The translations under genes were made by a program, and so were the position numbers. A stretch of 60,807 bases of DNA, taken from positions 1 to 60,807 of the IMG/VR virus record IMGVR_UViG_3300045944_000168; one strand, written 5' to 3'. Under the pieces are notes generated by a model, which was not told the DNA's origin, searched no databases, and was given only the letters and a program-made list of their open reading frames with translations. Below, one piece after another: positions 1 to 60,807 of this stretch; positions within the stretch are counted from its first letter, which is position 1; every line of letters starts with the position of its first letter. The stretch comes from a virus.

Positions 1-2
1 GG

Positions 3-551
3 GTCTGGGGGGTCTCGTGCTGGATTGGCGGTGGATTCTGTTCCGGGAATGGCCCGTGGGGTCTGAATGACGCCGGGCAGCTGGTCCATCTGGGTAATGC
101 CGGGCAGGGGGTGAATCGGCAGCTGGATGGGATGATCGACTACATGACTGCCTTATCGGAGCGGCTGCGCAAGGTGCGCGTATGTTCGGGGGATTGGTCG
201 AGGGTGTGTGGGCCATCCGTGACAGTTAAGCTCGGATTGACGGGTATCTTTCTTGATCCGCCATACGCGGACACGGCAAACAGGCATGAAGATCTCTATG
301 CCCATGACTGTCTTCAGGTGGCGCATGATGTTCGCGAATGGGCAATAGAGCACGGCGAAAATCCGTTATTGCGGATTGCCCTGTGCGGCTACGACGGCGA
401 GCATAACATGCCTGAGCACTGGGCGGTGTATGCGTGGAATGCCGGAGTAGGGTATGGCGGACAGGCCGAATCAAGGACCGGCAATGGCACGCGCGAGCGG
501 ATTTGGTTTTCGCCTGCGTGCTTAGAACAACGTCAACAGGATTTGTTTTGA
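3..551 (+). CDS. DNA N6-adenine methylase (D12-like), 5' end cut by window edge
   Basis: C-terminal part of a phage-type DNA adenine methyltransferase, which would transfer a methyl group from SAM to adenine in DNA, probably to protect phage DNA from host restriction. The frame is open from base 3, so the true start lies outside the window. A GTG at 111 is internal, because coding continues upstream with the family-like stretch CWIGGGFCSGNGPW. The catalytic motif IV DPPY is at about 259-270. The C-terminus holds a Trp/Gly-rich block and ends in RQQDLF. It is followed by a small zinc-protein gene in the same direction. Family assignment is good; target sequence unknown. Confidence 0.85.
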   Translation, partial: VWGVSCWIGGGFCSGNGPWGLNDAGQLVHLGNAGQGVNRQLDGMIDYMTALSERLRKVRVCSGDWSRVCGPSVTVKLGLTGIFLDPPYADTANRHEDLYAHDCLQVAHDVREWAIEHGENPLLRIALCGYDGEHNMPEHWAVYAWNAGVGYGGQAESRTGNGTRERIWFSPACLEQRQQDLF

Positions 552-594
552 GGGAGGCTGCTCCTAAGGAGCGGTTGAAGAAGGAGCATGGAAA

Positions 595-798
595 ATGAAA
601 GGCCTCATTGAGTTGGGTTGGTTTGGGCTACTCAACGATAACGGGGATCCAGCATCAGAGCCATGCTATCGATGCGATGGCGACGGGTACATTATTGCAG
701 ACTGTTTTGAGGATACGTGTTGTTGCGCAGATCCAGAGCTTGAGCACGATGTCATTCCGTGTCCGGTATGTACGCCAAGAAGAATGGAGGCATCATGA
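595..798 (+). CDS. small cysteine-rich (zinc-ribbon-like) protein
   Basis: A 67-aa protein with CYRC near the start, several cysteines in the middle (DTCCC) and CPVC near the end, the spacing expected of a small zinc-binding fold. An AAGGAG ribosome-binding sequence lies about 9 bases before the ATG. The stop overlaps the next start as ATGA, so it is probably translationally coupled. The function is not known; it is one of about a dozen Cys-pair microproteins in this genome. Confidence 0.6.
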   Translation: MKGLIELGWFGLLNDNGDPASEPCYRCDGDGYIIADCFEDTCCCADPELEHDVIPCPVCTPRRMEAS

Positions 799-902
799 GC
801 TACGGTCGGTTTTGCCGGTCATGCCACTCAAGGTTCGATAATAAGATTCAGAACATCACCAGGATGAGAAAGCGAGGTGCTGAATGCCGGAAGACAAACT
901 AA
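795..902 (+). CDS. 35-aa microprotein with CxxC motif
   Basis: Very short ORF starting inside the stop of the preceding gene (ATGA), with GGAGG just upstream at 787-791. The product is basic and carries CRSC plus a later single Cys. It overlaps the start of the cytosine methylase (ATG 884) by 19 bases. Coupling at both ends supports translation, but the length is too small for certainty. Confidence 0.4.
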   Translation: MSYGRFCRSCHSRFDNKIQNITRMRKRGAECRKTN

Positions 903-1646
903 CCGTTGGTTCGTTGTTTTCTGGTATTTAGCGGCGGCTTTGATTTGGGCTTAGAAAGGGCTGGTTTTCAAATCGAATGGCAGGTGGAAAATAATGAATA
1001 CTGCAGACGAGTCCTTCAAAAGCACTGGCCGGCGGTCCCCTGTCACTACGACATCACCACCATTGAGTGGGAATGGGTCCCCAGAGTCAATCTTGTCTGT
1101 GGAGGCCCTCCCTGCCAACCATTCAGCCTCATCGGAAAACGCCGTGGGTCCACAGATACGCGGAACCTCTGGCCGTATGCTCTACAGGCGGTTAGAGCTT
1201 TACGGCCACGATGGATCATTTTTGAAAATGTTGTTGGCGTGGAGCAGTACCTTGCCGAGAGCGTCCTCCCTGAGTTGGAGAACGCGGGATATACGAACAC
1301 GCCGTGGGGCGAAATCATCGCGCTTGATCTACCGGCTTGCATTGTCGGAGCGCCGCACATCCGTCACCGAATTTGGATTGTTGCCCACGCTGAAAGCCTC
1401 GGACGGCAGCAAGGGGATACGGACGCCGGAAGGAAAAACCAAGGAACGATTACGACGAAAAAACGGGCTCGATCTGCCGACCGTGATCGGTGGCCGAGTC
1501 CACCCGGAGTTTGCCGAGTGGATGTTCGGATACCCGATCGGGCACACCGAATTGCCGCGGTCGGCAACAGCATCGTCCCGCAAATCGCGGAGGCGCTCGG
1601 ACGGATGATTCTTGACACAGACAGGAGGCCCCATGAGCTACGATGA
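884..1646 (+). pseudogene. C5-cytosine DNA methyltransferase, frameshifted in motif I
   Basis: Dcm-type cytosine methyltransferase. The natural start is ATG 884, giving MPEDKLTVGSLFSGI, then an in-frame TAG at 929-931. The rest of motif I (GGFDLGLERAGF) continues in another frame, as if the four bases tagc had been added near 929-932. Downstream the frame carries the catalytic GGPPCQPFS (motif IV), FENV (motif VI), GAPHIRHRIWIVA (motif VIII) and GNSIVPQI (motif X). The downstream frame could start at TTG 906, but would then lack the normal motif I. The overlapping +1 frame (994-1608) also resembles phage methylase C-termini. Possibilities are a broken gene, a recoded gene or a sequencing indel. 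Confidence 0.65.
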
Positions 1647-1929
1647 ACACAACATGATCGGCAGACTGCACTATAACCATGAACAGCGCCGGCGGCGATA
1701 TGGGCTCCTGGTGTTGGGACTCATGGTCGGTATCGCTGCGGTCGTGATCGGCGCGATCGGCCTGTACGGGGCCACTCGTGCACAGCCGGCGTCGGTTGAG
1801 CCCAAGGTAGACGAAGCACTCTGCCGGGAACGGCTGGATACCTGGTTGTATGGGCATGAATGGGTGCCACTGCGGGGAACGCAACAATGGCAGCATTTTA
1901 GGAAACAGATGGGAGAGTGTGTGAAATGA
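1633..1929 (+). CDS. small single-pass membrane protein
   Basis: A 98-aa protein preferred to start at ATG 1633 because AGGAGG lies at 1621-1626. Residues about 22-45 form one hydrophobic segment (LLVLGLMVGIAAVVIGAIGL) after a basic stretch, so the C-terminal half is probably outside the cytoplasm. The stop overlaps the next ATG. No known family recognised. Its last part (ARPA-like linker, then a W-rich end) resembles the layout of the 63-aa membrane protein at 2455, suggesting related roles. Confidence 0.6.
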   Translation: MSYDEHNMIGRLHYNHEQRRRRYGLLVLGLMVGIAAVVIGAIGLYGATRAQPASVEPKVDEALCRERLDTWLYGHEWVPLRGTQQWQHFRKQMGECVK

Positions 1930-2147
1930 AACGGACGACTTTCGCTGTCGTGAGTTATATGCAGCAACGGGGCAAGCTGCTCCGTGGCGTACTCGGGAAG
2001 AATCTTACGAGTGACGAGGCAATAGCCATGCACAAGCAGGCGCTAGAGTTGATAGAAGGAGTTCCTGGACGGTTTGTCAAAATTATGACGGAGCAGGAAT
2101 TGAAGGAGTTTGAGTCTGGTTTATTGTCATTCAAGGAGGAGCGATGA
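1926..2147 (+). CDS. hypothetical protein, 73 aa
   Basis: Starts at ATG 1926 overlapping the previous stop (ATGA) and ends four bases before the overlapping start of the next gene. The sequence is mostly charged and helical, ending in FKEER. No domain recognised. Its place between coupled genes of the early operon supports it as real. Confidence 0.55.
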   Translation: MKRTTFAVVSYMQQRGKLLRGVLGKNLTSDEAIAMHKQALELIEGVPGRFVKIMTEQELKEFESGLLSFKEER

Positions 2148-2458
2148 ATATTGTTCAGATTCCATTCAAAGCGGCATTCAAAGAGGTCCTATTATCGGAT
2201 CAAAAGGTATGCACAGCAAGAACCAAGCGTATGGGAGCAGCTGGCGATCGGTTTCAAGCATTTGGGTCATGGTTTGCATTGCGGTCGGTTGAAGATGTGG
2301 CCCTGTGGGAAGTCGCATTGTTATGGAAAGAAGAGGGCTGCACGAGTCAAGAGCACTTCATCGAAATCTGGAAGTCGATCCATCCCAAGACAGGGTACAG
2401 CGAGGCACAACGTGTCTATTTGCATCGATTCCAACGGGTGAAGGAGTGTGTGAAATGA
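2144..2458 (+). CDS. ASCH-like domain protein
   Basis: A 104-aa protein with the pattern typical of ASCH/PUA-like domains in phages: a KVCTARTKRMG stretch, then GDRFQAFGSWFAL, then an EGC...EFIEIW helix and a final HRF. ASCH domains are thought to bind RNA or nucleotides. AAGGAGGAG precedes the ATG and overlaps the end of the upstream gene; the stop overlaps ATG 2455. The role in the phage is unknown, possibly RNA or translation control. The family match is by pattern only. Confidence 0.6.
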   Translation: MNIVQIPFKAAFKEVLLSDQKVCTARTKRMGAAGDRFQAFGSWFALRSVEDVALWEVALLWKEEGCTSQEHFIEIWKSIHPKTGYSEAQRVYLHRFQRVKECVK

Positions 2459-2646
2459 TTGCCCTTTTTCCGTGGCTCCGTTGGGCTCTCTTTATCCTGC
2501 CCTATACGTTGTGTTGGTGGGTGACGTATGTCTTGGGCTGGCTGCTGTATGGGGCAGCTAGAGCGCCACGAGTCGCACAACCCGTTGTCTGCGCGGCGAG
2601 TCTCGATGCCTGGTTGCGGGCAGTGCCGCTGCAGAGGAGGGGATGA
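2455..2646 (+). CDS. small membrane protein, 63 aa
   Basis: Starts inside the previous stop (ATGA). The N-terminus is one long hydrophobic region rich in Trp (FPWLRWALFILPYTLCWWVTYVLGWLL, residues about 4-31), followed by a short soluble tail. Likely an inner-membrane peptide of the early operon. No function recognised. The 76 bases after it, up to 2722, hold no convincing gene. Confidence 0.5.
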   Translation: MIALFPWLRWALFILPYTLCWWVTYVLGWLLYGAARAPRVAQPVVCAASLDAWLRAVPLQRRG

Positions 2647-2722
2647 TGGGCAAGAGGTGGAATGCATTGGCTCGTTGACAACCATATCCAAAGAGCACGT
2701 GCTTGCGAGGCGGAAATGAGCC

Positions 2723-2782
2723 ATGAGAGTGCCGTTGCGGAGGAGGGTGCGAGAGATTGATACGGAAGAGGAGGCGCGATGA
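2723..2782 (+). CDS. 19-aa leader-like peptide ORF
   Basis: ATG 2723 to TGA 2782 encodes a short, highly charged peptide (MRVPLRRRVREIDTEEEAR). Its stop overlaps the next gene's ATG. It may serve only to couple translation into the downstream gene, whose GAGGAGG lies inside it. Weak evidence. Confidence 0.25.
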   Translation: MRVPLRRRVREIDTEEEAR

Positions 2783-3081
2783 GTGAATCACATACGTTGA
2801 CCTACACGCATACGGATCTGGTTACGCTCATGGTGAAGGATCGCGGACTGCACGAGGGATTGTGGGCACTCTATGTCGAACTGCAGATGCAGGGCGGCAA
2901 TGCTGGTCCGACGCCGGCTGCCATGACTCCTGTGGTGATTGTGCCGATCATGAAAATCGGTTTGCAACGTATTTCAGACACCTCCAGTCTTCATGGCAGC
3001 AATCTATGTGTCGATGCGGCCGTGGTCAATCCGCGACCGACGTATGATTCATTCGACTCCATTATACAGGACTGGAAATGA
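2779..3081 (+). CDS. hypothetical protein, 100 aa
   Basis: ATG 2779 has a strong GAGGAGG site about 5 bases upstream. The protein is Thr-rich at the N-terminus (HTLTYTHTDLV) with a central proline/valine-rich stretch. It is coupled by ATGA overlap to the SNF2 gene. No domain recognised. Confidence 0.5.
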   Translation: MSESHTLTYTHTDLVTLMVKDRGLHEGLWALYVELQMQGGNAGPTPAAMTPVVIVPIMKIGLQRISDTSSLHGSNLCVDAAVVNPRPTYDSFDSIIQDWK

Positions 3082-3452
3082 CGACCACGGTGTTTCTGAC
3101 TGAGACGCGCTTGTGTCTCAAAACGCCCTACCTGTTGAAAGATGTCTGTAAAAGTATCCCCGGCGCCCGGTGGGACGCGCAACTGAAATGTTGGACCTAT
3201 CCGCGCACACCGGGGGCAGCGCATTCAATCTGCTGCGCGTTTCTGCCGACTCAGTTAGTGTGGCAAGGTGACGCGGAGCTTCTCCGCCAAACAGCGGAGG
3301 AGATGAGGCAGGCGCACGCAACGAAGACGGCGGAAGAGCTGCCGGAGATCCCGCTAACCAAAGGGCCCACGCCCTGGCGTCATCAAACTAGGGCGTTTTG
3401 GTTCGTGGTCGGGCTACTCGGAGGGCTACCAGATGCCGATGATCGACGCTGA
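3078..3452 (+). pseudogene. SNF2-family helicase, N-terminal fragment
   Basis: First part of a phage SNF2-type DNA translocase. Residues about 10-45 resemble the HARP-like N-terminal domain of these proteins (IPGARWDAQLKCWTYPR). The helicase Q-motif-like PWRHQTRAF follows at about residue 98-106. The frame then leaves homology after AFWF and stops at 3450-3452. The rest of the helicase resumes in another frame near 3655 after an insertion of roughly 250 bases. The start overlaps the previous stop. Alone this fragment lacks Walker A and could not hydrolyse ATP. Confidence 0.7.
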
Positions 3453-3582
3453 TTGCCCAACGTGCGGACAGCACTTTTCGGCGTGGTCCTACCCAGGCAG
3501 AACGCCAAGAACGTACTGCTCTCAGCAATGCTGGTTGAAACGCCATAACACAGAGACAACAGACCGGAAAACCTTCAACTGA
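3433..3582 (+). CDS. 49-aa zinc-ribbon ORF inside the broken SNF2 gene
   Basis: ATG 3433 to TGA 3582. Two Cys pairs (CPTCG and YCSQQC) separated by about 17 residues, then a basic LKRH, match the zinc ribbon often found at the N-terminus of phage HNH-type homing endonucleases. No HNH core follows, so it is either a free-standing zinc microprotein or the decayed start of an endonuclease that invaded the helicase gene. It is in the same frame as the downstream helicase part. Confidence 0.45.
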   Translation: MPMIDADCPTCGQHFSAWSYPGRTPRTYCSQQCWLKRHNTETTDRKTFN

Positions 3583-3705
3583 TGACAAAAGCTGAACATG
3601 CAAACCATCACTTCCGAAACGCATAAGAAGGAACCCCGTCCCCGTCCGCGCGGAGCCGCTATGCTCGCGCTGGATATGGGGACGGGCTGAGGAAAATCAA
3701 AGGTT

Positions 3706-5016
3706 GTGATCGACGTATTGATCAACATGAACATGAAACTTGTCCTCATCGTCTGCCCGAAGTCCGTGGTCGATGTGTGGCCGGCGCAGTTTGCGCAGCA
3801 TAGTGCGCGACCGTTTACGGTCTGCGCCCTCACAAACGGGTCTACGGCGCAACGGGCGCGAGCGGCTAAGCAGGCGGTGGAACTGGCTGCTGCGCGGCAC
3901 GCAGCAATCGCCGTCATCATCAACTATGAAGCCTCATGGATGGGCGAACTGGGTACGTGGATTACGACCCAAGACTGGGATGCCGTGATCTGCGACGAAA
4001 GCCACCGGATCAAGCAACCCGGCGGGAAAGCTGCCTTATTCTTTAGTCGGCTCGGCGATAAAGTTCCTGTTCGCTTATGCCTCACGGGAACGCCCCTCCC
4101 GCACAGTCCACTCGATGCGTATAGCCAGTATCGCTTCCTTGATAAAGGCATTTTCGGTACCTCGTTCACGCTCTTTCGCAACCGATACGCCATCACCCAG
4201 CAGATTGGCGCGAACATCAACGCGAAGAAGGTGATCGGCTTTCAGAATCAACAAGAATTGCATGACAAAATGTATTCCATTGCGTTTCGTGTCAAAGCCG
4301 AAGACGTGCAAGATCTCCCTGAGATTGTGGATGTGGTGAGAACTGTTCAGCTCAGCCGTGAGGCGCGACGGGTGTACGAGGAACTAAAGCGCGAGTTTGT
4401 GACGGACTTCAAGAACGGGCAGATTACCGCCGGCAATGCCTTGACGCGCCTCCTGAGACTACAACAGATAGCCTCAGGGTGGGTGAAGTACGACGACAAC
4501 ATCGAACTCGGCACGCCGGGCGCGTTGGTGCGGGTGGACCATGAAAAAGAAAAACTGTTGGAAGACATTCTCGAAGATCTATCAGCAGATGAGCCTGTCA
4601 TCATATTCTGCCGATTTAGGCATGATTTGCAAACCGTACATGAGGTGTCGAAGAGATTAAAGCGCGGCAGTCTGGAACTATCTGGATCAGCCAATCAGCT
4701 CGCCGAATGGCAGGCCGGCGCAGCACCGATTCTCGCAACGCAGATTCAGAGCGGTGGAGTTGGGGTTGACCTGACACGTGCAAGATACTGCGTTTTTTTC
4801 TCGTTGGGGTTCTCGCTTGGCGAATACTTACAGGCACGCAAAAGAGCGCACCGACCGGGTCAAACGAGGGCCGTTACTATCATCCATGTCATAGCATCGA
4901 AGACTGTCGACCAAGACGTTTACACTGCTTTAGAGAATCGAGAAGCTGTCGTCGAAGCCATTTTAAATCAGACGGCCAAAGGCTCTGATCGTCTAAATAT
5001 CTCAAAAGAAAGTTAG
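3706..5016 (+). pseudogene. SNF2-family helicase, C-terminal fragment (both RecA-like lobes)
   Basis: Carries most helicase motifs: DESH (II), LTGTPL (III), GGVGVDLTRA (V) and QARKRAHRPGQ (VI), so it is an SNF2/SWI2-like ATPase expected to remodel DNA during phage replication. Upstream in the same frame, 3655-3702 encodes GAAMLALDMGTG, then TGA at 3688-3690, then GKSKVV: Walker A split by a stop. Translation from GTG 3706, with AAAGG just upstream, would give a 436-aa protein without Walker A. The 3' end overlaps the convergent HNH gene by 128 bases. Confidence 0.75.
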
Positions 5017-5536
5017 CGCTATGCTCGATCTTATCTGTTACCCGTTGCCCGCATGGTTGAAACGTGCTCCATACCTCAAGATTGCTAGGAGTGTTGTCAT
5101 GCTTAATGCCGTTCTTATGGTGGACGGTTTCTCCTTTTCTAAGCGGACGACCAAGACATTCAGCCATCACCATCACATGTTCAAGTATCTTTCCGTGCTT
5201 ATTTCGATTTGGATGCGTCAAGGAAAACAGATAGCGGTATCCGTCTTTAGAAAGATGACCACTTCCTTTCTTCGCGCGAATTTTGGTGCCACCGAGTGGA
5301 GTCCCATGTCTCTTGAAGCGCTGATAATGCGGGTTGCAAAACCCTTTCGAATATTCAATTCGGTGACATCCTTGAATGCTGCACTTAGCTCTCTCTTTGG
5401 CTTTAACGTCTCCGCCTCGCAGTGGATCTCCATGTCTGCGGACTCTTGCGCTATGCGCGTTGCACATCCCCTGTGTGTGCACGTATTGGCGGCACCCTAC
5501 AACGCTACACCTGGTTATCGTTTCCGTGTAAATCAT
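4889..5536 (-). CDS. HNH homing endonuclease
   Basis: A 215-aa protein on the reverse strand, opposite its neighbours. Two repeated N-terminal Cys/His modules (CSVVGCRQYVHTQGMCNAH and CSIQGCHRIEYSKGFCNPH) are followed by an HNH core: EHVMVMAECLGRPL, ETVHHKNGIKHDN and SNLEVW. HNH endonucleases of this kind cut one or both strands and spread themselves into related phages. Its 3' end lies over the SNF2 C-terminus, typical of a freestanding mobile gene. No Shine-Dalgarno is seen before the ATG. A TATATT box a few bases upstream suggests a short or leaderless transcript. Confidence 0.85.
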   Translation of the reverse strand: MIYTETITRCSVVGCRQYVHTQGMCNAHSARVRRHGDPLRGGDVKAKERAKCSIQGCHRIEYSKGFCNPHYQRFKRHGTPLGGTKIRAKKGSGHLSKDGYRYLFSLTHPNRNKHGKILEHVMVMAECLGRPLRKGETVHHKNGIKHDNTPSNLEVWSTFQPCGQRVTDKIEHSANFLLRYLDDQSLWPSDLKWLRRQLLDSLKQCKRLGRQSSML

Positions 5537-5587
5537 AACAATAATATACCATGTTCAGATTAAATCTTACAACCAAAAGAGGAGCCC

Positions 5588-6040
5588 ATGTCTGCGACAA
5601 CTAAAGATTTAGTCAAGAAGTTCATCAAACTCGATCAATCCATCAAAAAAAAGGAGGGGGAAATTGACAAATTGAAAGAAGAACGGAGGCCGTTGGAAGA
5701 GGAACTCATGCGGCGCTTTCAGGATGGTGGCATTGCCAGCATGAAGAGCAATGCCGGTGTCACGGTCTATGTGCGGCGGGATCTCTGGGCTGGGGCCATC
5801 AATGAAGGCAAGGAAGCGCTGTACGCCGCGATGAAAACGGTGGACGGCGTAAAGGAAATGGTCAAAGAAACGGTCAATGTGCAGACGTTCTCGGCCTGGG
5901 TGCGGGAAAAAATCGATCAGCACTTCGGCGAGGACGCGAAGAAGAAACCGGTTGAGGAGCTGAAGTCGGCGCTGCCGGTCGAACTGCAACCAGTGGTGAA
6001 TCTTTCGGAACGCTTTTCTTTGCGCACTAGGAAAGGGTGA
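5588..6040 (+). CDS. coiled-coil phage protein, 150 aa
   Basis: Good AGAGGAG site before ATG 5588. Residues about 5-45 are a charged coiled coil (KKKEGEIDKLKEERRPLEEEL). A compact domain follows with a basic YVRRDLW and an alpha-helical C-terminus. The layout resembles the small replication or nuclease-protecting proteins (Gp157-like) found beside phage SSB and recombination genes, but the match is only general. It heads the module that includes the primase. Confidence 0.5.
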   Translation: MSATTKDLVKKFIKLDQSIKKKEGEIDKLKEERRPLEEELMRRFQDGGIASMKSNAGVTVYVRRDLWAGAINEGKEALYAAMKTVDGVKEMVKETVNVQTFSAWVREKIDQHFGEDAKKKPVEELKSALPVELQPVVNLSERFSLRTRKG

Positions 6041-6108
6041 CGCTGAAAACCAGAGACGGCGAGCCATAATCACCTAACTATTCAGTCATTTGAAGGAGGA
6101 TTTTAACC

Positions 6109-6864
6109 ATGGGGAAACAAAAAGAAATCGTGACCAAAAGTGGAACGGGATCCGTCGAGGTACTCCCGTCCACGTTTAAGGCGCTGTCGCTGCCGTCGAC
6201 GCAGCTCGCCTCCGTGCTCAAGAACAATCTCGGTGGGGCCACTCTCCGGCCGTTCGACCTCGATCGGGTGAAGGTGCCAAGCGGCGGGGGGAGTGCCTGG
6301 GAGGTGCCCACGTTACGCGGGCCACAGGTTGTGCAGACGTTAGAAGGGATTATTCTCCACATGCGGGATCAGCGGTCGTACTGGTCGGCGCGCCTTGGGA
6401 ACGGCAGCGGCAATAATCCTCCGGATTGCTTCTCCAACGATCTGATCGTAGGCACTGGCAAGCCGGGCGGATCCTGCTCAAAATGCGCCTTCGCGCAATT
6501 TGGCAGCACGAAGAATCAAGACGGCAGCGACGGCCGAGGGCAAGCGTGCAAACAATCGAAGCTCTTGTTGTTTTTGCGACAAGAGGATGTCATCCCGCTA
6601 GCCCTGGTAGTGCCCCCCTCTTCCCTACGAGCCGCAGGGAAATACTTTTTACGATTAGCCGGCGCCTCGTTGCCGTATCAAGCGGTCGTGACCCAACTCC
6701 GGTTGAAGAAAACGAAGAATGCCACGGGGATTGAGTACGCCGAAATCGACTTTGCGTTAGGGCGCGAATTGGCTGAAGAGGAAATCGGGAAATCCTTAGC
6801 GATTGCCGAAGCCATGCGTGAAGCGTTTGGCACGATGACGGTCGACCACACCGATGTCGGATAG
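6109..6864 (+). CDS. conserved phage replication-module protein with Cys cluster
   Basis: A 251-aa protein with AAGGAGG before the ATG. The centre (about residues 105-150) has PPDCFSND, then GGSCSKCAFAQFGS, then GQACKQSK: four cysteines that could hold a zinc or Fe-S centre. A beta-rich stretch with IPLALVVPPSSL follows. Proteins with this layout occur in phage replication modules and may bind single-stranded DNA, but that is inference. The stop lies 8 bases inside the primase gene, so the two are coupled. Confidence 0.5.
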   Translation: MGKQKEIVTKSGTGSVEVLPSTFKALSLPSTQLASVLKNNLGGATLRPFDLDRVKVPSGGGSAWEVPTLRGPQVVQTLEGIILHMRDQRSYWSARLGNGSGNNPPDCFSNDLIVGTGKPGGSCSKCAFAQFGSTKNQDGSDGRGQACKQSKLLLFLRQEDVIPLALVVPPSSLRAAGKYFLRLAGASLPYQAVVTQLRLKKTKNATGIEYAEIDFALGRELAEEEIGKSLAIAEAMREAFGTMTVDHTDVG

Positions 6865-8488
6865 CGGCTCCGACCTCGAACAATTTTTAGCGGCGCTCTG
6901 GCCGGAGATTCCAGAAAACCACTGGATTCTCTTTTGGGGGGCGCCGTCGAAGCGGAGCGCCTGGATACAACACCTCGGTGCTGAGGAGGTGGTGTCGCTG
7001 AGCATATGGGCACAGAAGGAGAACGTCTACATCGGCTGTGCCACACGGAGTCAACAGTTTGGAGTCAACGCCAGGGGGAAGCGGGCCGACTGTGCTGCGA
7101 TCCCTGGCGTTTGGCTCGATGTTGACTACGGTGGGCCAGAGCATAAAAAGCCGAACCTCCCTCCCACCGAGGCGGACGCGCGGGCTCTGATCGATTCACT
7201 TGGGCTTGTCCCATCCATCATCGTGCATAGCGGGCGCGGCCTGCAGGCCTGGTGGCTGTTCAAAGAACCATGGATCTTTGAATCTGATGATGATCGTGAT
7301 AGCGGCGAGCGGCTCACGAAGGGGTGGGTCGATACCTGTCGTGTGCTTTCACACGACAGGGGATGGGACGCGGATGAGGTTGGAGATCTCCCGCGCGTGA
7401 TGCGTATGCCGGGGCTGTGGAACCGAAAAGGCGTGCCAGTCAAAACACGGCTCCTCTACTGCAATCCAGAAACCCGATACAACCCCTCCGACTTTGAGCC
7501 GTTCCTGACCGTCGTTTCGACGGGCAGCAAACCCGTTGTCGAAGTGGATTGGAAGATTGAGAAATCCCCATCGGCCGAACCCCCCAGTCAGAAGTTTCTT
7601 CTGCTCTGTGAACATGATTCCGAATTCAAACGGCTCTGTCTCCGGATTCCACTTCAAGGCCAAAAGGACCACAGTGCGAGCGGATTTGACTTTCTGTTGG
7701 CGCAGAAAGCGTTTGCCGCGAATTGGGAGGCGCAAGAGGTCGTCAACCTCCTGATTTGTCAGCGACGAACCCATAAAGCTGATCTCAAGCTCCAGCATCC
7801 ATCCTACTACCAAAAGACCCTCTCCAGTGCATTCCATGGGACGCCAGAGATAGCGAGGGAGAAGGTGATTGAGGATCTGAAGGCCGGCAAGGCCATGCCG
7901 GAAGAGGTGGCGAAGGATCCGGCGGAGATCTTGGCGGTCATCTCCGGCATGCTCGGGGTGACCATCACGAAGATCATTAAATATCAAGGAGAAGTTGGAA
8001 CGTATGAAGTCGAGGTCAACGGGAAAACCGTTCGTCTTGGTGAAGTCAATCTCCTCACATCACAGCGCGCATTGCGAAATAGGATTGCTGATATCGCTGG
8101 AATTTGGTTTACCGAGCAAGCCAAGCCTACATGGGATCATACCGTTCGGCTCATGCTCCAAGTGGTGGAATCCGTCGAGGTTGGCCAGGAATCGACAACG
8201 AAAGGGGCCTTAGCCGGTATTTTGGAAGGCTATCTCTCGGATGGAGTGGCTCTCGAAGAACGGGCCGATGAAGCCCTCTTGCAACATCAACCAGCCATTA
8301 AAAATGGGGCCGTGTGGTTTACCCTGACCGGACTCCGACAACACCTCTTCGGGCAGTACCAAGATAAGGTCACAGCCCAAACACTCGCCGTCCAACTCAG
8401 GGCGATGGGCTATCAGTCCCGAACAGAACACCTGACCGATCGGCGCAAAAAAGTCAGGACCACAAAGATCGTGTGGGGCCATGCCTAA
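6854..8488 (+). CDS. archaeo-eukaryotic-type primase/polymerase
   Basis: A 544-aa protein. Residues 86-92 (VWLDVDY) give the two acidic metal ligands of AEP primases, D89 and D91. HSGRGLQAWW (125-134) is the nucleotide-binding motif with a preceding His, and DLPRVMRMPGLWNRKG (about 193-208) fits the third motif region. It would make primers, and perhaps extend them, at the phage origin. The C-terminal 300 residues look like a PriCT/helix-rich extension plus a winged-helix-like end. No Walker A is seen, so the helicase is separate (9029-11482). It overlaps the upstream gene and lies directly before the origin candidate. Confidence 0.8.
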   Translation: MSDSGSDLEQFLAALWPEIPENHWILFWGAPSKRSAWIQHLGAEEVVSLSIWAQKENVYIGCATRSQQFGVNARGKRADCAAIPGVWLDVDYGGPEHKKPNLPPTEADARALIDSLGLVPSIIVHSGRGLQAWWLFKEPWIFESDDDRDSGERLTKGWVDTCRVLSHDRGWDADEVGDLPRVMRMPGLWNRKGVPVKTRLLYCNPETRYNPSDFEPFLTVVSTGSKPVVEVDWKIEKSPSAEPPSQKFLLLCEHDSEFKRLCLRIPLQGQKDHSASGFDFLLAQKAFAANWEAQEVVNLLICQRRTHKADLKLQHPSYYQKTLSSAFHGTPEIAREKVIEDLKAGKAMPEEVAKDPAEILAVISGMLGVTITKIIKYQGEVGTYEVEVNGKTVRLGEVNLLTSQRALRNRIADIAGIWFTEQAKPTWDHTVRLMLQVVESVEVGQESTTKGALAGILEGYLSDGVALEERADEALLQHQPAIKNGAVWFTLTGLRQHLFGQYQDKVTAQTLAVQLRAMGYQSRTEHLTDRRKKVRTTKIVWGHA

Positions 8489-8738
8489 TGAAGCAATTAG
8501 CGAATTCCTTTCGAGGATGGCTCAGGAACGACGATGTGCCATGTTCATAGCTCTATATTCAAGATGGGGGGGTCGTTGAATGTGGGTCAATTATGCTCCA
8601 AACACTTGCCCCTCTTATAGCCTGTTTTGGAGGTGCGTGGATAACTGGATAGCAAAAAAAGTGCCAATTATCCATTTTGTTATCCACTGTAACTATTTGA
8701 ACACACACAGGAATTTCTGTGTTTGGATAACAATCAAG

Positions 8739-8752
8739 CCTCTATATAGAGG
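8739..8752. repeat. perfect 14-bp palindrome in origin region
   Basis: CCTCTATATAGAGG is a perfect palindrome in the middle of the origin candidate; it could be a protein site or part of an unwinding element. Confidence 0.6.
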
Positions 8753-8780
8753 TGAAATCGAAGTGAGGTCTTACGATTTG

Positions 8781-8870
8781 GAGAATTATCCACTAAAAAA
8801 TGTATCAAATATTGTCGCAACTATATGATAATTAATATGAAATATATGGATAGAAAAGTGGATAATTCTC
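8781..8870. repeat. 13-bp inverted repeat containing DnaA-like boxes
   Basis: GAGAATTATCCAC at 8781-8793 is exactly complementary to GTGGATAATTCTC at 8858-8870. The two oppositely oriented boxes enclose 64 very AT-rich bases, the arrangement expected around a DNA unwinding element. Confidence 0.65.
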
Positions 8871-9028
8871 AATATTTCGTTATCAAAATTCAAATAAATC
8901 AATGCTTTAGTGTGGATAACAAAAAAAGTTGTTATCTTTTTTGATAGTTACTTTAACATTGAGTGATAACAAAACAATATTACCGCAACAACATGAGCGG
9001 TCTGCCGCTCGGCAGAAAGGAGGTCACT

Positions 9029-11482
9029 ATGAATACCAGGGGAACTGAATATCGAATTTTCGGACCACCTGGGACAGGGAAAACCACAACGGTGAGTCGA
9101 TTGGTGACGCAAGCGTGCAAAGAATATGGGTCAGAATATGTGCTGGCGGCGTCATTCACGCGGACGGCCGCACGGGAACTCGTGCAACGCGATCTACCCA
9201 TGAATGATGAGCAGATTGGGACCCTCCATGCCCTGTGTTATCGCCAACTGGATCGGCCGAAGATTATTACGAGGACCCACCTGAAAGACTGGAACGCGGA
9301 GCATCCGCAATGGCGGTTCGATGGGGCAGGGGCCTCCGATATCGATGACCCGTATGGCGATATCGAAGCCAATGGACAACAGGACGGTGACCGAATTCTC
9401 CAGGAATACCATCGGCTACGTGGACTGCTGGTGCCACCCGAAGAATGGCCGATCAAAATTCAATGGTTTGCGGAACGGTGGACCGATTTCAAAACGCAAA
9501 CCGGCTTGATCGATTTCACCGACCTGATTGAGCAATGCTGGCGTGAACGGACCGAAATCCCCAATGGTGCCGCCGTCTTCTTCCTGGATGAAGTGCAGGA
9601 CTTTTCTCCACTGGAATTAGCTCTTGCTCGGCATTGGGGAGAACAATGCGACCGCGTATATTTATGCGGAGATGAGGATCAATGCCAACCAGGAGAGAGT
9701 CTTGTTCGAGCGACGTGTGGGGATGTGCCGATCAAAGCGCTCGATCCAACGCTCCATCGTCTCGTAAGTTATGACCGCACAAAGAGCATTCTCGTTGGAC
9801 AGAAAGAAGGCTACGCTTTTCAAAAATCTGAGCGCTTCTATCAAGGTCGAATGATGACCGTGAAGACGACGGTCACTGCTGGCGCGCAATGCACGCCTAA
9901 TCACCGGTGGTTGGTTCGATGGCATGAGACGGCCAAGCACCCATCGGTCCATGTGGTTTATCTTATGCAACAAGATGCACGCTTTCGTATTGGGTGGTGC
10001 CGGTTATTTCGGGCCGATGGCTGCTTCCATCTTGGGACACGCGCCAGATTGGAATCCGCTGATGCCGCGTGGATTCTTCGTGTCTGTACCAATCGCAGCG
10101 AGGCATCGTTATGGGAATCTATCCTCTCAACCCGCTACGGCATTCCAACGATTCCGTTCCGTGAGGTAGTTGGCGCAACTCACTATACCGCTGCCGGTAT
10201 TGACTTTATCTTTTCCAAACTCTCCGATCTGAGGACAAACGCTGTCCAGTGCCTCATAGATCATGGACGTGATCTGGCCTTTCCCATCTGGACCCCACAA
10301 CAAGCATTCGCTCGTCGAGGAGGTACCTCAATCATTGAGATCGAAGCCTGTAACCTCCTCTCAGAATTCATGTGTGTGCCAGTCGTGGATGGACGTCGCA
10401 CTGTGTGGCATCCCATCACCATCACGGAGATGCCTTTTCATGGCACGGTCTATTCCCTTGCGGTTGAACCCTATCACCTCTACATTACCCATGGACTGGT
10501 GACCCATAATTGCCTGTACCGCTTTAAAGGCGCAATTCCCGATACCTTTCTCTCGCCGGAGCTCCCACCTGAACAAGTACAAGTCCTCGATCAGTCGTAT
10601 CGCGTGCCACGTACAGTGCATGCTGCAGCAGTCAGATGGATCGACCAGGTGACGCACCGGATGCCGAAAGCGTATCGTCCGCGAGACGAGGACGGGGAAG
10701 TCGGCGGACTCAATATCACGTACAAATATCTGCTCCCCCTGAAAAATCAGCTCGATGAGTGGATGGACCAAGGTAAAACCATTGCTTTCTTAGCGTCCTG
10801 TTCGTTCTTTCTTGATCCCCTCAAACATCAATTGCGCGCATGGGGCATTCCGTTCTGGAATCCGTACCGCAAGAAACGAGGGGATTGGAACCCGCTGACT
10901 GGGCGTGCGGGCACGATCAGCGCGACCGAGCGACTCCTGTCGTATCGCAAGCTGATCGATGCCGGCGAATGGTGGTCGTATCGGGACTTGTGGCAGTGGG
11001 CGTCTACACTGGAAGCCGACAGCGTGTTTAGTCGTGGTGCCAAAACGGCGATGCGTAAGAAAGCGGAAGATGCCCAGATGGCCAAGGTAGCGGTGGCTAC
11101 AGACGACTTGGACGCCTGGATGCCAGGTGAAGAAGCGGCTGATGCCGCAACAAAAGGAGATGTGGCATGGCTGCAAGCGCATCTCTTATCGACGTACGAC
11201 AAGCCGATGCGGTATGCCTGTTCGATTTTTGAGGCGCGTGGTCTCTCAGCGCTGCGCGAGACGCCACGAGTCAGCATCGGCACCATCCACAGTTACAAAG
11301 GAGGTGAAAGTCAGATTGTGGTGCTGTTTCCGGACCTCTCCCCAGCAGGATTCCGTGAATGGTCAACGCCTGGTGAGTGCCATGACAGCGTGCGGCGCAC
11401 CTACTACGTCGGGATGACCAGGGCGAAGGAAGCCTTGTATTGGGCGCAACCGTGCGGACTTTCAATCGGAGGGTACCTATGA
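9029..11482 (+). CDS. UvrD/PcrA-like SF1 helicase with in-frame intein
   Basis: A 3'-5' superfamily 1 DNA helicase, probably the replicative helicase of the phage. ATG 9029 is chosen over upstream starts because AAAGGAGG lies at 9016-9023. Walker A GPPGTGKT is at residues 12-19. Motif II LDEVQD comes before the insertion, and QSYRVPRTVH follows it. The C-terminus has GTIHSYKGGE and YYVGMTRAKEAL (motifs V/VI). Motif III reads GDEDQ, then 276 foreign residues, then CLYRFKGA. Splicing would leave a 541-aa helicase with motif III restored, so the gene appears functional. The stop overlaps the next ATG. Confidence 0.88.
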   Translation: MNTRGTEYRIFGPPGTGKTTTVSRLVTQACKEYGSEYVLAASFTRTAARELVQRDLPMNDEQIGTLHALCYRQLDRPKIITRTHLKDWNAEHPQWRFDGAGASDIDDPYGDIEANGQQDGDRILQEYHRLRGLLVPPEEWPIKIQWFAERWTDFKTQTGLIDFTDLIEQCWRERTEIPNGAAVFFLDEVQDFSPLELALARHWGEQCDRVYLCGDEDQCQPGESLVRATCGDVPIKALDPTLHRLVSYDRTKSILVGQKEGYAFQKSERFYQGRMMTVKTTVTAGAQCTPNHRWLVRWHETAKHPSVHVVYLMQQDARFRIGWCRLFRADGCFHLGTRARLESADAAWILRVCTNRSEASLWESILSTRYGIPTIPFREVVGATHYTAAGIDFIFSKLSDLRTNAVQCLIDHGRDLAFPIWTPQQAFARRGGTSIIEIEACNLLSEFMCVPVVDGRRTVWHPITITEMPFHGTVYSLAVEPYHLYITHGLVTHNCLYRFKGAIPDTFLSPELPPEQVQVLDQSYRVPRTVHAAAVRWIDQVTHRMPKAYRPRDEDGEVGGLNITYKYLLPLKNQLDEWMDQGKTIAFLASCSFFLDPLKHQLRAWGIPFWNPYRKKRGDWNPLTGRAGTISATERLLSYRKLIDAGEWWSYRDLWQWASTLEADSVFSRGAKTAMRKKAEDAQMAKVAVATDDLDAWMPGEEAADAATKGDVAWLQAHLLSTYDKPMRYACSIFEARGLSALRETPRVSIGTIHSYKGGESQIVVLFPDLSPAGFREWSTPGECHDSVRRTYYVGMTRAKEALYWAQPCGLSIGGYL
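9683..10510 (+). other. intein in helicase motif III (276 aa)
   Basis: Self-splicing protein element. It begins with Cys1 at 9683 (CQPGESLVRATCGDVPIKALD, block A). Block B is ITAGAQ-like with CTPNHRWL, block F is TVYSLAVEPYHLYI, and it ends in HGLVTHN with Asn at 10508-10510. The +1 extein residue is Cys at 10511. No LAGLIDADG motif is visible. The middle has VVYLM, RFRIG and later LWESILSTRYGIPT, a spacing that recalls a GIY-YIG-like nuclease fold, which I offer only as a possibility. The insertion site is the conserved ATP-sensing GDxxQ motif, a typical intein target. Confidence 0.88.
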
Positions 11483-11628
11483 AGATGAGCTGTGTCTTTC
11501 TCATGTATGGGTGGAAGGTGGGCGGAAAACGCACCACCAAGCAACGGCAAGCCGTGTCCAACGCCGATCATGCCCGGCACGGGCTCAAGAAGATTGAAGC
11601 CCTGTTCAAACTCAAAAGGTCGACATGA
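11479..11628 (+). CDS. 49-aa basic microprotein
   Basis: ATG 11479 overlaps the helicase stop and has GGAGG upstream within the helicase end. The product is short and strongly basic (KVGGKRTTKQRQ), ending LFKLKRST, so nucleic acid binding is possible. Its stop overlaps ATG 11625. No family recognised. Confidence 0.5.
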   Translation: MKMSCVFLMYGWKVGGKRTTKQRQAVSNADHARHGLKKIEALFKLKRST

Positions 11629-11960
11629 GCCGATGGGCGACGGCGAAAGAACTCTGCCACTGGGATTGGCACAGGGAATGGCACAGGGAATGGAGGGAGA
11701 TATGCCACGGCACGATGGGAGAGGATCAACCGCTGCTCGTGTTCGAGCTGGTGGAGGCGCTCGACCGCGCCTACTTACGGAACGATCGGCCGGCCTTTCT
11801 CGACCTCAAGCACCAGCTCGTGAATCAGCCCTCGTGGCGCGGATTACGGCCTACCTCCGCACCGTCCCCGGCTGCTACGTCCGCAAGCTCCACGGCTCCG
11901 CCTTCCAAGTCGGACTCCCCGACCTTGTGGGATGCTATCGAGGGCGCTTCGTCGCCATAG
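11625..11960 (+). CDS. hypothetical early protein overlapping VRR-NUC gene
   Basis: ATG 11625 overlaps the previous stop. The first 70 residues look like a natural protein (a tandem HREWHREW from a 12-base DNA repeat, then LVFELVEALDRAYLRNDRPAFLDLKHQL). The last 40 residues are Ser/Pro/Thr-rich and read the VRR-NUC gene out of frame. An internal ATG at 11715 is an alternative start. The real gene probably shares its 3' half with the nuclease gene. Confidence 0.45.
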   Translation: MSRWATAKELCHWDWHREWHREWREICHGTMGEDQPLLVFELVEALDRAYLRNDRPAFLDLKHQLVNQPSWRGLRPTSAPSPAATSASSTAPPSKSDSPTLWDAIEGASSP

Positions 11961-12106
11961 AATGTAAGAAAAAAGGAGGGAAGCCGACCGTGGTGCAAGT
12001 CGAAGAGTTGAGGCGGATCACTCAGGCCGGCGGGGCCGCTTGTTGGTGTGACGACTTCACCATGTTTCTCGGCTGGTGGGAGCTCGTCAAGGCAGGGGCG
12101 CGATGA
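11702..12106 (+). CDS. VRR-NUC domain nuclease
   Basis: The conserved domain runs from about residue 48 to the end: ESALVARITAYLRTVPG, then RKLHGSAFQVGLPDLVGC, then FVAIECKKKGGKPT with the PD-(D/E)xK-type catalytic residues (PD, E, K), and QVEELRRI. Phage VRR-NUC proteins are stand-alone Holliday-junction-type nucleases. ATG 11702 has GGAGGGAG at 11692-11699. The first 45 residues are Arg/Gly-rich and overlap another gene out of frame, so the real start could be further in, for example near 11840. It ends overlapping the next ATG. Confidence 0.8.
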   Translation: MPRHDGRGSTAARVRAGGGARPRLLTERSAGLSRPQAPARESALVARITAYLRTVPGCYVRKLHGSAFQVGLPDLVGCYRGRFVAIECKKKGGKPTVVQVEELRRITQAGGAACWCDDFTMFLGWWELVKAGAR

Positions 12107-12375
12107 CCTGTCCACGCTGCGCCGGCTTCCTCGTGCGATCCTGGCTGGTCGACCTCGGTCAATGGGAGATTCGTTGTGTGCAATGCGGGCATCGCCTGCC
12201 GTGGGTCGTCATTCCCCTCACACGGCAGGCCCGCATTGATGTCAATGCCCGATCCTCCGACGAGCCCTCGATGACCTGTCGCTGTGGAGCGAGCAAGCCG
12301 CTCCTGTGGTCACGCTGCCGCCAGTGCCTGCAACGGAATGCGGAGCAGATGAGACGGTGGCGAGCGAAGCAGTGA
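12103..12375 (+). CDS. zinc-ribbon protein, 90 aa
   Basis: ATG 12103 overlaps the nuclease stop. N-terminal CPRC and CVQCG, and C-terminal CRCG and CRQCL, make two zinc-knuckle pairs, with a basic tail (MRRWRAKQ). It is the last forward gene before two convergent reverse genes. Function unknown; DNA or RNA binding is plausible. Confidence 0.6.
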   Translation: MTCPRCAGFLVRSWLVDLGQWEIRCVQCGHRLPWVVIPLTRQARIDVNARSSDEPSMTCRCGASKPLLWSRCRQCLQRNAEQMRRWRAKQ

Positions 12376-12379
12376 GCCG

Positions 12380-12547
12380 TTAGACCTCTGGAGGGTCCGT
12401 CCGTGTGCCCCGCGTAATCCGTTGTCGGATCGCCTCACGAATCCATTCCGCCCGGCTCTGGCCGTCCGGGCGGTAACTGTCCAGCTCCTGCAGCAACTCG
12501 ACCGGGATCGGGAGGATGATCCGTGGCGTGCGTGTGGTGCGAGTCAT
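12380..12547 (-). CDS. ribbon-helix-helix DNA-binding protein (CopG/Arc type)
   Basis: A 55-aa reverse-strand protein too short to stand out by length. After a basic arm (MTRTTRTPR), the strand IILPIPVELLQELD and the helix SRAEWIREAIRQRITRG are typical of ribbon-helix-helix repressors, which bind as dimers through the beta strand. GGAG lies about 8 bases upstream. The start overlaps the preceding reverse gene's stop (ATGA), forming a two-gene operon read from the promoter near 12.87 kb. It could control the divergent late promoter at 13.02 kb. Confidence 0.65.
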   Translation of the reverse strand: MTRTTRTPRIILPIPVELLQELDSYRPDGQSRAEWIREAIRQRITRGTRTDPPEV

Positions 12548-12813
12548 AGCTGTTTCTCCGCTAAGCTAATGGCTGCGTTGACAATCTCACGCATCGCTGC
12601 ACGATTCTCAGGACATGTGCTGTCGTGGTAGGCCAGAACCTCTTTCAGCGCACGATACATCACCGGCGCCGCCGCGAGGAGGGCGCGATGTTCTGGTTTG
12701 CAATGCACCCCATCGTCGTTCGTGGTGTACCACAGGACGGATTCTCCTGTGTCGTCGGAGAGCCAATAGCCGGTCCATGTCCATTTTTCTGATTGATGTG
12801 TTTTCTTGTTCAT
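12544..12813 (-). CDS. hypothetical protein, 89 aa, first gene of reverse operon
   Basis: Start chosen at 12813 because GGAGGG precedes that ATG. The N-terminal half has a Trp-rich WTWTGYWLSDDTGESVLWY stretch. The C-terminal half has HRALLAAAPVMYRALKEVL, a helical segment very common in small phage proteins of unknown role. It is coupled to the RHH gene by ATGA overlap. No function can be assigned. Confidence 0.6.
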   Translation of the reverse strand: MNKKTHQSEKWTWTGYWLSDDTGESVLWYTTNDDGVHCKPEHRALLAAAPVMYRALKEVLAYHDSTCPENRAAMREIVNAAISLAEKQL

Positions 12814-12856
12814 GTTGCCCTCCATGCCTGATTCTATATGCCATTTGTATGCCGTT

Positions 12857-12885
12857 AGTATATACACATGGAGATCCTTTGATAA
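12857..12885 (-). promoter_or_regulatory. reverse promoter candidate for the RHH operon
   Basis: On the reverse strand TTATCA and TATACT are separated by 17 bases, about 45 bases upstream of ATG 12813. The -35 is weak, the -10 good. Confidence 0.45.
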
Positions 12886-13022
12886 TCATGACTTCTGGTT
12901 GCACGGTGCCCGGTGCTGTCTTGATTGTGTGGCGACCTTGCTCCAGTACATGTGGCACTTTTGTTACAGTGTGGCGAAAATGCTCAATGAACGATTGGTT
13001 AAAACCCTGCACACTTCCCCCC

Positions 13023-13051
13023 TTGACACCGTGCACATGTTGCTATACATA
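13023..13051 (+). promoter_or_regulatory. forward sigma70-like promoter before packaging operon
   Basis: TTGACA at 13023-13028, with TATACA (15-base gap) or TACATA (17-base gap) at 13044-13051. It points toward the gene at 13120. A GTGCAC palindrome sits in the spacer. The 306-base gap 12814-13119 holds no gene that I can support. Confidence 0.5.
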
Positions 13052-13072
13052 GCGTGATAGATGAGCCGTTCC

Positions 13073-13087
13073 CCTATATACTATAGG
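13073..13087. promoter_or_regulatory. inverted repeat, operator or start-site element
   Basis: CCTATA-TAC-TATAGG, perfect 6-base arms, just downstream of the forward promoter and 21 bases before the GGAAGGAG of the next gene. Candidate operator for the nearby RHH protein. Confidence 0.4.
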
Positions 13088-13119
13088 ATAGGATGGGTGT
13101 ATGTCCGGAAGGAGTGACT

Positions 13120-13404
13120 ATGCTACCGATGCAATCAGAGCAATCCGGGGCTGCCGAGATGATGGAGGCGGAACCGGCTGGTGAGGTGAATCTCAAGATC
13201 TGCGTCGATCGTCTGGCCGATGGCACGTTCTCCGTGTATGTGGATTCTGGCGCGGAAGTCGATGGCGAAGCCCATCAGACGGCTGAGGATCTGGAAGGTG
13301 CCCTGCAAATTGTTATGGATCTCGTCGAGCAACATCCCGATGATCAGTCGCCACAAGCTCAGTTCTCAGCTGGCTTCAAAGGGGAAAACAGGGAGCCGTA
13401 TTAA
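13120..13404 (+). CDS. acidic hypothetical protein, 94 aa
   Basis: ATG 13120 has GGAAGGAG at 13108-13115 and is preferred over ATG 13093. The protein is rich in Glu/Asp and Ala, with a predicted alpha/beta core (VNLKICVDRLADGTFSVYVD, then DLEGALQIVMDLVEQ). It is the first gene of the packaging operon. No family recognised. Confidence 0.55.
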   Translation: MLPMQSEQSGAAEMMEAEPAGEVNLKICVDRLADGTFSVYVDSGAEVDGEAHQTAEDLEGALQIVMDLVEQHPDDQSPQAQFSAGFKGENREPY

Positions 13405-13408
13405 GTCA

Positions 13409-13510
13409 ATGATGAATGATGATTTCCAAATGGCATTTTCGATTCTCGCTGAGCATGAACGGAAGATCAAACTTGTGCTCGTCTTCGTGAACGTTTTTTG
13501 TGGATACTGA
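13409..13510 (+). CDS. 33-aa microprotein ORF
   Basis: ATG 13409 to TGA 13510; the end is hydrophobic (KLVLVFVNVFCGY), suggesting a membrane peptide. No strong ribosome-binding site; kept only because it fills the gap between two genes. Confidence 0.25.
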   Translation: MMNDDFQMAFSILAEHERKIKLVLVFVNVFCGY

Positions 13511-13516
13511 GGACGT

Positions 13517-13786
13517 GTGGCTAAAGCACATCTCAACTTTGAAGATCAAGGCAACGGCGTGGTGGCGCTGCAACTCATTTTTGATTCACCATCGACTCCT
13601 TTCGAGAAAGACTCCGCGGCGCATCAGATGGCACTCTGCGCCGTGCAGTATTTGGATAAATTACTGGAGAGGCGCAGCGAGCCGGCCGTGACGCTGAAAG
13701 AATCAACCGACGAGTCGGTGATTGTAGAACCGGAGCCGGAAACCCGCGTTATTACGCCGATCTATCATTTGAGTGGGAGCGGATAG
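13517..13786 (+). CDS. hypothetical protein, 89 aa
   Basis: GTG 13517 start, with a modest GAGG upstream. The sequence looks soluble with helical HQMALCAVQYLDKLLERR in the middle and a Glu/Pro-rich end. It runs directly into the small terminase gene. No domain recognised. Confidence 0.5.
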   Translation: MAKAHLNFEDQGNGVVALQLIFDSPSTPFEKDSAAHQMALCAVQYLDKLLERRSEPAVTLKESTDESVIVEPEPETRVITPIYHLSGSG

Positions 13787-14176
13787 GTGAATGCTGATCT
13801 AGTTTCTGCGCGCACAGGGCGGGCAAAGCGGAAAGCGCCGCCACATGCGTGGAGACCAGGGCAAAGCGGCAATCCACGTGGTGGAGCGAAGCGTACAGCG
13901 GAGGAGCTGAATCTGATTGCTGCGTGCCGTGAAAAAACACCCAAAGCGCTTGCTACGATCTGCGCCTTGATGGAGTCCGCCGATAAAGATTCCGTGCGAC
14001 TTGGAGCGGCGACCTATATCATCGATCGCGGATGGGGGAAGGCGGTGCAAGTCGTGGAAGATCGAAACGGCAATCCCCTGGCCAATGCGGCCACTGAGTT
14101 GCTCATGGCCATGCGCGAACGATTGACACAAACCGTGGAAGAGCGAAAGCACCTCGTCCATGTCCATGATCGCTGA
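13787..14176 (+). CDS. terS: small terminase subunit-like protein (DUF5681 type)
   Basis: GTG 13787 directly follows the previous stop. Residues about 20-35 (PHAWRPGQSGNPRGG) match the DUF5681-type N-terminal signature found in small terminases and related DNA-packaging proteins. A helical region follows with SVRLGAATYIIDRGWGKAVQ. The small subunit recognises phage DNA and hands it to the large subunit. The gene overlaps terL by 17 bases, the usual order. Good confidence from signature plus position. Confidence 0.7.
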   Translation: MNADLVSARTGRAKRKAPPHAWRPGQSGNPRGGAKRTAEELNLIAACREKTPKALATICALMESADKDSVRLGAATYIIDRGWGKAVQVVEDRNGNPLANAATELLMAMRERLTQTVEERKHLVHVHDR

Positions 14177-15635
14177 TCTTCTACCGGAAGAGCTGGCTAT
14201 CCGTGAAATTGATGCTATTTTAGCGACGCGCAAGCTTGATCTGTATAAACCCTATCCCAAGCAAATTGCATTTCACACGCAGGGCGGTGATCCTGACGTG
14301 CGGGAGCGGCTGCTGAGTGCTGGAAACCAAGTCGGCAAGACCTTAAGCGCTTCGGCAGAAACCGCCATGCATCTCACGGGGCGATACCCGCAGTGGTGGG
14401 ATGGCGTGCGGTTCGATCGTCCGGTCACGTGGATGGTGGCGTCGGAGACCGCAAAACTTACGCGAGACGGGGTGCAGGTGCATTTGTGTGGATGGCCGAA
14501 GCATCCGAAAGGTACGGGGATGATCCCCGCGCAGGATCTGTTAGAGACGCCAGCGGCAACGGGCATTGTGGACTACTACGATTTTCTGCGAGTGCAACAT
14601 TACAATGCGGCCGGTGAGAAGGACGGGGAATCGCTGTGTTATCTCCGGTCCTATGATCAAGGTCGGGAGCGCGTGCAAGCCTTAACCCTCGATGGCGTGT
14701 GGCTCGATGAAGAGCCGGAGTTGGCGTATTACATGGAGTGCTTCACGCGCACGAACGTGGTCATGGGGCCGGTCTACCTGACTTTTACCCCGCTCAAGGG
14801 CATGTCTGAGGTTGTGCGGCGGTTTCTGATCGAGAAAGTACCTGGAACCGCGACCACGACGATGACGATTTACGATGCTGAGCATTATTCGGAGGATCAG
14901 CGCAAGCGGATTATTGCGAGTTATCCGGCGTACATGCGGGACGCGCGTGCGTTAGGGATCCCGGTCCTGGGATCTGGGCGCATCTTCCCAGTAGACGAGG
15001 CGTTGCTGAAAGTGCCGAGTCGGCAGATTCCGGCCTGGAATAAACGGGTGGTGGGGATGGATTTTGGCTATGATCACCCCACAGCGGCCGTGTGGATTGC
15101 CTACGATCCGGATACCGATGTGGCGTATCTGTATGATGCCTACCGGCAGCGCGAAGCGTCTCCCGCGATTCATTCGGTCGCGATCCGGACACGAGGCGCC
15201 TGGATTCCGGTGTCCTGGCCGCATGATGGCTATCAGCATGATAAGGGGGGCTCGTGTGAAGCGCTCGCCGATCAATATCGACAGTTCGGTGTCAATATGA
15301 TGGTGCGGCATGCGACCCATGCGCCGGCTCAGGATCAGAAAGAGGGGGAGGGCGGCTATGGGCGTGAAGCCGGGCTCATGATGATGTTGGATCGCATGCA
15401 GACTGGACGTCTCAAAGTCGCAGACCATCTGAACGATTGGTGGGAAGAGTTCCGGTTGTATCATCGGAAAGATGGCAAAGTGGTGGATATTGGCGATGAT
15501 TTGATGAGTGCCACGAGAATTGGCTTGATGATGTTGCGGCATGCGCAGACCATGCCGAAGCCGGTGCAATCCGCGTTCTGGGATGCGGTGAAACCACCCG
15601 CGCCGGCTGGCGCGATGGGGATGTTGGGGTCATGA
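14160..15635 (+). CDS. terL: large terminase subunit
   Basis: A 491-aa packaging motor. Walker A AGNQVGKT is at residues 54-61, Walker B GVWLDEEPE at 179-187 and the coupling motif TFTPLKG at 208-214. The RNase H-like nuclease begins with GMDFGYDHP (D301), and a further acidic cluster occurs at VDIGDDL near residue 440. It cuts concatemers and pumps DNA into the head. It overlaps terS, and its stop overlaps the next ATG. Whether packaging is headful or site-specific cannot be told from this sequence. Confidence 0.92.
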   Translation: MSMIADLLPEELAIREIDAILATRKLDLYKPYPKQIAFHTQGGDPDVRERLLSAGNQVGKTLSASAETAMHLTGRYPQWWDGVRFDRPVTWMVASETAKLTRDGVQVHLCGWPKHPKGTGMIPAQDLLETPAATGIVDYYDFLRVQHYNAAGEKDGESLCYLRSYDQGRERVQALTLDGVWLDEEPELAYYMECFTRTNVVMGPVYLTFTPLKGMSEVVRRFLIEKVPGTATTTMTIYDAEHYSEDQRKRIIASYPAYMRDARALGIPVLGSGRIFPVDEALLKVPSRQIPAWNKRVVGMDFGYDHPTAAVWIAYDPDTDVAYLYDAYRQREASPAIHSVAIRTRGAWIPVSWPHDGYQHDKGGSCEALADQYRQFGVNMMVRHATHAPAQDQKEGEGGYGREAGLMMMLDRMQTGRLKVADHLNDWWEEFRLYHRKDGKVVDIGDDLMSATRIGLMMLRHAQTMPKPVQSAFWDAVKPPAPAGAMGMLGS

Positions 15636-15982
15636 GTCGAAACAGCTGGGTTCAGACGCTGACTTGTCGTAACGGTGGCTGGTGGGCGATTCCATACGAT
15701 CGTCTCGTGTCATTGGATGTGAAGATACAGTCTTCGCCTCCATCGCCTCCATGGGTGCATACCTCGGTGGCGCGCGGCTGGCCCCGCTGTTCGATTTGTC
15801 GCGCGCCGATTTCGCCGCAGGTGGGGCATTGTCCGCATGCCACGGGACATGTCGTCAACGGGGACTATACGTTGATTCCCCATATTCACTATCCGGACTA
15901 TGCCACCGTAGCTTATGGAGTAAAGCCCCGGTTTTGTAAACCGGAGAAGGCCGCGCACGTCGGTCCGGTGGCTCCATCATAG
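15632..15982 (+). CDS. hypothetical protein with Cys/His cluster
   Basis: ATG overlaps the terL stop. A 116-aa product with CSIC, then CPHATGH and several His in PHIHYPDY, possibly metal-binding. The 3' part contains a perfect hairpin (CCGGTTT/AAACCGG, 15928-15944). Function not recognised. Confidence 0.5.
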   Translation: MSRNSWVQTLTCRNGGWWAIPYDRLVSLDVKIQSSPPSPPWVHTSVARGWPRCSICRAPISPQVGHCPHATGHVVNGDYTLIPHIHYPDYATVAYGVKPRFCKPEKAAHVGPVAPS

Positions 15983-15991
15983 AAAGCAACC

Positions 15992-16255
15992 ATGACGCTT
16001 GATATTGAGATCATGCAGGTCGAGACAGGTGAGATCGCGACACTGATTTCGGAGTGGGACGAAAGGGATGAGTGGCCTCCGTTTTTTTGGACCGATGGAA
16101 ATTTTTCGTGCGATTGCAATCGAGAGCTGGAATTTTATCGTGTGAAGGGGCAGCCGAGATCCGTCGACCACGCGCAGTGTGGAAGTGGCCGGTATTGTGT
16201 GAAGCTTACGGCTGGAGATCAGATCTATGATGAGTTGTCAGAGGTTGCACCATGA
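15992..16255 (+). CDS. hypothetical protein, 87 aa
   Basis: Acidic N-terminus, a Trp/Phe-rich WPPFFWTDGNFSCDC segment and four cysteines (CDC, CG, C). It ends overlapping the portal start (ATGA). No family recognised. Confidence 0.5.
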   Translation: MTLDIEIMQVETGEIATLISEWDERDEWPPFFWTDGNFSCDCNRELEFYRVKGQPRSVDHAQCGSGRYCVKLTAGDQIYDELSEVAP

Positions 16256-18612
16256 GTTCAGCCATCCGTGACCTTCCCCTCTCCATCCGTACTCGCCTTG
16301 CACGGCAAAAGCGCGATCAGGCACGGTCAGAGCAGGTCTTGAAAGAACTGACTAACACATTAGTCCAACGCCGTAAGCGGTACGTGGACGGGCGAGCGGC
16401 GAGCGGGATTGAGGAAGTGTGGCGCAAGTGTGACGATAATATGGCGTGCGTGGATGAGATGACCGGGAAAGGCTCCGCCATTGTGCCGCCACGGTACACC
16501 AAGGGCATGACGCTCACGGACGGCATTCGGCGGAATGATGATGTCGCCACGAGCTTGAATAGCAAATCGCGGGCCTTTGAGCGGCTCACGGCGCGGTATG
16601 TGGCGGCTGGGGCGGCGAAGGTGAATAGTATTATTACCGCGATCGATGCCAAGTTGTTTTCAATTGATAAGACGCCAGTCGAAGATCTGATTGAGTTGCA
16701 AGAGTCTGTCTCACCCGTTTCCCTCAATGGGAGCCAGGCGCTTCGGGATCCAAAACCGGAAGAAGTTATGCCGGTGAATTCCACGGATCCGTTGCGTCCG
16801 CCGCCGATGCCGCCAGGGATGATGCCGGCGGCGTTGCCTGGGGTGCCGCTCACCACGAAAGATCTGGCTGATGAACAGGCGGCACTAGCGCACAAGAAAG
16901 CGAAGAAGGCCGAGCAGCTGATCTACGATTGGCAGATCGAGGCGAAGTATTCTAAGCATATTCGCCGTATGATGTATCGTGCCGCGCGGTATGGCACGGG
17001 GGTCATGAAAGGGCCGTTCCCGGAGTACCGCACAATGCGCGCCGTGACGATGGTCGACCAGCAGACAGCTAAGGTGGAGTATAAAGAGCTGATCAAACCG
17101 GGGTTTGAAGCGCTGTCCCCGTGGGATTGCTTCCCGGATCCTGACTGTGGCGAGGACATTCATCAAGGGGAAGGTTTCTTTGAGCGGAGTTACGTCGTTG
17201 AAAAAGTGCTACGCAAGCTGGCCAAGGAGGACGGCTATTTCGATCGTGAAATTCTGTTGGCGATCAAGGAGGGGCCGCAGCAGGGGCGTGCCTCGAACGA
17301 GGGACCGTCGCTATCAGGCGCTGGCACTGGCAAGGATGAGCGGTTCGAGCTGTGGTACTACACGGGGACGTTGACGTTAGAAGAATCGAAGGCGATCAAC
17401 GATGCGTTGGGGGCGCAGCAGAAGGACTTGTTGTTACCGTTGCAAGCCATGGTGCCGGTGATCATCACGATGGTCAACGATCGGATTATCAAGTGTACTC
17501 AATCGCCGATCAAATCCGGGAAGTTGCCGTACAATTTTCAGCCGTGGGAGTTCCGGGAGGGTTCGTGTTGGGGGATTGGCGTTGCCGAGCAGTGTTTTAT
17601 GCCGCAAGAGATGCTCAATGGCGCCTTGCGAGCCATGGCGAACAATGCGGCGGCTGGGACACAGGTAATTTTGAATAAGCAGTTAGTCACTCCCGCGGAT
17701 CAGAGTCCGGTGATTTATGCGCTGAAGCTGTGGCATTTATCGGCGGATGCGACGACCGACGATATTCGCAAGGCGTTCGGGATTTTTGATATTCCGAACG
17801 TGACCGACAAGATGTTGGCGATCATTAATCACGCCTATCTTGTGGCGGAGAATTCCACGAACATTCCGTTGATTACGCAGGGGCACAGCGGCAAGACCAC
17901 ACCTGACACGTATGGCGCGGCGCAGTTGCAAGAGAACAACGCCAATCAGCTCTTGCGCGATGTGGCGGGGCGCTACGACGATTTTATCGGTGAGCGGAAC
18001 GTCGATGATTTGTATGAGTGGCTCTTGCTCGATCCTGAAGTTCCGGCGGATGCGAAAGGCGATTTTCAGATTCATGCGAAGGGGGCATCAGCTCTCGCCG
18101 AGCGGTACATTCAGGATCAATTTATTGCGCAAGAATATCCGATGGTCAAGGATCCGGCGTTTGGCATTAATCCCAAGAAGTGGTATGCACAGCTGCGCCG
18201 CTCGAAGCATTTGAATCCCGAGGATGTGCAATATACCGACGAAGAGCAGCAGAAGCTGGCGCAAGTGCCGCCGCCGAAGGCCCCGCAAGTACAGGCCGCG
18301 GAGATTCGCGCGCAGGTGGATCTGCAGAAAGCGAAGATGGATCAGGATCGTGATACGGTCTATGTCCAAGCAGAGACGGCTAGAACACAGAGCGAGCATC
18401 AGGCGCGGATGCAGGAGTTGGCGCAAGAGCTGGATATTGCGATGCGCAAGGCACAGATCGAAATGGAGAAGATCAAGGCGGACATTGCCGAGACGACGAT
18501 GAAATTGCAGACACAGCAGGAGTTGTCGACGCAACGGCATGCAGTCGAGGTGGCAACTCCGCCCACGGAGCCGGCGGGGAGGGCACCGGCTGGGCAGGCG
18601 TTTGAGAAATGA
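16252..18612 (+). CDS. portal protein (podovirus type)
   Basis: A 786-aa protein, in the size range of large podoviral portals. It forms the dodecameric ring through which DNA enters and leaves the head. Recognisable features are a basic N-terminus, a Pro/Met-rich loop (PPPMPPGMMPAALPG), the central FEALSPWDCFPDPDC and WGIGVAEQCFMPQEMLN segments common in portals, and a long charged coiled-coil C-terminus from about residue 690. Position right after terL supports it. C-terminal length suggests a barrel extension. The stop is followed by two small genes before the terminator. Confidence 0.85.
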   Translation: MSSAIRDLPLSIRTRLARQKRDQARSEQVLKELTNTLVQRRKRYVDGRAASGIEEVWRKCDDNMACVDEMTGKGSAIVPPRYTKGMTLTDGIRRNDDVATSLNSKSRAFERLTARYVAAGAAKVNSIITAIDAKLFSIDKTPVEDLIELQESVSPVSLNGSQALRDPKPEEVMPVNSTDPLRPPPMPPGMMPAALPGVPLTTKDLADEQAALAHKKAKKAEQLIYDWQIEAKYSKHIRRMMYRAARYGTGVMKGPFPEYRTMRAVTMVDQQTAKVEYKELIKPGFEALSPWDCFPDPDCGEDIHQGEGFFERSYVVEKVLRKLAKEDGYFDREILLAIKEGPQQGRASNEGPSLSGAGTGKDERFELWYYTGTLTLEESKAINDALGAQQKDLLLPLQAMVPVIITMVNDRIIKCTQSPIKSGKLPYNFQPWEFREGSCWGIGVAEQCFMPQEMLNGALRAMANNAAAGTQVILNKQLVTPADQSPVIYALKLWHLSADATTDDIRKAFGIFDIPNVTDKMLAIINHAYLVAENSTNIPLITQGHSGKTTPDTYGAAQLQENNANQLLRDVAGRYDDFIGERNVDDLYEWLLLDPEVPADAKGDFQIHAKGASALAERYIQDQFIAQEYPMVKDPAFGINPKKWYAQLRRSKHLNPEDVQYTDEEQQKLAQVPPPKAPQVQAAEIRAQVDLQKAKMDQDRDTVYVQAETARTQSEHQARMQELAQELDIAMRKAQIEMEKIKADIAETTMKLQTQQELSTQRHAVEVATPPTEPAGRAPAGQAFEK

Positions 18613-18645
18613 TGAGTGCAATGCTGAAGGTATTGAGGCGATAGC

Positions 18646-18858
18646 ATGGTTTCCCTCAACACCATTCGGCTTTATCGATTAATGGGAGCGACGTATGCGG
18701 AGTTGGGGTATGCGTCGGATAGGCTTGGCGAGAACCATGCGCGAAGCATTATTGGGGGTGGTCCCGTTGTGAAATGGTTACAGTTTGCTAAACGTAATCC
18801 GACGTTCCGTTCGGCGATGGAGCGGGTCTTAGTGAGGTGGGCGGAGCAATGTACTTGA
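18646..18858 (+). CDS. hypothetical basic protein, 70 aa
   Basis: GAGG lies about 8 bases before ATG 18646. The sequence suggests a helix-turn-helix-like or helical fold (RLYRLMGATYAELGYAS, then HARSIIGGG). No known family. Confidence 0.45.
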   Translation: MVSLNTIRLYRLMGATYAELGYASDRLGENHARSIIGGGPVVKWLQFAKRNPTFRSAMERVLVRWAEQCT

Positions 18859-18890
18859 CAACCAGAAGTGATTGTATTACATGACGAATC

Positions 18891-19091
18891 ATGGAGTGGA
18901 CCCAGGCGGATCGGCTCTCTCCCACGGGACAGAGGGTTGTGGCGTATTTCAACGAGCGGTCCACCGATCTTCTAAGGCAGATTCGGAGAAAGGATCTCAC
19001 GGAGCAGGACACGCAGTTTCTCCGGGGGCAGCTCCACGAGCAGGAAGTGTTTCTTCGGGACTTTCTCACGGACGAATCGTCGAACTTTTAA
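18891..19091 (+). CDS. hypothetical helical protein, 66 aa
   Basis: Charged, helical, soluble protein (FNERSTDLLRQIRRKDLTEQD...FLRGQLHEQEVFLRDFL). Preferred over the overlapping frame (18872-19159), which is Gly/Ser/His-rich and less protein-like. No clear ribosome-binding site. Located between portal and scaffold genes, so possibly a head-assembly factor. Confidence 0.45.
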   Translation: MEWTQADRLSPTGQRVVAYFNERSTDLLRQIRRKDLTEQDTQFLRGQLHEQEVFLRDFLTDESSNF

Positions 19092-19185
19092 AGTCGATGA
19101 CGGGATTACAAAGGCAAATTAATGAACTAAAACCACAGTTGGAAGCGTTGATTCGATAACGCCTCCTCGTTCTTAGGAGAACGGT

Positions 19186-19234
19186 AAAGGCCACGATGGT
19201 CCGAGTTTTTAGCTCGGCTGTCGTGGCCTTTTTT
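19186..19234 (+). terminator. strong rho-independent terminator
   Basis: Stem GGCCACGA...CCGAG pairs with CTCGG...TCGTGGCC, with a T-rich loop and a run of six T. A smaller perfect hairpin GTTCT/AGAAC lies just upstream (19169-19182). It sits between portal-side genes and the scaffold/capsid genes and would reduce read-through into them. Confidence 0.85.
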
Positions 19235-19276
19235 ATTAGCTTTGACGGAAACGCCGAAGCGCGAGAGGGAGAGACG

Positions 19277-20146
19277 ATGAGCACGGTTGCAGAACAGACA
19301 GACGCAGTGGTCGAACCGGGTGGACCGGGTGGACCGGTCGATGAAGCAGCCATTCTGGCCGCGTCATTTGCTGAAGGGTTTTCCGGAAAGGAGACGGAAC
19401 CGCCTCAACCGGAAGCTAGCCAAGAGGAGCAGTCTGTTGTGAAACCGGCGGTTGTCGACCAACCACCGGGGCCGAAGTACGTGCAGCTGACAGAAGACGA
19501 ACATCGGGACCTCCTCAAGATTCGTGACTTACAAGGCAAACTCGATACGGGATTCGGCACGTTAGGACAATTGCAGCAAACCATGAAGGAGCTGCGGGAG
19601 TCGTGGAAGACGGGTGCCGGATTCGATGTGTCGGATGACGATTTTGCTGAGCTGAAGGCGGAATTTCCCGAACTGGCAGCGATGTATCAGAAGGGGATGA
19701 ACCGCATTCTTCAGCGTTTGAAGGTCCCGACACAAGTGCAAGCGCTCGACGAAGGGCAACTCAAGGACAAAATCTCGATGGAGCTGGCAGCGAAGGAGTT
19801 GGAAGACGAGTACCCCGACTGGAGGACGATCGTTGGGCCGGCTGGAACGGAAACGCCGTTTCGGCAATGGGTCTCGACACTCCATGAGGTTGACCAAAAG
19901 AAGATCTGGGGAAGCCGAAATCCACGCTATCTCGCACGGCAATTAGACAAATTTACGGAGGCGGCGGCATCGAAGCCGGAGACGAAGCCTCCAGAAAAAC
20001 CATTATCAAAGCTTCCTGATCGGACGGCACAACTTAAGGCAGCGGTCCCTGTGAAACGGGTGACGCCGCCATCCTCGCCGGTCGATGAGGGAGGATTCAG
20101 CTCGGGATTCGCCGAAGAGTTTAAGGCGATGGGACTCAAGAGCTGA
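19277..20146 (+). CDS. scaffolding-like protein
   Basis: A 289-aa acidic, low-complexity protein immediately before the capsid gene. ATG 19277 is chosen because the longer reading frame upstream runs through the terminator. It has a Gly/Pro/Glu-rich N-terminus (GGPGGP tandem), central helices (ELRESWKTGAGF, AAMYQKGMNRILQRL) and a Lys/Pro-rich linker. The C-terminal helix FAEEFKAMGLKS resembles the capsid-binding end of scaffolding proteins. Assignment rests on composition and position. Confidence 0.7.
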   Translation: MSTVAEQTDAVVEPGGPGGPVDEAAILAASFAEGFSGKETEPPQPEASQEEQSVVKPAVVDQPPGPKYVQLTEDEHRDLLKIRDLQGKLDTGFGTLGQLQQTMKELRESWKTGAGFDVSDDDFAELKAEFPELAAMYQKGMNRILQRLKVPTQVQALDEGQLKDKISMELAAKELEDEYPDWRTIVGPAGTETPFRQWVSTLHEVDQKKIWGSRNPRYLARQLDKFTEAAASKPETKPPEKPLSKLPDRTAQLKAAVPVKRVTPPSSPVDEGGFSSGFAEEFKAMGLKS

Positions 20147-20167
20147 ACAGGAAAGGACTAATTCATC

Positions 20168-21232
20168 ATGCAACAGTACGCAACAACCGTCGCTCGCATT
20201 GGGAAATTTGCCGGGAAGGTCCTGGCCCATGCGGTGTGTGAAGAGATTTTAGCGAAGATGGGGGAACAGATCCCCATGCCGACCAATAAAAGCGATCTGA
20301 TGATCTGTCGTCGGTGGTTGCCGTATGGCGCCACGGCGACAAGTGCAAACAGCCAAAATCGATTCTATCAGGATGGCAACGGTGATCGGGCACTAACGAT
20401 CGTGCAGGCGCACCAAACGCAGGACGGCGTGACGCCGACGCCAGATACGATCGTACCGGTCGATGTCAGCGCACAGATTCTGCAATACACCTGTTTGTAC
20501 GGCTATACCGATAAAACGGCGTTGTTATTTGAAGACGATATTCCTGCGCAGATGAAAGTTCAGGTTGGGGAGCGGGTTGCATTCGTCAATGAATTGAAGA
20601 TCTACGGTGAGCTGCGGGCGAGCACCAATCAATTTTATGGAGGGAGCGGAACCAGCCTATCAACGGTCAATGGTGCTTTAACGTTGGGGCTGTTGCGGAA
20701 AATCACGAAAGCGTTAGATGCGAACCATGCCAAGCCGATCAACAAGATGTTATCGGCGTCCGAGAAATATGGCACCACACCGGTTCGGATGGGTTGGGGG
20801 GTATACATTCATCCAGACATGGCCCCGGACGTGCGGAATTTGCCGGGGTTTGAAGATTCCTCGAAGTACGCATCGGGGACGCCACTGCCTGGCGAGTTAG
20901 GCAAGTGCGAAGAGTTTCGTTTCATCAAACACCCCGATATGCCGCCGATCCAGAACGGAGGAGCCGCGATTGGGGGAACGAACCTCTATTCGACGAGCGG
21001 CACCAGCATCGATGTGTACCCCTTCATTGTGTTGGCGATGGACGCTTTTGCGCAGATTTCGCTGCGCGGAGAAACGGCGATTAAGCCGACGCACTTGCCG
21101 ACTGGGCAAAAAGATAAGGCGGACATTTTCGGGCAGCGCGGCTATGTGGGAGCCATGTGGTGGAAGGCCGTGCTGCGCAAGAACGATGGCTGGATGGCGA
21201 TCGGCAATGTTGGTGTGAAGAACCTCGAATAA
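20168..21232 (+). CDS. major capsid protein (N4-gp56-like family)
   Basis: A 354-aa HK97-fold capsid protein. The N-terminal TVARIGKFAGKVLAHAVCEEIL and IPMPTNKSDLMICRRWLPYG are typical of the N4-gp56 family. The centre has VYIHPDMAPDVRNLPGF, and the end has GYVGAMWWKAVLRKNDGW. Many copies form the head. A GGAAAGG sequence precedes the ATG. It follows the scaffold gene, the usual order. Confidence 0.82.
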   Translation: MQQYATTVARIGKFAGKVLAHAVCEEILAKMGEQIPMPTNKSDLMICRRWLPYGATATSANSQNRFYQDGNGDRALTIVQAHQTQDGVTPTPDTIVPVDVSAQILQYTCLYGYTDKTALLFEDDIPAQMKVQVGERVAFVNELKIYGELRASTNQFYGGSGTSLSTVNGALTLGLLRKITKALDANHAKPINKMLSASEKYGTTPVRMGWGVYIHPDMAPDVRNLPGFEDSSKYASGTPLPGELGKCEEFRFIKHPDMPPIQNGGAAIGGTNLYSTSGTSIDVYPFIVLAMDAFAQISLRGETAIKPTHLPTGQKDKADIFGQRGYVGAMWWKAVLRKNDGWMAIGNVGVKNLE

Positions 21233-21256
21233 CCATTTATGGAGTGAGGACTGATT

Positions 21257-21763
21257 ATGCTTGGCAAAATTAGTGAACATCTCCAAGGGGTTGTTGATAG
21301 TTCGTCGCGCATGGCGTTGTCGAACATTCTGCGACCGTTGGGAGATCGGCACGCCTGCCGGATGTTGAATTCGGCAGCGTTAGCAGGCACAGCCGTGACG
21401 GTGCCATCGACGGGGGCGGTGTCGTATTTGCTTGTGGCGAACGTGTTGCGCACGATTGGCAGCTCACAGGCACTGGCCGCACTGGCCGGCACAGTCGTGA
21501 ACGCCACGTTCAACGTGTTTCTGTACCTCGTGAATGCGTCGGGGACCCTCTCAACGAAAATCGGATTGCCGGGAGCGACCCTCGCGGCAGTCCGGTTTCC
21601 GGAGATTCCCGAAGGCTTAACGGTCATTGGATTTACGATCATCAATCCCACTGGGACGGGGGATTTTGTCGGTGGGACCACGAACTTTAACGATGCGACG
21701 GTTGTTCCGAACGCAGTGCATATTAGCATTGTTGGGGAATTCGATCCGTCGATTAAGGTGTAA
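21257..21763 (+). CDS. head-associated structural protein, possible decoration
   Basis: A 168-aa protein rich in Thr, Val, Ala and Gly with a beta-strand-rich pattern (VNATFNVFLYLVNASGT, GLTVIGFTIINPTGT). It lies right after the capsid gene, where decoration or head-stabilising proteins are found. No specific family recognised. Confidence 0.5.
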   Translation: MLGKISEHLQGVVDSSSRMALSNILRPLGDRHACRMLNSAALAGTAVTVPSTGAVSYLLVANVLRTIGSSQALAALAGTVVNATFNVFLYLVNASGTLSTKIGLPGATLAAVRFPEIPEGLTVIGFTIINPTGTGDFVGGTTNFNDATVVPNAVHISIVGEFDPSIKV

Positions 21764-21778
21764 GAAAGGAACACGATT

Positions 21779-22261
21779 ATGGATCAGCTTTCGCAGCAAC
21801 CATTAACCCTGTGTACCGTGAAAGCAGCGTTAGCTGCCGGGACAACGACCACCCTTACCAATACCGGCACCATCGCGTTTTGCATTAAGGGGAAAGCCTA
21901 CAGCAAAGCAGCGATGACCAATGCCACGACGCCTACGGCGGACGCGGCGACGGGTGCTACATTTGTCGCTGTGGGCGTCAATAAAGGCTCGGTCTTTGTC
22001 ATTGGGCTTGATGCGGCCGGCGCCTTGAAGGTGACGCAAGGCAAGATCACGGATCTGGATAGTTCGGGGGCGTTTATCACAGCTCCGGAATTCGGGCCGG
22101 TGCCGTCCAGTGTCTGTCCGATCGGGTACCTTGTGACCAAGGTCGGCGCCACGGGATCACCTTGGACGTTTGGGGCAAGCAACCTCGCTGGTCCTCCGAC
22201 AGGAGTGACGCATACCTTTGTCGATCTTATGACGATGCCGGAGCGTCCGCAAGTGAGTTAA
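21779..22261 (+). CDS. head-associated structural protein, possible decoration
   Basis: A 160-aa, Ala/Thr/Gly-rich, beta-like protein (TTTTLTNTGTIAFCIKGKAYS, VFVIGLDAAGALKVTQG). GAAAGGA before the ATG. Sits in a row with the capsid and the previous gene, so most likely a virion protein. Confidence 0.5.
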   Translation: MDQLSQQPLTLCTVKAALAAGTTTTLTNTGTIAFCIKGKAYSKAAMTNATTPTADAATGATFVAVGVNKGSVFVIGLDAAGALKVTQGKITDLDSSGAFITAPEFGPVPSSVCPIGYLVTKVGATGSPWTFGASNLAGPPTGVTHTFVDLMTMPERPQVS

Positions 22262-22328
22262 TGCCTAATGCAATAGGCAGTATGCGCGGGGAGCAATCCT
22301 CCCCGCGCCGATTGCCTGAAGGAGGGAT

Positions 22329-22880
22329 ATGGAAGCATCAACGCAGAGTCGTCCGATTAAGCGTCCGTCGAAAGATTTGTATCCCGATGCGGAAAAGATC
22401 GAACAGCCGAGCGATCACGATCTCGGCCTTGGGGAAACGCCGTTTCAACGTCCGTCGCCGAGTGAGGTGATTGTTGAGCCGAATCCAGTGCGGATGGAGT
22501 ATGCCGAGGAGCTGCGATTCAACGAAGATCCGGTAACGATCATTGCGCATACGTCGGCGGACCCTAATGCGCCGTTGTATATCGAAGGGTGGGTGAATGG
22601 GCGTGGGGTGGAACGATGGCTGGAGGGCCTTGGCTGGTGTGAGGTGAAATTCATTCCCGTGGGCGAACCGGTCACCGTCAAGCGGAAATACGTGGAGCAA
22701 TGGTTGCGTGGGCGTACGGTGGGGGTGCAGACCGTGGAGGATAAAGCGGACGGTAGTGAACCGCGCAACATGTTGCGGCGCATTGTGTCCGGGACGCATA
22801 CGATACAGATCGTTGAAGACCGAAACCCGCGCGGGGCCGAATGGGCGCGTCGATTGATGCGGATGACCGTCGCAGCGTAA
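22329..22880 (+). CDS. hypothetical virion-module protein, 183 aa
   Basis: Strong GAAGGAGG before ATG 22329. Pro/Glu-rich disordered N-terminus, then a compact alpha/beta domain (APLYIEGWVNGRGVERWLEGLGW, VTVKRKYVEQWLRGR) and a basic end. Not recognised; position suggests a head-completion or assembly protein. Confidence 0.45.
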   Translation: MEASTQSRPIKRPSKDLYPDAEKIEQPSDHDLGLGETPFQRPSPSEVIVEPNPVRMEYAEELRFNEDPVTIIAHTSADPNAPLYIEGWVNGRGVERWLEGLGWCEVKFIPVGEPVTVKRKYVEQWLRGRTVGVQTVEDKADGSEPRNMLRRIVSGTHTIQIVEDRNPRGAEWARRLMRMTVAA

Positions 22881-22893
22881 GGAGCGTTACGCC

Positions 22894-23628
22894 ATGCCCA
22901 TTGGATCGTCTACGGCGTCGCTCGACGGGCAAGCGACGTTCCTCGAAATCTGTCAACAGGCTGTGCAGGAATGCCGGCTGGCCCATGGGGCGAATCGATT
23001 GCCGACTTCGGTGATGGCGCAAGTCGGGGAATTGCGGCGCCTCGTGGATTGGACGGCGGAAGCTTGGTTTGAAATTCAATCGCTGCATCCGAACTGGAAT
23101 TTTAAGCGTCATACCACCACGTTTGTGACTGTTCTGGGCCAAGCAGAATATGCGACGGTTGAATGTAATGTGGATCCCGGCACGTTTGGGCGATGGGTGC
23201 CAGACTCCTTTCGGTGTTATGAAACGGCGGTGGGCCTCTCCTCAGAGCAGCATTTGACGGACATGCCCTATGCGGCATGGCGAGACACCTATCAGTTCGG
23301 TACGATTCGGACCTCGACGGCGCGTCCAAATGTCATCACGCAACTTCCCAATAACGGCTTAGGGCTCGGGTTTGCGCCGCTCGCGGGGTACACCATTCTC
23401 GGCGATTATTTTACCGCGCCGATTCGCATGGAGACCGATGAAGAAATCCCCGAATTGCCGATTGCGCACAGCTACATGATCATTGTGTACAAGGCGATGA
23501 CGTATTACGGCGAAGCTGAGTCCGCGATGGAAGTTCTTTCGAGAGGAGAACGTGGCTATAGCCGGTTGTTGACTGCTTTGCAGGAGGATCAATTGCCGCA
23601 ACTCGTGATGGCAGGAGCGATGTGGTAA
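22894..23628 (+). CDS. head-to-tail adaptor protein
   Basis: A 244-aa protein. The opening ATFLEICQQAVQECRLAHG and the helix RRLVDWTAEAWFEIQSLHPNW are typical of podovirus connector/adaptor proteins (P22 gp4 or T7 gp11-like), which form the ring under the portal. It comes immediately before the large nozzle-like protein, as expected. Confidence 0.7.
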   Translation: MPIGSSTASLDGQATFLEICQQAVQECRLAHGANRLPTSVMAQVGELRRLVDWTAEAWFEIQSLHPNWNFKRHTTTFVTVLGQAEYATVECNVDPGTFGRWVPDSFRCYETAVGLSSEQHLTDMPYAAWRDTYQFGTIRTSTARPNVITQLPNNGLGLGFAPLAGYTILGDYFTAPIRMETDEEIPELPIAHSYMIIVYKAMTYYGEAESAMEVLSRGERGYSRLLTALQEDQLPQLVMAGAMW

Positions 23629-23630
23629 CG

Positions 23631-25718
23631 ATGCCGACTGCACGCACTCCTATCCGTGCGCTTCCAACGATCGAGTATGCCACCATCGAATTTAAAGGTG
23701 GGCTTGATCAAGTCACGCCGGTTCTGCGCTTAGATCCTGGTGTGCCGCGCGATGCGCTCAATTATGAGTGTGCGATCACCGGGGGGCATACGCGAATTGG
23801 GGGATATGAGCGCTACGATGGTCGGTTCAAGCCGGCGGATGCAACGTATTCAATTATTCAGGTGACGGGGTTTGCGAATGTCCCGAGTGTGGGGCAAACC
23901 TTAACCGGACAAACAACCGGAACCACGGCGACCATTGTCGCGGTGGACGAAGCGAAAAATTATATGGCGGTGACGTTGATTGTCGGCGCGGGGTTTTCCA
24001 CGTCGGAAATCGTCAAGGTTGGCACCACTACCATTGGAGTTGCGACCATCGTGACCGTATTCGTGAATGCCCGGTCAAACTCCATTTATCTGAATGCCGC
24101 GGCCGATGTGTACCGTGCGTTGATTGCGGCGCCGCCAGGGTCCGGCGCGATCCGCGGCGTGTTTTCGATGGTCAACGGCAATGTACATGAGGTCTTTGCC
24201 TTTCGCAACAACGCCGGGGGGACCGCGTGCGTACTGCATAAAGCGTCGGTATCGGGGTGGACTGTTGTGCCGTATTTGCATGAAGTTGCATTTACCGGTG
24301 GTAGTGTTGCGCCAACTGAAGGGTTGACCATTACGCAGGGAGCGAATTCTGCCACGGTGCGACGGGTGATGGTGGAATCTGGAACCTGGGGCGGGGGGAC
24401 GGCTGCGGGACGATTGATTATCACGGCGCCGACTCCAGGGAACTTCTCAGCGGGAGCATTGACGACGGGTGGAACCTTAACGCTTGCTGGTGCGCAGACG
24501 GCTATTACGATGTTGCCAAGTGGAACGTTTGAATTTGATGTAGGAAATTTTTCCGGCGCGGCGGGCACACAGCGGATCTATGGGTGCGATGGGTCGAATC
24601 GATGCTTTGAGTTCGACGGCGTGACGTTAGCGCCGATTAAAACAGGACTGACCACTGATGCGCCGACGCATATTGCCGTGCATCAAAATCATTTATTTGT
24701 GAGTTATAAAAGCTCGGTACTGCATTCAGGGATCGGGACGCCGTTTAATTTCACGGCTCTGGCCGGCGCGGCGGAATACGGAACGAGTTTTGTCGTGACC
24801 GGATTCAAGGTGCAGCCTGGCGCGCAGGATACCCCATCGATCTTGATTACGCTGACCCATGGTCTGCGTATCATGTACGGATCGGCGGCGGCGGGATCGA
24901 ATCCGTTCCGCCTTGTGAATTTTCATACTGAGACCGGCGGGGCGGCACGGAGTCTCCAGACCCTGGATCGATCGTACTTTCTTGGGGCAACGGGGGTGCT
25001 GGATTTGGCGCGCGTTCAAGAGTTCGGCAATTTTGCGGCAGCCTCGCTCACGTTTTCCATGCAGCCCTATGTTGAATCGAAACGCACGTTGGTCTCTGCG
25101 AGTTGTACTCATAAAACCAAAAGTCAGTATCGACTGTTCTTCTCAGATGGCAGCGGCCTCTACTTGACGATTGTGAATGGAAAGCCGGTTGGCGCGATGC
25201 CTATCCTCTTTCCTAATCCTGTGACGTGCGCGTTTAATGGGCAATTGTCAAACGGGGTCGAGGTGATTTATTTCGGGTCGACGAACGGCATGGTGTACCA
25301 GTTGGAACGGGGCTCCTCGTTTGATGGAGAGGCGATTGATTACTATTTGACTCCCAATTGGGCGTCGATGAAATCGCCTCGAATTTTGAAGTCGTACCGG
25401 AAGGCGAGCCTTGAAATGTACGGAGATAGCTATGCGGAAGTGGTGTTTAGCTATCATCGTGGATACAGCTCTCCTGAATATGCTGAGCAATCAGGCATTA
25501 CGTATGCCTCGAATTTTCAAGGGGTGCCTCGGTGGGATAGCGGTATTACGTGGGATGCGTTTGTCTGGGATGGATCGACCTTGGGACCGACAGAAATTGA
25601 AGTGAGCGGGGATGGTGAAAATATTCGAGGTCGGTTAGGCGGCAGTTCTGACTACATTTATCCGTTTACAGTGAGTTCACTCACGTTTTCGTATATTCCG
25701 CGTCGAGGGATTAAATGA
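23631..25718 (+). CDS. tail nozzle / DNA-stabilisation-like protein
   Basis: A 695-aa beta-rich protein. The N-terminal IEFKGGLDQVTPVLRLDPG and ITGGHTRIGGYERYDG match the start of podovirus nozzle or P22 gp10-type proteins, which plug the portal channel. Internal Gly/Thr-rich repeats with GTTATIVAVDE and GTFEFDVGNFSGAAG are followed by a propeller-like region. ATG 23631 is used; GTG 23622 is an alternative. The stop overlaps the next gene. Confidence 0.65.
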   Translation: MPTARTPIRALPTIEYATIEFKGGLDQVTPVLRLDPGVPRDALNYECAITGGHTRIGGYERYDGRFKPADATYSIIQVTGFANVPSVGQTLTGQTTGTTATIVAVDEAKNYMAVTLIVGAGFSTSEIVKVGTTTIGVATIVTVFVNARSNSIYLNAAADVYRALIAAPPGSGAIRGVFSMVNGNVHEVFAFRNNAGGTACVLHKASVSGWTVVPYLHEVAFTGGSVAPTEGLTITQGANSATVRRVMVESGTWGGGTAAGRLIITAPTPGNFSAGALTTGGTLTLAGAQTAITMLPSGTFEFDVGNFSGAAGTQRIYGCDGSNRCFEFDGVTLAPIKTGLTTDAPTHIAVHQNHLFVSYKSSVLHSGIGTPFNFTALAGAAEYGTSFVVTGFKVQPGAQDTPSILITLTHGLRIMYGSAAAGSNPFRLVNFHTETGGAARSLQTLDRSYFLGATGVLDLARVQEFGNFAAASLTFSMQPYVESKRTLVSASCTHKTKSQYRLFFSDGSGLYLTIVNGKPVGAMPILFPNPVTCAFNGQLSNGVEVIYFGSTNGMVYQLERGSSFDGEAIDYYLTPNWASMKSPRILKSYRKASLEMYGDSYAEVVFSYHRGYSSPEYAEQSGITYASNFQGVPRWDSGITWDAFVWDGSTLGPTEIEVSGDGENIRGRLGGSSDYIYPFTVSSLTFSYIPRRGIK

Positions 25719-26638
25719 AAAAACTCGCGTTAAGTTGTGCGTTTGTGCTGGGCACGTTCTCCATCGTGTGGGGGGTGAACGAATATTATTCACACGGGAG
25801 TTTTCCGTCGCCGTCGTCGCCGGCTACATCGGCATCGATGCGGGCTGAGTTTGATTTAATTTCGTCGGGGTTTGATAAGCTTCCGGTCCTGACTGGGAAT
25901 GGTGGCAAGCTCATCCAGATCAATGGTGGTGGCACGGCGTTGTCGGTCATGCCTGGTGGGTCATTATCTTTAGGTGGCAATCTTGTCTTTAGCGGGGCCT
26001 ATAACACGACGTTTGTTCAGCAACAGACGACGACGCTGACGCTTCCTAGCACCAATGGTACGTTGGTAACGGCGCAGGGCGTTGAGACCCTCTCGAATAA
26101 AGCGCTGAACCTTTCTAATTCCACATTGACCGGTACTACAGCGCAATTCAACAACAGTTTATCGGACGGTGATTTTGCCACTTTAGGAGGCATTGAAACC
26201 CTCACGAGTAAACTGATTCAGTTTCCCGCGTTACAGAATTCTTCGTCCAACGCGAATACGTTGGACGATTACGAAGAGGGAAGTTGGACGCCCAGTGTGG
26301 GCGGCACAGCGACGTATACCACGCAGAACGGGCATTACGTCAAGGTTGGGCGCCTGGTGTGTTTGAACGGACTGCTGACGATCAATACGATTGGCACGGG
26401 AAACCCCAATACGATTTCAGGGATACCGTTTAGTCCGACCTATGACGTAGCCATTCCGATTTCGCGGACAGCGAACCTGTCAACGTCCGTGACTTCGATT
26501 TCGGGGGTCATTTTTGGTGGGTTTTTGTCGGTGGCGCTCTATTCGCGCACAGCAGCCTCAACGTCTGATGCGCAAAACAGCGTGTTAGGGAACGGCTCCT
26601 CATTTAGCTTGTCCGGCTGTTATTCCACAGCGACCTAG
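25715..26638 (+). CDS. fibre-like protein with signal peptide
   Basis: A 307-aa protein starting inside the previous stop. It opens with KK and a hydrophobic segment (LALSCAFVLGTFSIVWG), like a Sec signal or membrane anchor, unusual for a virion protein. The middle has tail-fibre-like repeats (TLTLPSTNGTLVT, ETLSNKALNLSNSTLTG), and LDDYEEGSWTPSVGG matches a motif common in phage fibres and spikes. It is probably a receptor-binding or surface-exposed protein and the first of seven similar genes with signal sequences. Confidence 0.6.
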   Translation: MKKLALSCAFVLGTFSIVWGVNEYYSHGSFPSPSSPATSASMRAEFDLISSGFDKLPVLTGNGGKLIQINGGGTALSVMPGGSLSLGGNLVFSGAYNTTFVQQQTTTLTLPSTNGTLVTAQGVETLSNKALNLSNSTLTGTTAQFNNSLSDGDFATLGGIETLTSKLIQFPALQNSSSNANTLDDYEEGSWTPSVGGTATYTTQNGHYVKVGRLVCLNGLLTINTIGTGNPNTISGIPFSPTYDVAIPISRTANLSTSVTSISGVIFGGFLSVALYSRTAASTSDAQNSVLGNGSSFSLSGCYSTAT

Positions 26639-26650
26639 AAAGGATCTGGT

Positions 26651-27043
26651 ATGGCGGCGATTCAACCAACAATTACGCACAAAGTCGGCGATGAAGACGG
26701 CTCGTTGATGTTTGCGGTATGGGTGCTGTCAACGACCGATAATATCGGGATCGGGGTACCCATGGCGGAATGGATTGACCGCACCTGGCACGTCAAGATT
26801 GATGGGGGGGGATCGATTGGCGGCGGGACCGTCGCGGTTGAGACGGCGCCGTCCGATACCAATGCGGACTACGCGGCGTGCAAGAATGCGGCTGGTGGGG
26901 CAGCGATTTCGCTCACGGGTGCGACGTGCGCCACCAGTATTGAAAATGTGGGGTTTATGCGACCGAAACTGAACGGGTCAACGGGGGCGTCTGGGGTGCG
27001 TGTCACTCTTCTGGCGCGTCGTCCGAATACCATGAGGCAATAA
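26651..27043 (+). CDS. hypothetical virion protein, 130 aa
   Basis: AAAGGA before the ATG. The protein looks beta-rich, with WVLSTTDNIGIGVPMAEWIDRTWHV and a Gly-rich loop. It lacks a signal peptide and lies between fibre-like genes. Not recognised. Confidence 0.45.
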   Translation: MAAIQPTITHKVGDEDGSLMFAVWVLSTTDNIGIGVPMAEWIDRTWHVKIDGGGSIGGGTVAVETAPSDTNADYAACKNAAGGAAISLTGATCATSIENVGFMRPKLNGSTGASGVRVTLLARRPNTMRQ

Positions 27044-27044
27044 G

Positions 27045-27584
27045 ATGGGAAAAACTACGGCATCAGTGGATACGCTCGATCGGCTCGCGGTGCAGCTGTC
27101 CGGGATTCAGGAAGCGGCCAAGCAGCTACGGGAAATCGGTTCGTATGACGGCGCGATCGAAGAATTGAAGAAGCAGAAGGAAACATTGCTCAAGGAGATC
27201 GAGGTTGAGCGGACGACGCTGAGCGAACTGCAGAAAACAATTCAGGCGTCGATTGCCAACGCACAACATGAGGTCGATGAGATCCGCAATACAGCCGCAA
27301 GCATCATCGACGATGCAAAAAGGCAAGCCACGAAAATCGTGCAGGATGCAGAAGCGAAGGCCGTGCAGCGTGCGGCAACAGAACGCACCAAACGGGAAGG
27401 AGATTTGTCCGGCATCCAAAAGCAGATCGATGAAGAAACGATCAAACTGAATGGGATGAAGGCGAAAACCGCACAGGCGCTTGCAAAGATTGATGCGATA
27501 GAAAAACGGGCTCAGGACGCGCAACAGGCACTTGAATCAATTCAAAATGCGGTGAAGGCGCAGGCGAAAGCGCTCGCGGAATGA
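27045..27584 (+). CDS. long coiled-coil protein, 179 aa
   Basis: Nearly all predicted helix and coiled coil from residue 25 on (IEELKKQKETLLKEIEVER, AQHEVDEIRNTAASIIDDAK), similar in style to F-type ATPase b subunits or to tail-chaperone and internal proteins. It starts one base after the previous stop. Could act as an assembly or ejection component; no direct match. Confidence 0.5.
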   Translation: MGKTTASVDTLDRLAVQLSGIQEAAKQLREIGSYDGAIEELKKQKETLLKEIEVERTTLSELQKTIQASIANAQHEVDEIRNTAASIIDDAKRQATKIVQDAEAKAVQRAATERTKREGDLSGIQKQIDEETIKLNGMKAKTAQALAKIDAIEKRAQDAQQALESIQNAVKAQAKALAE

Positions 27585-27593
27585 GTCCACGCC

Positions 27594-27722
27594 ATGCTGA
27601 CGCCAGCGGTAATGATCGCGCTGAAGTTGCTGCAGGGAGCCAGTAACGTTGGAGAGGGGGGCGGAGGGAGCGGAGCGTTGACGTTGTGGCGCCCCACGTG
27701 GATTCCGAGGAGACGTGGATAA
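27594..27722 (+). CDS. 42-aa microprotein ORF
   Basis: ATG 27594 to TAA 27722; helical N-terminus (VMIALKLLQGA), Gly linker (GEGGGGSG) and a basic end. It fills the space between two structural genes and directly abuts GTG 27723. Its GAGGAG near the end serves the next gene. Modest support. Confidence 0.35.
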   Translation: MLTPAVMIALKLLQGASNVGEGGGGSGALTLWRPTWIPRRRG

Positions 27723-28181
27723 GTGTCGGACAATTTTCAGACCGATGCATCGGCGGGTGACGGAAAGACCTTTGCGAGTGATGAAGTTGTTGGGGGGCCG
27801 ACTGGAGGGACGTGTGATTATCCACTCTCAAAACTTGCGTTTGGTCCGCTGGATGCCGCCACGATTGTTGACGATGCGGCCGGGGCTCGATTCCCTGTTA
27901 AGGTTAGCGATGGGCTTGGTGCTGCGGCGGTTTTATCTGGACAGATTTCTCTCTCAGGAGCGGAGTCTGCGCTCTCGGCGGCTGTGGCGAGACGATTCAA
28001 GCTGAAAGCCCATGTGGACAATACTGATGTGGTGTATGTAGGGACGACCGGTGTTACCACGAGTAGTGGCTATCCGCTCTGGCCAGGAGATCCGATGGAT
28101 GTTGAGGTCTCAAATTTGAACGTCGTGCATGCCATTGTGGGATCCGGGACACAGAAGCTGAGTTATTTAGGGTTTGTGTGA
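27723..28181 (+). CDS. hypothetical virion protein, 152 aa
   Basis: GTG start with GAGGAG about 12 bases upstream. Small beta-rich protein (VSDGLGAAAVLSGQISLSGAE, VVYVGTTGVTTSSG) likely a tail or fibre-attachment component. Stop overlaps the next gene's start (TGATG). Confidence 0.5.
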   Translation: MSDNFQTDASAGDGKTFASDEVVGGPTGGTCDYPLSKLAFGPLDAATIVDDAAGARFPVKVSDGLGAAAVLSGQISLSGAESALSAAVARRFKLKAHVDNTDVVYVGTTGVTTSSGYPLWPGDPMDVEVSNLNVVHAIVGSGTQKLSYLGFV

Positions 28182-30550
28182 TGATCATTCTACTTTTCAT
28201 CCTGCTGCTTGCTCCTTCCATCGTCTTTGGACAGACCACGAACTCACGAATACAGGCCGGAGATGGAACGCCGATTACCGATACGACCAATGGTCGATTG
28301 GATGTTACGGTGCAAAATCCGGTCAATGCGGCGCAGAGCGGCACTTGGAATGTGACTAACGTCTCAGGCACGGTATCGTTGCCGACTGGCGCAGCCACAG
28401 AAACGACGTTGGGGACACGGCTGGCCGATGCGACCTTCACGGGGAGATTTCCGGCAGCCTTTGCTTCTGCCGACAACATTGCCGCTCAAACTGCAACGTT
28501 CATTCACGGGGGCTTGTTCGCCTGGGACAGTGGTGGTGGCAATTGGGATCGACTGTTGCTGACCTCGGGGGCGCTGCACGTGAATGTGCAGAATGCGAGC
28601 CTCGCTGTGACGCAATCGGGAGCATGGAGCCTTACGGCGAATGCCGGCTCCAATCTGAATACCTCAGCCTTAGCGCTCGAATCCGGCGGCAATCTGGCAG
28701 GGCTGAACGGAAAATTCCCTGCGGCGGCAGCGTTGGCCAACGATACGGCCAATCCTACCCTTTCGGCCATTGCGTCCTACAACATGTGTTTTGATGGGGC
28801 TACGTGGGACCGGTGCGCGAACATGGCCACGGACACCGATGATAATTCACTTGCGAGTGGACAGGTTACCGGGATCGACATCAGTTTGAACTACGGGTTT
28901 GATGGTACCAATTGGGTGCGGCAACGCGCGTTCTCGTCTGCAGACAATATTGCGGCACAAGTCGGGCAGTTTATGCACGGTGGATTGATGGCCTGGGATT
29001 CAGGCGGTAGCAATTGGGATCGGGTCTTGATTGCCAGCGGACGGCTGCAAGTGGATGGGTCTGGGGTGACGCAACCGATTTCTGGGACGGTGACGGTTGG
29101 TACATTCCCTGATAATGAACCGTTCAACCTTAGCCAGATTGGCGGCAATGCTGTCAGTGCTGGAGTCGGTGTATCTGGAACCGGCACGCTGCGAGTGGCG
29201 GCCATTCTTCATGATGGGACGGATACGGCGTCCGTGACGGCGGCTGGTCGGCTGGAAGTTGAGTGCGGCAATTGTTCAGGATCTGGCGCCACTCATGTAG
29301 ATGATGCTGCTTTTACCGCTACTTCTGACGATGTAGCCCCACTCGGTGCACTCTATGATACGACACCTCCGGCCATTACGGATGGGCGTGTGGGTGTTGC
29401 ACGGATGAATTCCAATCGCGCTTTGATGGTGGACGGCTCCGGCGTCACGCAACCCGTCTCTGGAACGGTGACCGTAACGGACGGCGCCGGCGCGTTGAAT
29501 GTGATTGTCGATTCAGGGTCTCTCACAGCCAACGCGGGAACGAATCTGAATACCTCGGCGCTAGCCCTGGAATCTGGCGGCAATCTGGCGACGGTGGCGG
29601 GGGTGGTGGATGCGACCGGGACGGCCGTGCCAGCCAACACGCTGTTTGTCGGGGGGACGGACGGGACCAATACTCGGGCGCTCAAGACTGATTCGAGCGG
29701 CGAGCTGCAAGTCGACGTGCTCACACTGCCCAGCGTGACGATTGGGACCTTTCCCGACAACGAACCGTTCAATGTGGCGCAAATCAATGGCTCGACGGTG
29801 CAAGTCGCGAGCAACAGCCTCAATACTACTGGCGCGGGCTTGCAAGCGCAGGCGATGGTGGGCCAGTGCGACGACACTTCGCCTACCTCCTTGACCGAGA
29901 ACCAATTCGGGCATGCGCGAATCAACTGCACGACGCACCATCAGCTTGTCGAAGTCGGCGCGGCGCTTCCGACAGGCGCCAATACCATCGGGAATGTGAA
30001 CCCAGGGACGGCAACGAACTGGGGGATCTACGCCGAAGATAACGGCGAAACAGCCGGCGGAAATCTGATGATGGCGGGCACGGTCCGCCGGGATACGGCG
30101 GCGTCCTCAGCGGGATCAACAGGCGACAACGCGACTCTGAACACGGATGCGACCGGCCTCTTGTGGACGCGCTTGATTGATCCCTGTACCTCTGCCGCAA
30201 AAACCTACTTACCGATCAATATTTCCACGGCGGCGACGACTGAAATTACGCCCTCGCTGGCCGGGGGCAGCAATCATTATTACGTGTGTTCGTTGGTGCT
30301 CATTACGGCAGCGGCGAACAACGTGGCCTTGGTGGACGATGATAGCGACGGCTGCGGGTCGGTGACCTCCGGCTTAGCTGGCGGAACCACGGCGGCGTCA
30401 GGATTCAACATGGCGGCGAATGGCGGGCTCACGTTTGGGAATGGTCTCGGGGCGGTGTTCAAGACTGGGGGCACGAATCGGGTGCTCTGTTTGGTCACCA
30501 GTGCGTCGACGCAGCTCTCCGGGACGATGACCGTGGTAGCTGCGCCGTAG
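28181..30550 (+). CDS. large repetitive fibre-like protein with signal peptide
   Basis: A 789-aa protein. N-terminal IILLFILLLAPSIVFG is a clear hydrophobic signal with a likely cleavage after FG. The remainder is made of imperfect repeats: VTQPISGTVTV, NTSALALESGGNLA (twice), HGGLFAWDSGGGNWDR and HGGLMAWDSGGSNWDR, and GTFPDNEPFN (twice). Such repeats resemble beta-structured fibre shafts. It could be a long tail fibre or a secreted, surface-bound phage protein. Confidence 0.6.
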   Translation: MIILLFILLLAPSIVFGQTTNSRIQAGDGTPITDTTNGRLDVTVQNPVNAAQSGTWNVTNVSGTVSLPTGAATETTLGTRLADATFTGRFPAAFASADNIAAQTATFIHGGLFAWDSGGGNWDRLLLTSGALHVNVQNASLAVTQSGAWSLTANAGSNLNTSALALESGGNLAGLNGKFPAAAALANDTANPTLSAIASYNMCFDGATWDRCANMATDTDDNSLASGQVTGIDISLNYGFDGTNWVRQRAFSSADNIAAQVGQFMHGGLMAWDSGGSNWDRVLIASGRLQVDGSGVTQPISGTVTVGTFPDNEPFNLSQIGGNAVSAGVGVSGTGTLRVAAILHDGTDTASVTAAGRLEVECGNCSGSGATHVDDAAFTATSDDVAPLGALYDTTPPAITDGRVGVARMNSNRALMVDGSGVTQPVSGTVTVTDGAGALNVIVDSGSLTANAGTNLNTSALALESGGNLATVAGVVDATGTAVPANTLFVGGTDGTNTRALKTDSSGELQVDVLTLPSVTIGTFPDNEPFNVAQINGSTVQVASNSLNTTGAGLQAQAMVGQCDDTSPTSLTENQFGHARINCTTHHQLVEVGAALPTGANTIGNVNPGTATNWGIYAEDNGETAGGNLMMAGTVRRDTAASSAGSTGDNATLNTDATGLLWTRLIDPCTSAAKTYLPINISTAATTEITPSLAGGSNHYYVCSLVLITAAANNVALVDDDSDGCGSVTSGLAGGTTAASGFNMAANGGLTFGNGLGAVFKTGGTNRVLCLVTSASTQLSGTMTVVAAP

Positions 30551-30563
30551 GAGGGGGGGATGT

Positions 30564-30809
30564 ATGCCTAATATGGCTGTGCTGGTTGCTGCGTATGTGT
30601 TTCAGAATGGAGTGTTGCAGTGTCAATTGGCGACGGTCACGGCAGACGGACAAGTTGCTGATGTGTTTTTTGCGTATGATTTCGATATGAATACTTCTCA
30701 GTTCAATGCTGAAGTCGAGGCACAGGCCAAAGCGGCTCAGGTAGCTAAAAACGGCGTTGTGTTTGTACCTAGCGATAAAATTCAGATTGCGGCAGGGAGA
30801 GTGACGTGA
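30564..30809 (+). CDS. hypothetical protein, 81 aa
   Basis: GTAGGAGGGG before ATG 30564. Beta-strand-like N-terminus (MAVLVAAYVFQNGVLQCQLATV), then a helix rich in Ala/Gln. Stop overlaps the GTG of the next gene. Not recognised. Confidence 0.45.
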   Translation: MPNMAVLVAAYVFQNGVLQCQLATVTADGQVADVFFAYDFDMNTSQFNAEVEAQAKAAQVAKNGVVFVPSDKIQIAAGRVT

Positions 30810-31507
30810 AGATTCCGTTGCGAGCCTGGCATCTCTTGGTGGTGCAGCTGGTCTTAGTCGCTTCCCTGGTCTGGGCGGCGAATTCGCGGATTACCGAACT
30901 GACCGAATTGACCACCCCTGCCACTGGCGACATGCTGGAAATCGTCGATGTGTCCGATACGACGGACAACGCGGCTGGCTCCAGCCGCAAAATGCGCGTG
31001 GATCGGATCAGTGAGCAGATCTATGCCTTAGGGAGTGACTACACCAACTCGACGGCTACCGGGACGGAGATTACTGGTATTGGGCCGATGACGGCGCCAG
31101 CAGCCGGGACGTACAAGCTGGAATGTTGGCTGATTGCGCAGAACGCGACCGCCGCGAACGCCGGGGACTTTGGGGTGAACTATACCGGGACCGTCACGCA
31201 AATGTTTGCCACGTTGATTTTCCCAGATCAAGGCCAAACGGCGACGATTGGGACGGCAGACGGCACGGTCACCGGGAACGGCGGTGAGTTGATGGTGACA
31301 CACGGCTCAGTCCTGACCGAATCGACGACGACGCCGAACCTGAACATCATCGACTCCTTTGCGGGGGTGGAGGATGTCTGGATCAATATTCATGCGCTCC
31401 TCACGGTGTCGGATACGGGAGATTTTGAGATCTGGGCCGCGAGCGAATCGACCACAACCTTAACCGTGCAGTCCGGCAGTTATTGCGGTCTGCGGAGGAT
31501 TGCATGA
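30806..31507 (+). CDS. fibre-like protein with signal peptide, 233 aa
   Basis: GTG 30806 with GGGAGAG upstream. N-terminal basic-hydrophobic signal (LLVVQLVLVASLVWA) with a cut after WAA. The mature start SRITELTELTTPATGDMLEIVDVSDTT is a motif common at the N-terminus of phage tail-fibre modules. The C-terminal part is a beta-sandwich-like domain (GTYKLECWLIAQ, FEIWAASESTTTLTVQSGSYC). Confidence 0.6.
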   Translation: MKIPLRAWHLLVVQLVLVASLVWAANSRITELTELTTPATGDMLEIVDVSDTTDNAAGSSRKMRVDRISEQIYALGSDYTNSTATGTEITGIGPMTAPAAGTYKLECWLIAQNATAANAGDFGVNYTGTVTQMFATLIFPDQGQTATIGTADGTVTGNGGELMVTHGSVLTESTTTPNLNIIDSFAGVEDVWINIHALLTVSDTGDFEIWAASESTTTLTVQSGSYCGLRRIA

Positions 31508-32337
31508 TCGGGCTGATCCTCATTGCGCTATTGTTGTGGGCTGTGCCGAGTTGGGCGGCGCTCGGCATTGGCCAGAGTGAGCTGTGCCGTGCGTTGACCA
31601 CTACCTGCACCACGACGGGGGTGACCACGACCAACGGATCCTCGTTTGTGGTGTGTGTGTCCGGAAATGGCGTGCCGAATACTCCAAGCGACAGCAAAAG
31701 CAACACGTATACCGCGATTGCTACGGAATTATTTCTTGGCGCCAACAACCGCAATCGGTGTTACCACGCACTAAATGCCACTGGTGGATCATCGCATACC
31801 TTTACCGGCTCGATCGCCAGTGGCTCAGTGGTGAGTGTAATTGCTGTGGAAATCACTACAGCGACGACGACGGCGGCGGAAAGCTCAGCCAGGCAGACCG
31901 ATAACGCCACGGCGTTTCTTTCGCCTGGAACCACGACCACGCACGCAGACTCACTGCTGATCGGGTTTCAGACGTTGGAAGGGGGGAGCGCCACCTATAC
32001 GCCGACCCATGGCAATTCGTTTACCGGTCTGGATTCAGAAACCGACGGCGATCTGTATTATCCGGTGTATTCGAGTTATCGCGCGGTATCGAGCGGAACC
32101 TATAATACAAGCATTACAGTGACAGGCTCACCGACCAATACGGGGAATTGGGTGATGGCGTACTACGAAGTGCCTCCGGTGATCTCCGGCTGTCGTTTGC
32201 TCCAAAACGGGACTGATAAACGGTTGACGCAAAACGGGACTGATGGACGGATTTTGCAAGGGGGCGGGGATTGTGAACTCGGCGGCGGCGGACCGGCGGT
32301 GGTCCCTGTCCGCATGATGATAGGTGTGGGGTTATGA
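31504..32337 (+). CDS. fibre-like protein with signal peptide, 277 aa
   Basis: ATG 31504 overlaps the previous stop. N-terminal LILIALLLWAVPSWA signal. Thr/Ser-rich beta domain (carbohydrate-binding-like pattern). The C-terminus has a 27-base tandem repeat giving QNGTDKRLTQNGTDGRIL, a motif seen at the ends of phage and bacterial surface proteins. Likely exposed on the virion or cell surface. Confidence 0.55.
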   Translation: MIGLILIALLLWAVPSWAALGIGQSELCRALTTTCTTTGVTTTNGSSFVVCVSGNGVPNTPSDSKSNTYTAIATELFLGANNRNRCYHALNATGGSSHTFTGSIASGSVVSVIAVEITTATTTAAESSARQTDNATAFLSPGTTTTHADSLLIGFQTLEGGSATYTPTHGNSFTGLDSETDGDLYYPVYSSYRAVSSGTYNTSITVTGSPTNTGNWVMAYYEVPPVISGCRLLQNGTDKRLTQNGTDGRILQGGGDCELGGGGPAVVPVRMMIGVGL

Positions 32338-32338
32338 A

Positions 32339-32539
32339 ATGTCGTGGTGTCCGTGGTGCGAAACCAAGGACGATGAAGCAGACAATCGGATTTGCAAGAA
32401 CTGTCGAGAGACATTGCTGAACGAATTGAGAAAAGCGAGCCCCTGTGAGCCTGAGCGGAGTCCGTATGTGACCGTGGTGCGGTGTAATTACTGTGGGCAT
32501 CTGAAGCGGAGTGAGGAAGTGGAAGGACAGGAACGATGA
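32339..32539 (+). CDS. double zinc-ribbon microprotein, 66 aa
   Basis: ATG 32339 lies two bases after the previous stop. Three Cys pairs: CPWC, CKNC and CNYCG. No signal peptide, so cytoplasmic, unlike its neighbours. Could regulate the operon or act as an assembly factor. Its stop overlaps the next gene. Confidence 0.55.
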   Translation: MSWCPWCETKDDEADNRICKNCRETLLNELRKASPCEPERSPYVTVVRCNYCGHLKRSEEVEGQER

Positions 32540-33930
32540 TGTCTGTACGTAATATGGCCAGATGGAGTCTTGGGGTGGTGCTGTTCTGCCTACTGCATCA
32601 GTCAGTATTTGCAATGGAGCATTATACGGAAGTCTTGAAGGATGGCAAAGGGAACTCCATTAAAGGGGCATCGATCTATGTCTATAACGCCGGCACTACT
32701 ACGCCGTCCCAAATTTATTCAGATAACGGCATTACGCCAAAGGCCAACCCGTTTCTGACCTCCAGCACGATCGATCATCCAGGAGCGTTCGATTTCTACG
32801 CAGTCGGTGGCGTCTACGATATCGTGATTATGAAAGAAGGCTATTCGTTTGATCCGCTGTTGACGAGACGAATTGCGTTGTTTGATCAAACGTCCGGGTT
32901 GGCGATTCCGTATGGACCATCATTTCCTTCCTCTCCCGCTCTGCATTCGCTGTTCATCCTGACCAGCGATAGCGGCGCGAACTGCGAACAAAGCGGGGGA
33001 GTCGTCGTGACGCTTTGTCGATGGGATGGGCTGGCCTGGGCGGTGTTCGGCGGAGGCGGAGGCGGCGGAGGCGGAGGCGGCGGAACAACCGGTTGGCCAT
33101 CGGTCTTAACGGGTGCAGCGGCTACGAGCGAAACGGCAGGGCAGTCCGTCAACATTCGAGGAATCGGTGCGCAGTCAGCCAATGGCAACGATCGCTTCCA
33201 AGGATCTGACGGAATGTTCTACGACGTGTGTGTGGTCGGGAACGTTCGGAACAATTGTAATTATTCTCGGCAACTTAATGCGGGGTTTTATTGGGAGATC
33301 AAGGACGATGATGGCAACGCGATTTTCAGGGTAACGAACGACACGCAGGAACTCACCAACGTAAGGCTGAACGGAGCGAGTTCCGGCAATACAATTATTC
33401 TCACGGAGGAAGATCATTGGGACGTAGCCGCCTGTCAGGATACTACGGCGCAGGCCATCTTCAATCTTCCAACGACGAACGCACCGACCCCCGTTTGTGA
33501 GGGGAGCAACACACGGCTGGCGACGCTCGATTTCAACGATACAACGGATCAGAGTTTCTCTGCTCGATTGATTCTTCCAACAGGGTATCAGTCTACTCCT
33601 GGCATCGATGTCCATTTCCGATGGAAGGCGGCATCGACGTCCGGCACGGTCATGTGGTGCGCGAGATTTGCTCGTGTCGCGGTTGGCTCAACCTCAGATC
33701 CATCGCTTCCATCGGAAACCACGTCGAGTTGTGTGAGTGATACGGCCAACGGTTCGACGCTCACTGAAAATACTACGACCATCGCATCCGTTGCCTGTAC
33801 GTCATGTGCAGCCGGCGATGCCGTTAATGTGGTGGTGTCTCGTGATGCGAACGGCACTTCTGGAACCGACAGTATGACTGGGGACGCTAAGCTCATGAAC
33901 TGGGGGCGAACGTGGACGGTGGCTCACTAA
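32536..33930 (+). CDS. tail-spike-like protein with signal peptide and polyglycine linker
   Basis: A 464-aa protein. Signal region WSLGVVLFCLLHQSVFA is followed by YTEVLKDGKGNSIKGASIYVYNAGT and IYSDNGITPKANPF, the head-binding-type domain often found in phage spikes. Residues about 171-182 are twelve glycines encoded by GGN repeats (33047-33088). Next comes a Thr/Ala-rich hinge, then a beta domain. A secreted signal on a spike-type protein is unusual. Confidence 0.65.
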   Translation: MMSVRNMARWSLGVVLFCLLHQSVFAMEHYTEVLKDGKGNSIKGASIYVYNAGTTTPSQIYSDNGITPKANPFLTSSTIDHPGAFDFYAVGGVYDIVIMKEGYSFDPLLTRRIALFDQTSGLAIPYGPSFPSSPALHSLFILTSDSGANCEQSGGVVVTLCRWDGLAWAVFGGGGGGGGGGGGTTGWPSVLTGAAATSETAGQSVNIRGIGAQSANGNDRFQGSDGMFYDVCVVGNVRNNCNYSRQLNAGFYWEIKDDDGNAIFRVTNDTQELTNVRLNGASSGNTIILTEEDHWDVAACQDTTAQAIFNLPTTNAPTPVCEGSNTRLATLDFNDTTDQSFSARLILPTGYQSTPGIDVHFRWKAASTSGTVMWCARFARVAVGSTSDPSLPSETTSSCVSDTANGSTLTENTTTIASVACTSCAAGDAVNVVVSRDANGTSGTDSMTGDAKLMNWGRTWTVAH

Positions 33931-35084
33931 TGACACGGATCATTCTCCTGTTTCTCCTGCTCTTCTGTTGGTCCAGTGCGCCACAGGCGCAGCTGGCCAA
34001 AGTGGTGTATCTCGCGCCATATGACGGAGACGGGAGCGGAGAGAACCCGTTCCGCCCACGTGGGATGGACGAACAGACCGGATGTATCGATGTGCGCAAG
34101 AATCCAGAGCAAGCGGCCGGGGTCGCGATCTGTGGACGCCAGAGTCTTCCGGCGGGAACCGGCTATATCGAACTCTCAAATCGGTTGGACGGCATCTTGA
34201 GCCGTGCACAGCGACAGGCGATCGAAAGTCGTCTATTGGACGGCGACACGCTTACGGCCACGGACGTACCGGGCATTCTCGTGGAACTCTTGATTGATCG
34301 GCGGAGCGGCGCAAATAAGCTCCGCCAGAATCGTGACGGGAAATACCACATTTATCTCGGTCGAGAAGAGGCGGTCAAGCGCACGGCCTGGCTCTACGAT
34401 CAGTGGCACGTGAACGATAACGGTCTTGTGGCTGATACCACTAATGCCGTTTTCGCGCTACTGCAACCATCGCTCGCGTGGGCGGCCTCCTATACCGAAG
34501 ATTGGGACTGTGCCGACAACGCGGCGCTCACCTGCGACCTCACATGGACGGAAGTCACCGGGACAGGGTGGGAGATTTTCTCCAACGTGGCTCGCACCCT
34601 GACGACGGCGACGGGACGGGCACGCGCAGAGAGTGCGTTAGACACGGACGATCATAAAGTCTCTGCCACCATGACGACCTTTGCCATTACTGGCGGGACG
34701 TTTGGGCGCTGCGGTGTGATGGGGCGGAAAGACGGTACGTCGGCGAATAATTCATACGTGTTCGTGGCGAACAATTTCTCTACGACTAGCGGCTTCGAGC
34801 TTGGCGTGTTTACGGGCGGCGCGATTTCGGTGATTGGCACCAGTACGCAAGATCAGGTCGATGGCGATGTCCTTACGCTCATCGTGGATGGATCGAGCAT
34901 CAGTGGGGATGTCGATACGTCGGTCATCGTCGGGCCGGTGACGGATATGGCTGTTTCTGGAAATCTGTATGGCGGTATTTATAGCAACGGCAATAACACG
35001 AACTTGGATTGCCGATTGAATAATTTTGCAACTGAAGATCTCCCTCCTCCTCCATGGAGTGGAGTGTTAAGGAGACGTGCATGA
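33930..35084 (+). CDS. secreted fibre-like protein, 384 aa
   Basis: Start overlaps the previous stop at one base (TAATG). N-terminal IILLFLLLFCWSSAPQAQ is a strong signal peptide. The N-terminal domain has KVVYLAPYDGDGSGENPFRPRG and is rich in charged residues. The C-terminal half resembles a concanavalin/laminin-G-type beta sandwich (FGRCGVMGRKDGT..NSYVFVANN). Possibly binds a glycan. Confidence 0.55.
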   Translation: MTRIILLFLLLFCWSSAPQAQLAKVVYLAPYDGDGSGENPFRPRGMDEQTGCIDVRKNPEQAAGVAICGRQSLPAGTGYIELSNRLDGILSRAQRQAIESRLLDGDTLTATDVPGILVELLIDRRSGANKLRQNRDGKYHIYLGREEAVKRTAWLYDQWHVNDNGLVADTTNAVFALLQPSLAWAASYTEDWDCADNAALTCDLTWTEVTGTGWEIFSNVARTLTTATGRARAESALDTDDHKVSATMTTFAITGGTFGRCGVMGRKDGTSANNSYVFVANNFSTTSGFELGVFTGGAISVIGTSTQDQVDGDVLTLIVDGSSISGDVDTSVIVGPVTDMAVSGNLYGGIYSNGNNTNLDCRLNNFATEDLPPPPWSGVLRRRA

Positions 35085-37879
35085 TGAAGCAGGCATTGTT
35101 TGCTGTGGTCTGTTTGCTCTGGCTGACAACGGCATATTGGCTCACGTTTGCGCAGGCTCCGATCGTGACGTATTGGGTTTCTCCCTCTGGGAGTGACGCG
35201 AATGCCTGTTCGGCAGTCGATGGGAGCACTGATCCCGGCGTGTATAAAGCGACGCCAAACGGGGTCATGACCTGCCTCACAGGGGGCGGGAAGGCCATTA
35301 TTCGAGCTGGAACGTATACCGGTTCGACGGCCCATTTCCGCAATCTGCCGTCCGGGACGCCAGGATCTCCCATCATTATTGAAGGCGATCCCAACGATTC
35401 TCCAGGATGTGCGTTGGCCGAAACGTGTTCAACGATTTTGCAGCCGGCCACTGGGTCTGTGAACTCCATCATTCCAGCGTCAAATTATATTATCCGCAAG
35501 TTCATTATCGATCATACGAACAACCGGAATTATCCGATCCGCATTGGTGGGAATGGAGTGACGACTTGTACTAACGTCCTGATTGAGGATGTGGTTTTGC
35601 GGAACACGCAACTGTCTGATGGTGGAGCCGGGGGAGCTACGGGGCTGATTACGGATGATGCTTGTAATTTCATTACCTTCAGACGGATGCATATTCATCA
35701 TAATGGGGAAGTCCCTGGCGGTGGCCCTGGCGGGTATTTTCAGAGTGATGATACGACGTTTGAGGATGGGTGGGTTCACCATAACTCATATATTGGGATT
35801 CAGTGCTACAGCTCTTTCCCCGGAGTTGCGAGACCGGATCGATGCAAAATCTTACGATCGATCATCGAAAACAACGATAATGCAGGAATATTTCTCGAAG
35901 GAGACGATGATGAAGCCATTGGAAATATCATCAGGAACAACGGAGGAGGAATCGATACGGGGTCAAACGGCGCGGCTAGAGCGCATATCTACAATAATGT
36001 CATCGCAAACGGTAGTATCAACATCGGCGCATCAGGGTCTGGACCTAACTCGATCATTCGAAACAATATTATGATGGGCAATGTGACGGTCAGTGCTGGC
36101 TCCACGGGGACGATTGTGTCTCACAATGCGTGCCTATCATCCAGTAATTGTGGGACGAATAAGCTGACGATTGCATCTATTGCTGATCTGACCGTTTCGT
36201 CCAGCAATTTCAGTTTGAAACCAGGTTCTGCGGCGATTAATGCGGGTATCGATGTCGGGTTGCCGTTCAACGGATCGGCTCCTGATATCGGCATGAGTGA
36301 AACCTTTCTTGTCTCGTCCGCGACGGTGGCGACCAATGTCGTTGAAGTGGTTGTCGGCATGAACCTGAATACGCCGGTTGTCCCGACCTCATCTGGTTGG
36401 TCGGTAGGCTGTACTGGAACGGGATGCGGATCTCCAGTCGTTTCGACTGTTACGCTGAAATCAGGCACCAGCGCCACGATCCAACTGGTGATTACGGGGA
36501 TTACCGGCACGAACTGTGATGCCGGCCAAACCTGGACCGTGAGCTATTCCAGTGCGACCGGCACTACGACGAATTTTACGTGGGTTGTCAATCGGCAAGC
36601 CTTGACGAGTGCTACGAATTTCGCAGTGACGAACAATTGTACGGGCGGTGGGCCACCTCCACCGGCCGGATTGCATATTTATTACAAGCTTGATGATGGG
36701 ACCGGTACGAATGCCAACGATGAGACAGCGAACAATCTGGATGGGACCTTAACGAATAGTCCAGCGTGGGTCGCGGCCCGCAATGGGCAGGGTGTGTCCA
36801 TCACGCAAGCCAGTACCCAATATATTGCCATGCCCTATGGTAGCGGGATCAATCCTCTCTCGCAATCGCTCACCGTCTCCTTCTGGGTCTATGTCACCGA
36901 TGTGAATTTCCTGGGAATTCGCTGGGGCGCGCCACTCGGCACGAATCAACGGCTGTATATCGGACAACAGAGCGGCACGTGGCGAATTGGCGTGCAGGAT
37001 TCTAACTACAGCACAGGGGCGTCAGATAAAGCAGTGGAAGTCGGCTGGACGCATCTTTGTATGACAGTGGACAACGCGACGCCTGGTAGCGGTACAGGGA
37101 CTGCGACGTTGCATGTCAATGGAGTTGCGTCAAATTCTCCGAATGCGAAGAAGACCTATACGTCCTACGCGCTAGCCGACAATTTCCGTGTGGGTGGCAT
37201 TGCAGCGAATCCTACTCCCGGAGGCATCTATGACGATGTAAAACTATGGCTTGGTATTGTTTCTTGTGCCGACGATTTTGCTTCCTCTAATCCTCCTACT
37301 TCTCCGTGGATCGGCACACTTTCGTCTGTCGCTGCGCAATTTTATATGACCAAGACAGATCCGGCCAGTGTGCTGATCCCGCTTGGGAAAAACAACGCCA
37401 ACGTGACAATCCCTCCTGGGGGGGCATGGGCCTTGTTGCTCGAAACGAAATGCGAGGCGGGTGTGAATTGTACGCCGATCGGGCAAAAGCTCTTTTATTC
37501 CTGTGCGGCCTGTCCGAGTAATGGATCGATTTTATTGATGCCGAACACGGCGACCACGGACGGCATTGAATTTTGGGGCCAGACCACGGAGCCAGGATTG
37601 TTGAGTGGAGCACCACCGAACAAACTGACGACCGGTACGTCAGTGGATGTGGCAGGCGGAACAAACCCGAATGCCGATACAATCCCTGTGGTGGGATTGA
37701 ATCAAAATCAAAGCACGGTGATTGCGTATCTTGGCCGTATTGTTCCAGGAACGCCGACCGGGCGAACGTTCTGTATGAAGCCGCGCGAGCAATCCGGGCT
37801 CGATTTAAATGGTGGCTATACGCCGCCTGGAGGAGCGTGTGTGACGGTAGGCATTCCAACTTCGACTGGCGGGCCGTGA
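35081..37879 (+). CDS. large secreted beta-helix plus LamG-like protein
   Basis: A 932-aa protein. Signal LFAVVCLLWLTTAYWLTFAQA, then a mature start VTYWVSPSGSDANACS typical of right-handed beta-helix (pectate-lyase-like) proteins. Residues about 100-330 carry many short repeats with Asn (NYIIRKFIIDHTNN, IIENNDNAGIFLEGDD, NIIRNNGGGID). A LamG-like domain follows (HIYYKLDDGTGTNANDETANNLDG ... WTHLCMTVD). It probably binds or degrades surface polysaccharide. It is the last and largest of the signal-bearing group. Confidence 0.65.
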   Translation: MMKQALFAVVCLLWLTTAYWLTFAQAPIVTYWVSPSGSDANACSAVDGSTDPGVYKATPNGVMTCLTGGGKAIIRAGTYTGSTAHFRNLPSGTPGSPIIIEGDPNDSPGCALAETCSTILQPATGSVNSIIPASNYIIRKFIIDHTNNRNYPIRIGGNGVTTCTNVLIEDVVLRNTQLSDGGAGGATGLITDDACNFITFRRMHIHHNGEVPGGGPGGYFQSDDTTFEDGWVHHNSYIGIQCYSSFPGVARPDRCKILRSIIENNDNAGIFLEGDDDEAIGNIIRNNGGGIDTGSNGAARAHIYNNVIANGSINIGASGSGPNSIIRNNIMMGNVTVSAGSTGTIVSHNACLSSSNCGTNKLTIASIADLTVSSSNFSLKPGSAAINAGIDVGLPFNGSAPDIGMSETFLVSSATVATNVVEVVVGMNLNTPVVPTSSGWSVGCTGTGCGSPVVSTVTLKSGTSATIQLVITGITGTNCDAGQTWTVSYSSATGTTTNFTWVVNRQALTSATNFAVTNNCTGGGPPPPAGLHIYYKLDDGTGTNANDETANNLDGTLTNSPAWVAARNGQGVSITQASTQYIAMPYGSGINPLSQSLTVSFWVYVTDVNFLGIRWGAPLGTNQRLYIGQQSGTWRIGVQDSNYSTGASDKAVEVGWTHLCMTVDNATPGSGTGTATLHVNGVASNSPNAKKTYTSYALADNFRVGGIAANPTPGGIYDDVKLWLGIVSCADDFASSNPPTSPWIGTLSSVAAQFYMTKTDPASVLIPLGKNNANVTIPPGGAWALLLETKCEAGVNCTPIGQKLFYSCAACPSNGSILLMPNTATTDGIEFWGQTTEPGLLSGAPPNKLTTGTSVDVAGGTNPNADTIPVVGLNQNQSTVIAYLGRIVPGTPTGRTFCMKPREQSGLDLNGGYTPPGGACVTVGIPTSTGGP

Positions 37880-38055
37880 TCGAATACATCTGGCAGCGTG
37901 CCTGCCCACAATGCGGGAGACACTTAGCACGCCTCTGTGAATACGGGGTTGCATGGCTCTGTAAGTGCGGATGGACCACTGCCGATGTAAGCAGAGCAAT
38001 ACGAAAGCCTGAGCACCCACAGAATGTTGAGAATGTGTTCCACGGGGAACAATGA
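37876..38055 (+). CDS. zinc-ribbon microprotein, 59 aa
   Basis: GTG 37876 overlaps the preceding stop. CPQCGRHLARLCEYGVAWLCKCGW forms a compact four-Cys zinc ribbon. Stop overlaps the DUF5675-like gene. Function unknown. Confidence 0.55.
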   Translation: MIEYIWQRACPQCGRHLARLCEYGVAWLCKCGWTTADVSRAIRKPEHPQNVENVFHGEQ

Positions 38056-38477
38056 TGGTTTTAGATCTCATCAGGGTGGGCTCCTCGAATCGCGGGACAT
38101 TCGGCGTGTTGCGTCATGGCCAAGTACCGTTTGTCCTGACCCTAGAGCGACCCTGGCTGGACAATCAACAGAACGTCTCGTGTATTCCGGCTGGGCGCTA
38201 TCGCTGTCGCAAGATCCGATCGCCGAAGTTCGGGAATACCTATGAGATTTGCGATGTCCCGAACCGAACGCACGTATTATTTCACAGCGGCAATGTTATT
38301 GAGGATACCGCAGGGTGTATACTCGTCGGTGAAGAGTTCAGCGGAACCTGGGATAAACCGATGTTGGTGTCTAGTCAACGCGGGTTTGGCGAATTGATGA
38401 AGTACTTGGATGGCATGCCAGAGTTTGACGTGGTAATTCATGAGTTCTCACTCATCGAGTCGTCGGTTGCCGTATGA
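38052..38477 (+). CDS. DUF5675-like protein, candidate cell-wall enzyme
   Basis: A 141-aa protein with the pattern of phage DUF5675 proteins: a LIRVGSSNRGTFGVL start, LTLERPWLDNQQNVSCIPAG, and HVLFHSGNVIEDTAGCILVG. The His-Ser-Gly ... Gly-Cys spacing recalls L,D-transpeptidase-like active sites. DUF5675 proteins are often found near phage lysis genes. No classical endolysin is seen elsewhere here, so this gene is the best candidate for murein attack. That role is inference. Confidence 0.6.
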   Translation: MMVLDLIRVGSSNRGTFGVLRHGQVPFVLTLERPWLDNQQNVSCIPAGRYRCRKIRSPKFGNTYEICDVPNRTHVLFHSGNVIEDTAGCILVGEEFSGTWDKPMLVSSQRGFGELMKYLDGMPEFDVVIHEFSLIESSVAV

Positions 38478-38575
38478 AGAAACCCAGGGTGTTTCGCTGT
38501 CCAAATTGTGGCGGATCGGTGATTGCGCATGAAGTCAATGTTCACCTACGGGAGTGCGAGAAAGGGAAACGGTAG
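38474..38575 (+). CDS. 33-aa zinc-finger microprotein
   Basis: ATG 38474 overlaps the preceding stop region. CPNCGG, then H-x-N-x-H and C near the end, so a single zinc finger (CCHC-like). Too short to assign, but coupling and the motif support it. Confidence 0.45.
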   Translation: MKKPRVFRCPNCGGSVIAHEVNVHLRECEKGKR

Positions 38576-38591
38576 CGGGAACCGTGTAAGG

Positions 38592-38679
38592 CTGGCTAAT
38601 GCGCCAGTAGCCTCCTATATAGAAATCGTTGTACCGTCCATTTAACAGTAGGGAGGCTGTCATGAAATGGTGGACGGTA
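38592..38679 (+). promoter_or_regulatory. structured leader controlling first lysis-membrane gene
   Basis: Three nested inverted repeats surround the ribosome-binding site. CTGGC/GCCAG hairpin at 38592-38607. AGCCTCC (38609-38615) pairs with GGAGGCT (38652-38658), which contains the Shine-Dalgarno. GTACCGTCCA (38631-38640) is an exact complement of TGGACGGTAC (38670-38679), enclosing both the Shine-Dalgarno and the start codons. The last two cannot form together, so the leader could switch translation. Confidence 0.55.
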
Positions 38680-38954
38680 CAGGTAGTTTGGAACTCGGCC
38701 CTACGTATAAAACCCTTTTCCTTGGTGCTTGCGTTGTTATTGGGGGGGCTGTTGGGTGGTTTGTGCAGGACATTCGTCACTCCGTCGACGAACTCACTCG
38801 TGAGCATTACGCGCTTCTCGACCGACAGCGCGAGTTGGAGACAGGAGCGAGCGCATATAAATGCAGCCGAGAGAGAGATCATGTTGAGGATACGGAAATC
38901 AAGCGTCGTCTGGCTGAAATTGAACAGGAATTAAGATGGAAGAGCAAGCGATAG
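38667..38954 (+). CDS. membrane-anchored coiled-coil protein, lysis module
   Basis: One hydrophobic segment (TLFLGACVVIGGAVGWFV, about residues 16-33) followed by a charged coiled coil (VDELTREHYALLDRQRELE, EIKRRLAEIEQELRWKSKR). Preferred over the overlapping frame from ATG 38661, whose C-terminal half is less protein-like, although that ATG has the better Shine-Dalgarno spacing. May be a holin-associated or spanin-like factor. Confidence 0.5.
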   Translation: MVDGTGSLELGPTYKTLFLGACVVIGGAVGWFVQDIRHSVDELTREHYALLDRQRELETGASAYKCSRERDHVEDTEIKRRLAEIEQELRWKSKR

Positions 38955-38964
38955 CAGTGTAGTG

Positions 38965-39192
38965 ATGATGGACGAAGTTCCGACCCATGGTATGTCCACG
39001 TGGGAGCGGATGCTCCTCACGGCGATTGGGACCATCATCTTTTTTATTCTCTCGGCGACGATTACGCAGGTGATTATTAATTCCAGTCGATTAACGGCGC
39101 TCGAAACGCGGATGGTCGGACACGATGCCGAAATGGATCGGATCTATGGTGAGATTCGCGAGCATCGCAAAATCAGCGAAGGACGGCGATGA
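38965..39192 (+). CDS. small membrane protein, XhlA-like layout
   Basis: About 75 aa; ATG 38965 or 38968. Hydrophobic MLLTAIGTIIFFILSATITQVII, then a short coiled coil (LTALETRMVGHDAEMDRIYGEI). The combination of one membrane segment and a coiled coil is found in holin-helper proteins. Stop overlaps the next ATG. Confidence 0.5.
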   Translation: MMDEVPTHGMSTWERMLLTAIGTIIFFILSATITQVIINSSRLTALETRMVGHDAEMDRIYGEIREHRKISEGRR

Positions 39193-39560
39193 CCACACAA
39201 CCTGAAGATAAAATCTATTGGGGTGGGCAGCTCGAACGCTTGCCGACGATGATTCGAGCGGCGATTGTGGCGGTTCGTCTGGGTGGGCAAACGGTGGTCA
39301 TCATGGCGCTTGTCGGGATCCTCATTGGGATTCATCTTGGGGCGTTCCCCGACCAAGCGTCAAAAGACCGAGAAATACTCATCCGGGAATCGAAACAACA
39401 ATCCGAGGAGCTGCATCAAAACAGCATGATTCAAGCGCAGCAATTACGGGTCCTGGAAGAGCATGCCCGTACTGCACGCGCAACCGTCATGGTGCTGTGC
39501 GCGAATCTGGCTCCCGGGACGTACGAGCGGGGGCAGTGTTTAGAAATTCTGGGGAAATAG
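39189..39560 (+). CDS. membrane protein with periplasmic helix, lysis module
   Basis: ATG overlaps the previous stop. A 123-aa product with one membrane helix (VVIMALVGILIGIHLGAF) and a helical C-terminal part (ESKQQSEELHQNSMIQAQQLRVLEEHA) ending with two Cys (LCANLAPGTYERGQCLE). Possible holin partner. Not recognised. Confidence 0.5.
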   Translation: MTTQPEDKIYWGGQLERLPTMIRAAIVAVRLGGQTVVIMALVGILIGIHLGAFPDQASKDREILIRESKQQSEELHQNSMIQAQQLRVLEEHARTARATVMVLCANLAPGTYERGQCLEILGK

Positions 39561-39568
39561 GAGGCACG

Positions 39569-39844
39569 ATGAGTGAGGAGCAGGTTTCAGCGAGCAAATC
39601 TAAGTGGGGGATGAATATCTTTCTCGCGTTCCTTACGTGGTTTCTCATTTCTGGGTTTCTGTCCGTCCTCTCTGCACTCTTCTTCTGGCATGTTCCGGAT
39701 GGGAATAAGGAAATACTGGTATATATGGCCGGCCAACTTTCAGGGTTTACCGGATCGGCGGTTGCGCTCTGGACGAACACAACTTATCAGAGCGCTCAGA
39801 AAACGGAGATGCTGGCGAAGTCGGGGCCGATTGATCCGCATTAA
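39569..39844 (+). CDS. holin candidate
   Basis: A 91-aa protein; AGGAGG before ATG 39569. Two hydrophobic segments (IFLAFLTWFLISGFLSVLSALFF and YMAGQLSGFTGSAVALW) separated by a short polar loop and a charged tail with KTEMLAKS, the usual build of a class II/III holin. Lies just before the spanin pair. It would form holes in the inner membrane at the time of lysis. Confidence 0.6.
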   Translation: MSEEQVSASKSKWGMNIFLAFLTWFLISGFLSVLSALFFWHVPDGNKEILVYMAGQLSGFTGSAVALWTNTTYQSAQKTEMLAKSGPIDPH

Positions 39845-39852
39845 GGAGTCGT

Positions 39853-40473
39853 ATGCTGCCCGCTCTCATGGCGCTCAAACCGGCGATTAAGTACGGCGTG
39901 CCTGTCGCGATCCTGGTGGCGTTGATTGGTGGAACCAATACATGTTCTTACGTCAAGGGCAAGCGGGTAGTGCAGCAAGCCTGGGACGCCTCGATTGCAC
40001 AGCAAGCGGCGCAATCAGTCAGAGAAGTTGTGAAAGCCCAGGCGATGGAATCGGAGGTGGTGCGAGAGAGCGATGTGCGCGAGCGTGACATTAAGAGGAA
40101 GGTTGATACCATCAGAAAGAAGGTGCTTCGTGATCCACACAAACCGATTACTCTCAGCCCTGCTACTGTGCGGTTGCACGATGAGCTTCGCAGCCTGTCA
40201 AACAAAACCGACGACCGTGTGCCCGCCGCCGATCCTGGCACCGGGTCACCTGAAATACTACGAGGAGGATTGGGATCTGCCACCACTGAAGTCCTACAAG
40301 TCGAGGATGGAGAATTCGTCGAACTGACCATGGAGGAATTGAAGCAGGCGGCTACTGATTACTTTGAGAAATATGCGTTGCTGCGGAATAACTATCGAGG
40401 ACTTTCCGAATGGAACGATGGCCGAGAAGCGCTCGAAAAAGCGCGACATGGGATTGAAGAACATCATGAGTAG
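39853..40473 (+). CDS. i-spanin (Rz-like)
   Basis: A 206-aa protein with an N-terminal membrane anchor (YGVPVAILVALIGGTNTCSYV) and a long helical periplasmic domain (AQQAAQSVREVVKAQAMESEVV...). The end DYFEKYALLRNNYRGLSEW resembles Rz C-termini. With its partner it would fuse inner and outer membrane in the last step of lysis. The o-spanin gene is nested in another frame (40130-40327). Confidence 0.72.
   Translation: MLPALMALKPAIKYGVPVAILVALIGGTNTCSYVKGKRVVQQAWDASIAQQAAQSVREVVKAQAMESEVVRESDVRERDIKRKVDTIRKKVLRDPHKPITLSPATVRLHDELRSLSNKTDDRVPAADPGTGSPEILRGGLGSATTEVLQVEDGEFVELTMEELKQAATDYFEKYALLRNNYRGLSEWNDGREALEKARHGIEEHHE
40130..40327 (+). CDS. o-spanin (Rz1-like lipoprotein) nested inside Rz
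   Basis: Nested in the +1 frame of the i-spanin. GTG 40130 has an AAGG-type site upstream. The 65-aa product has a basic start, a hydrophobic core (LLSALLLCGCTMSFAAC) and a lipobox FAAC with Q after the Cys. A Pro-rich tail (CPPPILAPG, DLPPLKSY) is typical of Rz1 proteins. The nested arrangement is the same as in phage lambda, and it shows a diderm host. Confidence 0.78.
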   Translation: MIHTNRLLSALLLCGCTMSFAACQTKPTTVCPPPILAPGHLKYYEEDWDLPPLKSYKSRMENSSN

Positions 40474-40912
40474 GCTGAAATCCTGGTGGACCAGAACCAC
40501 CGTTGATCCGGAGTATATTTTGATCACGATGGTGATTATGGCTTTTGCGCTCTTGGTCATTGTCGCGCTGGTTCCAATGGTGGTCCATGCGGGCGCGTGC
40601 TTGGTGATTGAAGTCCCGCCGCAAGCGGTGACCTGGGTCCAAGACGGCGATACGTTCACCTTGTTCAATTTCGCGCCAGGGGGAGCGGTGAAAATCAGAG
40701 TCTCGAACGTCGATACGCCTGAGAAGAAAGAGCCGAAGTTTGAAGAAGCGCGACAGTTTACACGGGACTGGCTTGCTAAAGGAAAATTCATCGTCGATAC
40801 ATGCGGTGAATATACGTTTGAGCGCATTCAAGCCGTGGTGACGCGGGATGATCAGACATTGGCGCAAGAGTTGATCCGTGCAGGACTCGGGACCGCTGGA
40901 AAGAGGAACTAA
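40466..40912 (+). CDS. membrane-anchored thermonuclease-like (SNase) protein
   Basis: A 148-aa protein; the start overlaps the end of the i-spanin gene. Residues about 14-37 are hydrophobic (EYILITMVIMAFALLVIVALV), then an SNase-like domain: VQDGDTFTLF, KIRVSNVDTPE (Arg and Asp of the active site) and FERIQAVV (second Arg). The last part is LAQELIRAGLG. It would hydrolyse nucleic acid outside the inner membrane, perhaps of host or competing DNA. Confidence 0.7.
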   Translation: MSRLKSWWTRTTVDPEYILITMVIMAFALLVIVALVPMVVHAGACLVIEVPPQAVTWVQDGDTFTLFNFAPGGAVKIRVSNVDTPEKKEPKFEEARQFTRDWLAKGKFIVDTCGEYTFERIQAVVTRDDQTLAQELIRAGLGTAGKRN

Positions 40913-41938
40913 ATGGCGACCGTACAAACATACATGCCACCTGTCTACGATGATTCGAAGTTTCCGTTTGCTCCGAAGAAAGGTGGGATTTTCAACGATC
41001 CTCAGCTCAATCCCGCGCCGGCGGCGGCCACAGCGGCGGCGGACCGCGCGACGGCGGTGAACTATGCGCCGGAATCGTTTCATGTCACACCCGACCAGAC
41101 GGTGAATGATCAGATCGCCAAGATCGTCAGTGAGGATTCGAAGTTGATGCAACAGGCTCGCACGCGCGCGAATCAAGAGGCTCAGGCCAGGGGGTTACTC
41201 AATTCGAGCTTAGCCGTTGAAGCAGGGCAGAATGCTGTGATTGGGCAAGCTATGCCGATTGCCCAATCTGATGCGGCAGCCTATGAGCGGGCGGCAACGA
41301 ATACGGTTAACGCGAATAATGCAGCGGCCTATCAAAATGCACAAGCAGCGAATACGGTCAATTTGGAAAATGCGAAGGCGGGAACGACGGTCAATCTCGC
41401 GAATGCCTCAGAGGCGAACAAGTTACTTGGCACAAAAATGACCTTAGACTCTGATCTGCTGAAAACACGACTCACGTTGGATAACCAGATGGCCTTGGCG
41501 AAGCTTGATGCGAGTACCAAGACGGAACTTGCCAAGATGGACAATGAATATCGCGGGTTATTACAACTGTCGCAGAATGCCACTAATAAGTTTAATCAAG
41601 TCATGCAGAGCATTGCGCAGATCTCGCAGAACAACACGATGTATAAACCCGCGAAAGATGCGGCAATCGCGACGCAACTTAATATGCTGAAAGAGGCGTT
41701 GAAGATTGAAGAGGAAATCCAGAAGAGTGGGAATGCGGCTGTGAAGGGACTGAACCTTGGCCAGTTTTTCAATTTCACGCTTGAGACGGCGCGCAATCTG
41801 CCTCCGACAACGACGCCGATAGCAGCCCCTGCGACGAATCAGCCGGTGAATCCGACGATTCAGCAGGTGAATCAAGTGGTTCGAAATCAAGGCGGGACGG
41901 TTCCCGCTCCGGCGGCGGCGTACCGGCCTTGGAAGTAG
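40913..41938 (+). CDS. internal virion protein
   Basis: A 341-aa protein starting directly after the SNase stop. The TVNDQIAKIVSEDSKLMQQA, ARGLLNSSLAVEAGQNAVIG and AMPIAQSDAAAYE segments match a motif set found in podovirus internal virion proteins. Asn/Ala-rich tandem-like stretches (NTVNANNAAAYQNAQAANTV) and long helices follow. Probably ejected into the host with the DNA. Confidence 0.65.
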   Translation: MATVQTYMPPVYDDSKFPFAPKKGGIFNDPQLNPAPAAATAAADRATAVNYAPESFHVTPDQTVNDQIAKIVSEDSKLMQQARTRANQEAQARGLLNSSLAVEAGQNAVIGQAMPIAQSDAAAYERAATNTVNANNAAAYQNAQAANTVNLENAKAGTTVNLANASEANKLLGTKMTLDSDLLKTRLTLDNQMALAKLDASTKTELAKMDNEYRGLLQLSQNATNKFNQVMQSIAQISQNNTMYKPAKDAAIATQLNMLKEALKIEEEIQKSGNAAVKGLNLGQFFNFTLETARNLPPTTTPIAAPATNQPVNPTIQQVNQVVRNQGGTVPAPAAAYRPWK

Positions 41939-41945
41939 AGGGCTG

Positions 41946-42425
41946 ATGATAGTTGCGGAATCGACGACGATCATTCGAGCCATGACGGTCAAAGAACTCC
42001 CGTTGTGTCTGCCGTTTGGGGAAGCGTTTATGCAGGAAAAGCATATTCCTGGCGTGTTCAATCCCGATGTGTTCCTGAAGAATTGGACGACGTTTCTGAC
42101 TAGTTATCCGGCAGCCATCTTTGGGTTGTGGAAGGATGAACAGTTGATCGGCGGGATCGGCGGCATGATTCATCCAGACTTGAATACCGGGCAGCGGATC
42201 GCTGTGGAATTCTTTTGGTACGTGGGGCATGAACATCGTCATACGATCGGATCCATCAAGCTGGTTCGACGGTGGAAACGATGGGCGAAGGAGAACGGGG
42301 CCGTTCGATGGCGGATGATTCACTTGCTCGATGTCGATGAAACGGCCTCGTCGGTGAAGTTGGCGTCCTTCTATGAGAAGCAAGGGTTGCGTCCAATTGA
42401 AGTAGGGTTTGACGGACCGTTATGA
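41946..42425 (+). CDS. GNAT-like acetyltransferase
   Basis: A 159-aa protein with an N-acetyltransferase-like layout: TIIRAMTVKELPLCL start, AIFGLWKDEQLIGGIGGMI, FWYVGHEHRHTIGSIKLVRRWKRWAKENG (acetyl-CoA loop region) and FYEKQGLRPIEVGF at the end. Similar enzymes are common among phage internal virion genes. Substrate unknown. Located between two internal virion genes. Confidence 0.65.
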   Translation: MIVAESTTIIRAMTVKELPLCLPFGEAFMQEKHIPGVFNPDVFLKNWTTFLTSYPAAIFGLWKDEQLIGGIGGMIHPDLNTGQRIAVEFFWYVGHEHRHTIGSIKLVRRWKRWAKENGAVRWRMIHLLDVDETASSVKLASFYEKQGLRPIEVGFDGPL

Positions 42426-42452
42426 CTAACACAGTAGGAAAGGGGTGGACCC

Positions 42453-43418
42453 GTGGCCATTATTAGCGCAGCCATAGCCTCAATCGCCGCTGCGGCCACA
42501 GCGATCGGGGCTGCGGCAGCAGGAACCGCTACCGTTGGGGCCGCGATCGGCGCCGTCGCCACAGCGGCCGTCTCAGTGTCGACCGTGGTCGGCGTAGCCG
42601 GGATGGCCGTGACCGCTGTTGGGGCCATTACGGGCAATGAGGATCTCCTCAAGGCCGGGAAGATCATGGGTTATGTGGGGCTTGGGAGTGCGGTTGGCGG
42701 CGGGCTCCTCGGAGGAGCCAGCACCTTTTTTGAAGGCGGGGCGAGTAGCTTTATGAGTGGCGTGAAAGGTGCATTTACTGGAGCCGGCGAGCAGATCAGT
42801 AAGTCGTGGAAAGAGGGGGTTGGGAGCTGGTTTTCGTCGGATGCTGGTGCCGCGACGAAAGCGGTGGGGCCCGCCGGAGTCGAAGATCTTACCGCGAAGA
42901 ATACCGGTATTGTGGTCGATACGCCGGATACGACGATTGTGCCGAATACCAGTAAGTACACTGGGGTCGGTGATTTTCGTGCCCCCGCAAACACGCTGCC
43001 GGCTGGTCAGAACCCGGCTGGGCTGTCCCAGACCATCACGCCGGGTGATATGTCGCAATTTGCGCCGAAGACGGCCCCATCGCCGACAACCGGTCTGCTG
43101 AATGCGACGCAAGCGGCAAATGTGGGACCGGTCGCCCCCACCGTCGCGCCGGAAATGAAAAGCTTTGATTTTGGCTCAGTGGTGAATCAGCCACCACCAG
43201 AGGCGCCAGGGCTCTTAGCTGGCGTACCTGATTGGGCGAAGTACGCGGCTATGACGAGCGGCGCCCAAGGTTTGACGGGGTTGGCGTCTGGATATTTTCA
43301 AGGATTATCCGCCGAAGAACAGCTGGAGTTTCAGAAGATGGTGAATGCGCAGCGCGAAGCGCAAGTGCAATTGCAGAACCGGAACAACGCCTATGCGCCC
43401 GTGGTAACGTTTCGATAA
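42453..43418 (+). CDS. internal virion protein with hydrophobic Ala/Gly-rich N-terminus
   Basis: GTG 42453. The first 65 residues are almost only Ala, Gly, Val, Ile and Thr (IISAAIASIAAAATAIGAAAAG...), able to insert in membranes. The GLGSAVGGGLLGGAS stretch and a Pro-rich middle follow, then YAAMTSGAQGLTGLASGYFQG. This is typical of podovirus ejection proteins that form a channel for DNA. Confidence 0.6.
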   Translation: MAIISAAIASIAAAATAIGAAAAGTATVGAAIGAVATAAVSVSTVVGVAGMAVTAVGAITGNEDLLKAGKIMGYVGLGSAVGGGLLGGASTFFEGGASSFMSGVKGAFTGAGEQISKSWKEGVGSWFSSDAGAATKAVGPAGVEDLTAKNTGIVVDTPDTTIVPNTSKYTGVGDFRAPANTLPAGQNPAGLSQTITPGDMSQFAPKTAPSPTTGLLNATQAANVGPVAPTVAPEMKSFDFGSVVNQPPPEAPGLLAGVPDWAKYAAMTSGAQGLTGLASGYFQGLSAEEQLEFQKMVNAQREAQVQLQNRNNAYAPVVTFR

Positions 43419-43427
43419 GGAGACACG

Positions 43428-44072
43428 ATGCCCACACAGACTACTCCTGCTTCGCACCCACCACCCCTGAGTGCCGAAAAAAACAACAGCACTCAGACGC
43501 GCGGCAACCAAGACCTAGCCGGGATTAAAGCTGAGGTTGAGAAGATGGCGAAGGGACTCCCTAAACCACTCGCACAGAGCTATGAATCCATCGTGACTGC
43601 GGGGATGAAACTCATGTGGTCCGATGAAACGCATCAGTTTCTCGCGGAGTATCTCCAATCGATCAAAAGTCCTGAGCAGATCCCACAGCTCGTGGCCCAT
43701 GCCATTATTAAGGGGATCAGCATCATTATTAAGGAAGCGAACGTGCCGAATGATTTAGGCGATCCGTTCTATGCCGCCTCCATGTTGGCGAGCAAGTATT
43801 TGATGTGCGATGCGCTGGAGTATGTGGCACAGCGCGGACAATCCATCGATCGGCGCATCATTGATCAGACCACGCAACAACTCACCAGCGGTATGTTTGC
43901 GTTGTACGGGATCAATGAAGAGCAGATGCAATCGGCGGCGAATTTGGCAGACGAAACGATGGCGAGGACTAAACCGGCGGTGGCCATGGCCAATTCTGAG
44001 GTATCACCTGGCCAGGTGATACCTAGTAAAGTAGACAATCAGCAGGGCTCAGGTCTGTTCGCACAAGCATGA
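43428..44072 (+). CDS. hypothetical internal virion protein, 214 aa
   Basis: AAGGAG before ATG 43428. Pro/Thr-rich N-terminus, then a mainly helical domain (EVEKMAKGLPKPLAQSYESI, LVAHAIIKGISIIIKEAN). A 26-base perfect palindrome lies near the 3' end (43999-44024). Not recognised. Confidence 0.5.
   Translation: MPTQTTPASHPPPLSAEKNNSTQTRGNQDLAGIKAEVEKMAKGLPKPLAQSYESIVTAGMKLMWSDETHQFLAEYLQSIKSPEQIPQLVAHAIIKGISIIIKEANVPNDLGDPFYAASMLASKYLMCDALEYVAQRGQSIDRRIIDQTTQQLTSGMFALYGINEEQMQSAANLADETMARTKPAVAMANSEVSPGQVIPSKVDNQQGSGLFAQA
43999..44024. repeat. perfect 26-bp palindrome inside a gene
   Basis: AGGTATCACCTGG is followed immediately by its exact reverse complement CCAGGTGATACCT. It encodes EVSPGQVIPS near the end of the host gene. 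It has no U-run, so it is not a simple terminator; possibly a protein-binding or recombination site. Confidence 0.7.
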
Positions 44073-44081
44073 GGATATAAC

Positions 44082-44867
44082 ATGGGAAATCTCGCACTCG
44101 CTGGGGCCATCAGTGGCATGGGGGAAGGGCTGGGCCGTGGACTCTTCGCCATGGAGCAAGGGTTTATTCAGCAAGGGTTGATGCAAGAACGGGAAAAGCT
44201 GGAGCAGGCCCGTCTCGATAAGACGTTTGCCCATGCCGAGGGAATGGAGGCGATGCGTGCGACACACGCGGCCGGACTCCAGCAGGAGCGGATTAAGGCG
44301 GATCGTGAGATGAATCAAGAGCGGATGGGTGCCGGACTTGTTGAAAAAGGCATGGGGATTCAAGGCCAAAAAGACATGCAGGCCACGGAAAATGAGGCGC
44401 TGGAGCGACGAACACAGACCCAGGTTGGCGGGCAATTGGCGGCGGCGGGGATTCAACGGGACACGACGTTACAGGCTAATCGAGAAGACAATGAGATGCG
44501 CACCAAGATTGCCGAGAAGGAATATACCACCAAGGAGCGGATTGCCGAGAAGGATCGCCGAGCACGTCAAGCTGAACAACAAGCCGATATCGCGCGGGAT
44601 ATTATGCTTGCGCGGTTTCGGACAGAGGAGGTTCGTGGATCCGGGCGAGCGTACATGGATCCTGGCGTGGATGCACGAATCAAGTCCCGCATGGAAAAGA
44701 TGAAGGGCATTCAATCCCAGATGGAAAAAGGTTTGTTGTTGCCGGACGAGTTGACGGCGGCCAAAACGGAAATTAATGGACTGATGCGGGACATCGATCG
44801 GCTGTCTGGGGCACAACCGGAGGAGCGGCCTAAGTACGTGAAACCGTCGATGCAACCGGCTCGGTGA
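44082..44867 (+). CDS. coiled-coil internal virion protein, 261 aa
   Basis: Gly/Met-rich start (GAISGMGEGLGRGLFAMEQG), then a long charged helical region full of Glu/Arg/Gln (REKLEQARLDKTFAHAEGME, EKEYTTKERIAEKDRR). Six bases before the giant gene. Likely an internal or ejection protein. Confidence 0.5.
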   Translation: MGNLALAGAISGMGEGLGRGLFAMEQGFIQQGLMQEREKLEQARLDKTFAHAEGMEAMRATHAAGLQQERIKADREMNQERMGAGLVEKGMGIQGQKDMQATENEALERRTQTQVGGQLAAAGIQRDTTLQANREDNEMRTKIAEKEYTTKERIAEKDRRARQAEQQADIARDIMLARFRTEEVRGSGRAYMDPGVDARIKSRMEKMKGIQSQMEKGLLLPDELTAAKTEINGLMRDIDRLSGAQPEERPKYVKPSMQPAR

Positions 44868-44873
44868 GGTGTT

Positions 44874-47800
44874 ATGGCATCGCCTACACTTGATGCGTAC
44901 CTTGCGCAATCTCGACCGCTCAATCCTGATTATACCGATGATGAAATTATCAAGGAGTATGAGCAGGAGTATGGCCGAAACGAGACCGCCTCTGCGCTAA
45001 TTCCGTTCGATCAGTACCTTTCGAAAGCCCGCACCCTCAACCCCGAATACTCCGACGACGAAATCCGTACCTTCTGGGAAGAAGACCACGGCAGTAAAGG
45101 TGCGCCAGAAGTGACGCCGAAAGAGCTTGGCCTCTCCGGCACGCTCCTCGAAGGAGCCAAATCCACTGGACGCAGCTTACAGGCAGCGGCGCAGACCTAT
45201 TTGGGATCTGATCAGGATCTCGTTGACACAGCCAACGCTCAGCAAGACGCGCCGAAGGATCCCGCGCTTGAGGCGCTGCTCCAAGACATTCAGCAACGCA
45301 AGGACGCTCTTGGGAAAGATGCAGGATTTTTAGAGACGGCTGGCGCGTTTGGCAAAGCTGCCCTCTCGCATCCGAAAGGCGCTGGTCTGCTCTTAGCAGA
45401 GCAGGTCCCCAATACTGTGGCATCGCTTGGCTCTGCGGGGGCTGGTGCGCTGGTCGGATCGGCATTCGGCCCAGTAGGGACCGTAGCGGGTGGGTTGGCC
45501 GGCTTGTTTTTAGGCGACATTGCGTTAGAAACAGGGGGCTATGCGCTGGAAAAAGCTGCGGATGGGATGGTGACGCCTGAGGAGCGGAGTGCCATTAAAA
45601 AGGAAGGACTCATCAAGGGCGGCATTGTGGGAGCTATGGATGCAGCAACGCTCGGGATGACGAACTTCCTGACAGGAACAACCGCGCGGGCGGTCGAGCG
45701 GGCGACCGTGAAAACACTGACGGACCATGGAATTGATCTTGCGAATCGGGCGGCGGTGCAAGCGGCACGATCGAATCCGGCCATTCTCCAGGCCGTGCAG
45801 GAAAGTGCGACCCGTGCGATCGCTGGGGTCAATACACTGGGAAAGAAGATTGCTCGCGGCACAGCGGCACTGGGCGTGGAGTCACTGGGAGAAGGGGCTG
45901 GTGAATATCTCGGGCATTATGCGGCGACGGGCGAAGCCGACAAGATGGAGGCGGTGATTGAAGCGTTTGCCGGGTTGAGCCAGAGCGCCGGTGAAGTCGC
46001 GGCGACCAGTCTCTACAACAAAACACGGATGACAAGCATTCCGCAACGATTAGGAGTGGCCGATCCTGGCGTGTCGCTCGATGAAACCATTGCCCGCTCA
46101 CAAGCCGTTCTCGATGAGCGGACGACGCTGGAGCGGCTTCGCCGTGAAGACACCGAACGCCGGACGGAGGAGCAGGCTCGGTTGAAAGAGGTGGATGACG
46201 CGGCGATTGCTGATCAGCAGGCGCAGCGGTTCGCCGAGGAGCAGGCCCGCCTGCAACGGACGGAAGCCGTCACCAATCGGTTAAGCCGGGCTCAAACATT
46301 TGGGCAAGCACAGATGGCTGAGAACCTGGCCACAACCGATGAATCGGCCATGCAAGCGATAGCCGAACGTGATCGCGTCCAACGGGCTCGATCGGAGTAC
46401 GCCGAACTGCCTGCACCAGAGCGAACGAAGTCGACACCGACAGATACCCCGATTCTTGCTGGTCGTGAACCGGCTGAGGAAGGACTGATTCAGCCAGGCC
46501 AAGCGTTTACCCCACGGACACAGACTGATCTGCCTCTCAAGGAGAGGCTTGCCCAGGAACGCGCTCGGCTCATCGCGATGCGTGATCGTCGGCCCCTCCT
46601 TCCGGCAAGCCCATCCGAAGAACAACCGAACGCCCATGCGGTTTCAACGGCAGAGCCGTTGAAAAGCGCAATAGAAACCGGCTTTGCCAAAGCCTTTCCC
46701 TCCGCACGCGAAACACGAGCCCTTGTGCATGAGTCTGGCTTCCATCTAGATACGCCGGTCTTTCGAGAATATCTGAAGCAGGTGACGGGCAAAGAGGTGT
46801 TCTCGGATCTCACACCTCAAGAATTACAGAAGTTACATGATGCGCTGCAGAAGATCAAGCCGACAGAGCAACCCTCAGCGGCGCCACAAATCCCGACGCA
46901 ACCCGTGACACTGGTCGAGAAGCCGTCTGCGCCGGTCACCACCATTCCTGAGGCGCAGGTGCCGCGATCGGAGTTGCCGCCGGAGCAGAACGCCGAAGTG
47001 CTCTTGCGTGCGCAAAAAGCGCAAGCGGATATGGAGATTGCTGGAACAGAGCGTGGTGGACGATTCCAGCTTGAACAACAAGGCACAGGGGGCACGAGGG
47101 AAGTTGTTGGTCTGAAATCTCCTACGGCAGATTGGTACAAAGATCTCACGTCGGGTCCCTCGCCGGCCATTCGCGGAGATCGAAAACAATCCGCACGCGA
47201 GAAGATCGAATCGGCCATTCAAAAGATCATTCAGGATCAGGGCGCGGATCGCGGGAAAGCCGTTGAACTGGTCAAAGCGGCACTCCTGCAAGACCGTGAG
47301 TTTCATCGAACCGAATGGGGGCGGGATCTGAATTCAATCCTTGAATGGGAATGGCCGTCGTGGATGGAACAGCCTGGGCAGGCTCAGCCATCCGTTGAAG
47401 CGCTCCATCAGCTCGCCGAATCAAAAGGCATTCCCTGGGATAACAATCCAGAGTTCATGGCCTTCACGAAGCGCGTGACGGGCAAGGAGCACCTAGACGA
47501 TTTGTCGACAGAGCAGCGGAAGCTGTTAGCGCAAGCGATTGAGGCGCAAACAGAAACGCCGCCAACCACGGATCTGGTGTTGACGGCGCCACGCCAAGCA
47601 CGGGCCAAAACAAAATCTAAGGATACCGCTAAAGGCGCACAAACGTCAATCGATGTTCCTCCAGAAACCATTGGTAGCCGTCCCATCATTGGACGGGAAG
47701 CGCAACCGGAAGAGGCGCCGTTGTTCTCGAAGGCGGCGCAAGAGCCGGAGGCGGAACAGACCGCACTACCACCAGCCTCCACAACGCGCATTATGAGCAT

Positions 47801-50800
47801 GACCGAAGAGGAGGCACGAGCAACGATTGATCGACTTTCCGCGCTTGGCGAACAACGACGCAATGCGGCGAAGGATGAATCGATTCGCGCCCTTCGTCCA
47901 TCCGGTACAGACTGGCTGAATGCCGATGAGCTTGAAGAGTTAAACCAAGCGCAAACCGCGATTGGACGCCTCGAACGGGGTGCCGCGCAAGCGCGAGTGG
48001 CGCAGAAGCGTGCGGCGAAGACCACGCCTGAATCTCCCACCGGCATCATTGCTTCGGCCTTGCGCAGCGCAGCGGATCAGATCGAGGGAACGCTGACAGA
48101 TGTTGGAGAAAAGATCGGAGGTGCCAGGAAAGATAAATGGGCCGAGCGTGGACTGACGCTGGCCGATCTGGAAGGCATGACCGGCGGAGAAGAAGCGAAG
48201 TTTATTGTCAAAGCCAATATCTGGAAGCCGGACTATGCCGCGATGGTCTCGGCTGGGGCAGATCCCAAAGCAGCCGCCTTGGTGAAAGTCATCTACGATC
48301 GTCTCGCGGCAAAGCCGACGAAGGATACACCGGAAGGTCGACGCCACTATCTAACGATGATGGGGTACGTGAAAGACGTGCTCAGCGCTGTGGAGACGGT
48401 GGAGGATGCAAAGAAGGTACAAGACCGTATCTTCCAAGAAAAACTTGCATGGGGAGATAAAGGCTGGAAGGACGAACAGAAACGCGCAACACTGCATTCC
48501 GTCTATAAGAACAACGCGGACCCCTTCAGGATCGATTGGAAAGATCAGCGCAAAGCCGACAAGATGGTGGCCGAAGGCTTCCCCGCGCAAGAAGCGTGGA
48601 CACGTCGCTACAAAGTCTATCAAGAGCATCACCCTGGTAATTTGACCGAGCACGGTGCATCCGTGTACGCCAAGCGCGTCTTTGAATCGGACGATCCCTG
48701 GAAGACGACGTTTGCCAATGAGCAGGAGTTGGCAGACCGGTTCAAGGAATTGGGCGTCTGGACTGTCCTGGAAAAGTCAGGGAAGCTTGTTGGCTATCGT
48801 GCGACGAAAGCAGAAGCGGGGACACGCGCAGCTGAGGTCTATGCAAACAAAAAAACCGAAACGAGTGAGGAAGGGAACGAACCGGTACGACCGCATCTCG
48901 ATGAGCTTACGCGAATGGGAGAAGACTACCGCCAAGGGCGCAATGTTACAGCCGAAGATTTTCGCCAAGCCTTTGGGTTCCGTGGCGTGGAGTTCGGCAA
49001 TTGGGCCGCATCGGATGAACGGCAAAAGCACATTAATCAGGCCTATGACGGACTGATGGATCTTGCGAATACCTTGGATATCCCACCACAAGCCATCAGC
49101 TTACACGGCACCTTAGGGATTGCCTTTGGCGCGCGCGGTGGGGGGCATGCCATGGCGCACTATGAACCGTCTAAGCTGGTGATCAATATCACCAAGATCA
49201 ACGGTCCTGGCGCGGTGGCCCATGAATGGGGGCATGCGCTTGATCATTACTTTGGTGAAGTGGATAAGCCCAATGCGTATCAAGGTGCGCCGACAGGGAT
49301 CTCCGGGTGGCGTGGGTCGCATACGAACGTTCGCCGGGAGCACCTTCGTTCAGAGATGCGGACCGCGTTCCAGCGCGTGATGAGTGCGCTCTTTGAACGA
49401 GACCGGACGAAAGCCGAGCGGGTGCGTGATATTGAATTGAGGCTTGAGCGATCTAAGATTGCGCTTGCGAAGGCCGAAGCTGCAAAGCATGAGACCGCCG
49501 ATTGGAAGAAGTACATTCTGCGACTCAAAGATGATGTGGTGGGATTCGGGAAGATGCTCACGCAGACCACCGGCGAAGAGAGGCCGGCTGGTGGATATGG
49601 GAAAGTTGAAACATCATACGTCAAAGAAGCCAGTGCGCTCTCGGGGAAGACCGGTGATTACTGGAAACGCCCCACGGAGATGTTTGCGCGGGCGTTTGAG
49701 TCCTATGTCTTCGATAAGCTCGGTCGGCAGAGTCAGTATCTGGTCCATGGTGTTGAGCCGTCACGGTTTGCAACGGGTTACAAGGGCAACCCGTACCCGC
49801 AAGGGATGGAACGTGAGACCATCAACCAGGCGTTCGACACGCTGTTTGAGACCATCGAAAGTAAGGAGACTGAGAAAGGGGTCGCGCTGTTCGACGAGCG
49901 TGAATATGAAGAGCGGGACGGTGCTGGCATGGAACCCAGCATGGAGCAGTTTGAGCAGGGGATTGAAACCGGCATTCCGATCGGTAATACCGAATGGAAG
50001 CTCATCGATTCCTCACAGCAATTTCCGCGTGCCATGATGAAGCAAACAGCCATGCGGACCTATGTGCGCAAAGTTTCTGATGTCGTTCACAAAATCTTGC
50101 AAGAAGTGGTTCCGCTTCTACAACGTGCGGATAAAACATTCGGCGATCCGACATTTATCGGATTGAGCCCAGACGATTACTACCTTGGCGTGAATCTACG
50201 TGGACCTGATCAGATTATTATGAACCCGTGGGGAGCGCTCTGGACAGCACAGACCCATATTCGACGCGGGGAAATCACTGCGGCCGAGACGCAAGAAGCC
50301 ACTGCGGCCATTATGTTGGAAACGCTGATCCATGAACTCACGCATCAGCAGGTCGTCACAAACCACACTACCGGTGATCCGGCAACACCAGTTTTTACCA
50401 GGATGTTACGCTTAAACCATGCTATTCTAGGAGCTGATCGACTTGACCGATTTCAACGCCAATTGATGGCGGTACTCACAGGAGGACCTGATGGAAGTCT
50501 CGCCCACATCGCAAAAGACCTTGAAGCACAGCTCCCCTTCTGGAACGGTGAAAATCCGCTATCTGGCGAGACTGGCCGCAGTGCTCCAAAACCCACCCGA
50601 TTCTTTCAGCGTCGCCATGTGGTTAAAGATGGCACAAGCGGACGGGCTGGACCCCCAACGTATCTACGAAGCAGCAGTGAAAGCGCGTCCCTCTCATTGG
50701 ATGAAAGCTCCGGACTACCAGGACGTAGCACCGGACTAGATCCCCTCAACCTGACATCCGAATCGCTCACCTACGACATTCCAGAACTCTCCAAACTGGA

Positions 50801-53480
50801 CGACGTTATTCGACTTGTGCAAGACAAAAATATTGATCTCGTTCGCTTGGTCGACGCGATAAAAACAGCGAACGGCTCTATCGCCGACGATCTCAATCCC
50901 GTCTTAAAGGAAGAACTCTATCTGGGCCGCGTGATGCACCAGAACGAGAACTTTTTGACCGACGAGCTGAAGCCGCTGATTCAGTCCATGCGGCTGCAAA
51001 AGGTCTCGATCAAGGATCTCGATACCTACCTGCATGCCAGGCACGCGAAGGAAGCCAACACCTACCTTCGATCGATCAATGAGGATCGGCAAGACGATAC
51101 CGAGTTCTGGGCCAAGCCGTCCGGCATGACGGACGCGGAAGCCGAACGGATTTTAGGATCAGCAGATCCTAAAATGCGGTCATTGGCTGATCGTGTCGAT
51201 AAGATCGTGGACGGCACGCGCAAGACACTGGTCAAGTACGGGTTGGAGAAACAAGAGACCATTGACGCCTGGACACACCAGTATCAGCACTATGTGCCCC
51301 TCTACCGCGAAGGGAAAGAACAGCGGATGGGGACCGGGCAAGGTCGATCAGTGCGCGGACCAGCCTCGAAGCAGCGTACCGGTTCAACGCGCGCCGTTGA
51401 AGATATCTTGGCGCATATTGCGATGGATCGTGAAAAGGCGATTGTCCGTGGAGAGAAGATGCGGCCGGTGATTGCGCTGGCTGGGTTGCTGAAGAAGCAT
51501 CCGAACCCAGACATCGCCAAGTTGGCGAAACCAACAACGGTGACCTATACGGATACTGAGACAGGCTTAGAAGTCACGATGCCCGGTCAGGTTGGCGAGT
51601 ACAATGTACCGACCATCGCGTACAAAGATCCACGCACAGGGCAGGTGGCGCGCCGTCCGGACCCGGCCTATAAAGGCCGAGACAACGTGGTGAATTTCCG
51701 AGTCGACGGCGAGGATCGCGCCATCATCTTCAATGAAGACAATGCGCGCGCAATGGAGATGGCACGCGCGCTCAAGGACCTCGATGTTGGCGATTTGAAT
51801 AAACTCTTATCCGCTGTCGGCACAGCCACCCGCTATCTGGCAGCGGTCAATACGCAGTACAATCCAATTTTCGGCATCGTGAACTTTGTGCGGGACGCGC
51901 AGTTTGCCATGCTGTCACTTTCATCGACGCCACTCAAAGGCAAGCAAGCGCAGATTGTGAACAACGCGCGGAAACTCATGGGCGGTATCTATAAGGATGC
52001 CCGTGCTGTGCGAAATGGGGAGCATCCCACGTCCGACGCGGCGCAGCTGTGGGAGCGCTTTCAAACGGTCGGTGGACCCACGGGGTATCGAGACCTGTTC
52101 CGCACCAGTAAGGATCGCGTGCATGCGATTGAAAAGCTCATGGATCCTGATTGGTGGCAGAAGACACGAGGAGGAAAGCTGCTTACCGCCGGCGGTGCGC
52201 TCAAGACGCCCACGTCCTTTCTCTTCAGTAAATTTGGCAAGGGCGTCATGGAGTGGCTGTCGGACTACAACCTCACCATGGAAAACGCGATGCGTCTGGC
52301 TGTCTTTAAGACCGGGGTGGATGCCGGATTGAGTGATGAGAAGGCGGCGTCGTTGGCGAAGAACATCACTGTCAACTTCAATAAGAAGGGTCAGATTTCC
52401 GCCCAGGCCGGCGCGTTGTACGCCTTCTTCAATGCCTCGGTTCAAGGCACAGCCAGGCTGGCTGAGACGTTGTTCGAACCAGGTAAGGTCGGAGTGTTGA
52501 GTGCCGCCGGTAAAAAGATTGTTACAGGTGGCGTCATGCTGGGCATTCTTCAAGCGATGTGGCTTGCGATGGCAGGATTCGATGATGATGAGCCACCGGA
52601 GTTTGTCAAAGCTAAGAATTTTGTGTTTCCCAATCCGTTGACTGACAAAGGCTACGGGACACTCCCTATGCCGCTCGGGTTTCATGTGTTGCCGGCTTTC
52701 GGACGGTTGGCGACAGAAGCGATCATTCATGGCAACCCTGGTAAGAAGTCCGCCGACTTTCTCTCGGCGGTGCTGGATTCATTTTCGCCGACAGGGGCAT
52801 CCGCCAGCCTCGTGCAAACACTCGCGCCAACGGCGACGGATCCACTTGTGGCCTTAAGTGAGAATAAAGACTGGACCGGAAAGCCCATCTACCGTGAAGA
52901 CTTCAATAAACTGCGACCAACGCCAGGATTCCAGCGGGCCAAGGACAGCGCGACGCCCTGGGCGCGCGGACTGTCGGAACTCCTCAATTATGTGAGCGGC
53001 GGCACGGACTACACGCCGGGAAAATTCAGTCCGTCCCCGGACGCCATTGACTATCTCATCGGCCAAGCCACAGGCGGGGTTGGTCGAGAAGTCTCGAAGG
53101 CCGCACGGACGGCAACCGGACTGGCTACTGGTGAGGAAGTCCCTTGGCATGCAGTGCCCGGCGTGGGACGGTTTGTCGGCTCAGCTGGTGATGAGGCGGG
53201 CGTACGAAGTCGGTTCTATGACAATCTTCGGCGGCTCAACGAAGAGGAAGCGGAGATCAAAGGGCGACGCGAGCACGGTGCCGACTGGGGCTCTTACCTG
53301 CGTGAGCATCCGGAGGCACGGTACGCCGACGCCGCGCAGAAGGTGGAGCGCGAGATTGCGGAGCTGACGAAACGAAAACGGGAGATGGTGCGGCGTGGAG
53401 CCAACCGCGAGATGGTCAAACTAATCGAACAGCAGATTCAGGCGCGAATGACCCGAATCAATCAGCTGGTAGAACGCTGA
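44874..53480 (+). CDS. giant polyvalent virion protein (2868 aa)
   Basis: A single frame of 2868 codons, probably packaged and ejected with the DNA. Domains in order: two N-terminal repeats (YLAQSRPLNPDYTDDEI, 9-25; YLSKARTLNPEYSDDEI, 48-64); a hydrophobic Gly/Ala region (about 173-232); coiled coils; a repeated module ending VTGKE...DL (about 616-662 and 843-891). Then come a zincin-like domain with HEWGHALDHYF (1450-1460) and PTEMFARAFESYVFD, a second HELTH (1820-1824), and an LPD38-like domain (about 2310-2540). The end is a charged coiled coil. HExxH motifs suggest metallopeptidases acting in the host. Confidence 0.85.
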   Translation: MASPTLDAYLAQSRPLNPDYTDDEIIKEYEQEYGRNETASALIPFDQYLSKARTLNPEYSDDEIRTFWEEDHGSKGAPEVTPKELGLSGTLLEGAKSTGRSLQAAAQTYLGSDQDLVDTANAQQDAPKDPALEALLQDIQQRKDALGKDAGFLETAGAFGKAALSHPKGAGLLLAEQVPNTVASLGSAGAGALVGSAFGPVGTVAGGLAGLFLGDIALETGGYALEKAADGMVTPEERSAIKKEGLIKGGIVGAMDAATLGMTNFLTGTTARAVERATVKTLTDHGIDLANRAAVQAARSNPAILQAVQESATRAIAGVNTLGKKIARGTAALGVESLGEGAGEYLGHYAATGEADKMEAVIEAFAGLSQSAGEVAATSLYNKTRMTSIPQRLGVADPGVSLDETIARSQAVLDERTTLERLRREDTERRTEEQARLKEVDDAAIADQQAQRFAEEQARLQRTEAVTNRLSRAQTFGQAQMAENLATTDESAMQAIAERDRVQRARSEYAELPAPERTKSTPTDTPILAGREPAEEGLIQPGQAFTPRTQTDLPLKERLAQERARLIAMRDRRPLLPASPSEEQPNAHAVSTAEPLKSAIETGFAKAFPSARETRALVHESGFHLDTPVFREYLKQVTGKEVFSDLTPQELQKLHDALQKIKPTEQPSAAPQIPTQPVTLVEKPSAPVTTIPEAQVPRSELPPEQNAEVLLRAQKAQADMEIAGTERGGRFQLEQQGTGGTREVVGLKSPTADWYKDLTSGPSPAIRGDRKQSAREKIESAIQKIIQDQGADRGKAVELVKAALLQDREFHRTEWGRDLNSILEWEWPSWMEQPGQAQPSVEALHQLAESKGIPWDNNPEFMAFTKRVTGKEHLDDLSTEQRKLLAQAIEAQTETPPTTDLVLTAPRQARAKTKSKDTAKGAQTSIDVPPETIGSRPIIGREAQPEEAPLFSKAAQEPEAEQTALPPASTTRIMSMTEEEARATIDRLSALGEQRRNAAKDESIRALRPSGTDWLNADELEELNQAQTAIGRLERGAAQARVAQKRAAKTTPESPTGIIASALRSAADQIEGTLTDVGEKIGGARKDKWAERGLTLADLEGMTGGEEAKFIVKANIWKPDYAAMVSAGADPKAAALVKVIYDRLAAKPTKDTPEGRRHYLTMMGYVKDVLSAVETVEDAKKVQDRIFQEKLAWGDKGWKDEQKRATLHSVYKNNADPFRIDWKDQRKADKMVAEGFPAQEAWTRRYKVYQEHHPGNLTEHGASVYAKRVFESDDPWKTTFANEQELADRFKELGVWTVLEKSGKLVGYRATKAEAGTRAAEVYANKKTETSEEGNEPVRPHLDELTRMGEDYRQGRNVTAEDFRQAFGFRGVEFGNWAASDERQKHINQAYDGLMDLANTLDIPPQAISLHGTLGIAFGARGGGHAMAHYEPSKLVINITKINGPGAVAHEWGHALDHYFGEVDKPNAYQGAPTGISGWRGSHTNVRREHLRSEMRTAFQRVMSALFERDRTKAERVRDIELRLERSKIALAKAEAAKHETADWKKYILRLKDDVVGFGKMLTQTTGEERPAGGYGKVETSYVKEASALSGKTGDYWKRPTEMFARAFESYVFDKLGRQSQYLVHGVEPSRFATGYKGNPYPQGMERETINQAFDTLFETIESKETEKGVALFDEREYEERDGAGMEPSMEQFEQGIETGIPIGNTEWKLIDSSQQFPRAMMKQTAMRTYVRKVSDVVHKILQEVVPLLQRADKTFGDPTFIGLSPDDYYLGVNLRGPDQIIMNPWGALWTAQTHIRRGEITAAETQEATAAIMLETLIHELTHQQVVTNHTTGDPATPVFTRMLRLNHAILGADRLDRFQRQLMAVLTGGPDGSLAHIAKDLEAQLPFWNGENPLSGETGRSAPKPTRFFQRRHVVKDGTSGRAGPPTYLRSSSESASLSLDESSGLPGRSTGLDPLNLTSESLTYDIPELSKLDDVIRLVQDKNIDLVRLVDAIKTANGSIADDLNPVLKEELYLGRVMHQNENFLTDELKPLIQSMRLQKVSIKDLDTYLHARHAKEANTYLRSINEDRQDDTEFWAKPSGMTDAEAERILGSADPKMRSLADRVDKIVDGTRKTLVKYGLEKQETIDAWTHQYQHYVPLYREGKEQRMGTGQGRSVRGPASKQRTGSTRAVEDILAHIAMDREKAIVRGEKMRPVIALAGLLKKHPNPDIAKLAKPTTVTYTDTETGLEVTMPGQVGEYNVPTIAYKDPRTGQVARRPDPAYKGRDNVVNFRVDGEDRAIIFNEDNARAMEMARALKDLDVGDLNKLLSAVGTATRYLAAVNTQYNPIFGIVNFVRDAQFAMLSLSSTPLKGKQAQIVNNARKLMGGIYKDARAVRNGEHPTSDAAQLWERFQTVGGPTGYRDLFRTSKDRVHAIEKLMDPDWWQKTRGGKLLTAGGALKTPTSFLFSKFGKGVMEWLSDYNLTMENAMRLAVFKTGVDAGLSDEKAASLAKNITVNFNKKGQISAQAGALYAFFNASVQGTARLAETLFEPGKVGVLSAAGKKIVTGGVMLGILQAMWLAMAGFDDDEPPEFVKAKNFVFPNPLTDKGYGTLPMPLGFHVLPAFGRLATEAIIHGNPGKKSADFLSAVLDSFSPTGASASLVQTLAPTATDPLVALSENKDWTGKPIYREDFNKLRPTPGFQRAKDSATPWARGLSELLNYVSGGTDYTPGKFSPSPDAIDYLIGQATGGVGREVSKAARTATGLATGEEVPWHAVPGVGRFVGSAGDEAGVRSRFYDNLRRLNEEEAEIKGRREHGADWGSYLREHPEARYADAAQKVEREIAELTKRKREMVRRGANREMVKLIEQQIQARMTRINQLVER
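46642..46664. repeat. perfect hairpin inside the giant gene
   Basis: TTTCAACGGC and GCCGTTGAAA, exact 10-base arms around AGA. No U-run after it. Confidence 0.5.
50491..50739 (+). CDS. candidate gene nested in +1 frame of the giant gene (82 aa)
   Basis: ATG 50491 is preceded by AGGAGG at 50480-50485, an ideal spacing of 5 bases. The product looks natural: VKIRYLARLAAVLQNPP, DSFSVAMWLKMAQADG, LDPQRIYEAAVKARPSHW. The giant frame over the same bases is Ser/Arg/Pro-rich and low-complexity (SSSESASLSLDESSG) and lies between two clearly conserved domains. So an independent gene seems to be nested here and the giant frame may be a permissive linker. No family recognised. Confidence 0.5.
   Translation: MEVSPTSQKTLKHSSPSGTVKIRYLARLAAVLQNPPDSFSVAMWLKMAQADGLDPQRIYEAAVKARPSHWMKAPDYQDVAPD
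51150..51175. repeat. strong hairpin inside the giant gene
   Basis: ATTTTAGGATC and GATCCTAAAAT, exact 11-base arms around AGCA. The A/T-rich outer ends resemble a bidirectional terminator without a long U-run. It encodes ILGSADPKM in the giant frame. Confidence 0.55.
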
Positions 53481-53497
53481 GAGACTGAGACAACATC

Positions 53498-53836
53498 CTA
53501 CCGTCCCCAATCATCATACGGCGATCCAGACCGTGATCCGTAACCAGACCGTGACGACGGATGCCGATCCTCATAATAGGACCTGGACCGCTGCTCCTGT
53601 TCTCTCAGATAATCACGGTCTCGTGGCGAGAGGGTCATATACGGATCCACGTTCCCTTTTTCGTCCGTAATGATGCCACGGCTCCGATCAGGCCCAAGCG
53701 GCACCAGCGTTCGGTTCGAGAGGTTACTGCCGTCGCAGGAGATGGTGCCGGCATACCCGCCATAGTCGAAGCAAGAGACCTGAGCCATAGCCGAAATCGG
53801 GAATAACAATAATGCTGCTAATAAAACAGGTTTCAT
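53498..53836 (-). CDS. secreted protein, 112 aa
   Basis: Reverse-strand gene, with its 3' end convergent on the giant gene. Clear signal peptide (KPVLLAALLLFPISAMA, cut before QV). The mature part has SCFDYGGYAGTISCDGSN with two Cys that could form a disulphide, and a Ser/Arg/Tyr-rich C-terminus (RSRSYYEDRHPSSRSGYG). Directly follows the stop of the next reverse gene. A likely lysogenic-conversion (moron) gene. Confidence 0.65.
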   Translation of the reverse strand: MKPVLLAALLLFPISAMAQVSCFDYGGYAGTISCDGSNLSNRTLVPLGPDRSRGIITDEKGNVDPYMTLSPRDRDYLREQEQRSRSYYEDRHPSSRSGYGSRSGSPYDDWGR

Positions 53837-54031
53837 CTAGCACGCTCCTTCGAAGTGAGCCGCAACCGCGAGCTTGTCTTCATGATCGTGCTGAATCATT
53901 TGATTCAACGTTTTTTCATCCACCATCAGGTAGGCTTGTGGATAGTTCATACCATTTAGTTTTTCCCCTACCTCACCTGCCTCGACCGACACGGGCATAA
54001 GGAATAGAGAAATGAGAAGCAGATCGATCAT
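53837..54031 (-). CDS. small secreted protein, 64 aa
   Basis: ATG at 54031. N-terminal signal MIDLLLISLFLMPVSVEA, then a 46-aa mature peptide (GEVGEKLNGMNYPQAYLMVDEK...) ending in Cys. Overlaps the preceding reverse gene's stop (ATGA), so part of one operon. No family recognised. Confidence 0.55.
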   Translation of the reverse strand: MIDLLLISLFLMPVSVEAGEVGEKLNGMNYPQAYLMVDEKTLNQMIQHDHEDKLAVAAHFEGAC

Positions 54032-54180
54032 GCGTACCACCGATCTATATCCAAAAAAGCTTTGGTAAACTCGCTATCTCCAATATAATCCAACAAGAGA
54101 TGATCGGCTTGTTCGTGCTCAACTTCGCGATCATCCTCTGTGAATGCGCGCAGCTGTTTCAATAATTCTTCCTTGGTCAT
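54028..54180 (-). CDS. 50-aa acidic protein
   Basis: Short reverse gene (MTKEELLKQLRAFTEDDREV...). Highly acidic helical protein with His-Glu cluster EHEQADHLLLDY. GGAAGAG-type site upstream. Stop overlaps the next gene. Not recognised. Confidence 0.5.
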   Translation of the reverse strand: MTKEELLKQLRAFTEDDREVEHEQADHLLLDYIGDSEFTKAFLDIDRWYA

Positions 54181-54189
54181 GCTCTCTTC

Positions 54190-54522
54190 CTATAGAGATT
54201 CTCCAGCCTCAGCTCGCGTGACCCGAGCGACCATTCGTCGATGCCCCTCGCGTGCCTCTGCACTCGTCGCATAGCGTATTTGTTCCTGATCGAGGAATCC
54301 ACCAAACACCATGGTTTCAAAGATGATCGGCGATCCGACTTCACAGAAGTTATGATCGATACCAAGAAACACGGTACTGACCTGAATGTCCGGCGTGATA
54401 ATGGTTCTGGCAATTACCCGATCCTCGAAATGTGTCTCAAACCAGCGAGCCCATGTCAAGACATCAACGGCCTGAATCTCATCACCATGCAAAATGTAAT
54501 ACAGTCGATCCAGGTAAGTCAT
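54190..54522 (-). CDS. conserved hypothetical protein, 110 aa
   Basis: Sequence pattern STVFLGIDHNFCEVGSPIIFETMVFGG and then YATSAEAREGHRRMVARV is characteristic of a widespread small family of phages and bacteria with no known function. Start overlaps a possible 27-aa reading frame. Part of the reverse operon that ends near the giant gene. Confidence 0.6.
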   Translation of the reverse strand: MTYLDRLYYILHGDEIQAVDVLTWARWFETHFEDRVIARTIITPDIQVSTVFLGIDHNFCEVGSPIIFETMVFGGFLDQEQIRYATSAEAREGHRRMVARVTRAEAGESL

Positions 54523-54602
54523 GATGTGACTTCGAGCAGATAATCGGTTGAATGACGATCTCGCCGTTCCAATAAATGTGAGACCTGAAAAAATTCTTCC
54601 AT
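54519..54602 (-). CDS. 27-aa ORF, possible coupling peptide
   Basis: MEEFFQVSHLLERRDRHSTD... ending with TGA that overlaps ATG 54522. Only the overlap supports it. Confidence 0.2.
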   Translation of the reverse strand: MEEFFQVSHLLERRDRHSTDYLLEVTS

Positions 54603-54643
54603 ACGCTCATGCTATGTCCAAACCAGTAAAAGCACAAGGGGCA

Positions 54644-54922
54644 TTATGGATCCTCTGGAATTCCTTTCAGAATTTCCCCGCCGATTCCTCCGCTGAGTCC
54701 TATCACAACACCAAGTTGCACGAGATGAGGAACCGTGGGTTCGAACGACGATACCCCCCAGAGCCACACAGCACCGAGAAGATGGAACCAATACCAGACT
54801 GTGGCACGCAGGCGGCGCGGGCAATACGTCCCGATCACTCCTAACGCAATGAGCCAGCCGAGTGGGAGCAGCACTAGAATCCACGAAAAGGCCGAGTCAT
54901 CCATGTCGTCTACATACTGCAT
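54644..54922 (-). CDS. polytopic membrane protein, about 92 aa
   Basis: First gene of the reverse operon. Three hydrophobic segments: FSWILVLLPLGWLIALGVIG, VWYWFHLLGAVWLWGVSSF and LVQLGVVIGLSGGIGGEIL. Start at 54922 or at an internal Met (54904). Inner-membrane protein, candidate superinfection-exclusion or other moron. No family recognised. Confidence 0.5.
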   Translation of the reverse strand: MQYVDDMDDSAFSWILVLLPLGWLIALGVIGTYCPRRLRATVWYWFHLLGAVWLWGVSSFEPTVPHLVQLGVVIGLSGGIGGEILKGIPEDP

Positions 54923-54956
54923 GTGCTATGATTTTGCTACGGTCTACACCTGTTTT

Positions 54957-54983
54957 CAGACCGACAATGACCGTTTATGACCG
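54957..54983. repeat. three 7-bp direct repeats in 10-bp phase
   Basis: CAGACCG, ATGACCG and ATGACCG at 54957, 54967 and 54977, each one helical turn apart, in front of the membrane protein gene and left of attP. Candidate Xis, Int or repressor array. Confidence 0.55.
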
Positions 54984-55070
54984 GTCGAGGCTCGATGACT
55001 AGGACCTGTTTGGCGAGTGCCAAACGGTGCGAACCGCCGCATTGACGCTGTAGATATAGCATTTCGGTGT

Positions 55071-55114
55071 TGGTGCGCCCGACAGGACTTGAACCTGTAA
55101 CCCCCAGATCCGTA
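55071..55114 (-). other. tRNA 3'-end fragment, attP core
   Basis: On the reverse strand this reads as the T arm (GGTTCAAGTCC with stem ACAGG/CCTGT), acceptor strand CGGGCGC and ACCA end of a tRNA, preceded by part of the anticodon arm (GGATCTGGGGG). No 5' half (GCGCCCG with D arm) is found upstream, so it is not a complete tRNA but the identity segment that restores a host tRNA gene on integration. Arg or a similar isoacceptor is possible. Confidence 0.75.
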
Positions 55115-55144
55115 GTATTCTGAAACGCATGTTTGGTCAATAGG

Positions 55145-56254
55145 TTATGATGTCTCATCTACGGTCTTGCTACGGTTTGAATGGATCTCCAAGAGAGTCT
55201 TGATCGGCAATAGGCTCATGGCTCGGCGCTGGGCCGCTAAATCAACATCCAAGTAGAAAGTGGCTGTGGTACGAATATCGGCGTGACCGAGTGTCGTTTG
55301 GACGCTCTTGAGATGATCGCCAGCCTCCATTCGATGTGTTCCGTGTGAATGCCGAAAACGATGCGGACTCACTCGAAATCCCACGATCTTACTGATTCGA
55401 TCGTACTTGCTTTTGATTCCTTCTTCGCCAAGTCGCCCACCATTTACGGAGAAGATGTACTCAGAATCAATGATGCATTCCGCTTCGCGGATGATCTGAC
55501 TGAGGTCAGACGTGAGCGCAATGAGCTTAGGTTGGTTTTCTTTGTTGGTCGGAATTTCCACATAGCCTTGATCCCACCGAACGGCGCGGCGAGTCACGTT
55601 GCACAGTTCCCCTAATCGACACCCAGTGGCATAGAAGAACAGCGTTACGAGTTGCCAGAAGCGGGAGCAGGCGGCGAGGACGAGGGGCAACTGTTCCTGG
55701 TAAAGCCGCTTCGGTCTCGTCTTAATGACCTTGGCTCGATCCAGCGCGGCAAATGGGTTGACGCTGATCCACTTCCATTTGACAGCACGGTTGAAAATGG
55801 CGCGAAGAATCGCGCGACGACTGTTCCACGTTGACGGGGCGAGTGTAGGCTTGATGGCCGTTTGGTAGTCTCGGAGCCACGCTTCGTTCAGATCGGCCAA
55901 GTCGGCTGTGGGTCGAAATCTGAGCAGACTGTCCAGCGCCCACCGTTCTGTGCGATTGAACGTGTTGCGTGAAACGAGTTGCTCAGTTAAGACCTTATGT
56001 TCGTACTCACCACAGAAGGCGCGAAGTGTCCAGCTCACGCCGATGATCGGTGCAACCTGGATCCCTAGCGCCTGCCTGGCTTTCGCCTGATTGAGTTCTA
56101 GGTCTTTGGCTTTTTGCAAGGCCTTCGCGCGAAGCGCATTTTTTGTCCGCAACGATCGGCAATGTTGACGATGGCCTCCTGGATGCGTGACGCATCCAGG
56201 CTGGCAGTACCACGACAAAAACCACGAACCTGCTCGTTTGTAGCGGGTGCTCAT
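55145..56254 (-). CDS. int: tyrosine-type integrase
   Basis: A 369-aa recombinase when started at ATG 56254, which overlaps the upstream HTH stop. N-terminal arm-binding region with Cys/His (SWYCQPGCVTHPGGHRQHC), core-binding domain, then catalytic residues: R in ATGCRLGEL, H-x-x-R in SPHRFRHSHGTH, H in LGHADIRTT and Tyr in FYLDVD. It would integrate the phage at a tRNA gene. It ends 31 bases from the attP core. Confidence 0.9.
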   Translation of the reverse strand: MSTRYKRAGSWFLSWYCQPGCVTHPGGHRQHCRSLRTKNALRAKALQKAKDLELNQAKARQALGIQVAPIIGVSWTLRAFCGEYEHKVLTEQLVSRNTFNRTERWALDSLLRFRPTADLADLNEAWLRDYQTAIKPTLAPSTWNSRRAILRAIFNRAVKWKWISVNPFAALDRAKVIKTRPKRLYQEQLPLVLAACSRFWQLVTLFFYATGCRLGELCNVTRRAVRWDQGYVEIPTNKENQPKLIALTSDLSQIIREAECIIDSEYIFSVNGGRLGEEGIKSKYDRISKIVGFRVSPHRFRHSHGTHRMEAGDHLKSVQTTLGHADIRTTATFYLDVDLAAQRRAMSLLPIKTLLEIHSNRSKTVDETS

Positions 56255-56532
56255 CTGCGCCAATGCGGCTTCAACGTGCGAATAAATTTCCGATAATGAT
56301 CGACACGATTCGGAGTATCCTTCTCCGCCGCGCGTAGAATAGTATCGAGTGGCACCTGAAGCGCGGTCGCCAGTGCGGGGTAATGGATCCACGGGACGTA
56401 TTGCACCTGGCGGTCTTCCCGGACCCAGGCCGACACACTGACCGGAGAGATATGGAGTTCATCGGCCAGATCAAACCGCTTCATCTTCAGAGAACGAAGG
56501 CGTGATTCAATCAACTGGCCAAGTGCCGTCAC
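56251..56532 (-). CDS. XRE-type HTH regulator
   Basis: GTG 56532 with GAGGG upstream. A 93-aa protein with a helix-turn-helix: KRFDLADELHISPVSVSAWVRE. Its stop overlaps the integrase start (ATGA), so both are expressed together. Candidate repressor or Cro-like switch protein. 56533-56773 (241 bases) holds only weak short frames. Confidence 0.65.
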   Translation of the reverse strand: MTALGQLIESRLRSLKMKRFDLADELHISPVSVSAWVREDRQVQYVPWIHYPALATALQVPLDTILRAAEKDTPNRVDHYRKFIRTLKPHWRR

Positions 56533-56773
56533 CGACGATCCCTCATGCTGACTACTGCAGCAGTTCCAGGACGGTTGCAGCAATAAAAATAATCGCTCGA
56601 ATATTCATTGCTACTTGTTCTTTGTCGGTAGTGCATTCCCTCGACCATTCCGATATTTCCACGCCTATCAACCCTCTAGTATTCTCTCTGTCGAAGAATT
56701 TCCCATATTCCATCAGTCCGCAAAATCGCTCCTGCAGCGCCTTGGGAGAAGTGCGTCCATAATACCTTTGGCA

Positions 56774-57073
56774 TCATCCCCCCTTTTTCTTTTCAGCGTG
56801 GTGCGGTACTTGTGACAGTGACGAAATGCCAAGCTTCTTATACTGTCGCTTGAGTGATTCATTTTCGTCGCGCTTCATTTGCTCATAAATTGGGAGTCCT
56901 AAGTTAAAGACGATTTGGATAGCGACTCCGATTGTGGTGCGCCGTTCTGCAGCGACACGTTTCACGGTCTCATACCACTCTATCGGCGCTTTAAAGCCAT
57001 TAACTGGTTGCAGCTTCTTCCCGCCATTTTCGTTGCCATCGTCATCCATAGTCGTAATTGGTAATGAATTCAC
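56774..57073 (-). CDS. hypothetical protein, RHH-like helix, 99 aa
   Basis: GTG 57073 or ATG 57049. Acidic Asn/Gly-rich start, then WYETVKRVAAERRTTIGVAIQIVFNLG, which resembles the helices of a ribbon-helix-helix DNA-binding domain, and a Lys-rich end. It is divergent from the RHH gene at 57157 and shares its promoter region. Confidence 0.5.
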   Translation of the reverse strand: MNSLPITTMDDDGNENGGKKLQPVNGFKAPIEWYETVKRVAAERRTTIGVAIQIVFNLGLPIYEQMKRDENESLKRQYKKLGISSLSQVPHHAEKKKGG

Positions 57074-57087
57074 GGCTCTACAGTCCA

Positions 57088-57157
57088 GGGTTATAAAGAA
57101 CTAAAAAGTAATAATAGGTATTGACACGGGTTATAAACGGTAATATAGTTACAACCA
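57088..57157 (+). promoter_or_regulatory. early promoter with GGGTTATAAA operators
   Basis: TTGACA at 57121-57126 and TATAGT at 57144-57149 with a 17-base spacer: near-consensus. GGGTTATAAA occurs twice exactly 40 bases apart (57088-57097 and 57128-57137); the second is inside the spacer. Transcription would begin within a base or two of ATG 57157, so the first gene is probably translated from a leaderless mRNA. Confidence 0.75.
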
Positions 57158-57315
57158 TGAAGCGCATACACAAACGAGAAATCAAAGAACACGTGGTCGC
57201 CCTCAAGTTGGCTAGCTCTCTGGTGGACGCCATTGATCGTGAAGCCATGGCGGAAGGACTTACCAGATCAGCTGTCATTCGGCGAACGTTGCTTGCCAAG
57301 CATTCCGAGAAGTAG
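57157..57315 (+). CDS. ribbon-helix-helix regulator (52 aa)
   Basis: Short basic arm (KRIHKREIKE), strand VVALKLASSLVDAIDREA and helix GLTRSAVIRRTLLAKH: RHH/CopG-like repressor. No ribosome-binding sequence; the predicted transcript start falls at the ATG. It is the first gene of the rightward early operon and probably autoregulates through GGGTTATAAA. Confidence 0.7.
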   Translation: MKRIHKREIKEHVVALKLASSLVDAIDREAMAEGLTRSAVIRRTLLAKHSEK

Positions 57316-57485
57316 TCGGTGTTCCAATAGGAGTCGCTTCCATGTTGCTCCAGTTTTACCCCCCATTAGCTCGGTTCTCGGCTGGTACCCCACTCGCTCC
57401 GTACTTGCGGAGAACTAAGGTCGCTGGCGCCGGAATGGAAGCCGGTCCCACAGCCGCGAACCGGGCGTTTGTGAAGGAGGCTTCC

Positions 57486-57689
57486 ATGAATTGCTCTCGC
57501 TGCGCTTCCCGCATGTTTCCAGAATCGTCCCTGTATTACGCCAGTACGGATTACACCCCGGATCTTGGGGACGTACAGGCCATGAACGCCACGTCGTGGC
57601 ATTGCGTCATGTGCGGCAATCATATCGACCGCATAATTCTTGAGAATCGGGCGCGACAAGCCAAGTGCCTACTTGAGCAGGCAGCGTAA
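57486..57689 (+). CDS. zinc-ribbon microprotein, 67 aa
   Basis: GAAGGAGG before ATG 57486. CSRC near the start and CVMCGNHID at the end of a small zinc-ribbon fold, followed by a helix (IILENRARQAKCLLEQ). The 170 bases before it hold no gene I can support. Function unknown. Confidence 0.6.
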   Translation: MNCSRCASRMFPESSLYYASTDYTPDLGDVQAMNATSWHCVMCGNHIDRIILENRARQAKCLLEQAA

Positions 57690-57748
57690 CGGAATGACCA
57701 TGCGTTTTCCCGTTTCGGTCAACAATTTTCATCAAGGAGGGCACCATC

Positions 57749-58015
57749 ATGCCTCGACCGAAAAGCACCCGTTTTGTTGGAGTCAAAATGCCGGACGTGC
57801 TGTACCAAGACATTGCACGCCAGTGTGATTTGTGGACCATGGCCGTCCGGCATCGGGAACCGCATGCGCCGAAGAAGGCGGCGGCCGAATGGATTAAGGA
57901 TGCCTGTGAGTTTCGCATGACGCTGCTCAAAGGGTTACGCATTGGCTATTACGCTTTACGGGAGATTGCCGAGTCGGCGCAAGCGGAAAATGGGTTACCG
58001 GAGGGTAAACCGTGA
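57749..58015 (+). CDS. RHH-like early protein, 88 aa
   Basis: AAGGAGGG before the ATG. Basic N-terminus and strand RFVGVKMPDVLYQDIARQC recall RHH proteins; C-terminal helix FRMTLLKGLRIGYYALREIAE. Stop overlaps the next GTG. Possibly a DNA-binding regulator. Confidence 0.5.
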   Translation: MPRPKSTRFVGVKMPDVLYQDIARQCDLWTMAVRHREPHAPKKAAAEWIKDACEFRMTLLKGLRIGYYALREIAESAQAENGLPEGKP

Positions 58016-58206
58016 CCAGTCCACGTGGTTACCTCAGCTTGGAACATGCAGCGGTCTACACCGATACGCCGGCAGAGACCTTGCGAAAAAAGGTGAGAGC
58101 CAACGAGTTGTCAGCCTTTAAACCGGCACGGCGCCTGATGTTTCGCATTCACGATCTTGATGCGTGGATGGCTCGACATAAGATCGCCACACCGGATCTT
58201 CGGTAG
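58012..58206 (+). CDS. xis-like: excisionase-like HTH protein (64 aa)
   Basis: GTG 58012 overlaps the preceding stop. YLSLEHAAVYTDTPAETLRKKV is the winged HTH of excisionase/MerR-like proteins; LMFRIHDLDAWMARH is the wing and final helix. In a phage with tyrosine integrase this is the best candidate recombination directionality factor, though it may instead be a plain transcription regulator. Confidence 0.62.
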   Translation: MTSPRGYLSLEHAAVYTDTPAETLRKKVRANELSAFKPARRLMFRIHDLDAWMARHKIATPDLR

Positions 58207-58218
58207 GAGGAGATTCCC

Positions 58219-58476
58219 ATGTTTTACACCTGTCAGTGCTGCGGAATTCGGAAGGTGGAGCTGTCGTTCCCGTGGGGCATGGTGGCGATGCTGCATCTAT
58301 GCAAGCAGTGTTTCACTGATCTGAAAACTAGTCCCGAATATCTCTCGGTTTTGGCTGAAGAATCGAAGGACGCGAAGAGTGAAATGCGGTGGTCTCTGGA
58401 GCTTAAAGAAAGGGATCGAGACGTGCAGTGGCTAGAGCAACAATTCGGAGCGCCCAGTGCCAGAAAGGATCGGTGA
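58219..58476 (+). CDS. zinc-binding protein, 85 aa
   Basis: GTAGGAGGAG before ATG 58219. N-terminal CQCCG and LCKQC zinc-finger pair, then a helical acidic/basic tail (ERDRDVQWLEQQFG). Not recognised. Confidence 0.5.
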   Translation: MFYTCQCCGIRKVELSFPWGMVAMLHLCKQCFTDLKTSPEYLSVLAEESKDAKSEMRWSLELKERDRDVQWLEQQFGAPSARKDR

Positions 58477-58478
58477 GC

Positions 58479-58577
58479 ATGGATGTCGTATGGCGCATGT
58501 GGCAGGCCGTGGGAACGTGGCTGATGGGTCTCCTCGAATGGTGTGAGGATGGAGGGGAAGACTGGAGGGAGAAATGA
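58479..58577 (+). CDS. 32-aa Trp-rich peptide
   Basis: Amphipathic peptide with five Trp (VVWRMWQAVGTWLMGLLEW) and an acidic end. Stop overlaps the next ATG. Similar in style to the 40-aa peptide that follows, which suggests a pair of membrane-active peptides. Confidence 0.4.
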   Translation: MDVVWRMWQAVGTWLMGLLEWCEDGGEDWREK

Positions 58578-58696
58578 AACGGGTCGTTCTCACCATCGCA
58601 GATTGGCTGTTGATTGGGTTGGCCATGGTCGGGTGGAAGCTCATGCAATTTGTGGAGTGGATGGACGAGAAGGTGGAGCAGTGGGAGGAGCGATGA
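58574..58696 (+). CDS. 40-aa membrane peptide
   Basis: ATG overlaps the preceding stop; GGAGGGAG just upstream. Amphipathic membrane segment VVLTIADWLLIGLAMVGWKLMQF, then a charged tail (WMDEKVEQWEER). Stop overlaps ATG 58693. Possible inner-membrane regulator or toxin-like peptide. Confidence 0.4.
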   Translation: MKRVVLTIADWLLIGLAMVGWKLMQFVEWMDEKVEQWEER

Positions 58697-58977
58697 CCAA
58701 GAAACTACAATTTGTCTTCTCGCCAGTACGTCATGATGATGGATCATGCTCCGATCATTGGATTGCAGGTATTTATAAGATCACGAAATACGAGAGCATC
58801 GCGGCAGGCATGTATGCTCGGACGGCCTTCTATCGTGGGTATTTCAAGCCGACTGGATGGAAGAATTGGGGCAATGCCATTGACGCGGAGCAGCATCGCA
58901 CACTGACCTCTGCAAAGCGTGCGTGTCAGCGGCATGCTGAGATGTTCCCCGGCCCCAGTGAATATGATCGACTGTAA
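58693..58977 (+). CDS. hypothetical protein, 94 aa
   Basis: GGGAGGAG precedes the ATG and lies in the previous gene. Tyr/Gly-rich alpha/beta pattern (VFSPVRHDDGSCSDHWIAGIYKI, TAFYRGYFKPTGWKNWG) and a Cys/His-containing helix. Overlaps the following gene by 14 bases. Confidence 0.5.
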   Translation: MTKKLQFVFSPVRHDDGSCSDHWIAGIYKITKYESIAAGMYARTAFYRGYFKPTGWKNWGNAIDAEQHRTLTSAKRACQRHAEMFPGPSEYDRL

Positions 58978-59143
58978 TTGTGGTGAGCCAATGTCAGTGA
59001 CCGATAAAGAACTCAACGACGACCGCCGTGGATGTGAGCAGTGCGGCAGAGAGAGTACGGCGCGGCTGTGCGTGTGGTGTCGGTTGGAGAACGTCGATCT
59101 GTATAGCGATATGAAGATTCAGGATGCGAAGGAGGCCCCATGA
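58964..59143 (+). CDS. zinc-binding microprotein, 59 aa
   Basis: ATG 58964 or 58991. CNCG at the N-terminus and CEQCG/CVWCR form two Cys pairs. Stop overlaps the next ATG. Not recognised. Confidence 0.45.
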   Translation: MIDCNCGEPMSVTDKELNDDRRGCEQCGRESTARLCVWCRLENVDLYSDMKIQDAKEAP

Positions 59144-59370
59144 ACCCCGATCTGGATATTACGTATGAACAACATTTCCAGTTTCTGGACCGTGTTCGCC
59201 GCACAGCTCAGGCGGAATTCGACGGGTTTACACAGGCAAGTTACGCCGTATATCCAACATCGAACTATTCAGATAATCCACGCATTCAAGCTGTCTATGA
59301 ACAAGGTTTTCGTGATGGACTAGCGAAGTTGGCCCAGGATCAGTGGAAGCAGGCACAGGTGACGCCATGA
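59140..59370 (+). CDS. hypothetical helical protein, 76 aa
   Basis: GGAGG before the ATG. Helical: EQHFQFLDRVRRTAQAEFDG, then FRDGLAKLAQDQWKQAQ. Overlaps the next start (ATGA). Not recognised. Confidence 0.45.
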   Translation: MNPDLDITYEQHFQFLDRVRRTAQAEFDGFTQASYAVYPTSNYSDNPRIQAVYEQGFRDGLAKLAQDQWKQAQVTP

Positions 59371-59543
59371 AACCAAACAGGAAGCTTGATTCCTTGGTCG
59401 TGGTTGAGGCGATGCAGGCAGCGAGACGGAAAGCCATGGCCGAGAAAGTGGACCAGGATGCCGAACAATTGGATTTTCTGGGCGCGGGCTTCTATTGGCT
59501 CTGTATCGGCGTGATGGTCATGTGGCTGTGGATCAATTGGTGA
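59367..59543 (+). CDS. membrane-anchored helical protein, 58 aa
   Basis: Starts in the previous stop. Charged helix (VVEAMQAARRKAMAEKVDQD), then one C-terminal membrane segment (FYWLCIGVMVMWLWINW). Tail-anchored topology. Role unknown. Confidence 0.5.
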   Translation: MKPNRKLDSLVVVEAMQAARRKAMAEKVDQDAEQLDFLGAGFYWLCIGVMVMWLWINW

Positions 59544-59547
59544 GCTG

Positions 59548-59769
59548 ATGCCGCACTTCAAATCCTACGACGATGGCACAATGCGACCACGGCTCGACCA
59601 TACCAGCGGGAGCATGATCAATCAAAAGCCGATCCTGCTGACGAGGACGCCGCCCGTGAAACGAACGGCGGCGCATCGCCGGGCGGTGGCTGGACGGATG
59701 GGGCAACTCTTTGCGGATCGGATATTCCAGATCAAAAACATTGGAGGGTCGAATGGAGTGGAAAAGTGA
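59548..59769 (+). CDS. hypothetical protein, 73 aa
   Basis: Basic, probably partly disordered (MPHFKSYDDGTMRPRLDHTSG) with a C-terminal RMGQLFADRIFQIKNIGG. Stop overlaps GTG 59766. Not recognised. Confidence 0.4.
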   Translation: MPHFKSYDDGTMRPRLDHTSGSMINQKPILLTRTPPVKRTAAHRRAVAGRMGQLFADRIFQIKNIGGSNGVEK

Positions 59770-59843
59770 TCTTCGCCAATCATGCGCCTGGCTCCGTCAT
59801 GACCATTCAAGATCAAATTCAAGCGGCACTGGAGGCGCGATGA
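59766..59843 (+). CDS. 25-aa ORF coupled to LuxR-type gene
   Basis: GTG 59766 to TGA 59843, encodes an ending MTIQDQIQAALEAR. Carries the GGAGG of the next gene and overlaps its ATG; likely a coupling peptide. Confidence 0.25.
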   Translation: MIFANHAPGSVMTIQDQIQAALEAR

Positions 59844-60094
59844 TCGCTACGCGGAATCGAGCGCTCGAACTCTCGAAGCAGGAAGTGCTGATTCTGAAGC
59901 TGGCCTGGGATGGCAAATCCATTAAGGAAACAGCGGAATGGCTAAAGCTCAGTCCCAAAACGGTCAAAAACTACCGCGCGAACATCTTTGATAAATTCGG
60001 GGTGCCGTGTGTGGAACTGATGTTACGTAAGGGTGTCGAGTGGGGTTACCTCGGTGTGGAGACGAAAGCGCCGCATGTGGTGGACTGGCCCTAA
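59840..60094 (+). CDS. LuxR/GerE-type HTH regulator (84 aa)
   Basis: GGAGG before ATG 59840. Full GerE helix-turn-helix: LSKQEVLILKLAWDGKSIKETAEWLKLSPKTVKNYRANIFDKFG. Only the DNA-binding domain is present, with no receiver or autoinducer domain, so it may act as a constitutive activator or sense another partner. Sits just before the Ala-repeat gene. Confidence 0.72.
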   Translation: MIATRNRALELSKQEVLILKLAWDGKSIKETAEWLKLSPKTVKNYRANIFDKFGVPCVELMLRKGVEWGYLGVETKAPHVVDWP

Positions 60095-60107
60095 GATAGG
60101 AGGCATT

Positions 60108-60807
60108 ATGTTGTCATTTTTCGGCGAGCAGGGTTTGAAGGATGCGGTGGTTGCGCGAGTCAAAGAACATCAACGGCTTGATCAAATTGTCCAGCGAATC
60201 TACTGGGACGGGTCGAAAGGCTGCGCGATTGGCTGTGTCTTACATTCTGATGACCACATGGCTTTTGAGCGGCAATTAGGGCTACCCGTATTTCTCGCGT
60301 ACATGGATGAGCATATTTTTGAGTCCCTGCCTGCTCATGAGGCGACGCAATGGCCACTGCGGTTTATTGAGGCGGTGCCGGTTGGCGTGGATTTGGACTT
60401 GGTTTTCCCGCGCTTCATGTATTGGTTGCTCACGGACTCCCTAGGGGTGAGGGCGTATGCGAACGTAGAGACGGCGAAGATTTTGGACACGTTGGCACGC
60501 ATGTACAGCCTGCGAATTGATGGCATTGCGTTTGACAGAGATGCCGTGATGGCCGCTGAGAGTGCCGCCTGGGCCGCCGAGAGTGCCGCCGCGAGTGCCG
60601 CCGCCTGGAGGGCCGCTGAGAGTGCCGCCTGGGCCGCTGAGAGTGCCGCCGCGAGGGACGCCGCGAGGGACGCCGCGAGGGACGCCGCCTGGAGTGCCGC
60701 CGCGAGTGCCGCCGCCTGGAGGGCCGCTGAGAGTGCCGCCGCCTGGAGGGCCGCTGAGAGTGCCGCCGAGAGGGACGCCGCGAGGGACGCCGCGAGGGAC
60801 GCCGCCT
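60108..60807 (+). CDS. protein with Ala-rich repeats, 3' end cut by window edge
   Basis: AGGAGG at 60098-60103 with ATG 60108; no stop before the window end, so it is at least 233 aa. N-terminal domain (about 150 aa) with GSKGCAIGCVLHSDDHMAF and FLAYMDEHIFESLP belongs to a known but uncharacterised phage/bacterial family. After residue about 148 it turns into Ala-rich repeats of 4-8 residues (AAESAAWAAESAA, RDAARDAARDAA). This is the last gene of the early operon. Confidence 0.7.
   Translation, partial: MLSFFGEQGLKDAVVARVKEHQRLDQIVQRIYWDGSKGCAIGCVLHSDDHMAFERQLGLPVFLAYMDEHIFESLPAHEATQWPLRFIEAVPVGVDLDLVFPRFMYWLLTDSLGVRAYANVETAKILDTLARMYSLRIDGIAFDRDAVMAAESAAWAAESAAASAAAWRAAESAAWAAESAAARDAARDAARDAAWSAAASAAAWRAAESAAAWRAAESAAERDAARDAARDAA
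60552..60807 (+). repeat. tandem alanine-codon repeat at contig end
   Basis: Imperfect units of GCC GCT GAG AGT GCC GCC and GAG/GCG AGG GAC GCC GC, of 12-24 bases, continue to the last base. Such a repeat is a likely reason for assembly ending here. Confidence 0.85.

Follow-up and report, generated by a model that had tools for sequence, protein, structure and literature searches.

The window analysed here, an IMG/VR virus record of 60,807 nt, contains seven genes (P1 to P7, all on the forward strand; Table 1) whose products begin with Sec-type signal peptides (SPs), and which follow the tail nozzle gene where podovirus fibres are expected. In the sequences we see predicted SPs, their placement immediately in front of known fibre domains, their joint presence or absence, their recurrence in other phages and an even cysteine content of the mature parts; from these we infer export, cleavage, disulphide bonding and attachment to the nozzle or virion. 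The favoured explanation, which is considered probable but far from assured, is that P1 to P7 are podovirus fibres and spikes with added SPs, and that they would pass into the periplasm, be cleaved and oxidised there, and join the virion at or after lysis. The observations thus suggest that these short-tailed phages may route their fibres through host secretion and then fit them to the virion.

The window encodes a terminase, a portal protein, an N4-gp56-like major capsid protein, a giant late protein of 2868 aa and an integrase, and therefore represents a podovirus that is probably temperate. The giant protein (44874-53480, +) carries the polyvalent-protein domains LPD1 and LPD38 and lacks cysteine altogether, and the integrase (55148-56392, -) is of the tyrosine type (Phage_integrase, 1.6e-20), so that the phage may be temperate. 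A C-5 cytosine DNA methylase is encoded close to the left end (906-1646, +). Near the lysis genes, a gene at 40373-40912 (+) encodes an SNase-type nuclease domain after a hydrophobic segment, possibly an exported or membrane-tethered nuclease.

Table 1. Genes and signal peptides in and around the fibre block of the window. A slash separates the signal peptide from the first mature residues.
Feature	Position	Strand	Basis or remark
Portal protein	16252..18612	+	context
Major capsid protein	20168..21232	+	context; served as query for relatives
Tail nozzle protein, T7 gp12 / P22 gp10-like fold	23622..25718	+	directly upstream of P1; 4-bp overlap of its stop with the start of P1
P1, first tail fibre, 307 aa: SP (~aa 1-20), N-terminal anchor domain NEYYSHGSFPSPSSPATSASMRAEFDLISSGFDKLP, then C-terminal domain common to many phage fibres	25715..26638	+	
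P1 signal peptide, MKKLALSCAFVLGTFSIVWG / VNEYY	25715..25774	+	scorer
Small genes without SP between P1 and P2 (26651, 27045, 27723)	26651..28181	+	scorer
P2, 789-aa SP protein, low-complexity repeats of the type GTWNVTNVSGTV	28181..30550	+	
P2 signal peptide, MIILLFILLLAPSIVFG / QTTNS, no n-region charge	28181..28231	+	scorer
P3, 233 aa, GTG start: SP, then fibre N-terminal domain NSRITELTELTTPATGDMLEIVDVSDTT	30806..31507	+	
P3 signal peptide, MKIPLRAWHLLVVQLVLVASLVWA / ANSRI	30806..30877	+	scorer
P4, 277-aa SP protein, no known family, 6 Cys in mature part	31504..32337	+	
P4 signal peptide, MIGLILIALLLWAVPSWA / ALGIG; cleavage ambiguous, residue 18-21	31504..31557	+	scorer and inspection
P5, 464 aa: SP, then head-binding-type domain from Met27	32536..33930	+	
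P5 signal peptide, MMSVRNMARWSLGVVLFCLLHQSVFA / MEHYT	32536..32613	+	scorer, alignment
P6, 384-aa SP protein; homologue in L283 35% identical, SP kept	33930..35084	+	
P6 signal peptide, MTRIILLFLLLFCWSSAPQA / QLAK; cleavage ambiguous, residue 15-20	33930..33989	+	scorer and inspection
P7, 932-aa spike-like protein: right-handed beta-helix and LamG/ConA-like domain, 22 Cys in mature part	35081..37879	+	
P7 signal peptide, MMKQALFAVVCLLWLTTAYWLTFA / QAPIV	35081..35152	+	scorer
Post-fibre region: DUF5675 protein (38052), holin-like TM protein, spanin-like genes, SNase-like protein with TM segment	38052..40912	+	holin and spanin by inspection

SPs were called with a home-made scorer of the n-, h- and c-regions, which scored 15 of 16 known signal peptides from E. 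coli at 9 or higher and only 2 of 241 internal-Met segments at 10 or higher; a cut-off of 10 was used for the block statistics. The N-termini of P1 to P7 all score as type-I signal peptides (10.1-12.0). At the cut-off, 7 of the 12 forward genes in the block are positive, versus 1 of 65 genes elsewhere in the window (Fisher p = 2.5e-6), and virion genes outside the block have no SP by the scorer. The sole positive gene beyond the block (53498-53836, on the opposite strand) has a strong SP, MKPVLLAALLLFPISAMA / QVSCFDYGG, two cysteines in its mature part and no family. The first-pass annotation had described seven genes in a row with Sec signals; the seven signals stand, but the genes are not strictly consecutive, five small SP-less genes (26651, 27045, 27723, 30564 and 32324) being interspersed among them.

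The start codons of all seven genes overlap the preceding stop by 1-4 bp, by which their N-termini are fixed. A hydrophobic core and small residues at -3/-1 are found in all seven, with a charged n-region in all but P2 and P4, and neither a lipobox Cys nor a twin-arginine motif was seen in P1 to P7. When the first 32 residues are shuffled with their composition preserved, 0.05-8% of the shuffles score as high as the real sequence, with the genes at 31504, 35081 and 33930 (P4, P7 and P6) being the weakest; therefore, the score partly reflects a plain hydrophobic N-terminus. This is the one point in favour of regarding the SPs as artefacts, i.e., as wrong starts or functionless hydrophobic N-termini. 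Such a reading is hardly credible, because it is already contradicted by the concentration of seven SPs in one block, by 13 distinct SP-bearing relatives, and by the coordinated distribution and the recurrence in unrelated phages described below. Type-I Sec signal peptides on all seven proteins are thus well supported, as is, at the level of sequence, the predicted export; cleavage is likewise predicted.

Relatives were located via the capsid protein, and the set was then widened by a profile search (contigs and loci compared are given L-numbers). The gene right after the nozzle gene in these relatives encodes either an SP followed by N(D/E)(F/Y)Y.HGSFP..., or the same domain from residue one, as in the SP-less fibres that begin 'MSN-NFYTHGSFP...'. 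The domain was found with an SP in 20 loci (13 distinct fibres) and without one in 76 loci (61 distinct fibres), so that the survey of related phages proposed at first pass revealed both forms. In 12 of the 13 SP fibres the scored cleavage falls at one common anchor residue or at most 2 residues ahead of it; in the exception, L003, the highest score goes to a site six residues farther upstream, but a VFGS site that would fit is visible at the domain start. The anchor domains of SP and SP-less fibres are 66% identical, equal to the identity within the SP-less fibres (66%), while the SP segments share 17.5%. Therefore, the domain is conserved, whereas the SP is conserved only as a type.

The position of P1 points to a virion role. 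P1 lies next to the tail nozzle gene in the late operon, and the predicted model of the nozzle protein (pLDDT 82.7) has its best PDB fold matches among the tail nozzles and hubs of Pa223, SU10, T7 gp12, phiM1, VP1, P22 gp10 and Pam1. Moreover, the anchor domain is present in a single copy in each of the six SP genomes or records searched, and therefore these have no second, cytoplasmic fibre of the P1 type. In L007, the SP-bearing fibre has hits to tail and tail-collar families of PHROG (4e-17). The P1 anchor itself has no significant PDB, Pfam or PHROG match, and matches to spike glycoproteins (E 0.04-1.4) were dismissed as chance coiled-coil matches; because the domain has neither structure nor family, its putative nozzle-binding role is deduced from position and conservation. 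P1 is accordingly described here as a nozzle-adjacent fibre with a putative virion-binding N-terminal domain. The predicted model of the P1 fibre was discarded (pLDDT 44). Among 50,697 phage records, neither an SP-bearing fibre of this type nor a relative of the SP fibre N-terminus was found; Salinibacter phage matches were set aside, since they cover no more than a central portion of an SP fibre that is itself unrelated (L066), and the Salinibacter fibre has no SP in its annotation.

Two side observations concern the same region. Zinc-ribbon/HNH-like coding sequence is inserted between the nozzle and the first fibre at L003:15550-15664 and L137:9441-9950, the L003 insert being open in frame with the SP fibre. 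In L013, L015, L024 and L027 an SP-scoring gene lies between the capsid and nozzle genes (e.g., L013:4509-5180, MTRKSFVCWALIMAVLALMPLPAMA / SDAG...), whose product possibly has further membrane segments.

P5 and P3 show the same graft of an SP onto a fibre domain. The mature N-terminus of P5, MEHYTEVLKDGKGNSIKGASIYVYNAGTTTP, is the place where the related spikes and fibres of Vid5 (gp10), 1N2-2, GJ44 and MyoSmar directly start, and in the alignment Met27 of P5 corresponds to Met1 of Vid5 gp10. A profile of five sequences (P5 and its relatives) matches in the PDB the Pam1 'tailspike head-binding domain' 7eeq (2.7e-4) and the tail spike 9vyg (4e-4); the domain also gives weak matches to CarboxypepD_reg, an Ig-like fold that often occurs on exported proteins. 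Vid5 gp10 was detected in virions by LC-MS/MS, and its N-terminus was likened by its authors to the particle-binding domain of the P22 tailspike (PMC6266253). For P3, 64 distinct SP-less fibres begin at the domain that forms its mature N-terminus (ANSRITELTELTTPATGDMLEIVDVSDTT), and the one homologue with an SP, L335, has its scored cleavage at offset 0. The N-terminus of P5 is thus a tailspike head-binding-type domain, and those of P1 and P3 are the N-termini of many SP-less fibres, with binding being putative in each.

Met27, the first mature residue of P5, is encoded by an ATG without a Shine-Dalgarno sequence, which is read here as a candidate old start codon left behind after addition of the SP. 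The residual ATG, together with the lack of n-region charge in P2 and P4, may instead be taken to indicate dual use, in which an inefficient or late SP would leave part of the fibre to be assembled normally in the cytoplasm while the exported molecules serve another purpose, for example to block the host receptor. This is unlikely, considering that the residual ATG has no Shine-Dalgarno sequence, that a usable start is missing from the mature N-terminus of most SP fibres, that an SP left in place would stay attached to the anchor domain, and that the SPs are kept as a set. An internal start giving an SP-less fibre form was likewise rejected, because Shine-Dalgarno sequences are absent.

The long hydrophobic cores and the ambiguous cleavage sites of P4 and P6 would also be compatible with uncleaved N-termini that act as membrane or virion anchors, e.g., by tethering the fibres to the inner membrane before lysis. 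Such anchoring appears very unlikely, because the relatives have the domain without any hydrophobic segment and because the -3/-1 small-residue motif lies at the conserved domain start in most fibres. The first-pass annotation had offered three options for the SPs: exported adhesins or glycan enzymes, fibres attached during release, and membrane anchors. The second is favoured by the mature N-termini of P1, P3 and P5, which are domains of SP-less fibres, by the single anchor copy and by the nozzle slot; anchors are disfavoured, and exported adhesins retain some weight, especially for P2, P4, P6 and P7.

These four proteins have no recognisable virion-binding domain. The earlier description of the mature parts as fibre-, spike-, beta-helix- or LamG-like holds for P1, P3, P5 and P7, the last of which matches Laminin_G_3 (2.4e-10) and Beta_helix (9.8e-6) in Pfam, but not for P2, P4 and P6, which match no family. 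P2 shows weak similarity to SP-bearing proteins from L120, L003 and L125; viral-contig searches with P2 and with the single-sequence P5 domain returned almost nothing. The strongest rival to the favoured explanation is that the SP proteins are exported without being virion components, former fibre genes having given rise to surface or periplasmic adhesins, superinfection-blocking decoys or glycan enzymes. Phages do export proteins encoded in the tail region, as shown by lambda Lom, which carries a signal peptide (PMC12309495). Besides the lack of a virion-binding domain in four of the proteins, beta-helix, LamG, TIG and fn3 domains are also frequent on secreted bacterial proteins, and prophage expression is possible because the window has an integrase. 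However, the SP genomes searched have no nozzle-adjacent fibre other than P1, so that the slot would be empty if P1 were not a virion protein; its anchor domain is as conserved as in SP-less fibres; P5 starts with a head-binding-type domain; and the overlaps of 1-4 bp with the nozzle gene and with each other indicate late expression alongside virion genes. The rival is accordingly rated as rather improbable, although less so than any other alternative.

The SPs of a locus appear to switch as a set. Among genes within 9 kb downstream of the fibre, an SP is present on 20 of 34 in the SP loci versus 7 of 118 in the SP-less loci, and several of the latter seven resemble membrane or ejection proteins. 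On the nozzle tree the SP/no-SP label needs four changes, at least two of which are on supported branches, and L208 represents a separate gain. The L007 contig has four SP genes after the nozzle and four more at its other end, the joining of the ends being putative.

SP-bearing fibres also recur elsewhere, in unrelated phages. For example, L283 has homologues of P5, P6 and P7 that have kept their SPs (44% identity over 660 aa for P7), L066 encodes a tape measure and a tail protein followed by two SP fibres, L286 has three SP genes, one of which is a PHROG tail fibre, and L294 has a spike with an SP while its sibling L291 has one without; further cases are L287, L299 and L302. L291 and L294 come from one sample and share the N-terminal spike domain with the SP in only one of them, and so offer a natural pair for experimental comparison. 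SPs are rare where the sampling is less biased, being present in 3 of 83 distinct fibres with the C-terminal domain of P1, two of the three being query seeds. Relatives were found on contigs of metagenome-assembled genomes of Nitrospiraceae (L120), Nitrospirales (L122) and Magnetococcales (L125); these may be free phage contigs binned with the genomes, and thus poor host indicators.

The mature parts of P1 to P7 contain 2, 10, 2, 6, 10, 6 and 22 cysteines, respectively, all even numbers. In the SP loci, even counts are found in 25 of 32 SP proteins (p = 0.001, which is optimistic because some loci are near-copies) versus 38 of 80 other genes, with odd counts in 7 of the 32. The cysteine density of the SP proteins in the window is 1.79 per 100 aa versus 0.53 in the other late genes, a difference that shrinks to only about 1.8 versus 0.8 when the cysteine-free 2868-aa protein is left out. 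The even and elevated cysteine content fits periplasmic disulphide bonding, the bonds themselves being predicted.

The favoured explanation may be set out as a sequence of steps. The receptor-binding set would be made as pre-proteins and exported by SecYEG, and signal peptidase would cut off the signal, which would recreate the N-terminus with which SP-less relatives are synthesised. The fibres would fold in the periplasm, probably with disulphide bonds, while fibreless virions would assemble in the cytoplasm and take up the periplasmic fibres via the N-terminal domains during or directly after the rupture of the envelope at lysis. Because capsids assemble in the cytoplasm, attachment at or after lysis is the simplest way in which virions and periplasmic fibres could meet. 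Late, spontaneous addition of the tailspike is known in P22.

A broader reading is that this is a recurrent, independently acquired strategy, in which the whole receptor-binding apparatus passes through Sec, matures in the periplasm and is mounted during or after lysis, intracellular virions being fibreless and fibre sets gaining or losing the signal together; for this reading the chances are judged to fall a little short of even. The common view is that virions of tailed phages are finished in the cytoplasm. With export of receptor-binding proteins and their addition at lysis, assembly would take place in two compartments, disulphide bonds would be available to fibres, and unattached fibres may in addition prevent superinfection or re-adsorption. 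Since SP and SP-less orthologues occur as pairs, the export idea can be tested directly. Fibre-finding pipelines may misfile SP fibres as bacterial; one survey of phage-encoded hypervariable proteins took the fact that they lack signal peptides as support for phage origin (PMC6199706). In the open-access full-text literature searched, whose coverage is incomplete, no report of Sec-exported tail fibres was found, and the first-pass statement that no system of this kind has been described is uncontradicted there.

Several known systems share part of these features. The window resembles the T7 gp17, P22 gp9 and Pam1 tailspike systems in having, after the nozzle gene, a gene with a conserved N-terminal domain and a variable rest, and its likeness to podovirus tailspikes extends to the head-binding-type domain of P5 and the beta-helix of P7. 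In those systems, however, the binding domain starts at residue one and synthesis is cytoplasmic, whereas the window fibres begin with an SP; contrary to the cytoplasmic synthesis without signal peptide of podovirus fibres, all seven carry one. The SP-less relatives L134, L142, L011, L122 and L192 have the same nozzle and the same slot, with an anchor about 57-81% identical to the SP-form consensus, but their fibre has no SP and almost no SPs follow downstream. Vid5 gp10 of Pantoea phage vB_PagS_Vid5, a virion protein by mass spectrometry, shares the N-terminal domain of P5 but begins at the Met equivalent to P5 residue 27, after the SP. Lambda Lom, like P1 to P7, is an SP-bearing phage protein encoded in the tail region; it differs in being an outer-membrane beta-barrel of the lysogen without a fibre domain, and Pfam scans of P1 to P7 gave no such barrel but beta-helix, LamG and fibre domains. 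SP and SAR endolysins are also phage late proteins that use Sec, but they are lysis enzymes and not receptor-binding proteins. The inovirus coat proteins pIII and pVIII are virion proteins with cleaved Sec signals; in contrast to the window phage, which is tailed and would assemble its capsids in the cytoplasm, inoviruses are filamentous and are extruded through the envelope.

Follow-up and report, generated by a model that had tools for sequence, protein, structure and literature searches.

Background

How a single phage protein comes to carry two zinc-peptidase motifs, and whether the peptidases suggested by them would act on the chain itself or on proteins of the host, are the questions raised by a giant gene in the IMG/VR virus record IMGVR_UViG_3300045944_000168, analysed here over positions 1 to 60,807 (a stretch of 60,807 nucleotides, hereafter the window). 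Judged by its domain content, the gene product is a phage-type polyvalent protein of the class described by Iyer et al. (2017, PMC5512222), with which it shares a giant multidomain build, a zincin accompanied by LPD domains, and LPD38, given in that source as phage-type only among polyvalent proteins. Several zincins in one chain are already known and not new, since more than one is reported there for 8% of the zincin-bearing chains. The window differs from the polyvalent proteins described there in carrying an out-of-frame captured bacterial gene beside the second zincin-like segment.

The giant open reading frame and its phage setting

The polyvalent protein is encoded on the plus strand at 44874..53480 (2868 aa, without an internal stop), and all the features of the chain given below lie on this strand. 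The chain contains exactly two HExxH motifs, HEWGH at residue 1450 and HELTH at residue 1820, which an earlier note, made from the sequence alone, had taken for two zincin active sites. The pair is confirmed; by chance, two or more HExxH motifs arose in 6 of 3000 composition shuffles of the chain. Both sites also match the longer zinc-peptidase signature, PROSITE PS00142, and two such sites occurred in none of 5000 shuffles. LPD38, LPD1, a partial LPD5 and GemA-like repeats are found together in the chain, and genes for a terminase, a portal, a major head protein and an integrase are found in the window, as expected for a polyvalent protein of the phage type.

The matches of the capsid protein include N4-gp56-type capsids, and the phage is probably short-tailed. 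It is probably also temperate, since a tyrosine integrase gene is present on the minus strand (55145-56392). Other genes of the window include a UvrD-like helicase (839 aa, 8963-11482) and a protein of 941 aa that combines beta-helix with laminin-G-like parts (35054-37879) and is likely to be a tail spike or fibre.

The N-terminal repeats described in the earlier note were recovered as two tandem copies (44889..45095; residues ~6-35 and ~45-74, second copy i-E ~0.003), whose sole resemblance, a weak one, is to the end of the ORF lying directly upstream of the giant ORF in locus L031 (2-907, E 1.3e-5) and its duplicate L032. They are followed by a Gly/Ala-rich segment (45381..45608; residues 170-245) with weak PHROG matches, one spanning residues 174-384 (E 2.2e-8) and another, to a tail-associated lysin, spanning residues 185-244 (E 5e-4). 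Two GemA-like repeats (46761..47579; residues 630-672 and ~838-902) were detected with Pfam GemA as two stretches (E 2e-6, 29.2 bits against a cut-off of 27), the match of the repeats to each other being weak. Directly before the first zincin there is a weak match to the final 21 positions of LPD5 (E 0.0022). A membrane-active segment, also proposed earlier, is weakly borne out: the Gly/Ala-rich segment shows no hydrophobic peak, and the one 19-residue window of the chain that exceeds 1.6 on the Kyte-Doolittle scale (residues 2549-2567) falls within the C-terminal module.

The constant C-terminal module

The last part of the chain, residues 1967-2868 (50772..53477), is a constant module that includes the hydrophobic stretch (52518-52574) and LPD38 (52587-53162; residues 2572-2763, Pfam E 2.8e-40), in agreement with the LPD38-like end noticed earlier. 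A pattern search of viral_contigs for the module yielded 342 stretches, of which 295 proved to be relatives and the best 80 were kept, and 15 loci were obtained from genome_contigs, the best being those of a Magnetococcales MAG (62%) and a Nitrospirales MAG (54%). Many positions are invariant among 72 aligned rows. The AlphaFold model of the module (mean pLDDT 76.9) has 70 matches at E <= 0.001 in BFVD, which extend over the length of the module and fall on the ends of giant proteins from other phages (best E 3.6e-63), some of them annotated as LPD38 or lytic transglycosylase proteins. Comparison of the model with the PDB gave no useful match (best E 0.12, best Z 6.6), nor did searches of the PDB by sequence yield a significant one.

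Among the closest described parallels are JC1 gp69 and DC1 gp67 of the Bcep22-like podoviruses, which likewise are giant proteins ending a block of virion genes, with LPD38 near the C-terminus (PMC9144972). JC1 gp69 (4515 aa, LPD38 at 4195-4401) was represented by 51 unique peptides from CsCl-purified virions in that report. The DC1 protein matches the module of the window with E 3.6e-48 (26% identity over 818 positions) and carries HEAFH ~200 residues before the shared part. The cargo of the two proteins differs, comprising an N-terminal lytic transglycosylase and a helicase/methylase in place of the LPD1 zincin of the window (PMC9144972). The module is most likely a virion part, as suggested by the company that it keeps and by this one relative, and the delivery of the giant protein with the virion, as proposed in the earlier note, is supported through JC1 gp69 by analogy only. 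An N-terminal capsid signal has been described for DarB of phage P1 (PMC9024508).

Variable cargo and HExxH motifs in the relatives

The relatives were fetched by means of the C-terminal module with the best 80 viral loci kept, and many of the contigs are cut, which bears on the following counts. Within the 700 residues before the module, or the shorter stretch present in some chains, 71 relatives (window excluded) carry ART-PolyVal (23), LPD37 (9), LPD1 (7) and other, rarer domains. Ahead of the module, the 95 ORFs contain 75 HExxH motifs, where shuffling predicts 1.7; removal of near-duplicates left 79 chains, including the window. The motifs are densest beside the module, with 20 in the last 200 residues (0.35 expected) and 11 in the next 200 (0.30 expected). 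Upstream sequence of at least 1000 residues was available for 61 chains, of which 41 contain an HExxH, 24 contain one in the last 400 residues and 11 contain two or more. The zincins that occupy this slot belong to several families. A comparable arrangement is seen in the giants of Stx-type E. coli phages (L005, vB_EcoP_phi296), with LPD5, a HEWFH zincin, LPD1, a second HExxH (HEIIH) and the C-terminal module; these differ in having MuF_C before the module, a complete LPD5 and a second zincin that belongs to family F1.

The enrichment of HExxH just before the module, where a cut would free the latter, could be taken to mean that two active peptidases divide the chain into fragments, either ahead of packaging or once it has been injected, and autoprocessing by such domains is indeed proposed by Iyer et al. 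(PMC5512222). On the other hand, the virion RNA polymerase of N4 is packaged unprocessed according to the same source, and zincin 1 and a slot zincin are not significantly associated in the relatives (7/12 with against 16/49 without; Fisher p 0.18).

Zincin 1 and LPD1

The first site is part of a unit that begins with a region at residues ~1060-1340 (48051..48893), recognised by its plasmid matches and by a 604-aa Magnetospirillum protein, which aligned to residues 1074-1657 of the window with 37.6% identity. Next follows the first half of zincin 1 (48909..49388) with the motif HEWGHALD (HEWGH at 49221-49235), where NCBIfam NF041907 matched with E 3.4e-46 and 157.7 bits, below its cut-off of 260. 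LPD1 (49647..49865; Pfam E 7.6e-22) contains Y1596, W1597 and E1602, the codon of the last being 49677-49679.

An alignment of the window with 20 relatives was used to assess conservation; L103, devoid of the motif, was dropped from it, and L032 duplicates L031. H1429, Y1596, W1597, E1602 and R1606 are invariant in 21 of 21 rows, while the invariance of H1450, E1451, H1454 and D1457 is partly by construction, the rows having been chosen on that motif. Site 1 (residues 1346-1664) thus combines an HExxH, itself the criterion for choosing the rows, with a downstream Glu, E1602, conserved in all 21. In 20 of 21 ORFs, HExxHxxD lies within 450 residues before LPD1, taken as the best-scoring domain. 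The exception is L103 (8921-9145), where LPD1 (ORF residues 818-892) is kept, the HExxH half is lost and a slot zincin follows; this locus is a natural half-deletion of the LPD1 zincin. One MPTase type described by Iyer et al. has a conserved His at the close of strand 2 and an Asp placed three residues beyond HExxH, to which H1429 and D1457 of zincin 1 correspond (PMC5512222).

Structure prediction, suggested in the earlier note as a check, was performed for residues 1340-1965, and the model is confident for zincin 1 and not for the remainder (mean pLDDT 60.3 overall). The catalytic chains of anthrax lethal factor aligned with the model over 162-178 residues (model residues ~14-337), from before HExxH through LPD1, with Z ~8, a value tied with unrelated helical rows, and with ~16-19% identity in the listed rows. 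Foldseek against the PDB returned no match at E <= 0.001, lethal factor ranking second with E 2.2. No delivery parts are shared with lethal factor, and the likeness of fold does not imply the same target. Zincin 1 is well supported as a predicted zincin, with a modest fold match. Because of the invariant E1602 and the lethal-factor fold match, we infer that the HExxHxxD half and LPD1 together form one lethal-factor-like zincin of which LPD1 would be the second half and not a separate domain, a point of difference from the polyvalent proteins of Iyer et al. (PMC5512222).

The unit at residues ~1060-1661, comprising HExxHxxD and LPD1, is common to stand-alone proteins of plasmids, including forms of 604 aa in Magnetospirillum and ~546 aa in Acinetobacter as well as longer ones; the two short forms have neither other cargo nor the LPD38 module. 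A common gene order, made up of an M23 peptidase gene, hypothetical genes and the gene of an LPD1 protein of ~1050 aa, is seen in plasmids of Pseudomonas savastanoi (L110) and Bordetella flabilis (L112); an HU gene lies nearby. Since zincin 1 occurs also as a stand-alone plasmid protein, processing of its own chain is unlikely as its general function.

The second zincin-like segment

The segment with HELTH (49941..50477; HELTH at 50331-50345) follows zincin 1 and is possibly truncated. Over residues 1690-1868 the giant frame is favoured by codon usage, with a log-odds of 0.157 per codon against -0.27 and -0.29 for the other two frames, and the HELTH site stands in a zinc-peptidase context according to the PS00142 pattern. 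When the single sequence was compared by hhalign with the slot zincin families, the probability reached at most 43% (F1) over 9-32 columns; the scores exceeded those of five control segments in all four families, while against F3 zincin 1 outscored zincin 2.

Homologues of the segment were not found by tblastn in phages (at E 0.1, or at E 10 with a narrower query) or in plasmids (E 0.1). Pattern scans of viral_contigs, phmmer (E 0.1) against the 2357 ORFs from the fetched loci and a search of 398 genomes belonging to the phylum of L092 likewise gave none, and Pfam and NCBIfam had no match to the segment. Two weak matches (E 0.09 and 0.22) were obtained in the eight genomes behind the named loci, but no open frame of more than 150 aa at either locus contains an HExxH. 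A stretch of a Comamonas protein that seemed in BLAST to cross the segment was not reproduced with the segment alone as query.

In families F1 and F2 a downstream Glu is found at +51 to +75 in 9 of 10 and 8 of 8 rows, respectively. In the window, residues 1825-1869 after HELTH contain His and Asp and no Glu, the next Glu being residue 1884, inside the foreign segment described below. Zincin 2 is accordingly a doubtful candidate, which either belongs to another type, with His or Asp as a ligand, or has been cut short. We consider it less likely than not to be an entire peptidase from a family so far undescribed, with H1831, H1849 or an Asp as the third ligand: the motif context, the coding signal of the giant frame and the hhalign scores above the controls speak for it, against which stand the low hhalign probability over few columns, the failure of the above searches to find relatives and the low confidence of the model, from which the geometry of the ligands could not be read. 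Of the two peptidases proposed in the earlier note the first is well supported as a predicted zincin, and the second comes down to a motif, a coding signal and a weak profile likeness without a homologue. Together with the stand-alone plasmid forms of zincin 1, the missing Glu before the foreign segment led us to demote processing by two zincins from lead reading to a rival that we regard as unlikely.

An out-of-frame bacterial gene piece beside the module

Between segment 2 and the module lies a piece that was absent from the earlier observations and is new in this analysis, a captured fragment of a bacterial gene, which the giant ORF reads in the wrong frame (50480..50739; residues ~1870-1954). 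It holds a nested ORF in the +1 frame (50491..50739; 82 codons and its own stop) preceded by AGGAGG (50480-50485), five bases before the ATG. A tblastn-type search of 295 genomes of the phylum of L093 matched two, one of them over residues 1869-1949 with E 3.9e-21. The DNA is 76% identical to the bacterial copy (L113) over 237 nt without gaps, from 50482, and the encoded proteins are 68% identical in the +1 frame against 54% in the giant frame. The bacterial copy has GAGAGG, an ATG in the same place and a stop near the same place. Mismatches by +1 codon position number 13, 15 and 29 of 79 each, and the pairwise dN/dS over 252 bases is 0.23 in the +1 frame against 1.66 in the giant frame. Of 281 sliding windows along the giant ORF, 3 have a codon usage that prefers the +1 frame, and these three lie at the captured segment. 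The GC content of the segment by +1 codon position (0.61/0.45/0.65) is close to the values that the C-terminal module shows when read in its own frame (0.62/0.43/0.65).

Homologues of the nested ORF occur in 8 of 175 genomes of the family of that bacterium and, with another member as query, in 5 of 395 genomes in the phylum; none was found in the phylum of L092 (398 genomes), in phages, in plasmids or by a pattern scan of viral_contigs. The small bacterial gene family (L113, L121; motif WLEKAxxxGLDPQRIYEAAV) is sporadic, of unknown function and without a Pfam match; genome G834 has two neighbouring matches to it. The gene is accompanied by a neighbour of one and the same kind in both L113 and L121.

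These bacterial forms bear on the direction of the transfer. With a single phage copy known, the small gene might in principle have come from a phage; the stand-alone state of the bacterial forms in several genomes of the family, the shared kind of neighbour gene and the absence of homologues from phages, plasmids and the viral_contigs scan make that improbable. An assembly chimera of 260 bases we consider very improbable: the window is a single virus record and a second phage with the insert was not found, but the giant frame is open across the segment and both flanks, and the segment diverges by 24% from its nearest bacterial match.

Whether the nested ORF is a maintained gene was judged from the changes on the two branches. 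The pairwise dN/dS favours maintenance. With L121 as outgroup, which leaves 16 sites unresolved, the changes over the three codon positions are 8/10/12 for the phage branch and 4/3/12 for the bacterial one; with L122, L124 and L123 the phage branch shows 5/9/13, 8/7/11 and 8/7/14, these farther outgroups giving a mild third-position excess. The phage branch is read as relaxed or weakly constrained, and the giant frame is likewise without constraint across the segment. Because the pairwise ratio is low but the phage-branch changes are relaxed, the piece looks like a gene before its capture that is now an unconstrained spacer. Against this, the nested ORF keeps a ribosome site, a start and a stop, none of which a mere spacer would need. 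Continued expression of an 82-residue protein from its own ribosome site, with the giant frame using the same bases as a spacer beside the virion module, would turn one host gene into two phage products at once, and we hold it to be rather improbable.

The bacterial family in which the captured gene occurs is, for that reason, the likely host of this phage, and its phylum, that of the MAG titled Nitrospirales (L093), is probably Nitrospirota. The C-terminal module was found at E <= 1e-10 in none of 172 genomes of the family, which gives no prophage support to the assignment.

Codon usage favours a frame other than that of the giant gene in 237 of the 24298 windows; these come from 33 of the 89 relatives. 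In L033, L027, L075, L098, L069 and others such windows lie just before the C-terminal module, several of them at the slot occupied in the window, and out-of-frame spacers may be recurrent there. No report of an out-of-frame host gene within a polyvalent gene was met in literature searches aimed at other subjects.

Proposed delivery and action of the giant protein

The reading that we favour, and hold to be somewhat more probable than its negation, is of a virion-packaged polyvalent protein with a constant end, exchangeable cargo, a trans-acting zincin 1 and an out-of-frame spacer. The anatomy of the chain, the conservation of its parts and the capture of the bacterial piece are observed; the mode of action is proposed from these. 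The protein would be packaged in the virion of a temperate, probably short-tailed phage, and its last 900 residues would stay with the capsid or the ejection machinery as the constant module. The remainder of the chain would be exchangeable cargo, in which the sequence shows the GemA-like repeats and a complete zincin of the lethal-factor fold. Zincin 1 would enter a new host with the DNA and cut a host or plasmid protein in trans, an action suggested by the stand-alone plasmid protein, which has no cargo to release. The slot beside the module contains zincin-like segment 2 and then ~85 residues that come from a bacterial gene captured in another frame and would act as a spacer free of constraint; the third zinc ligand of zincin 2 may have been lost there.

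Conclusion

The proposed reading has two consequences for the polyvalent proteins. LPD1, a domain of unknown function, would be tied to a zincin as its second half, an assignment that is directly testable. The captured segment would be a plain example of the growth of a cargo protein, in which a gene piece enters in the wrong frame at the slot before the constant module and is tolerated as a spacer.
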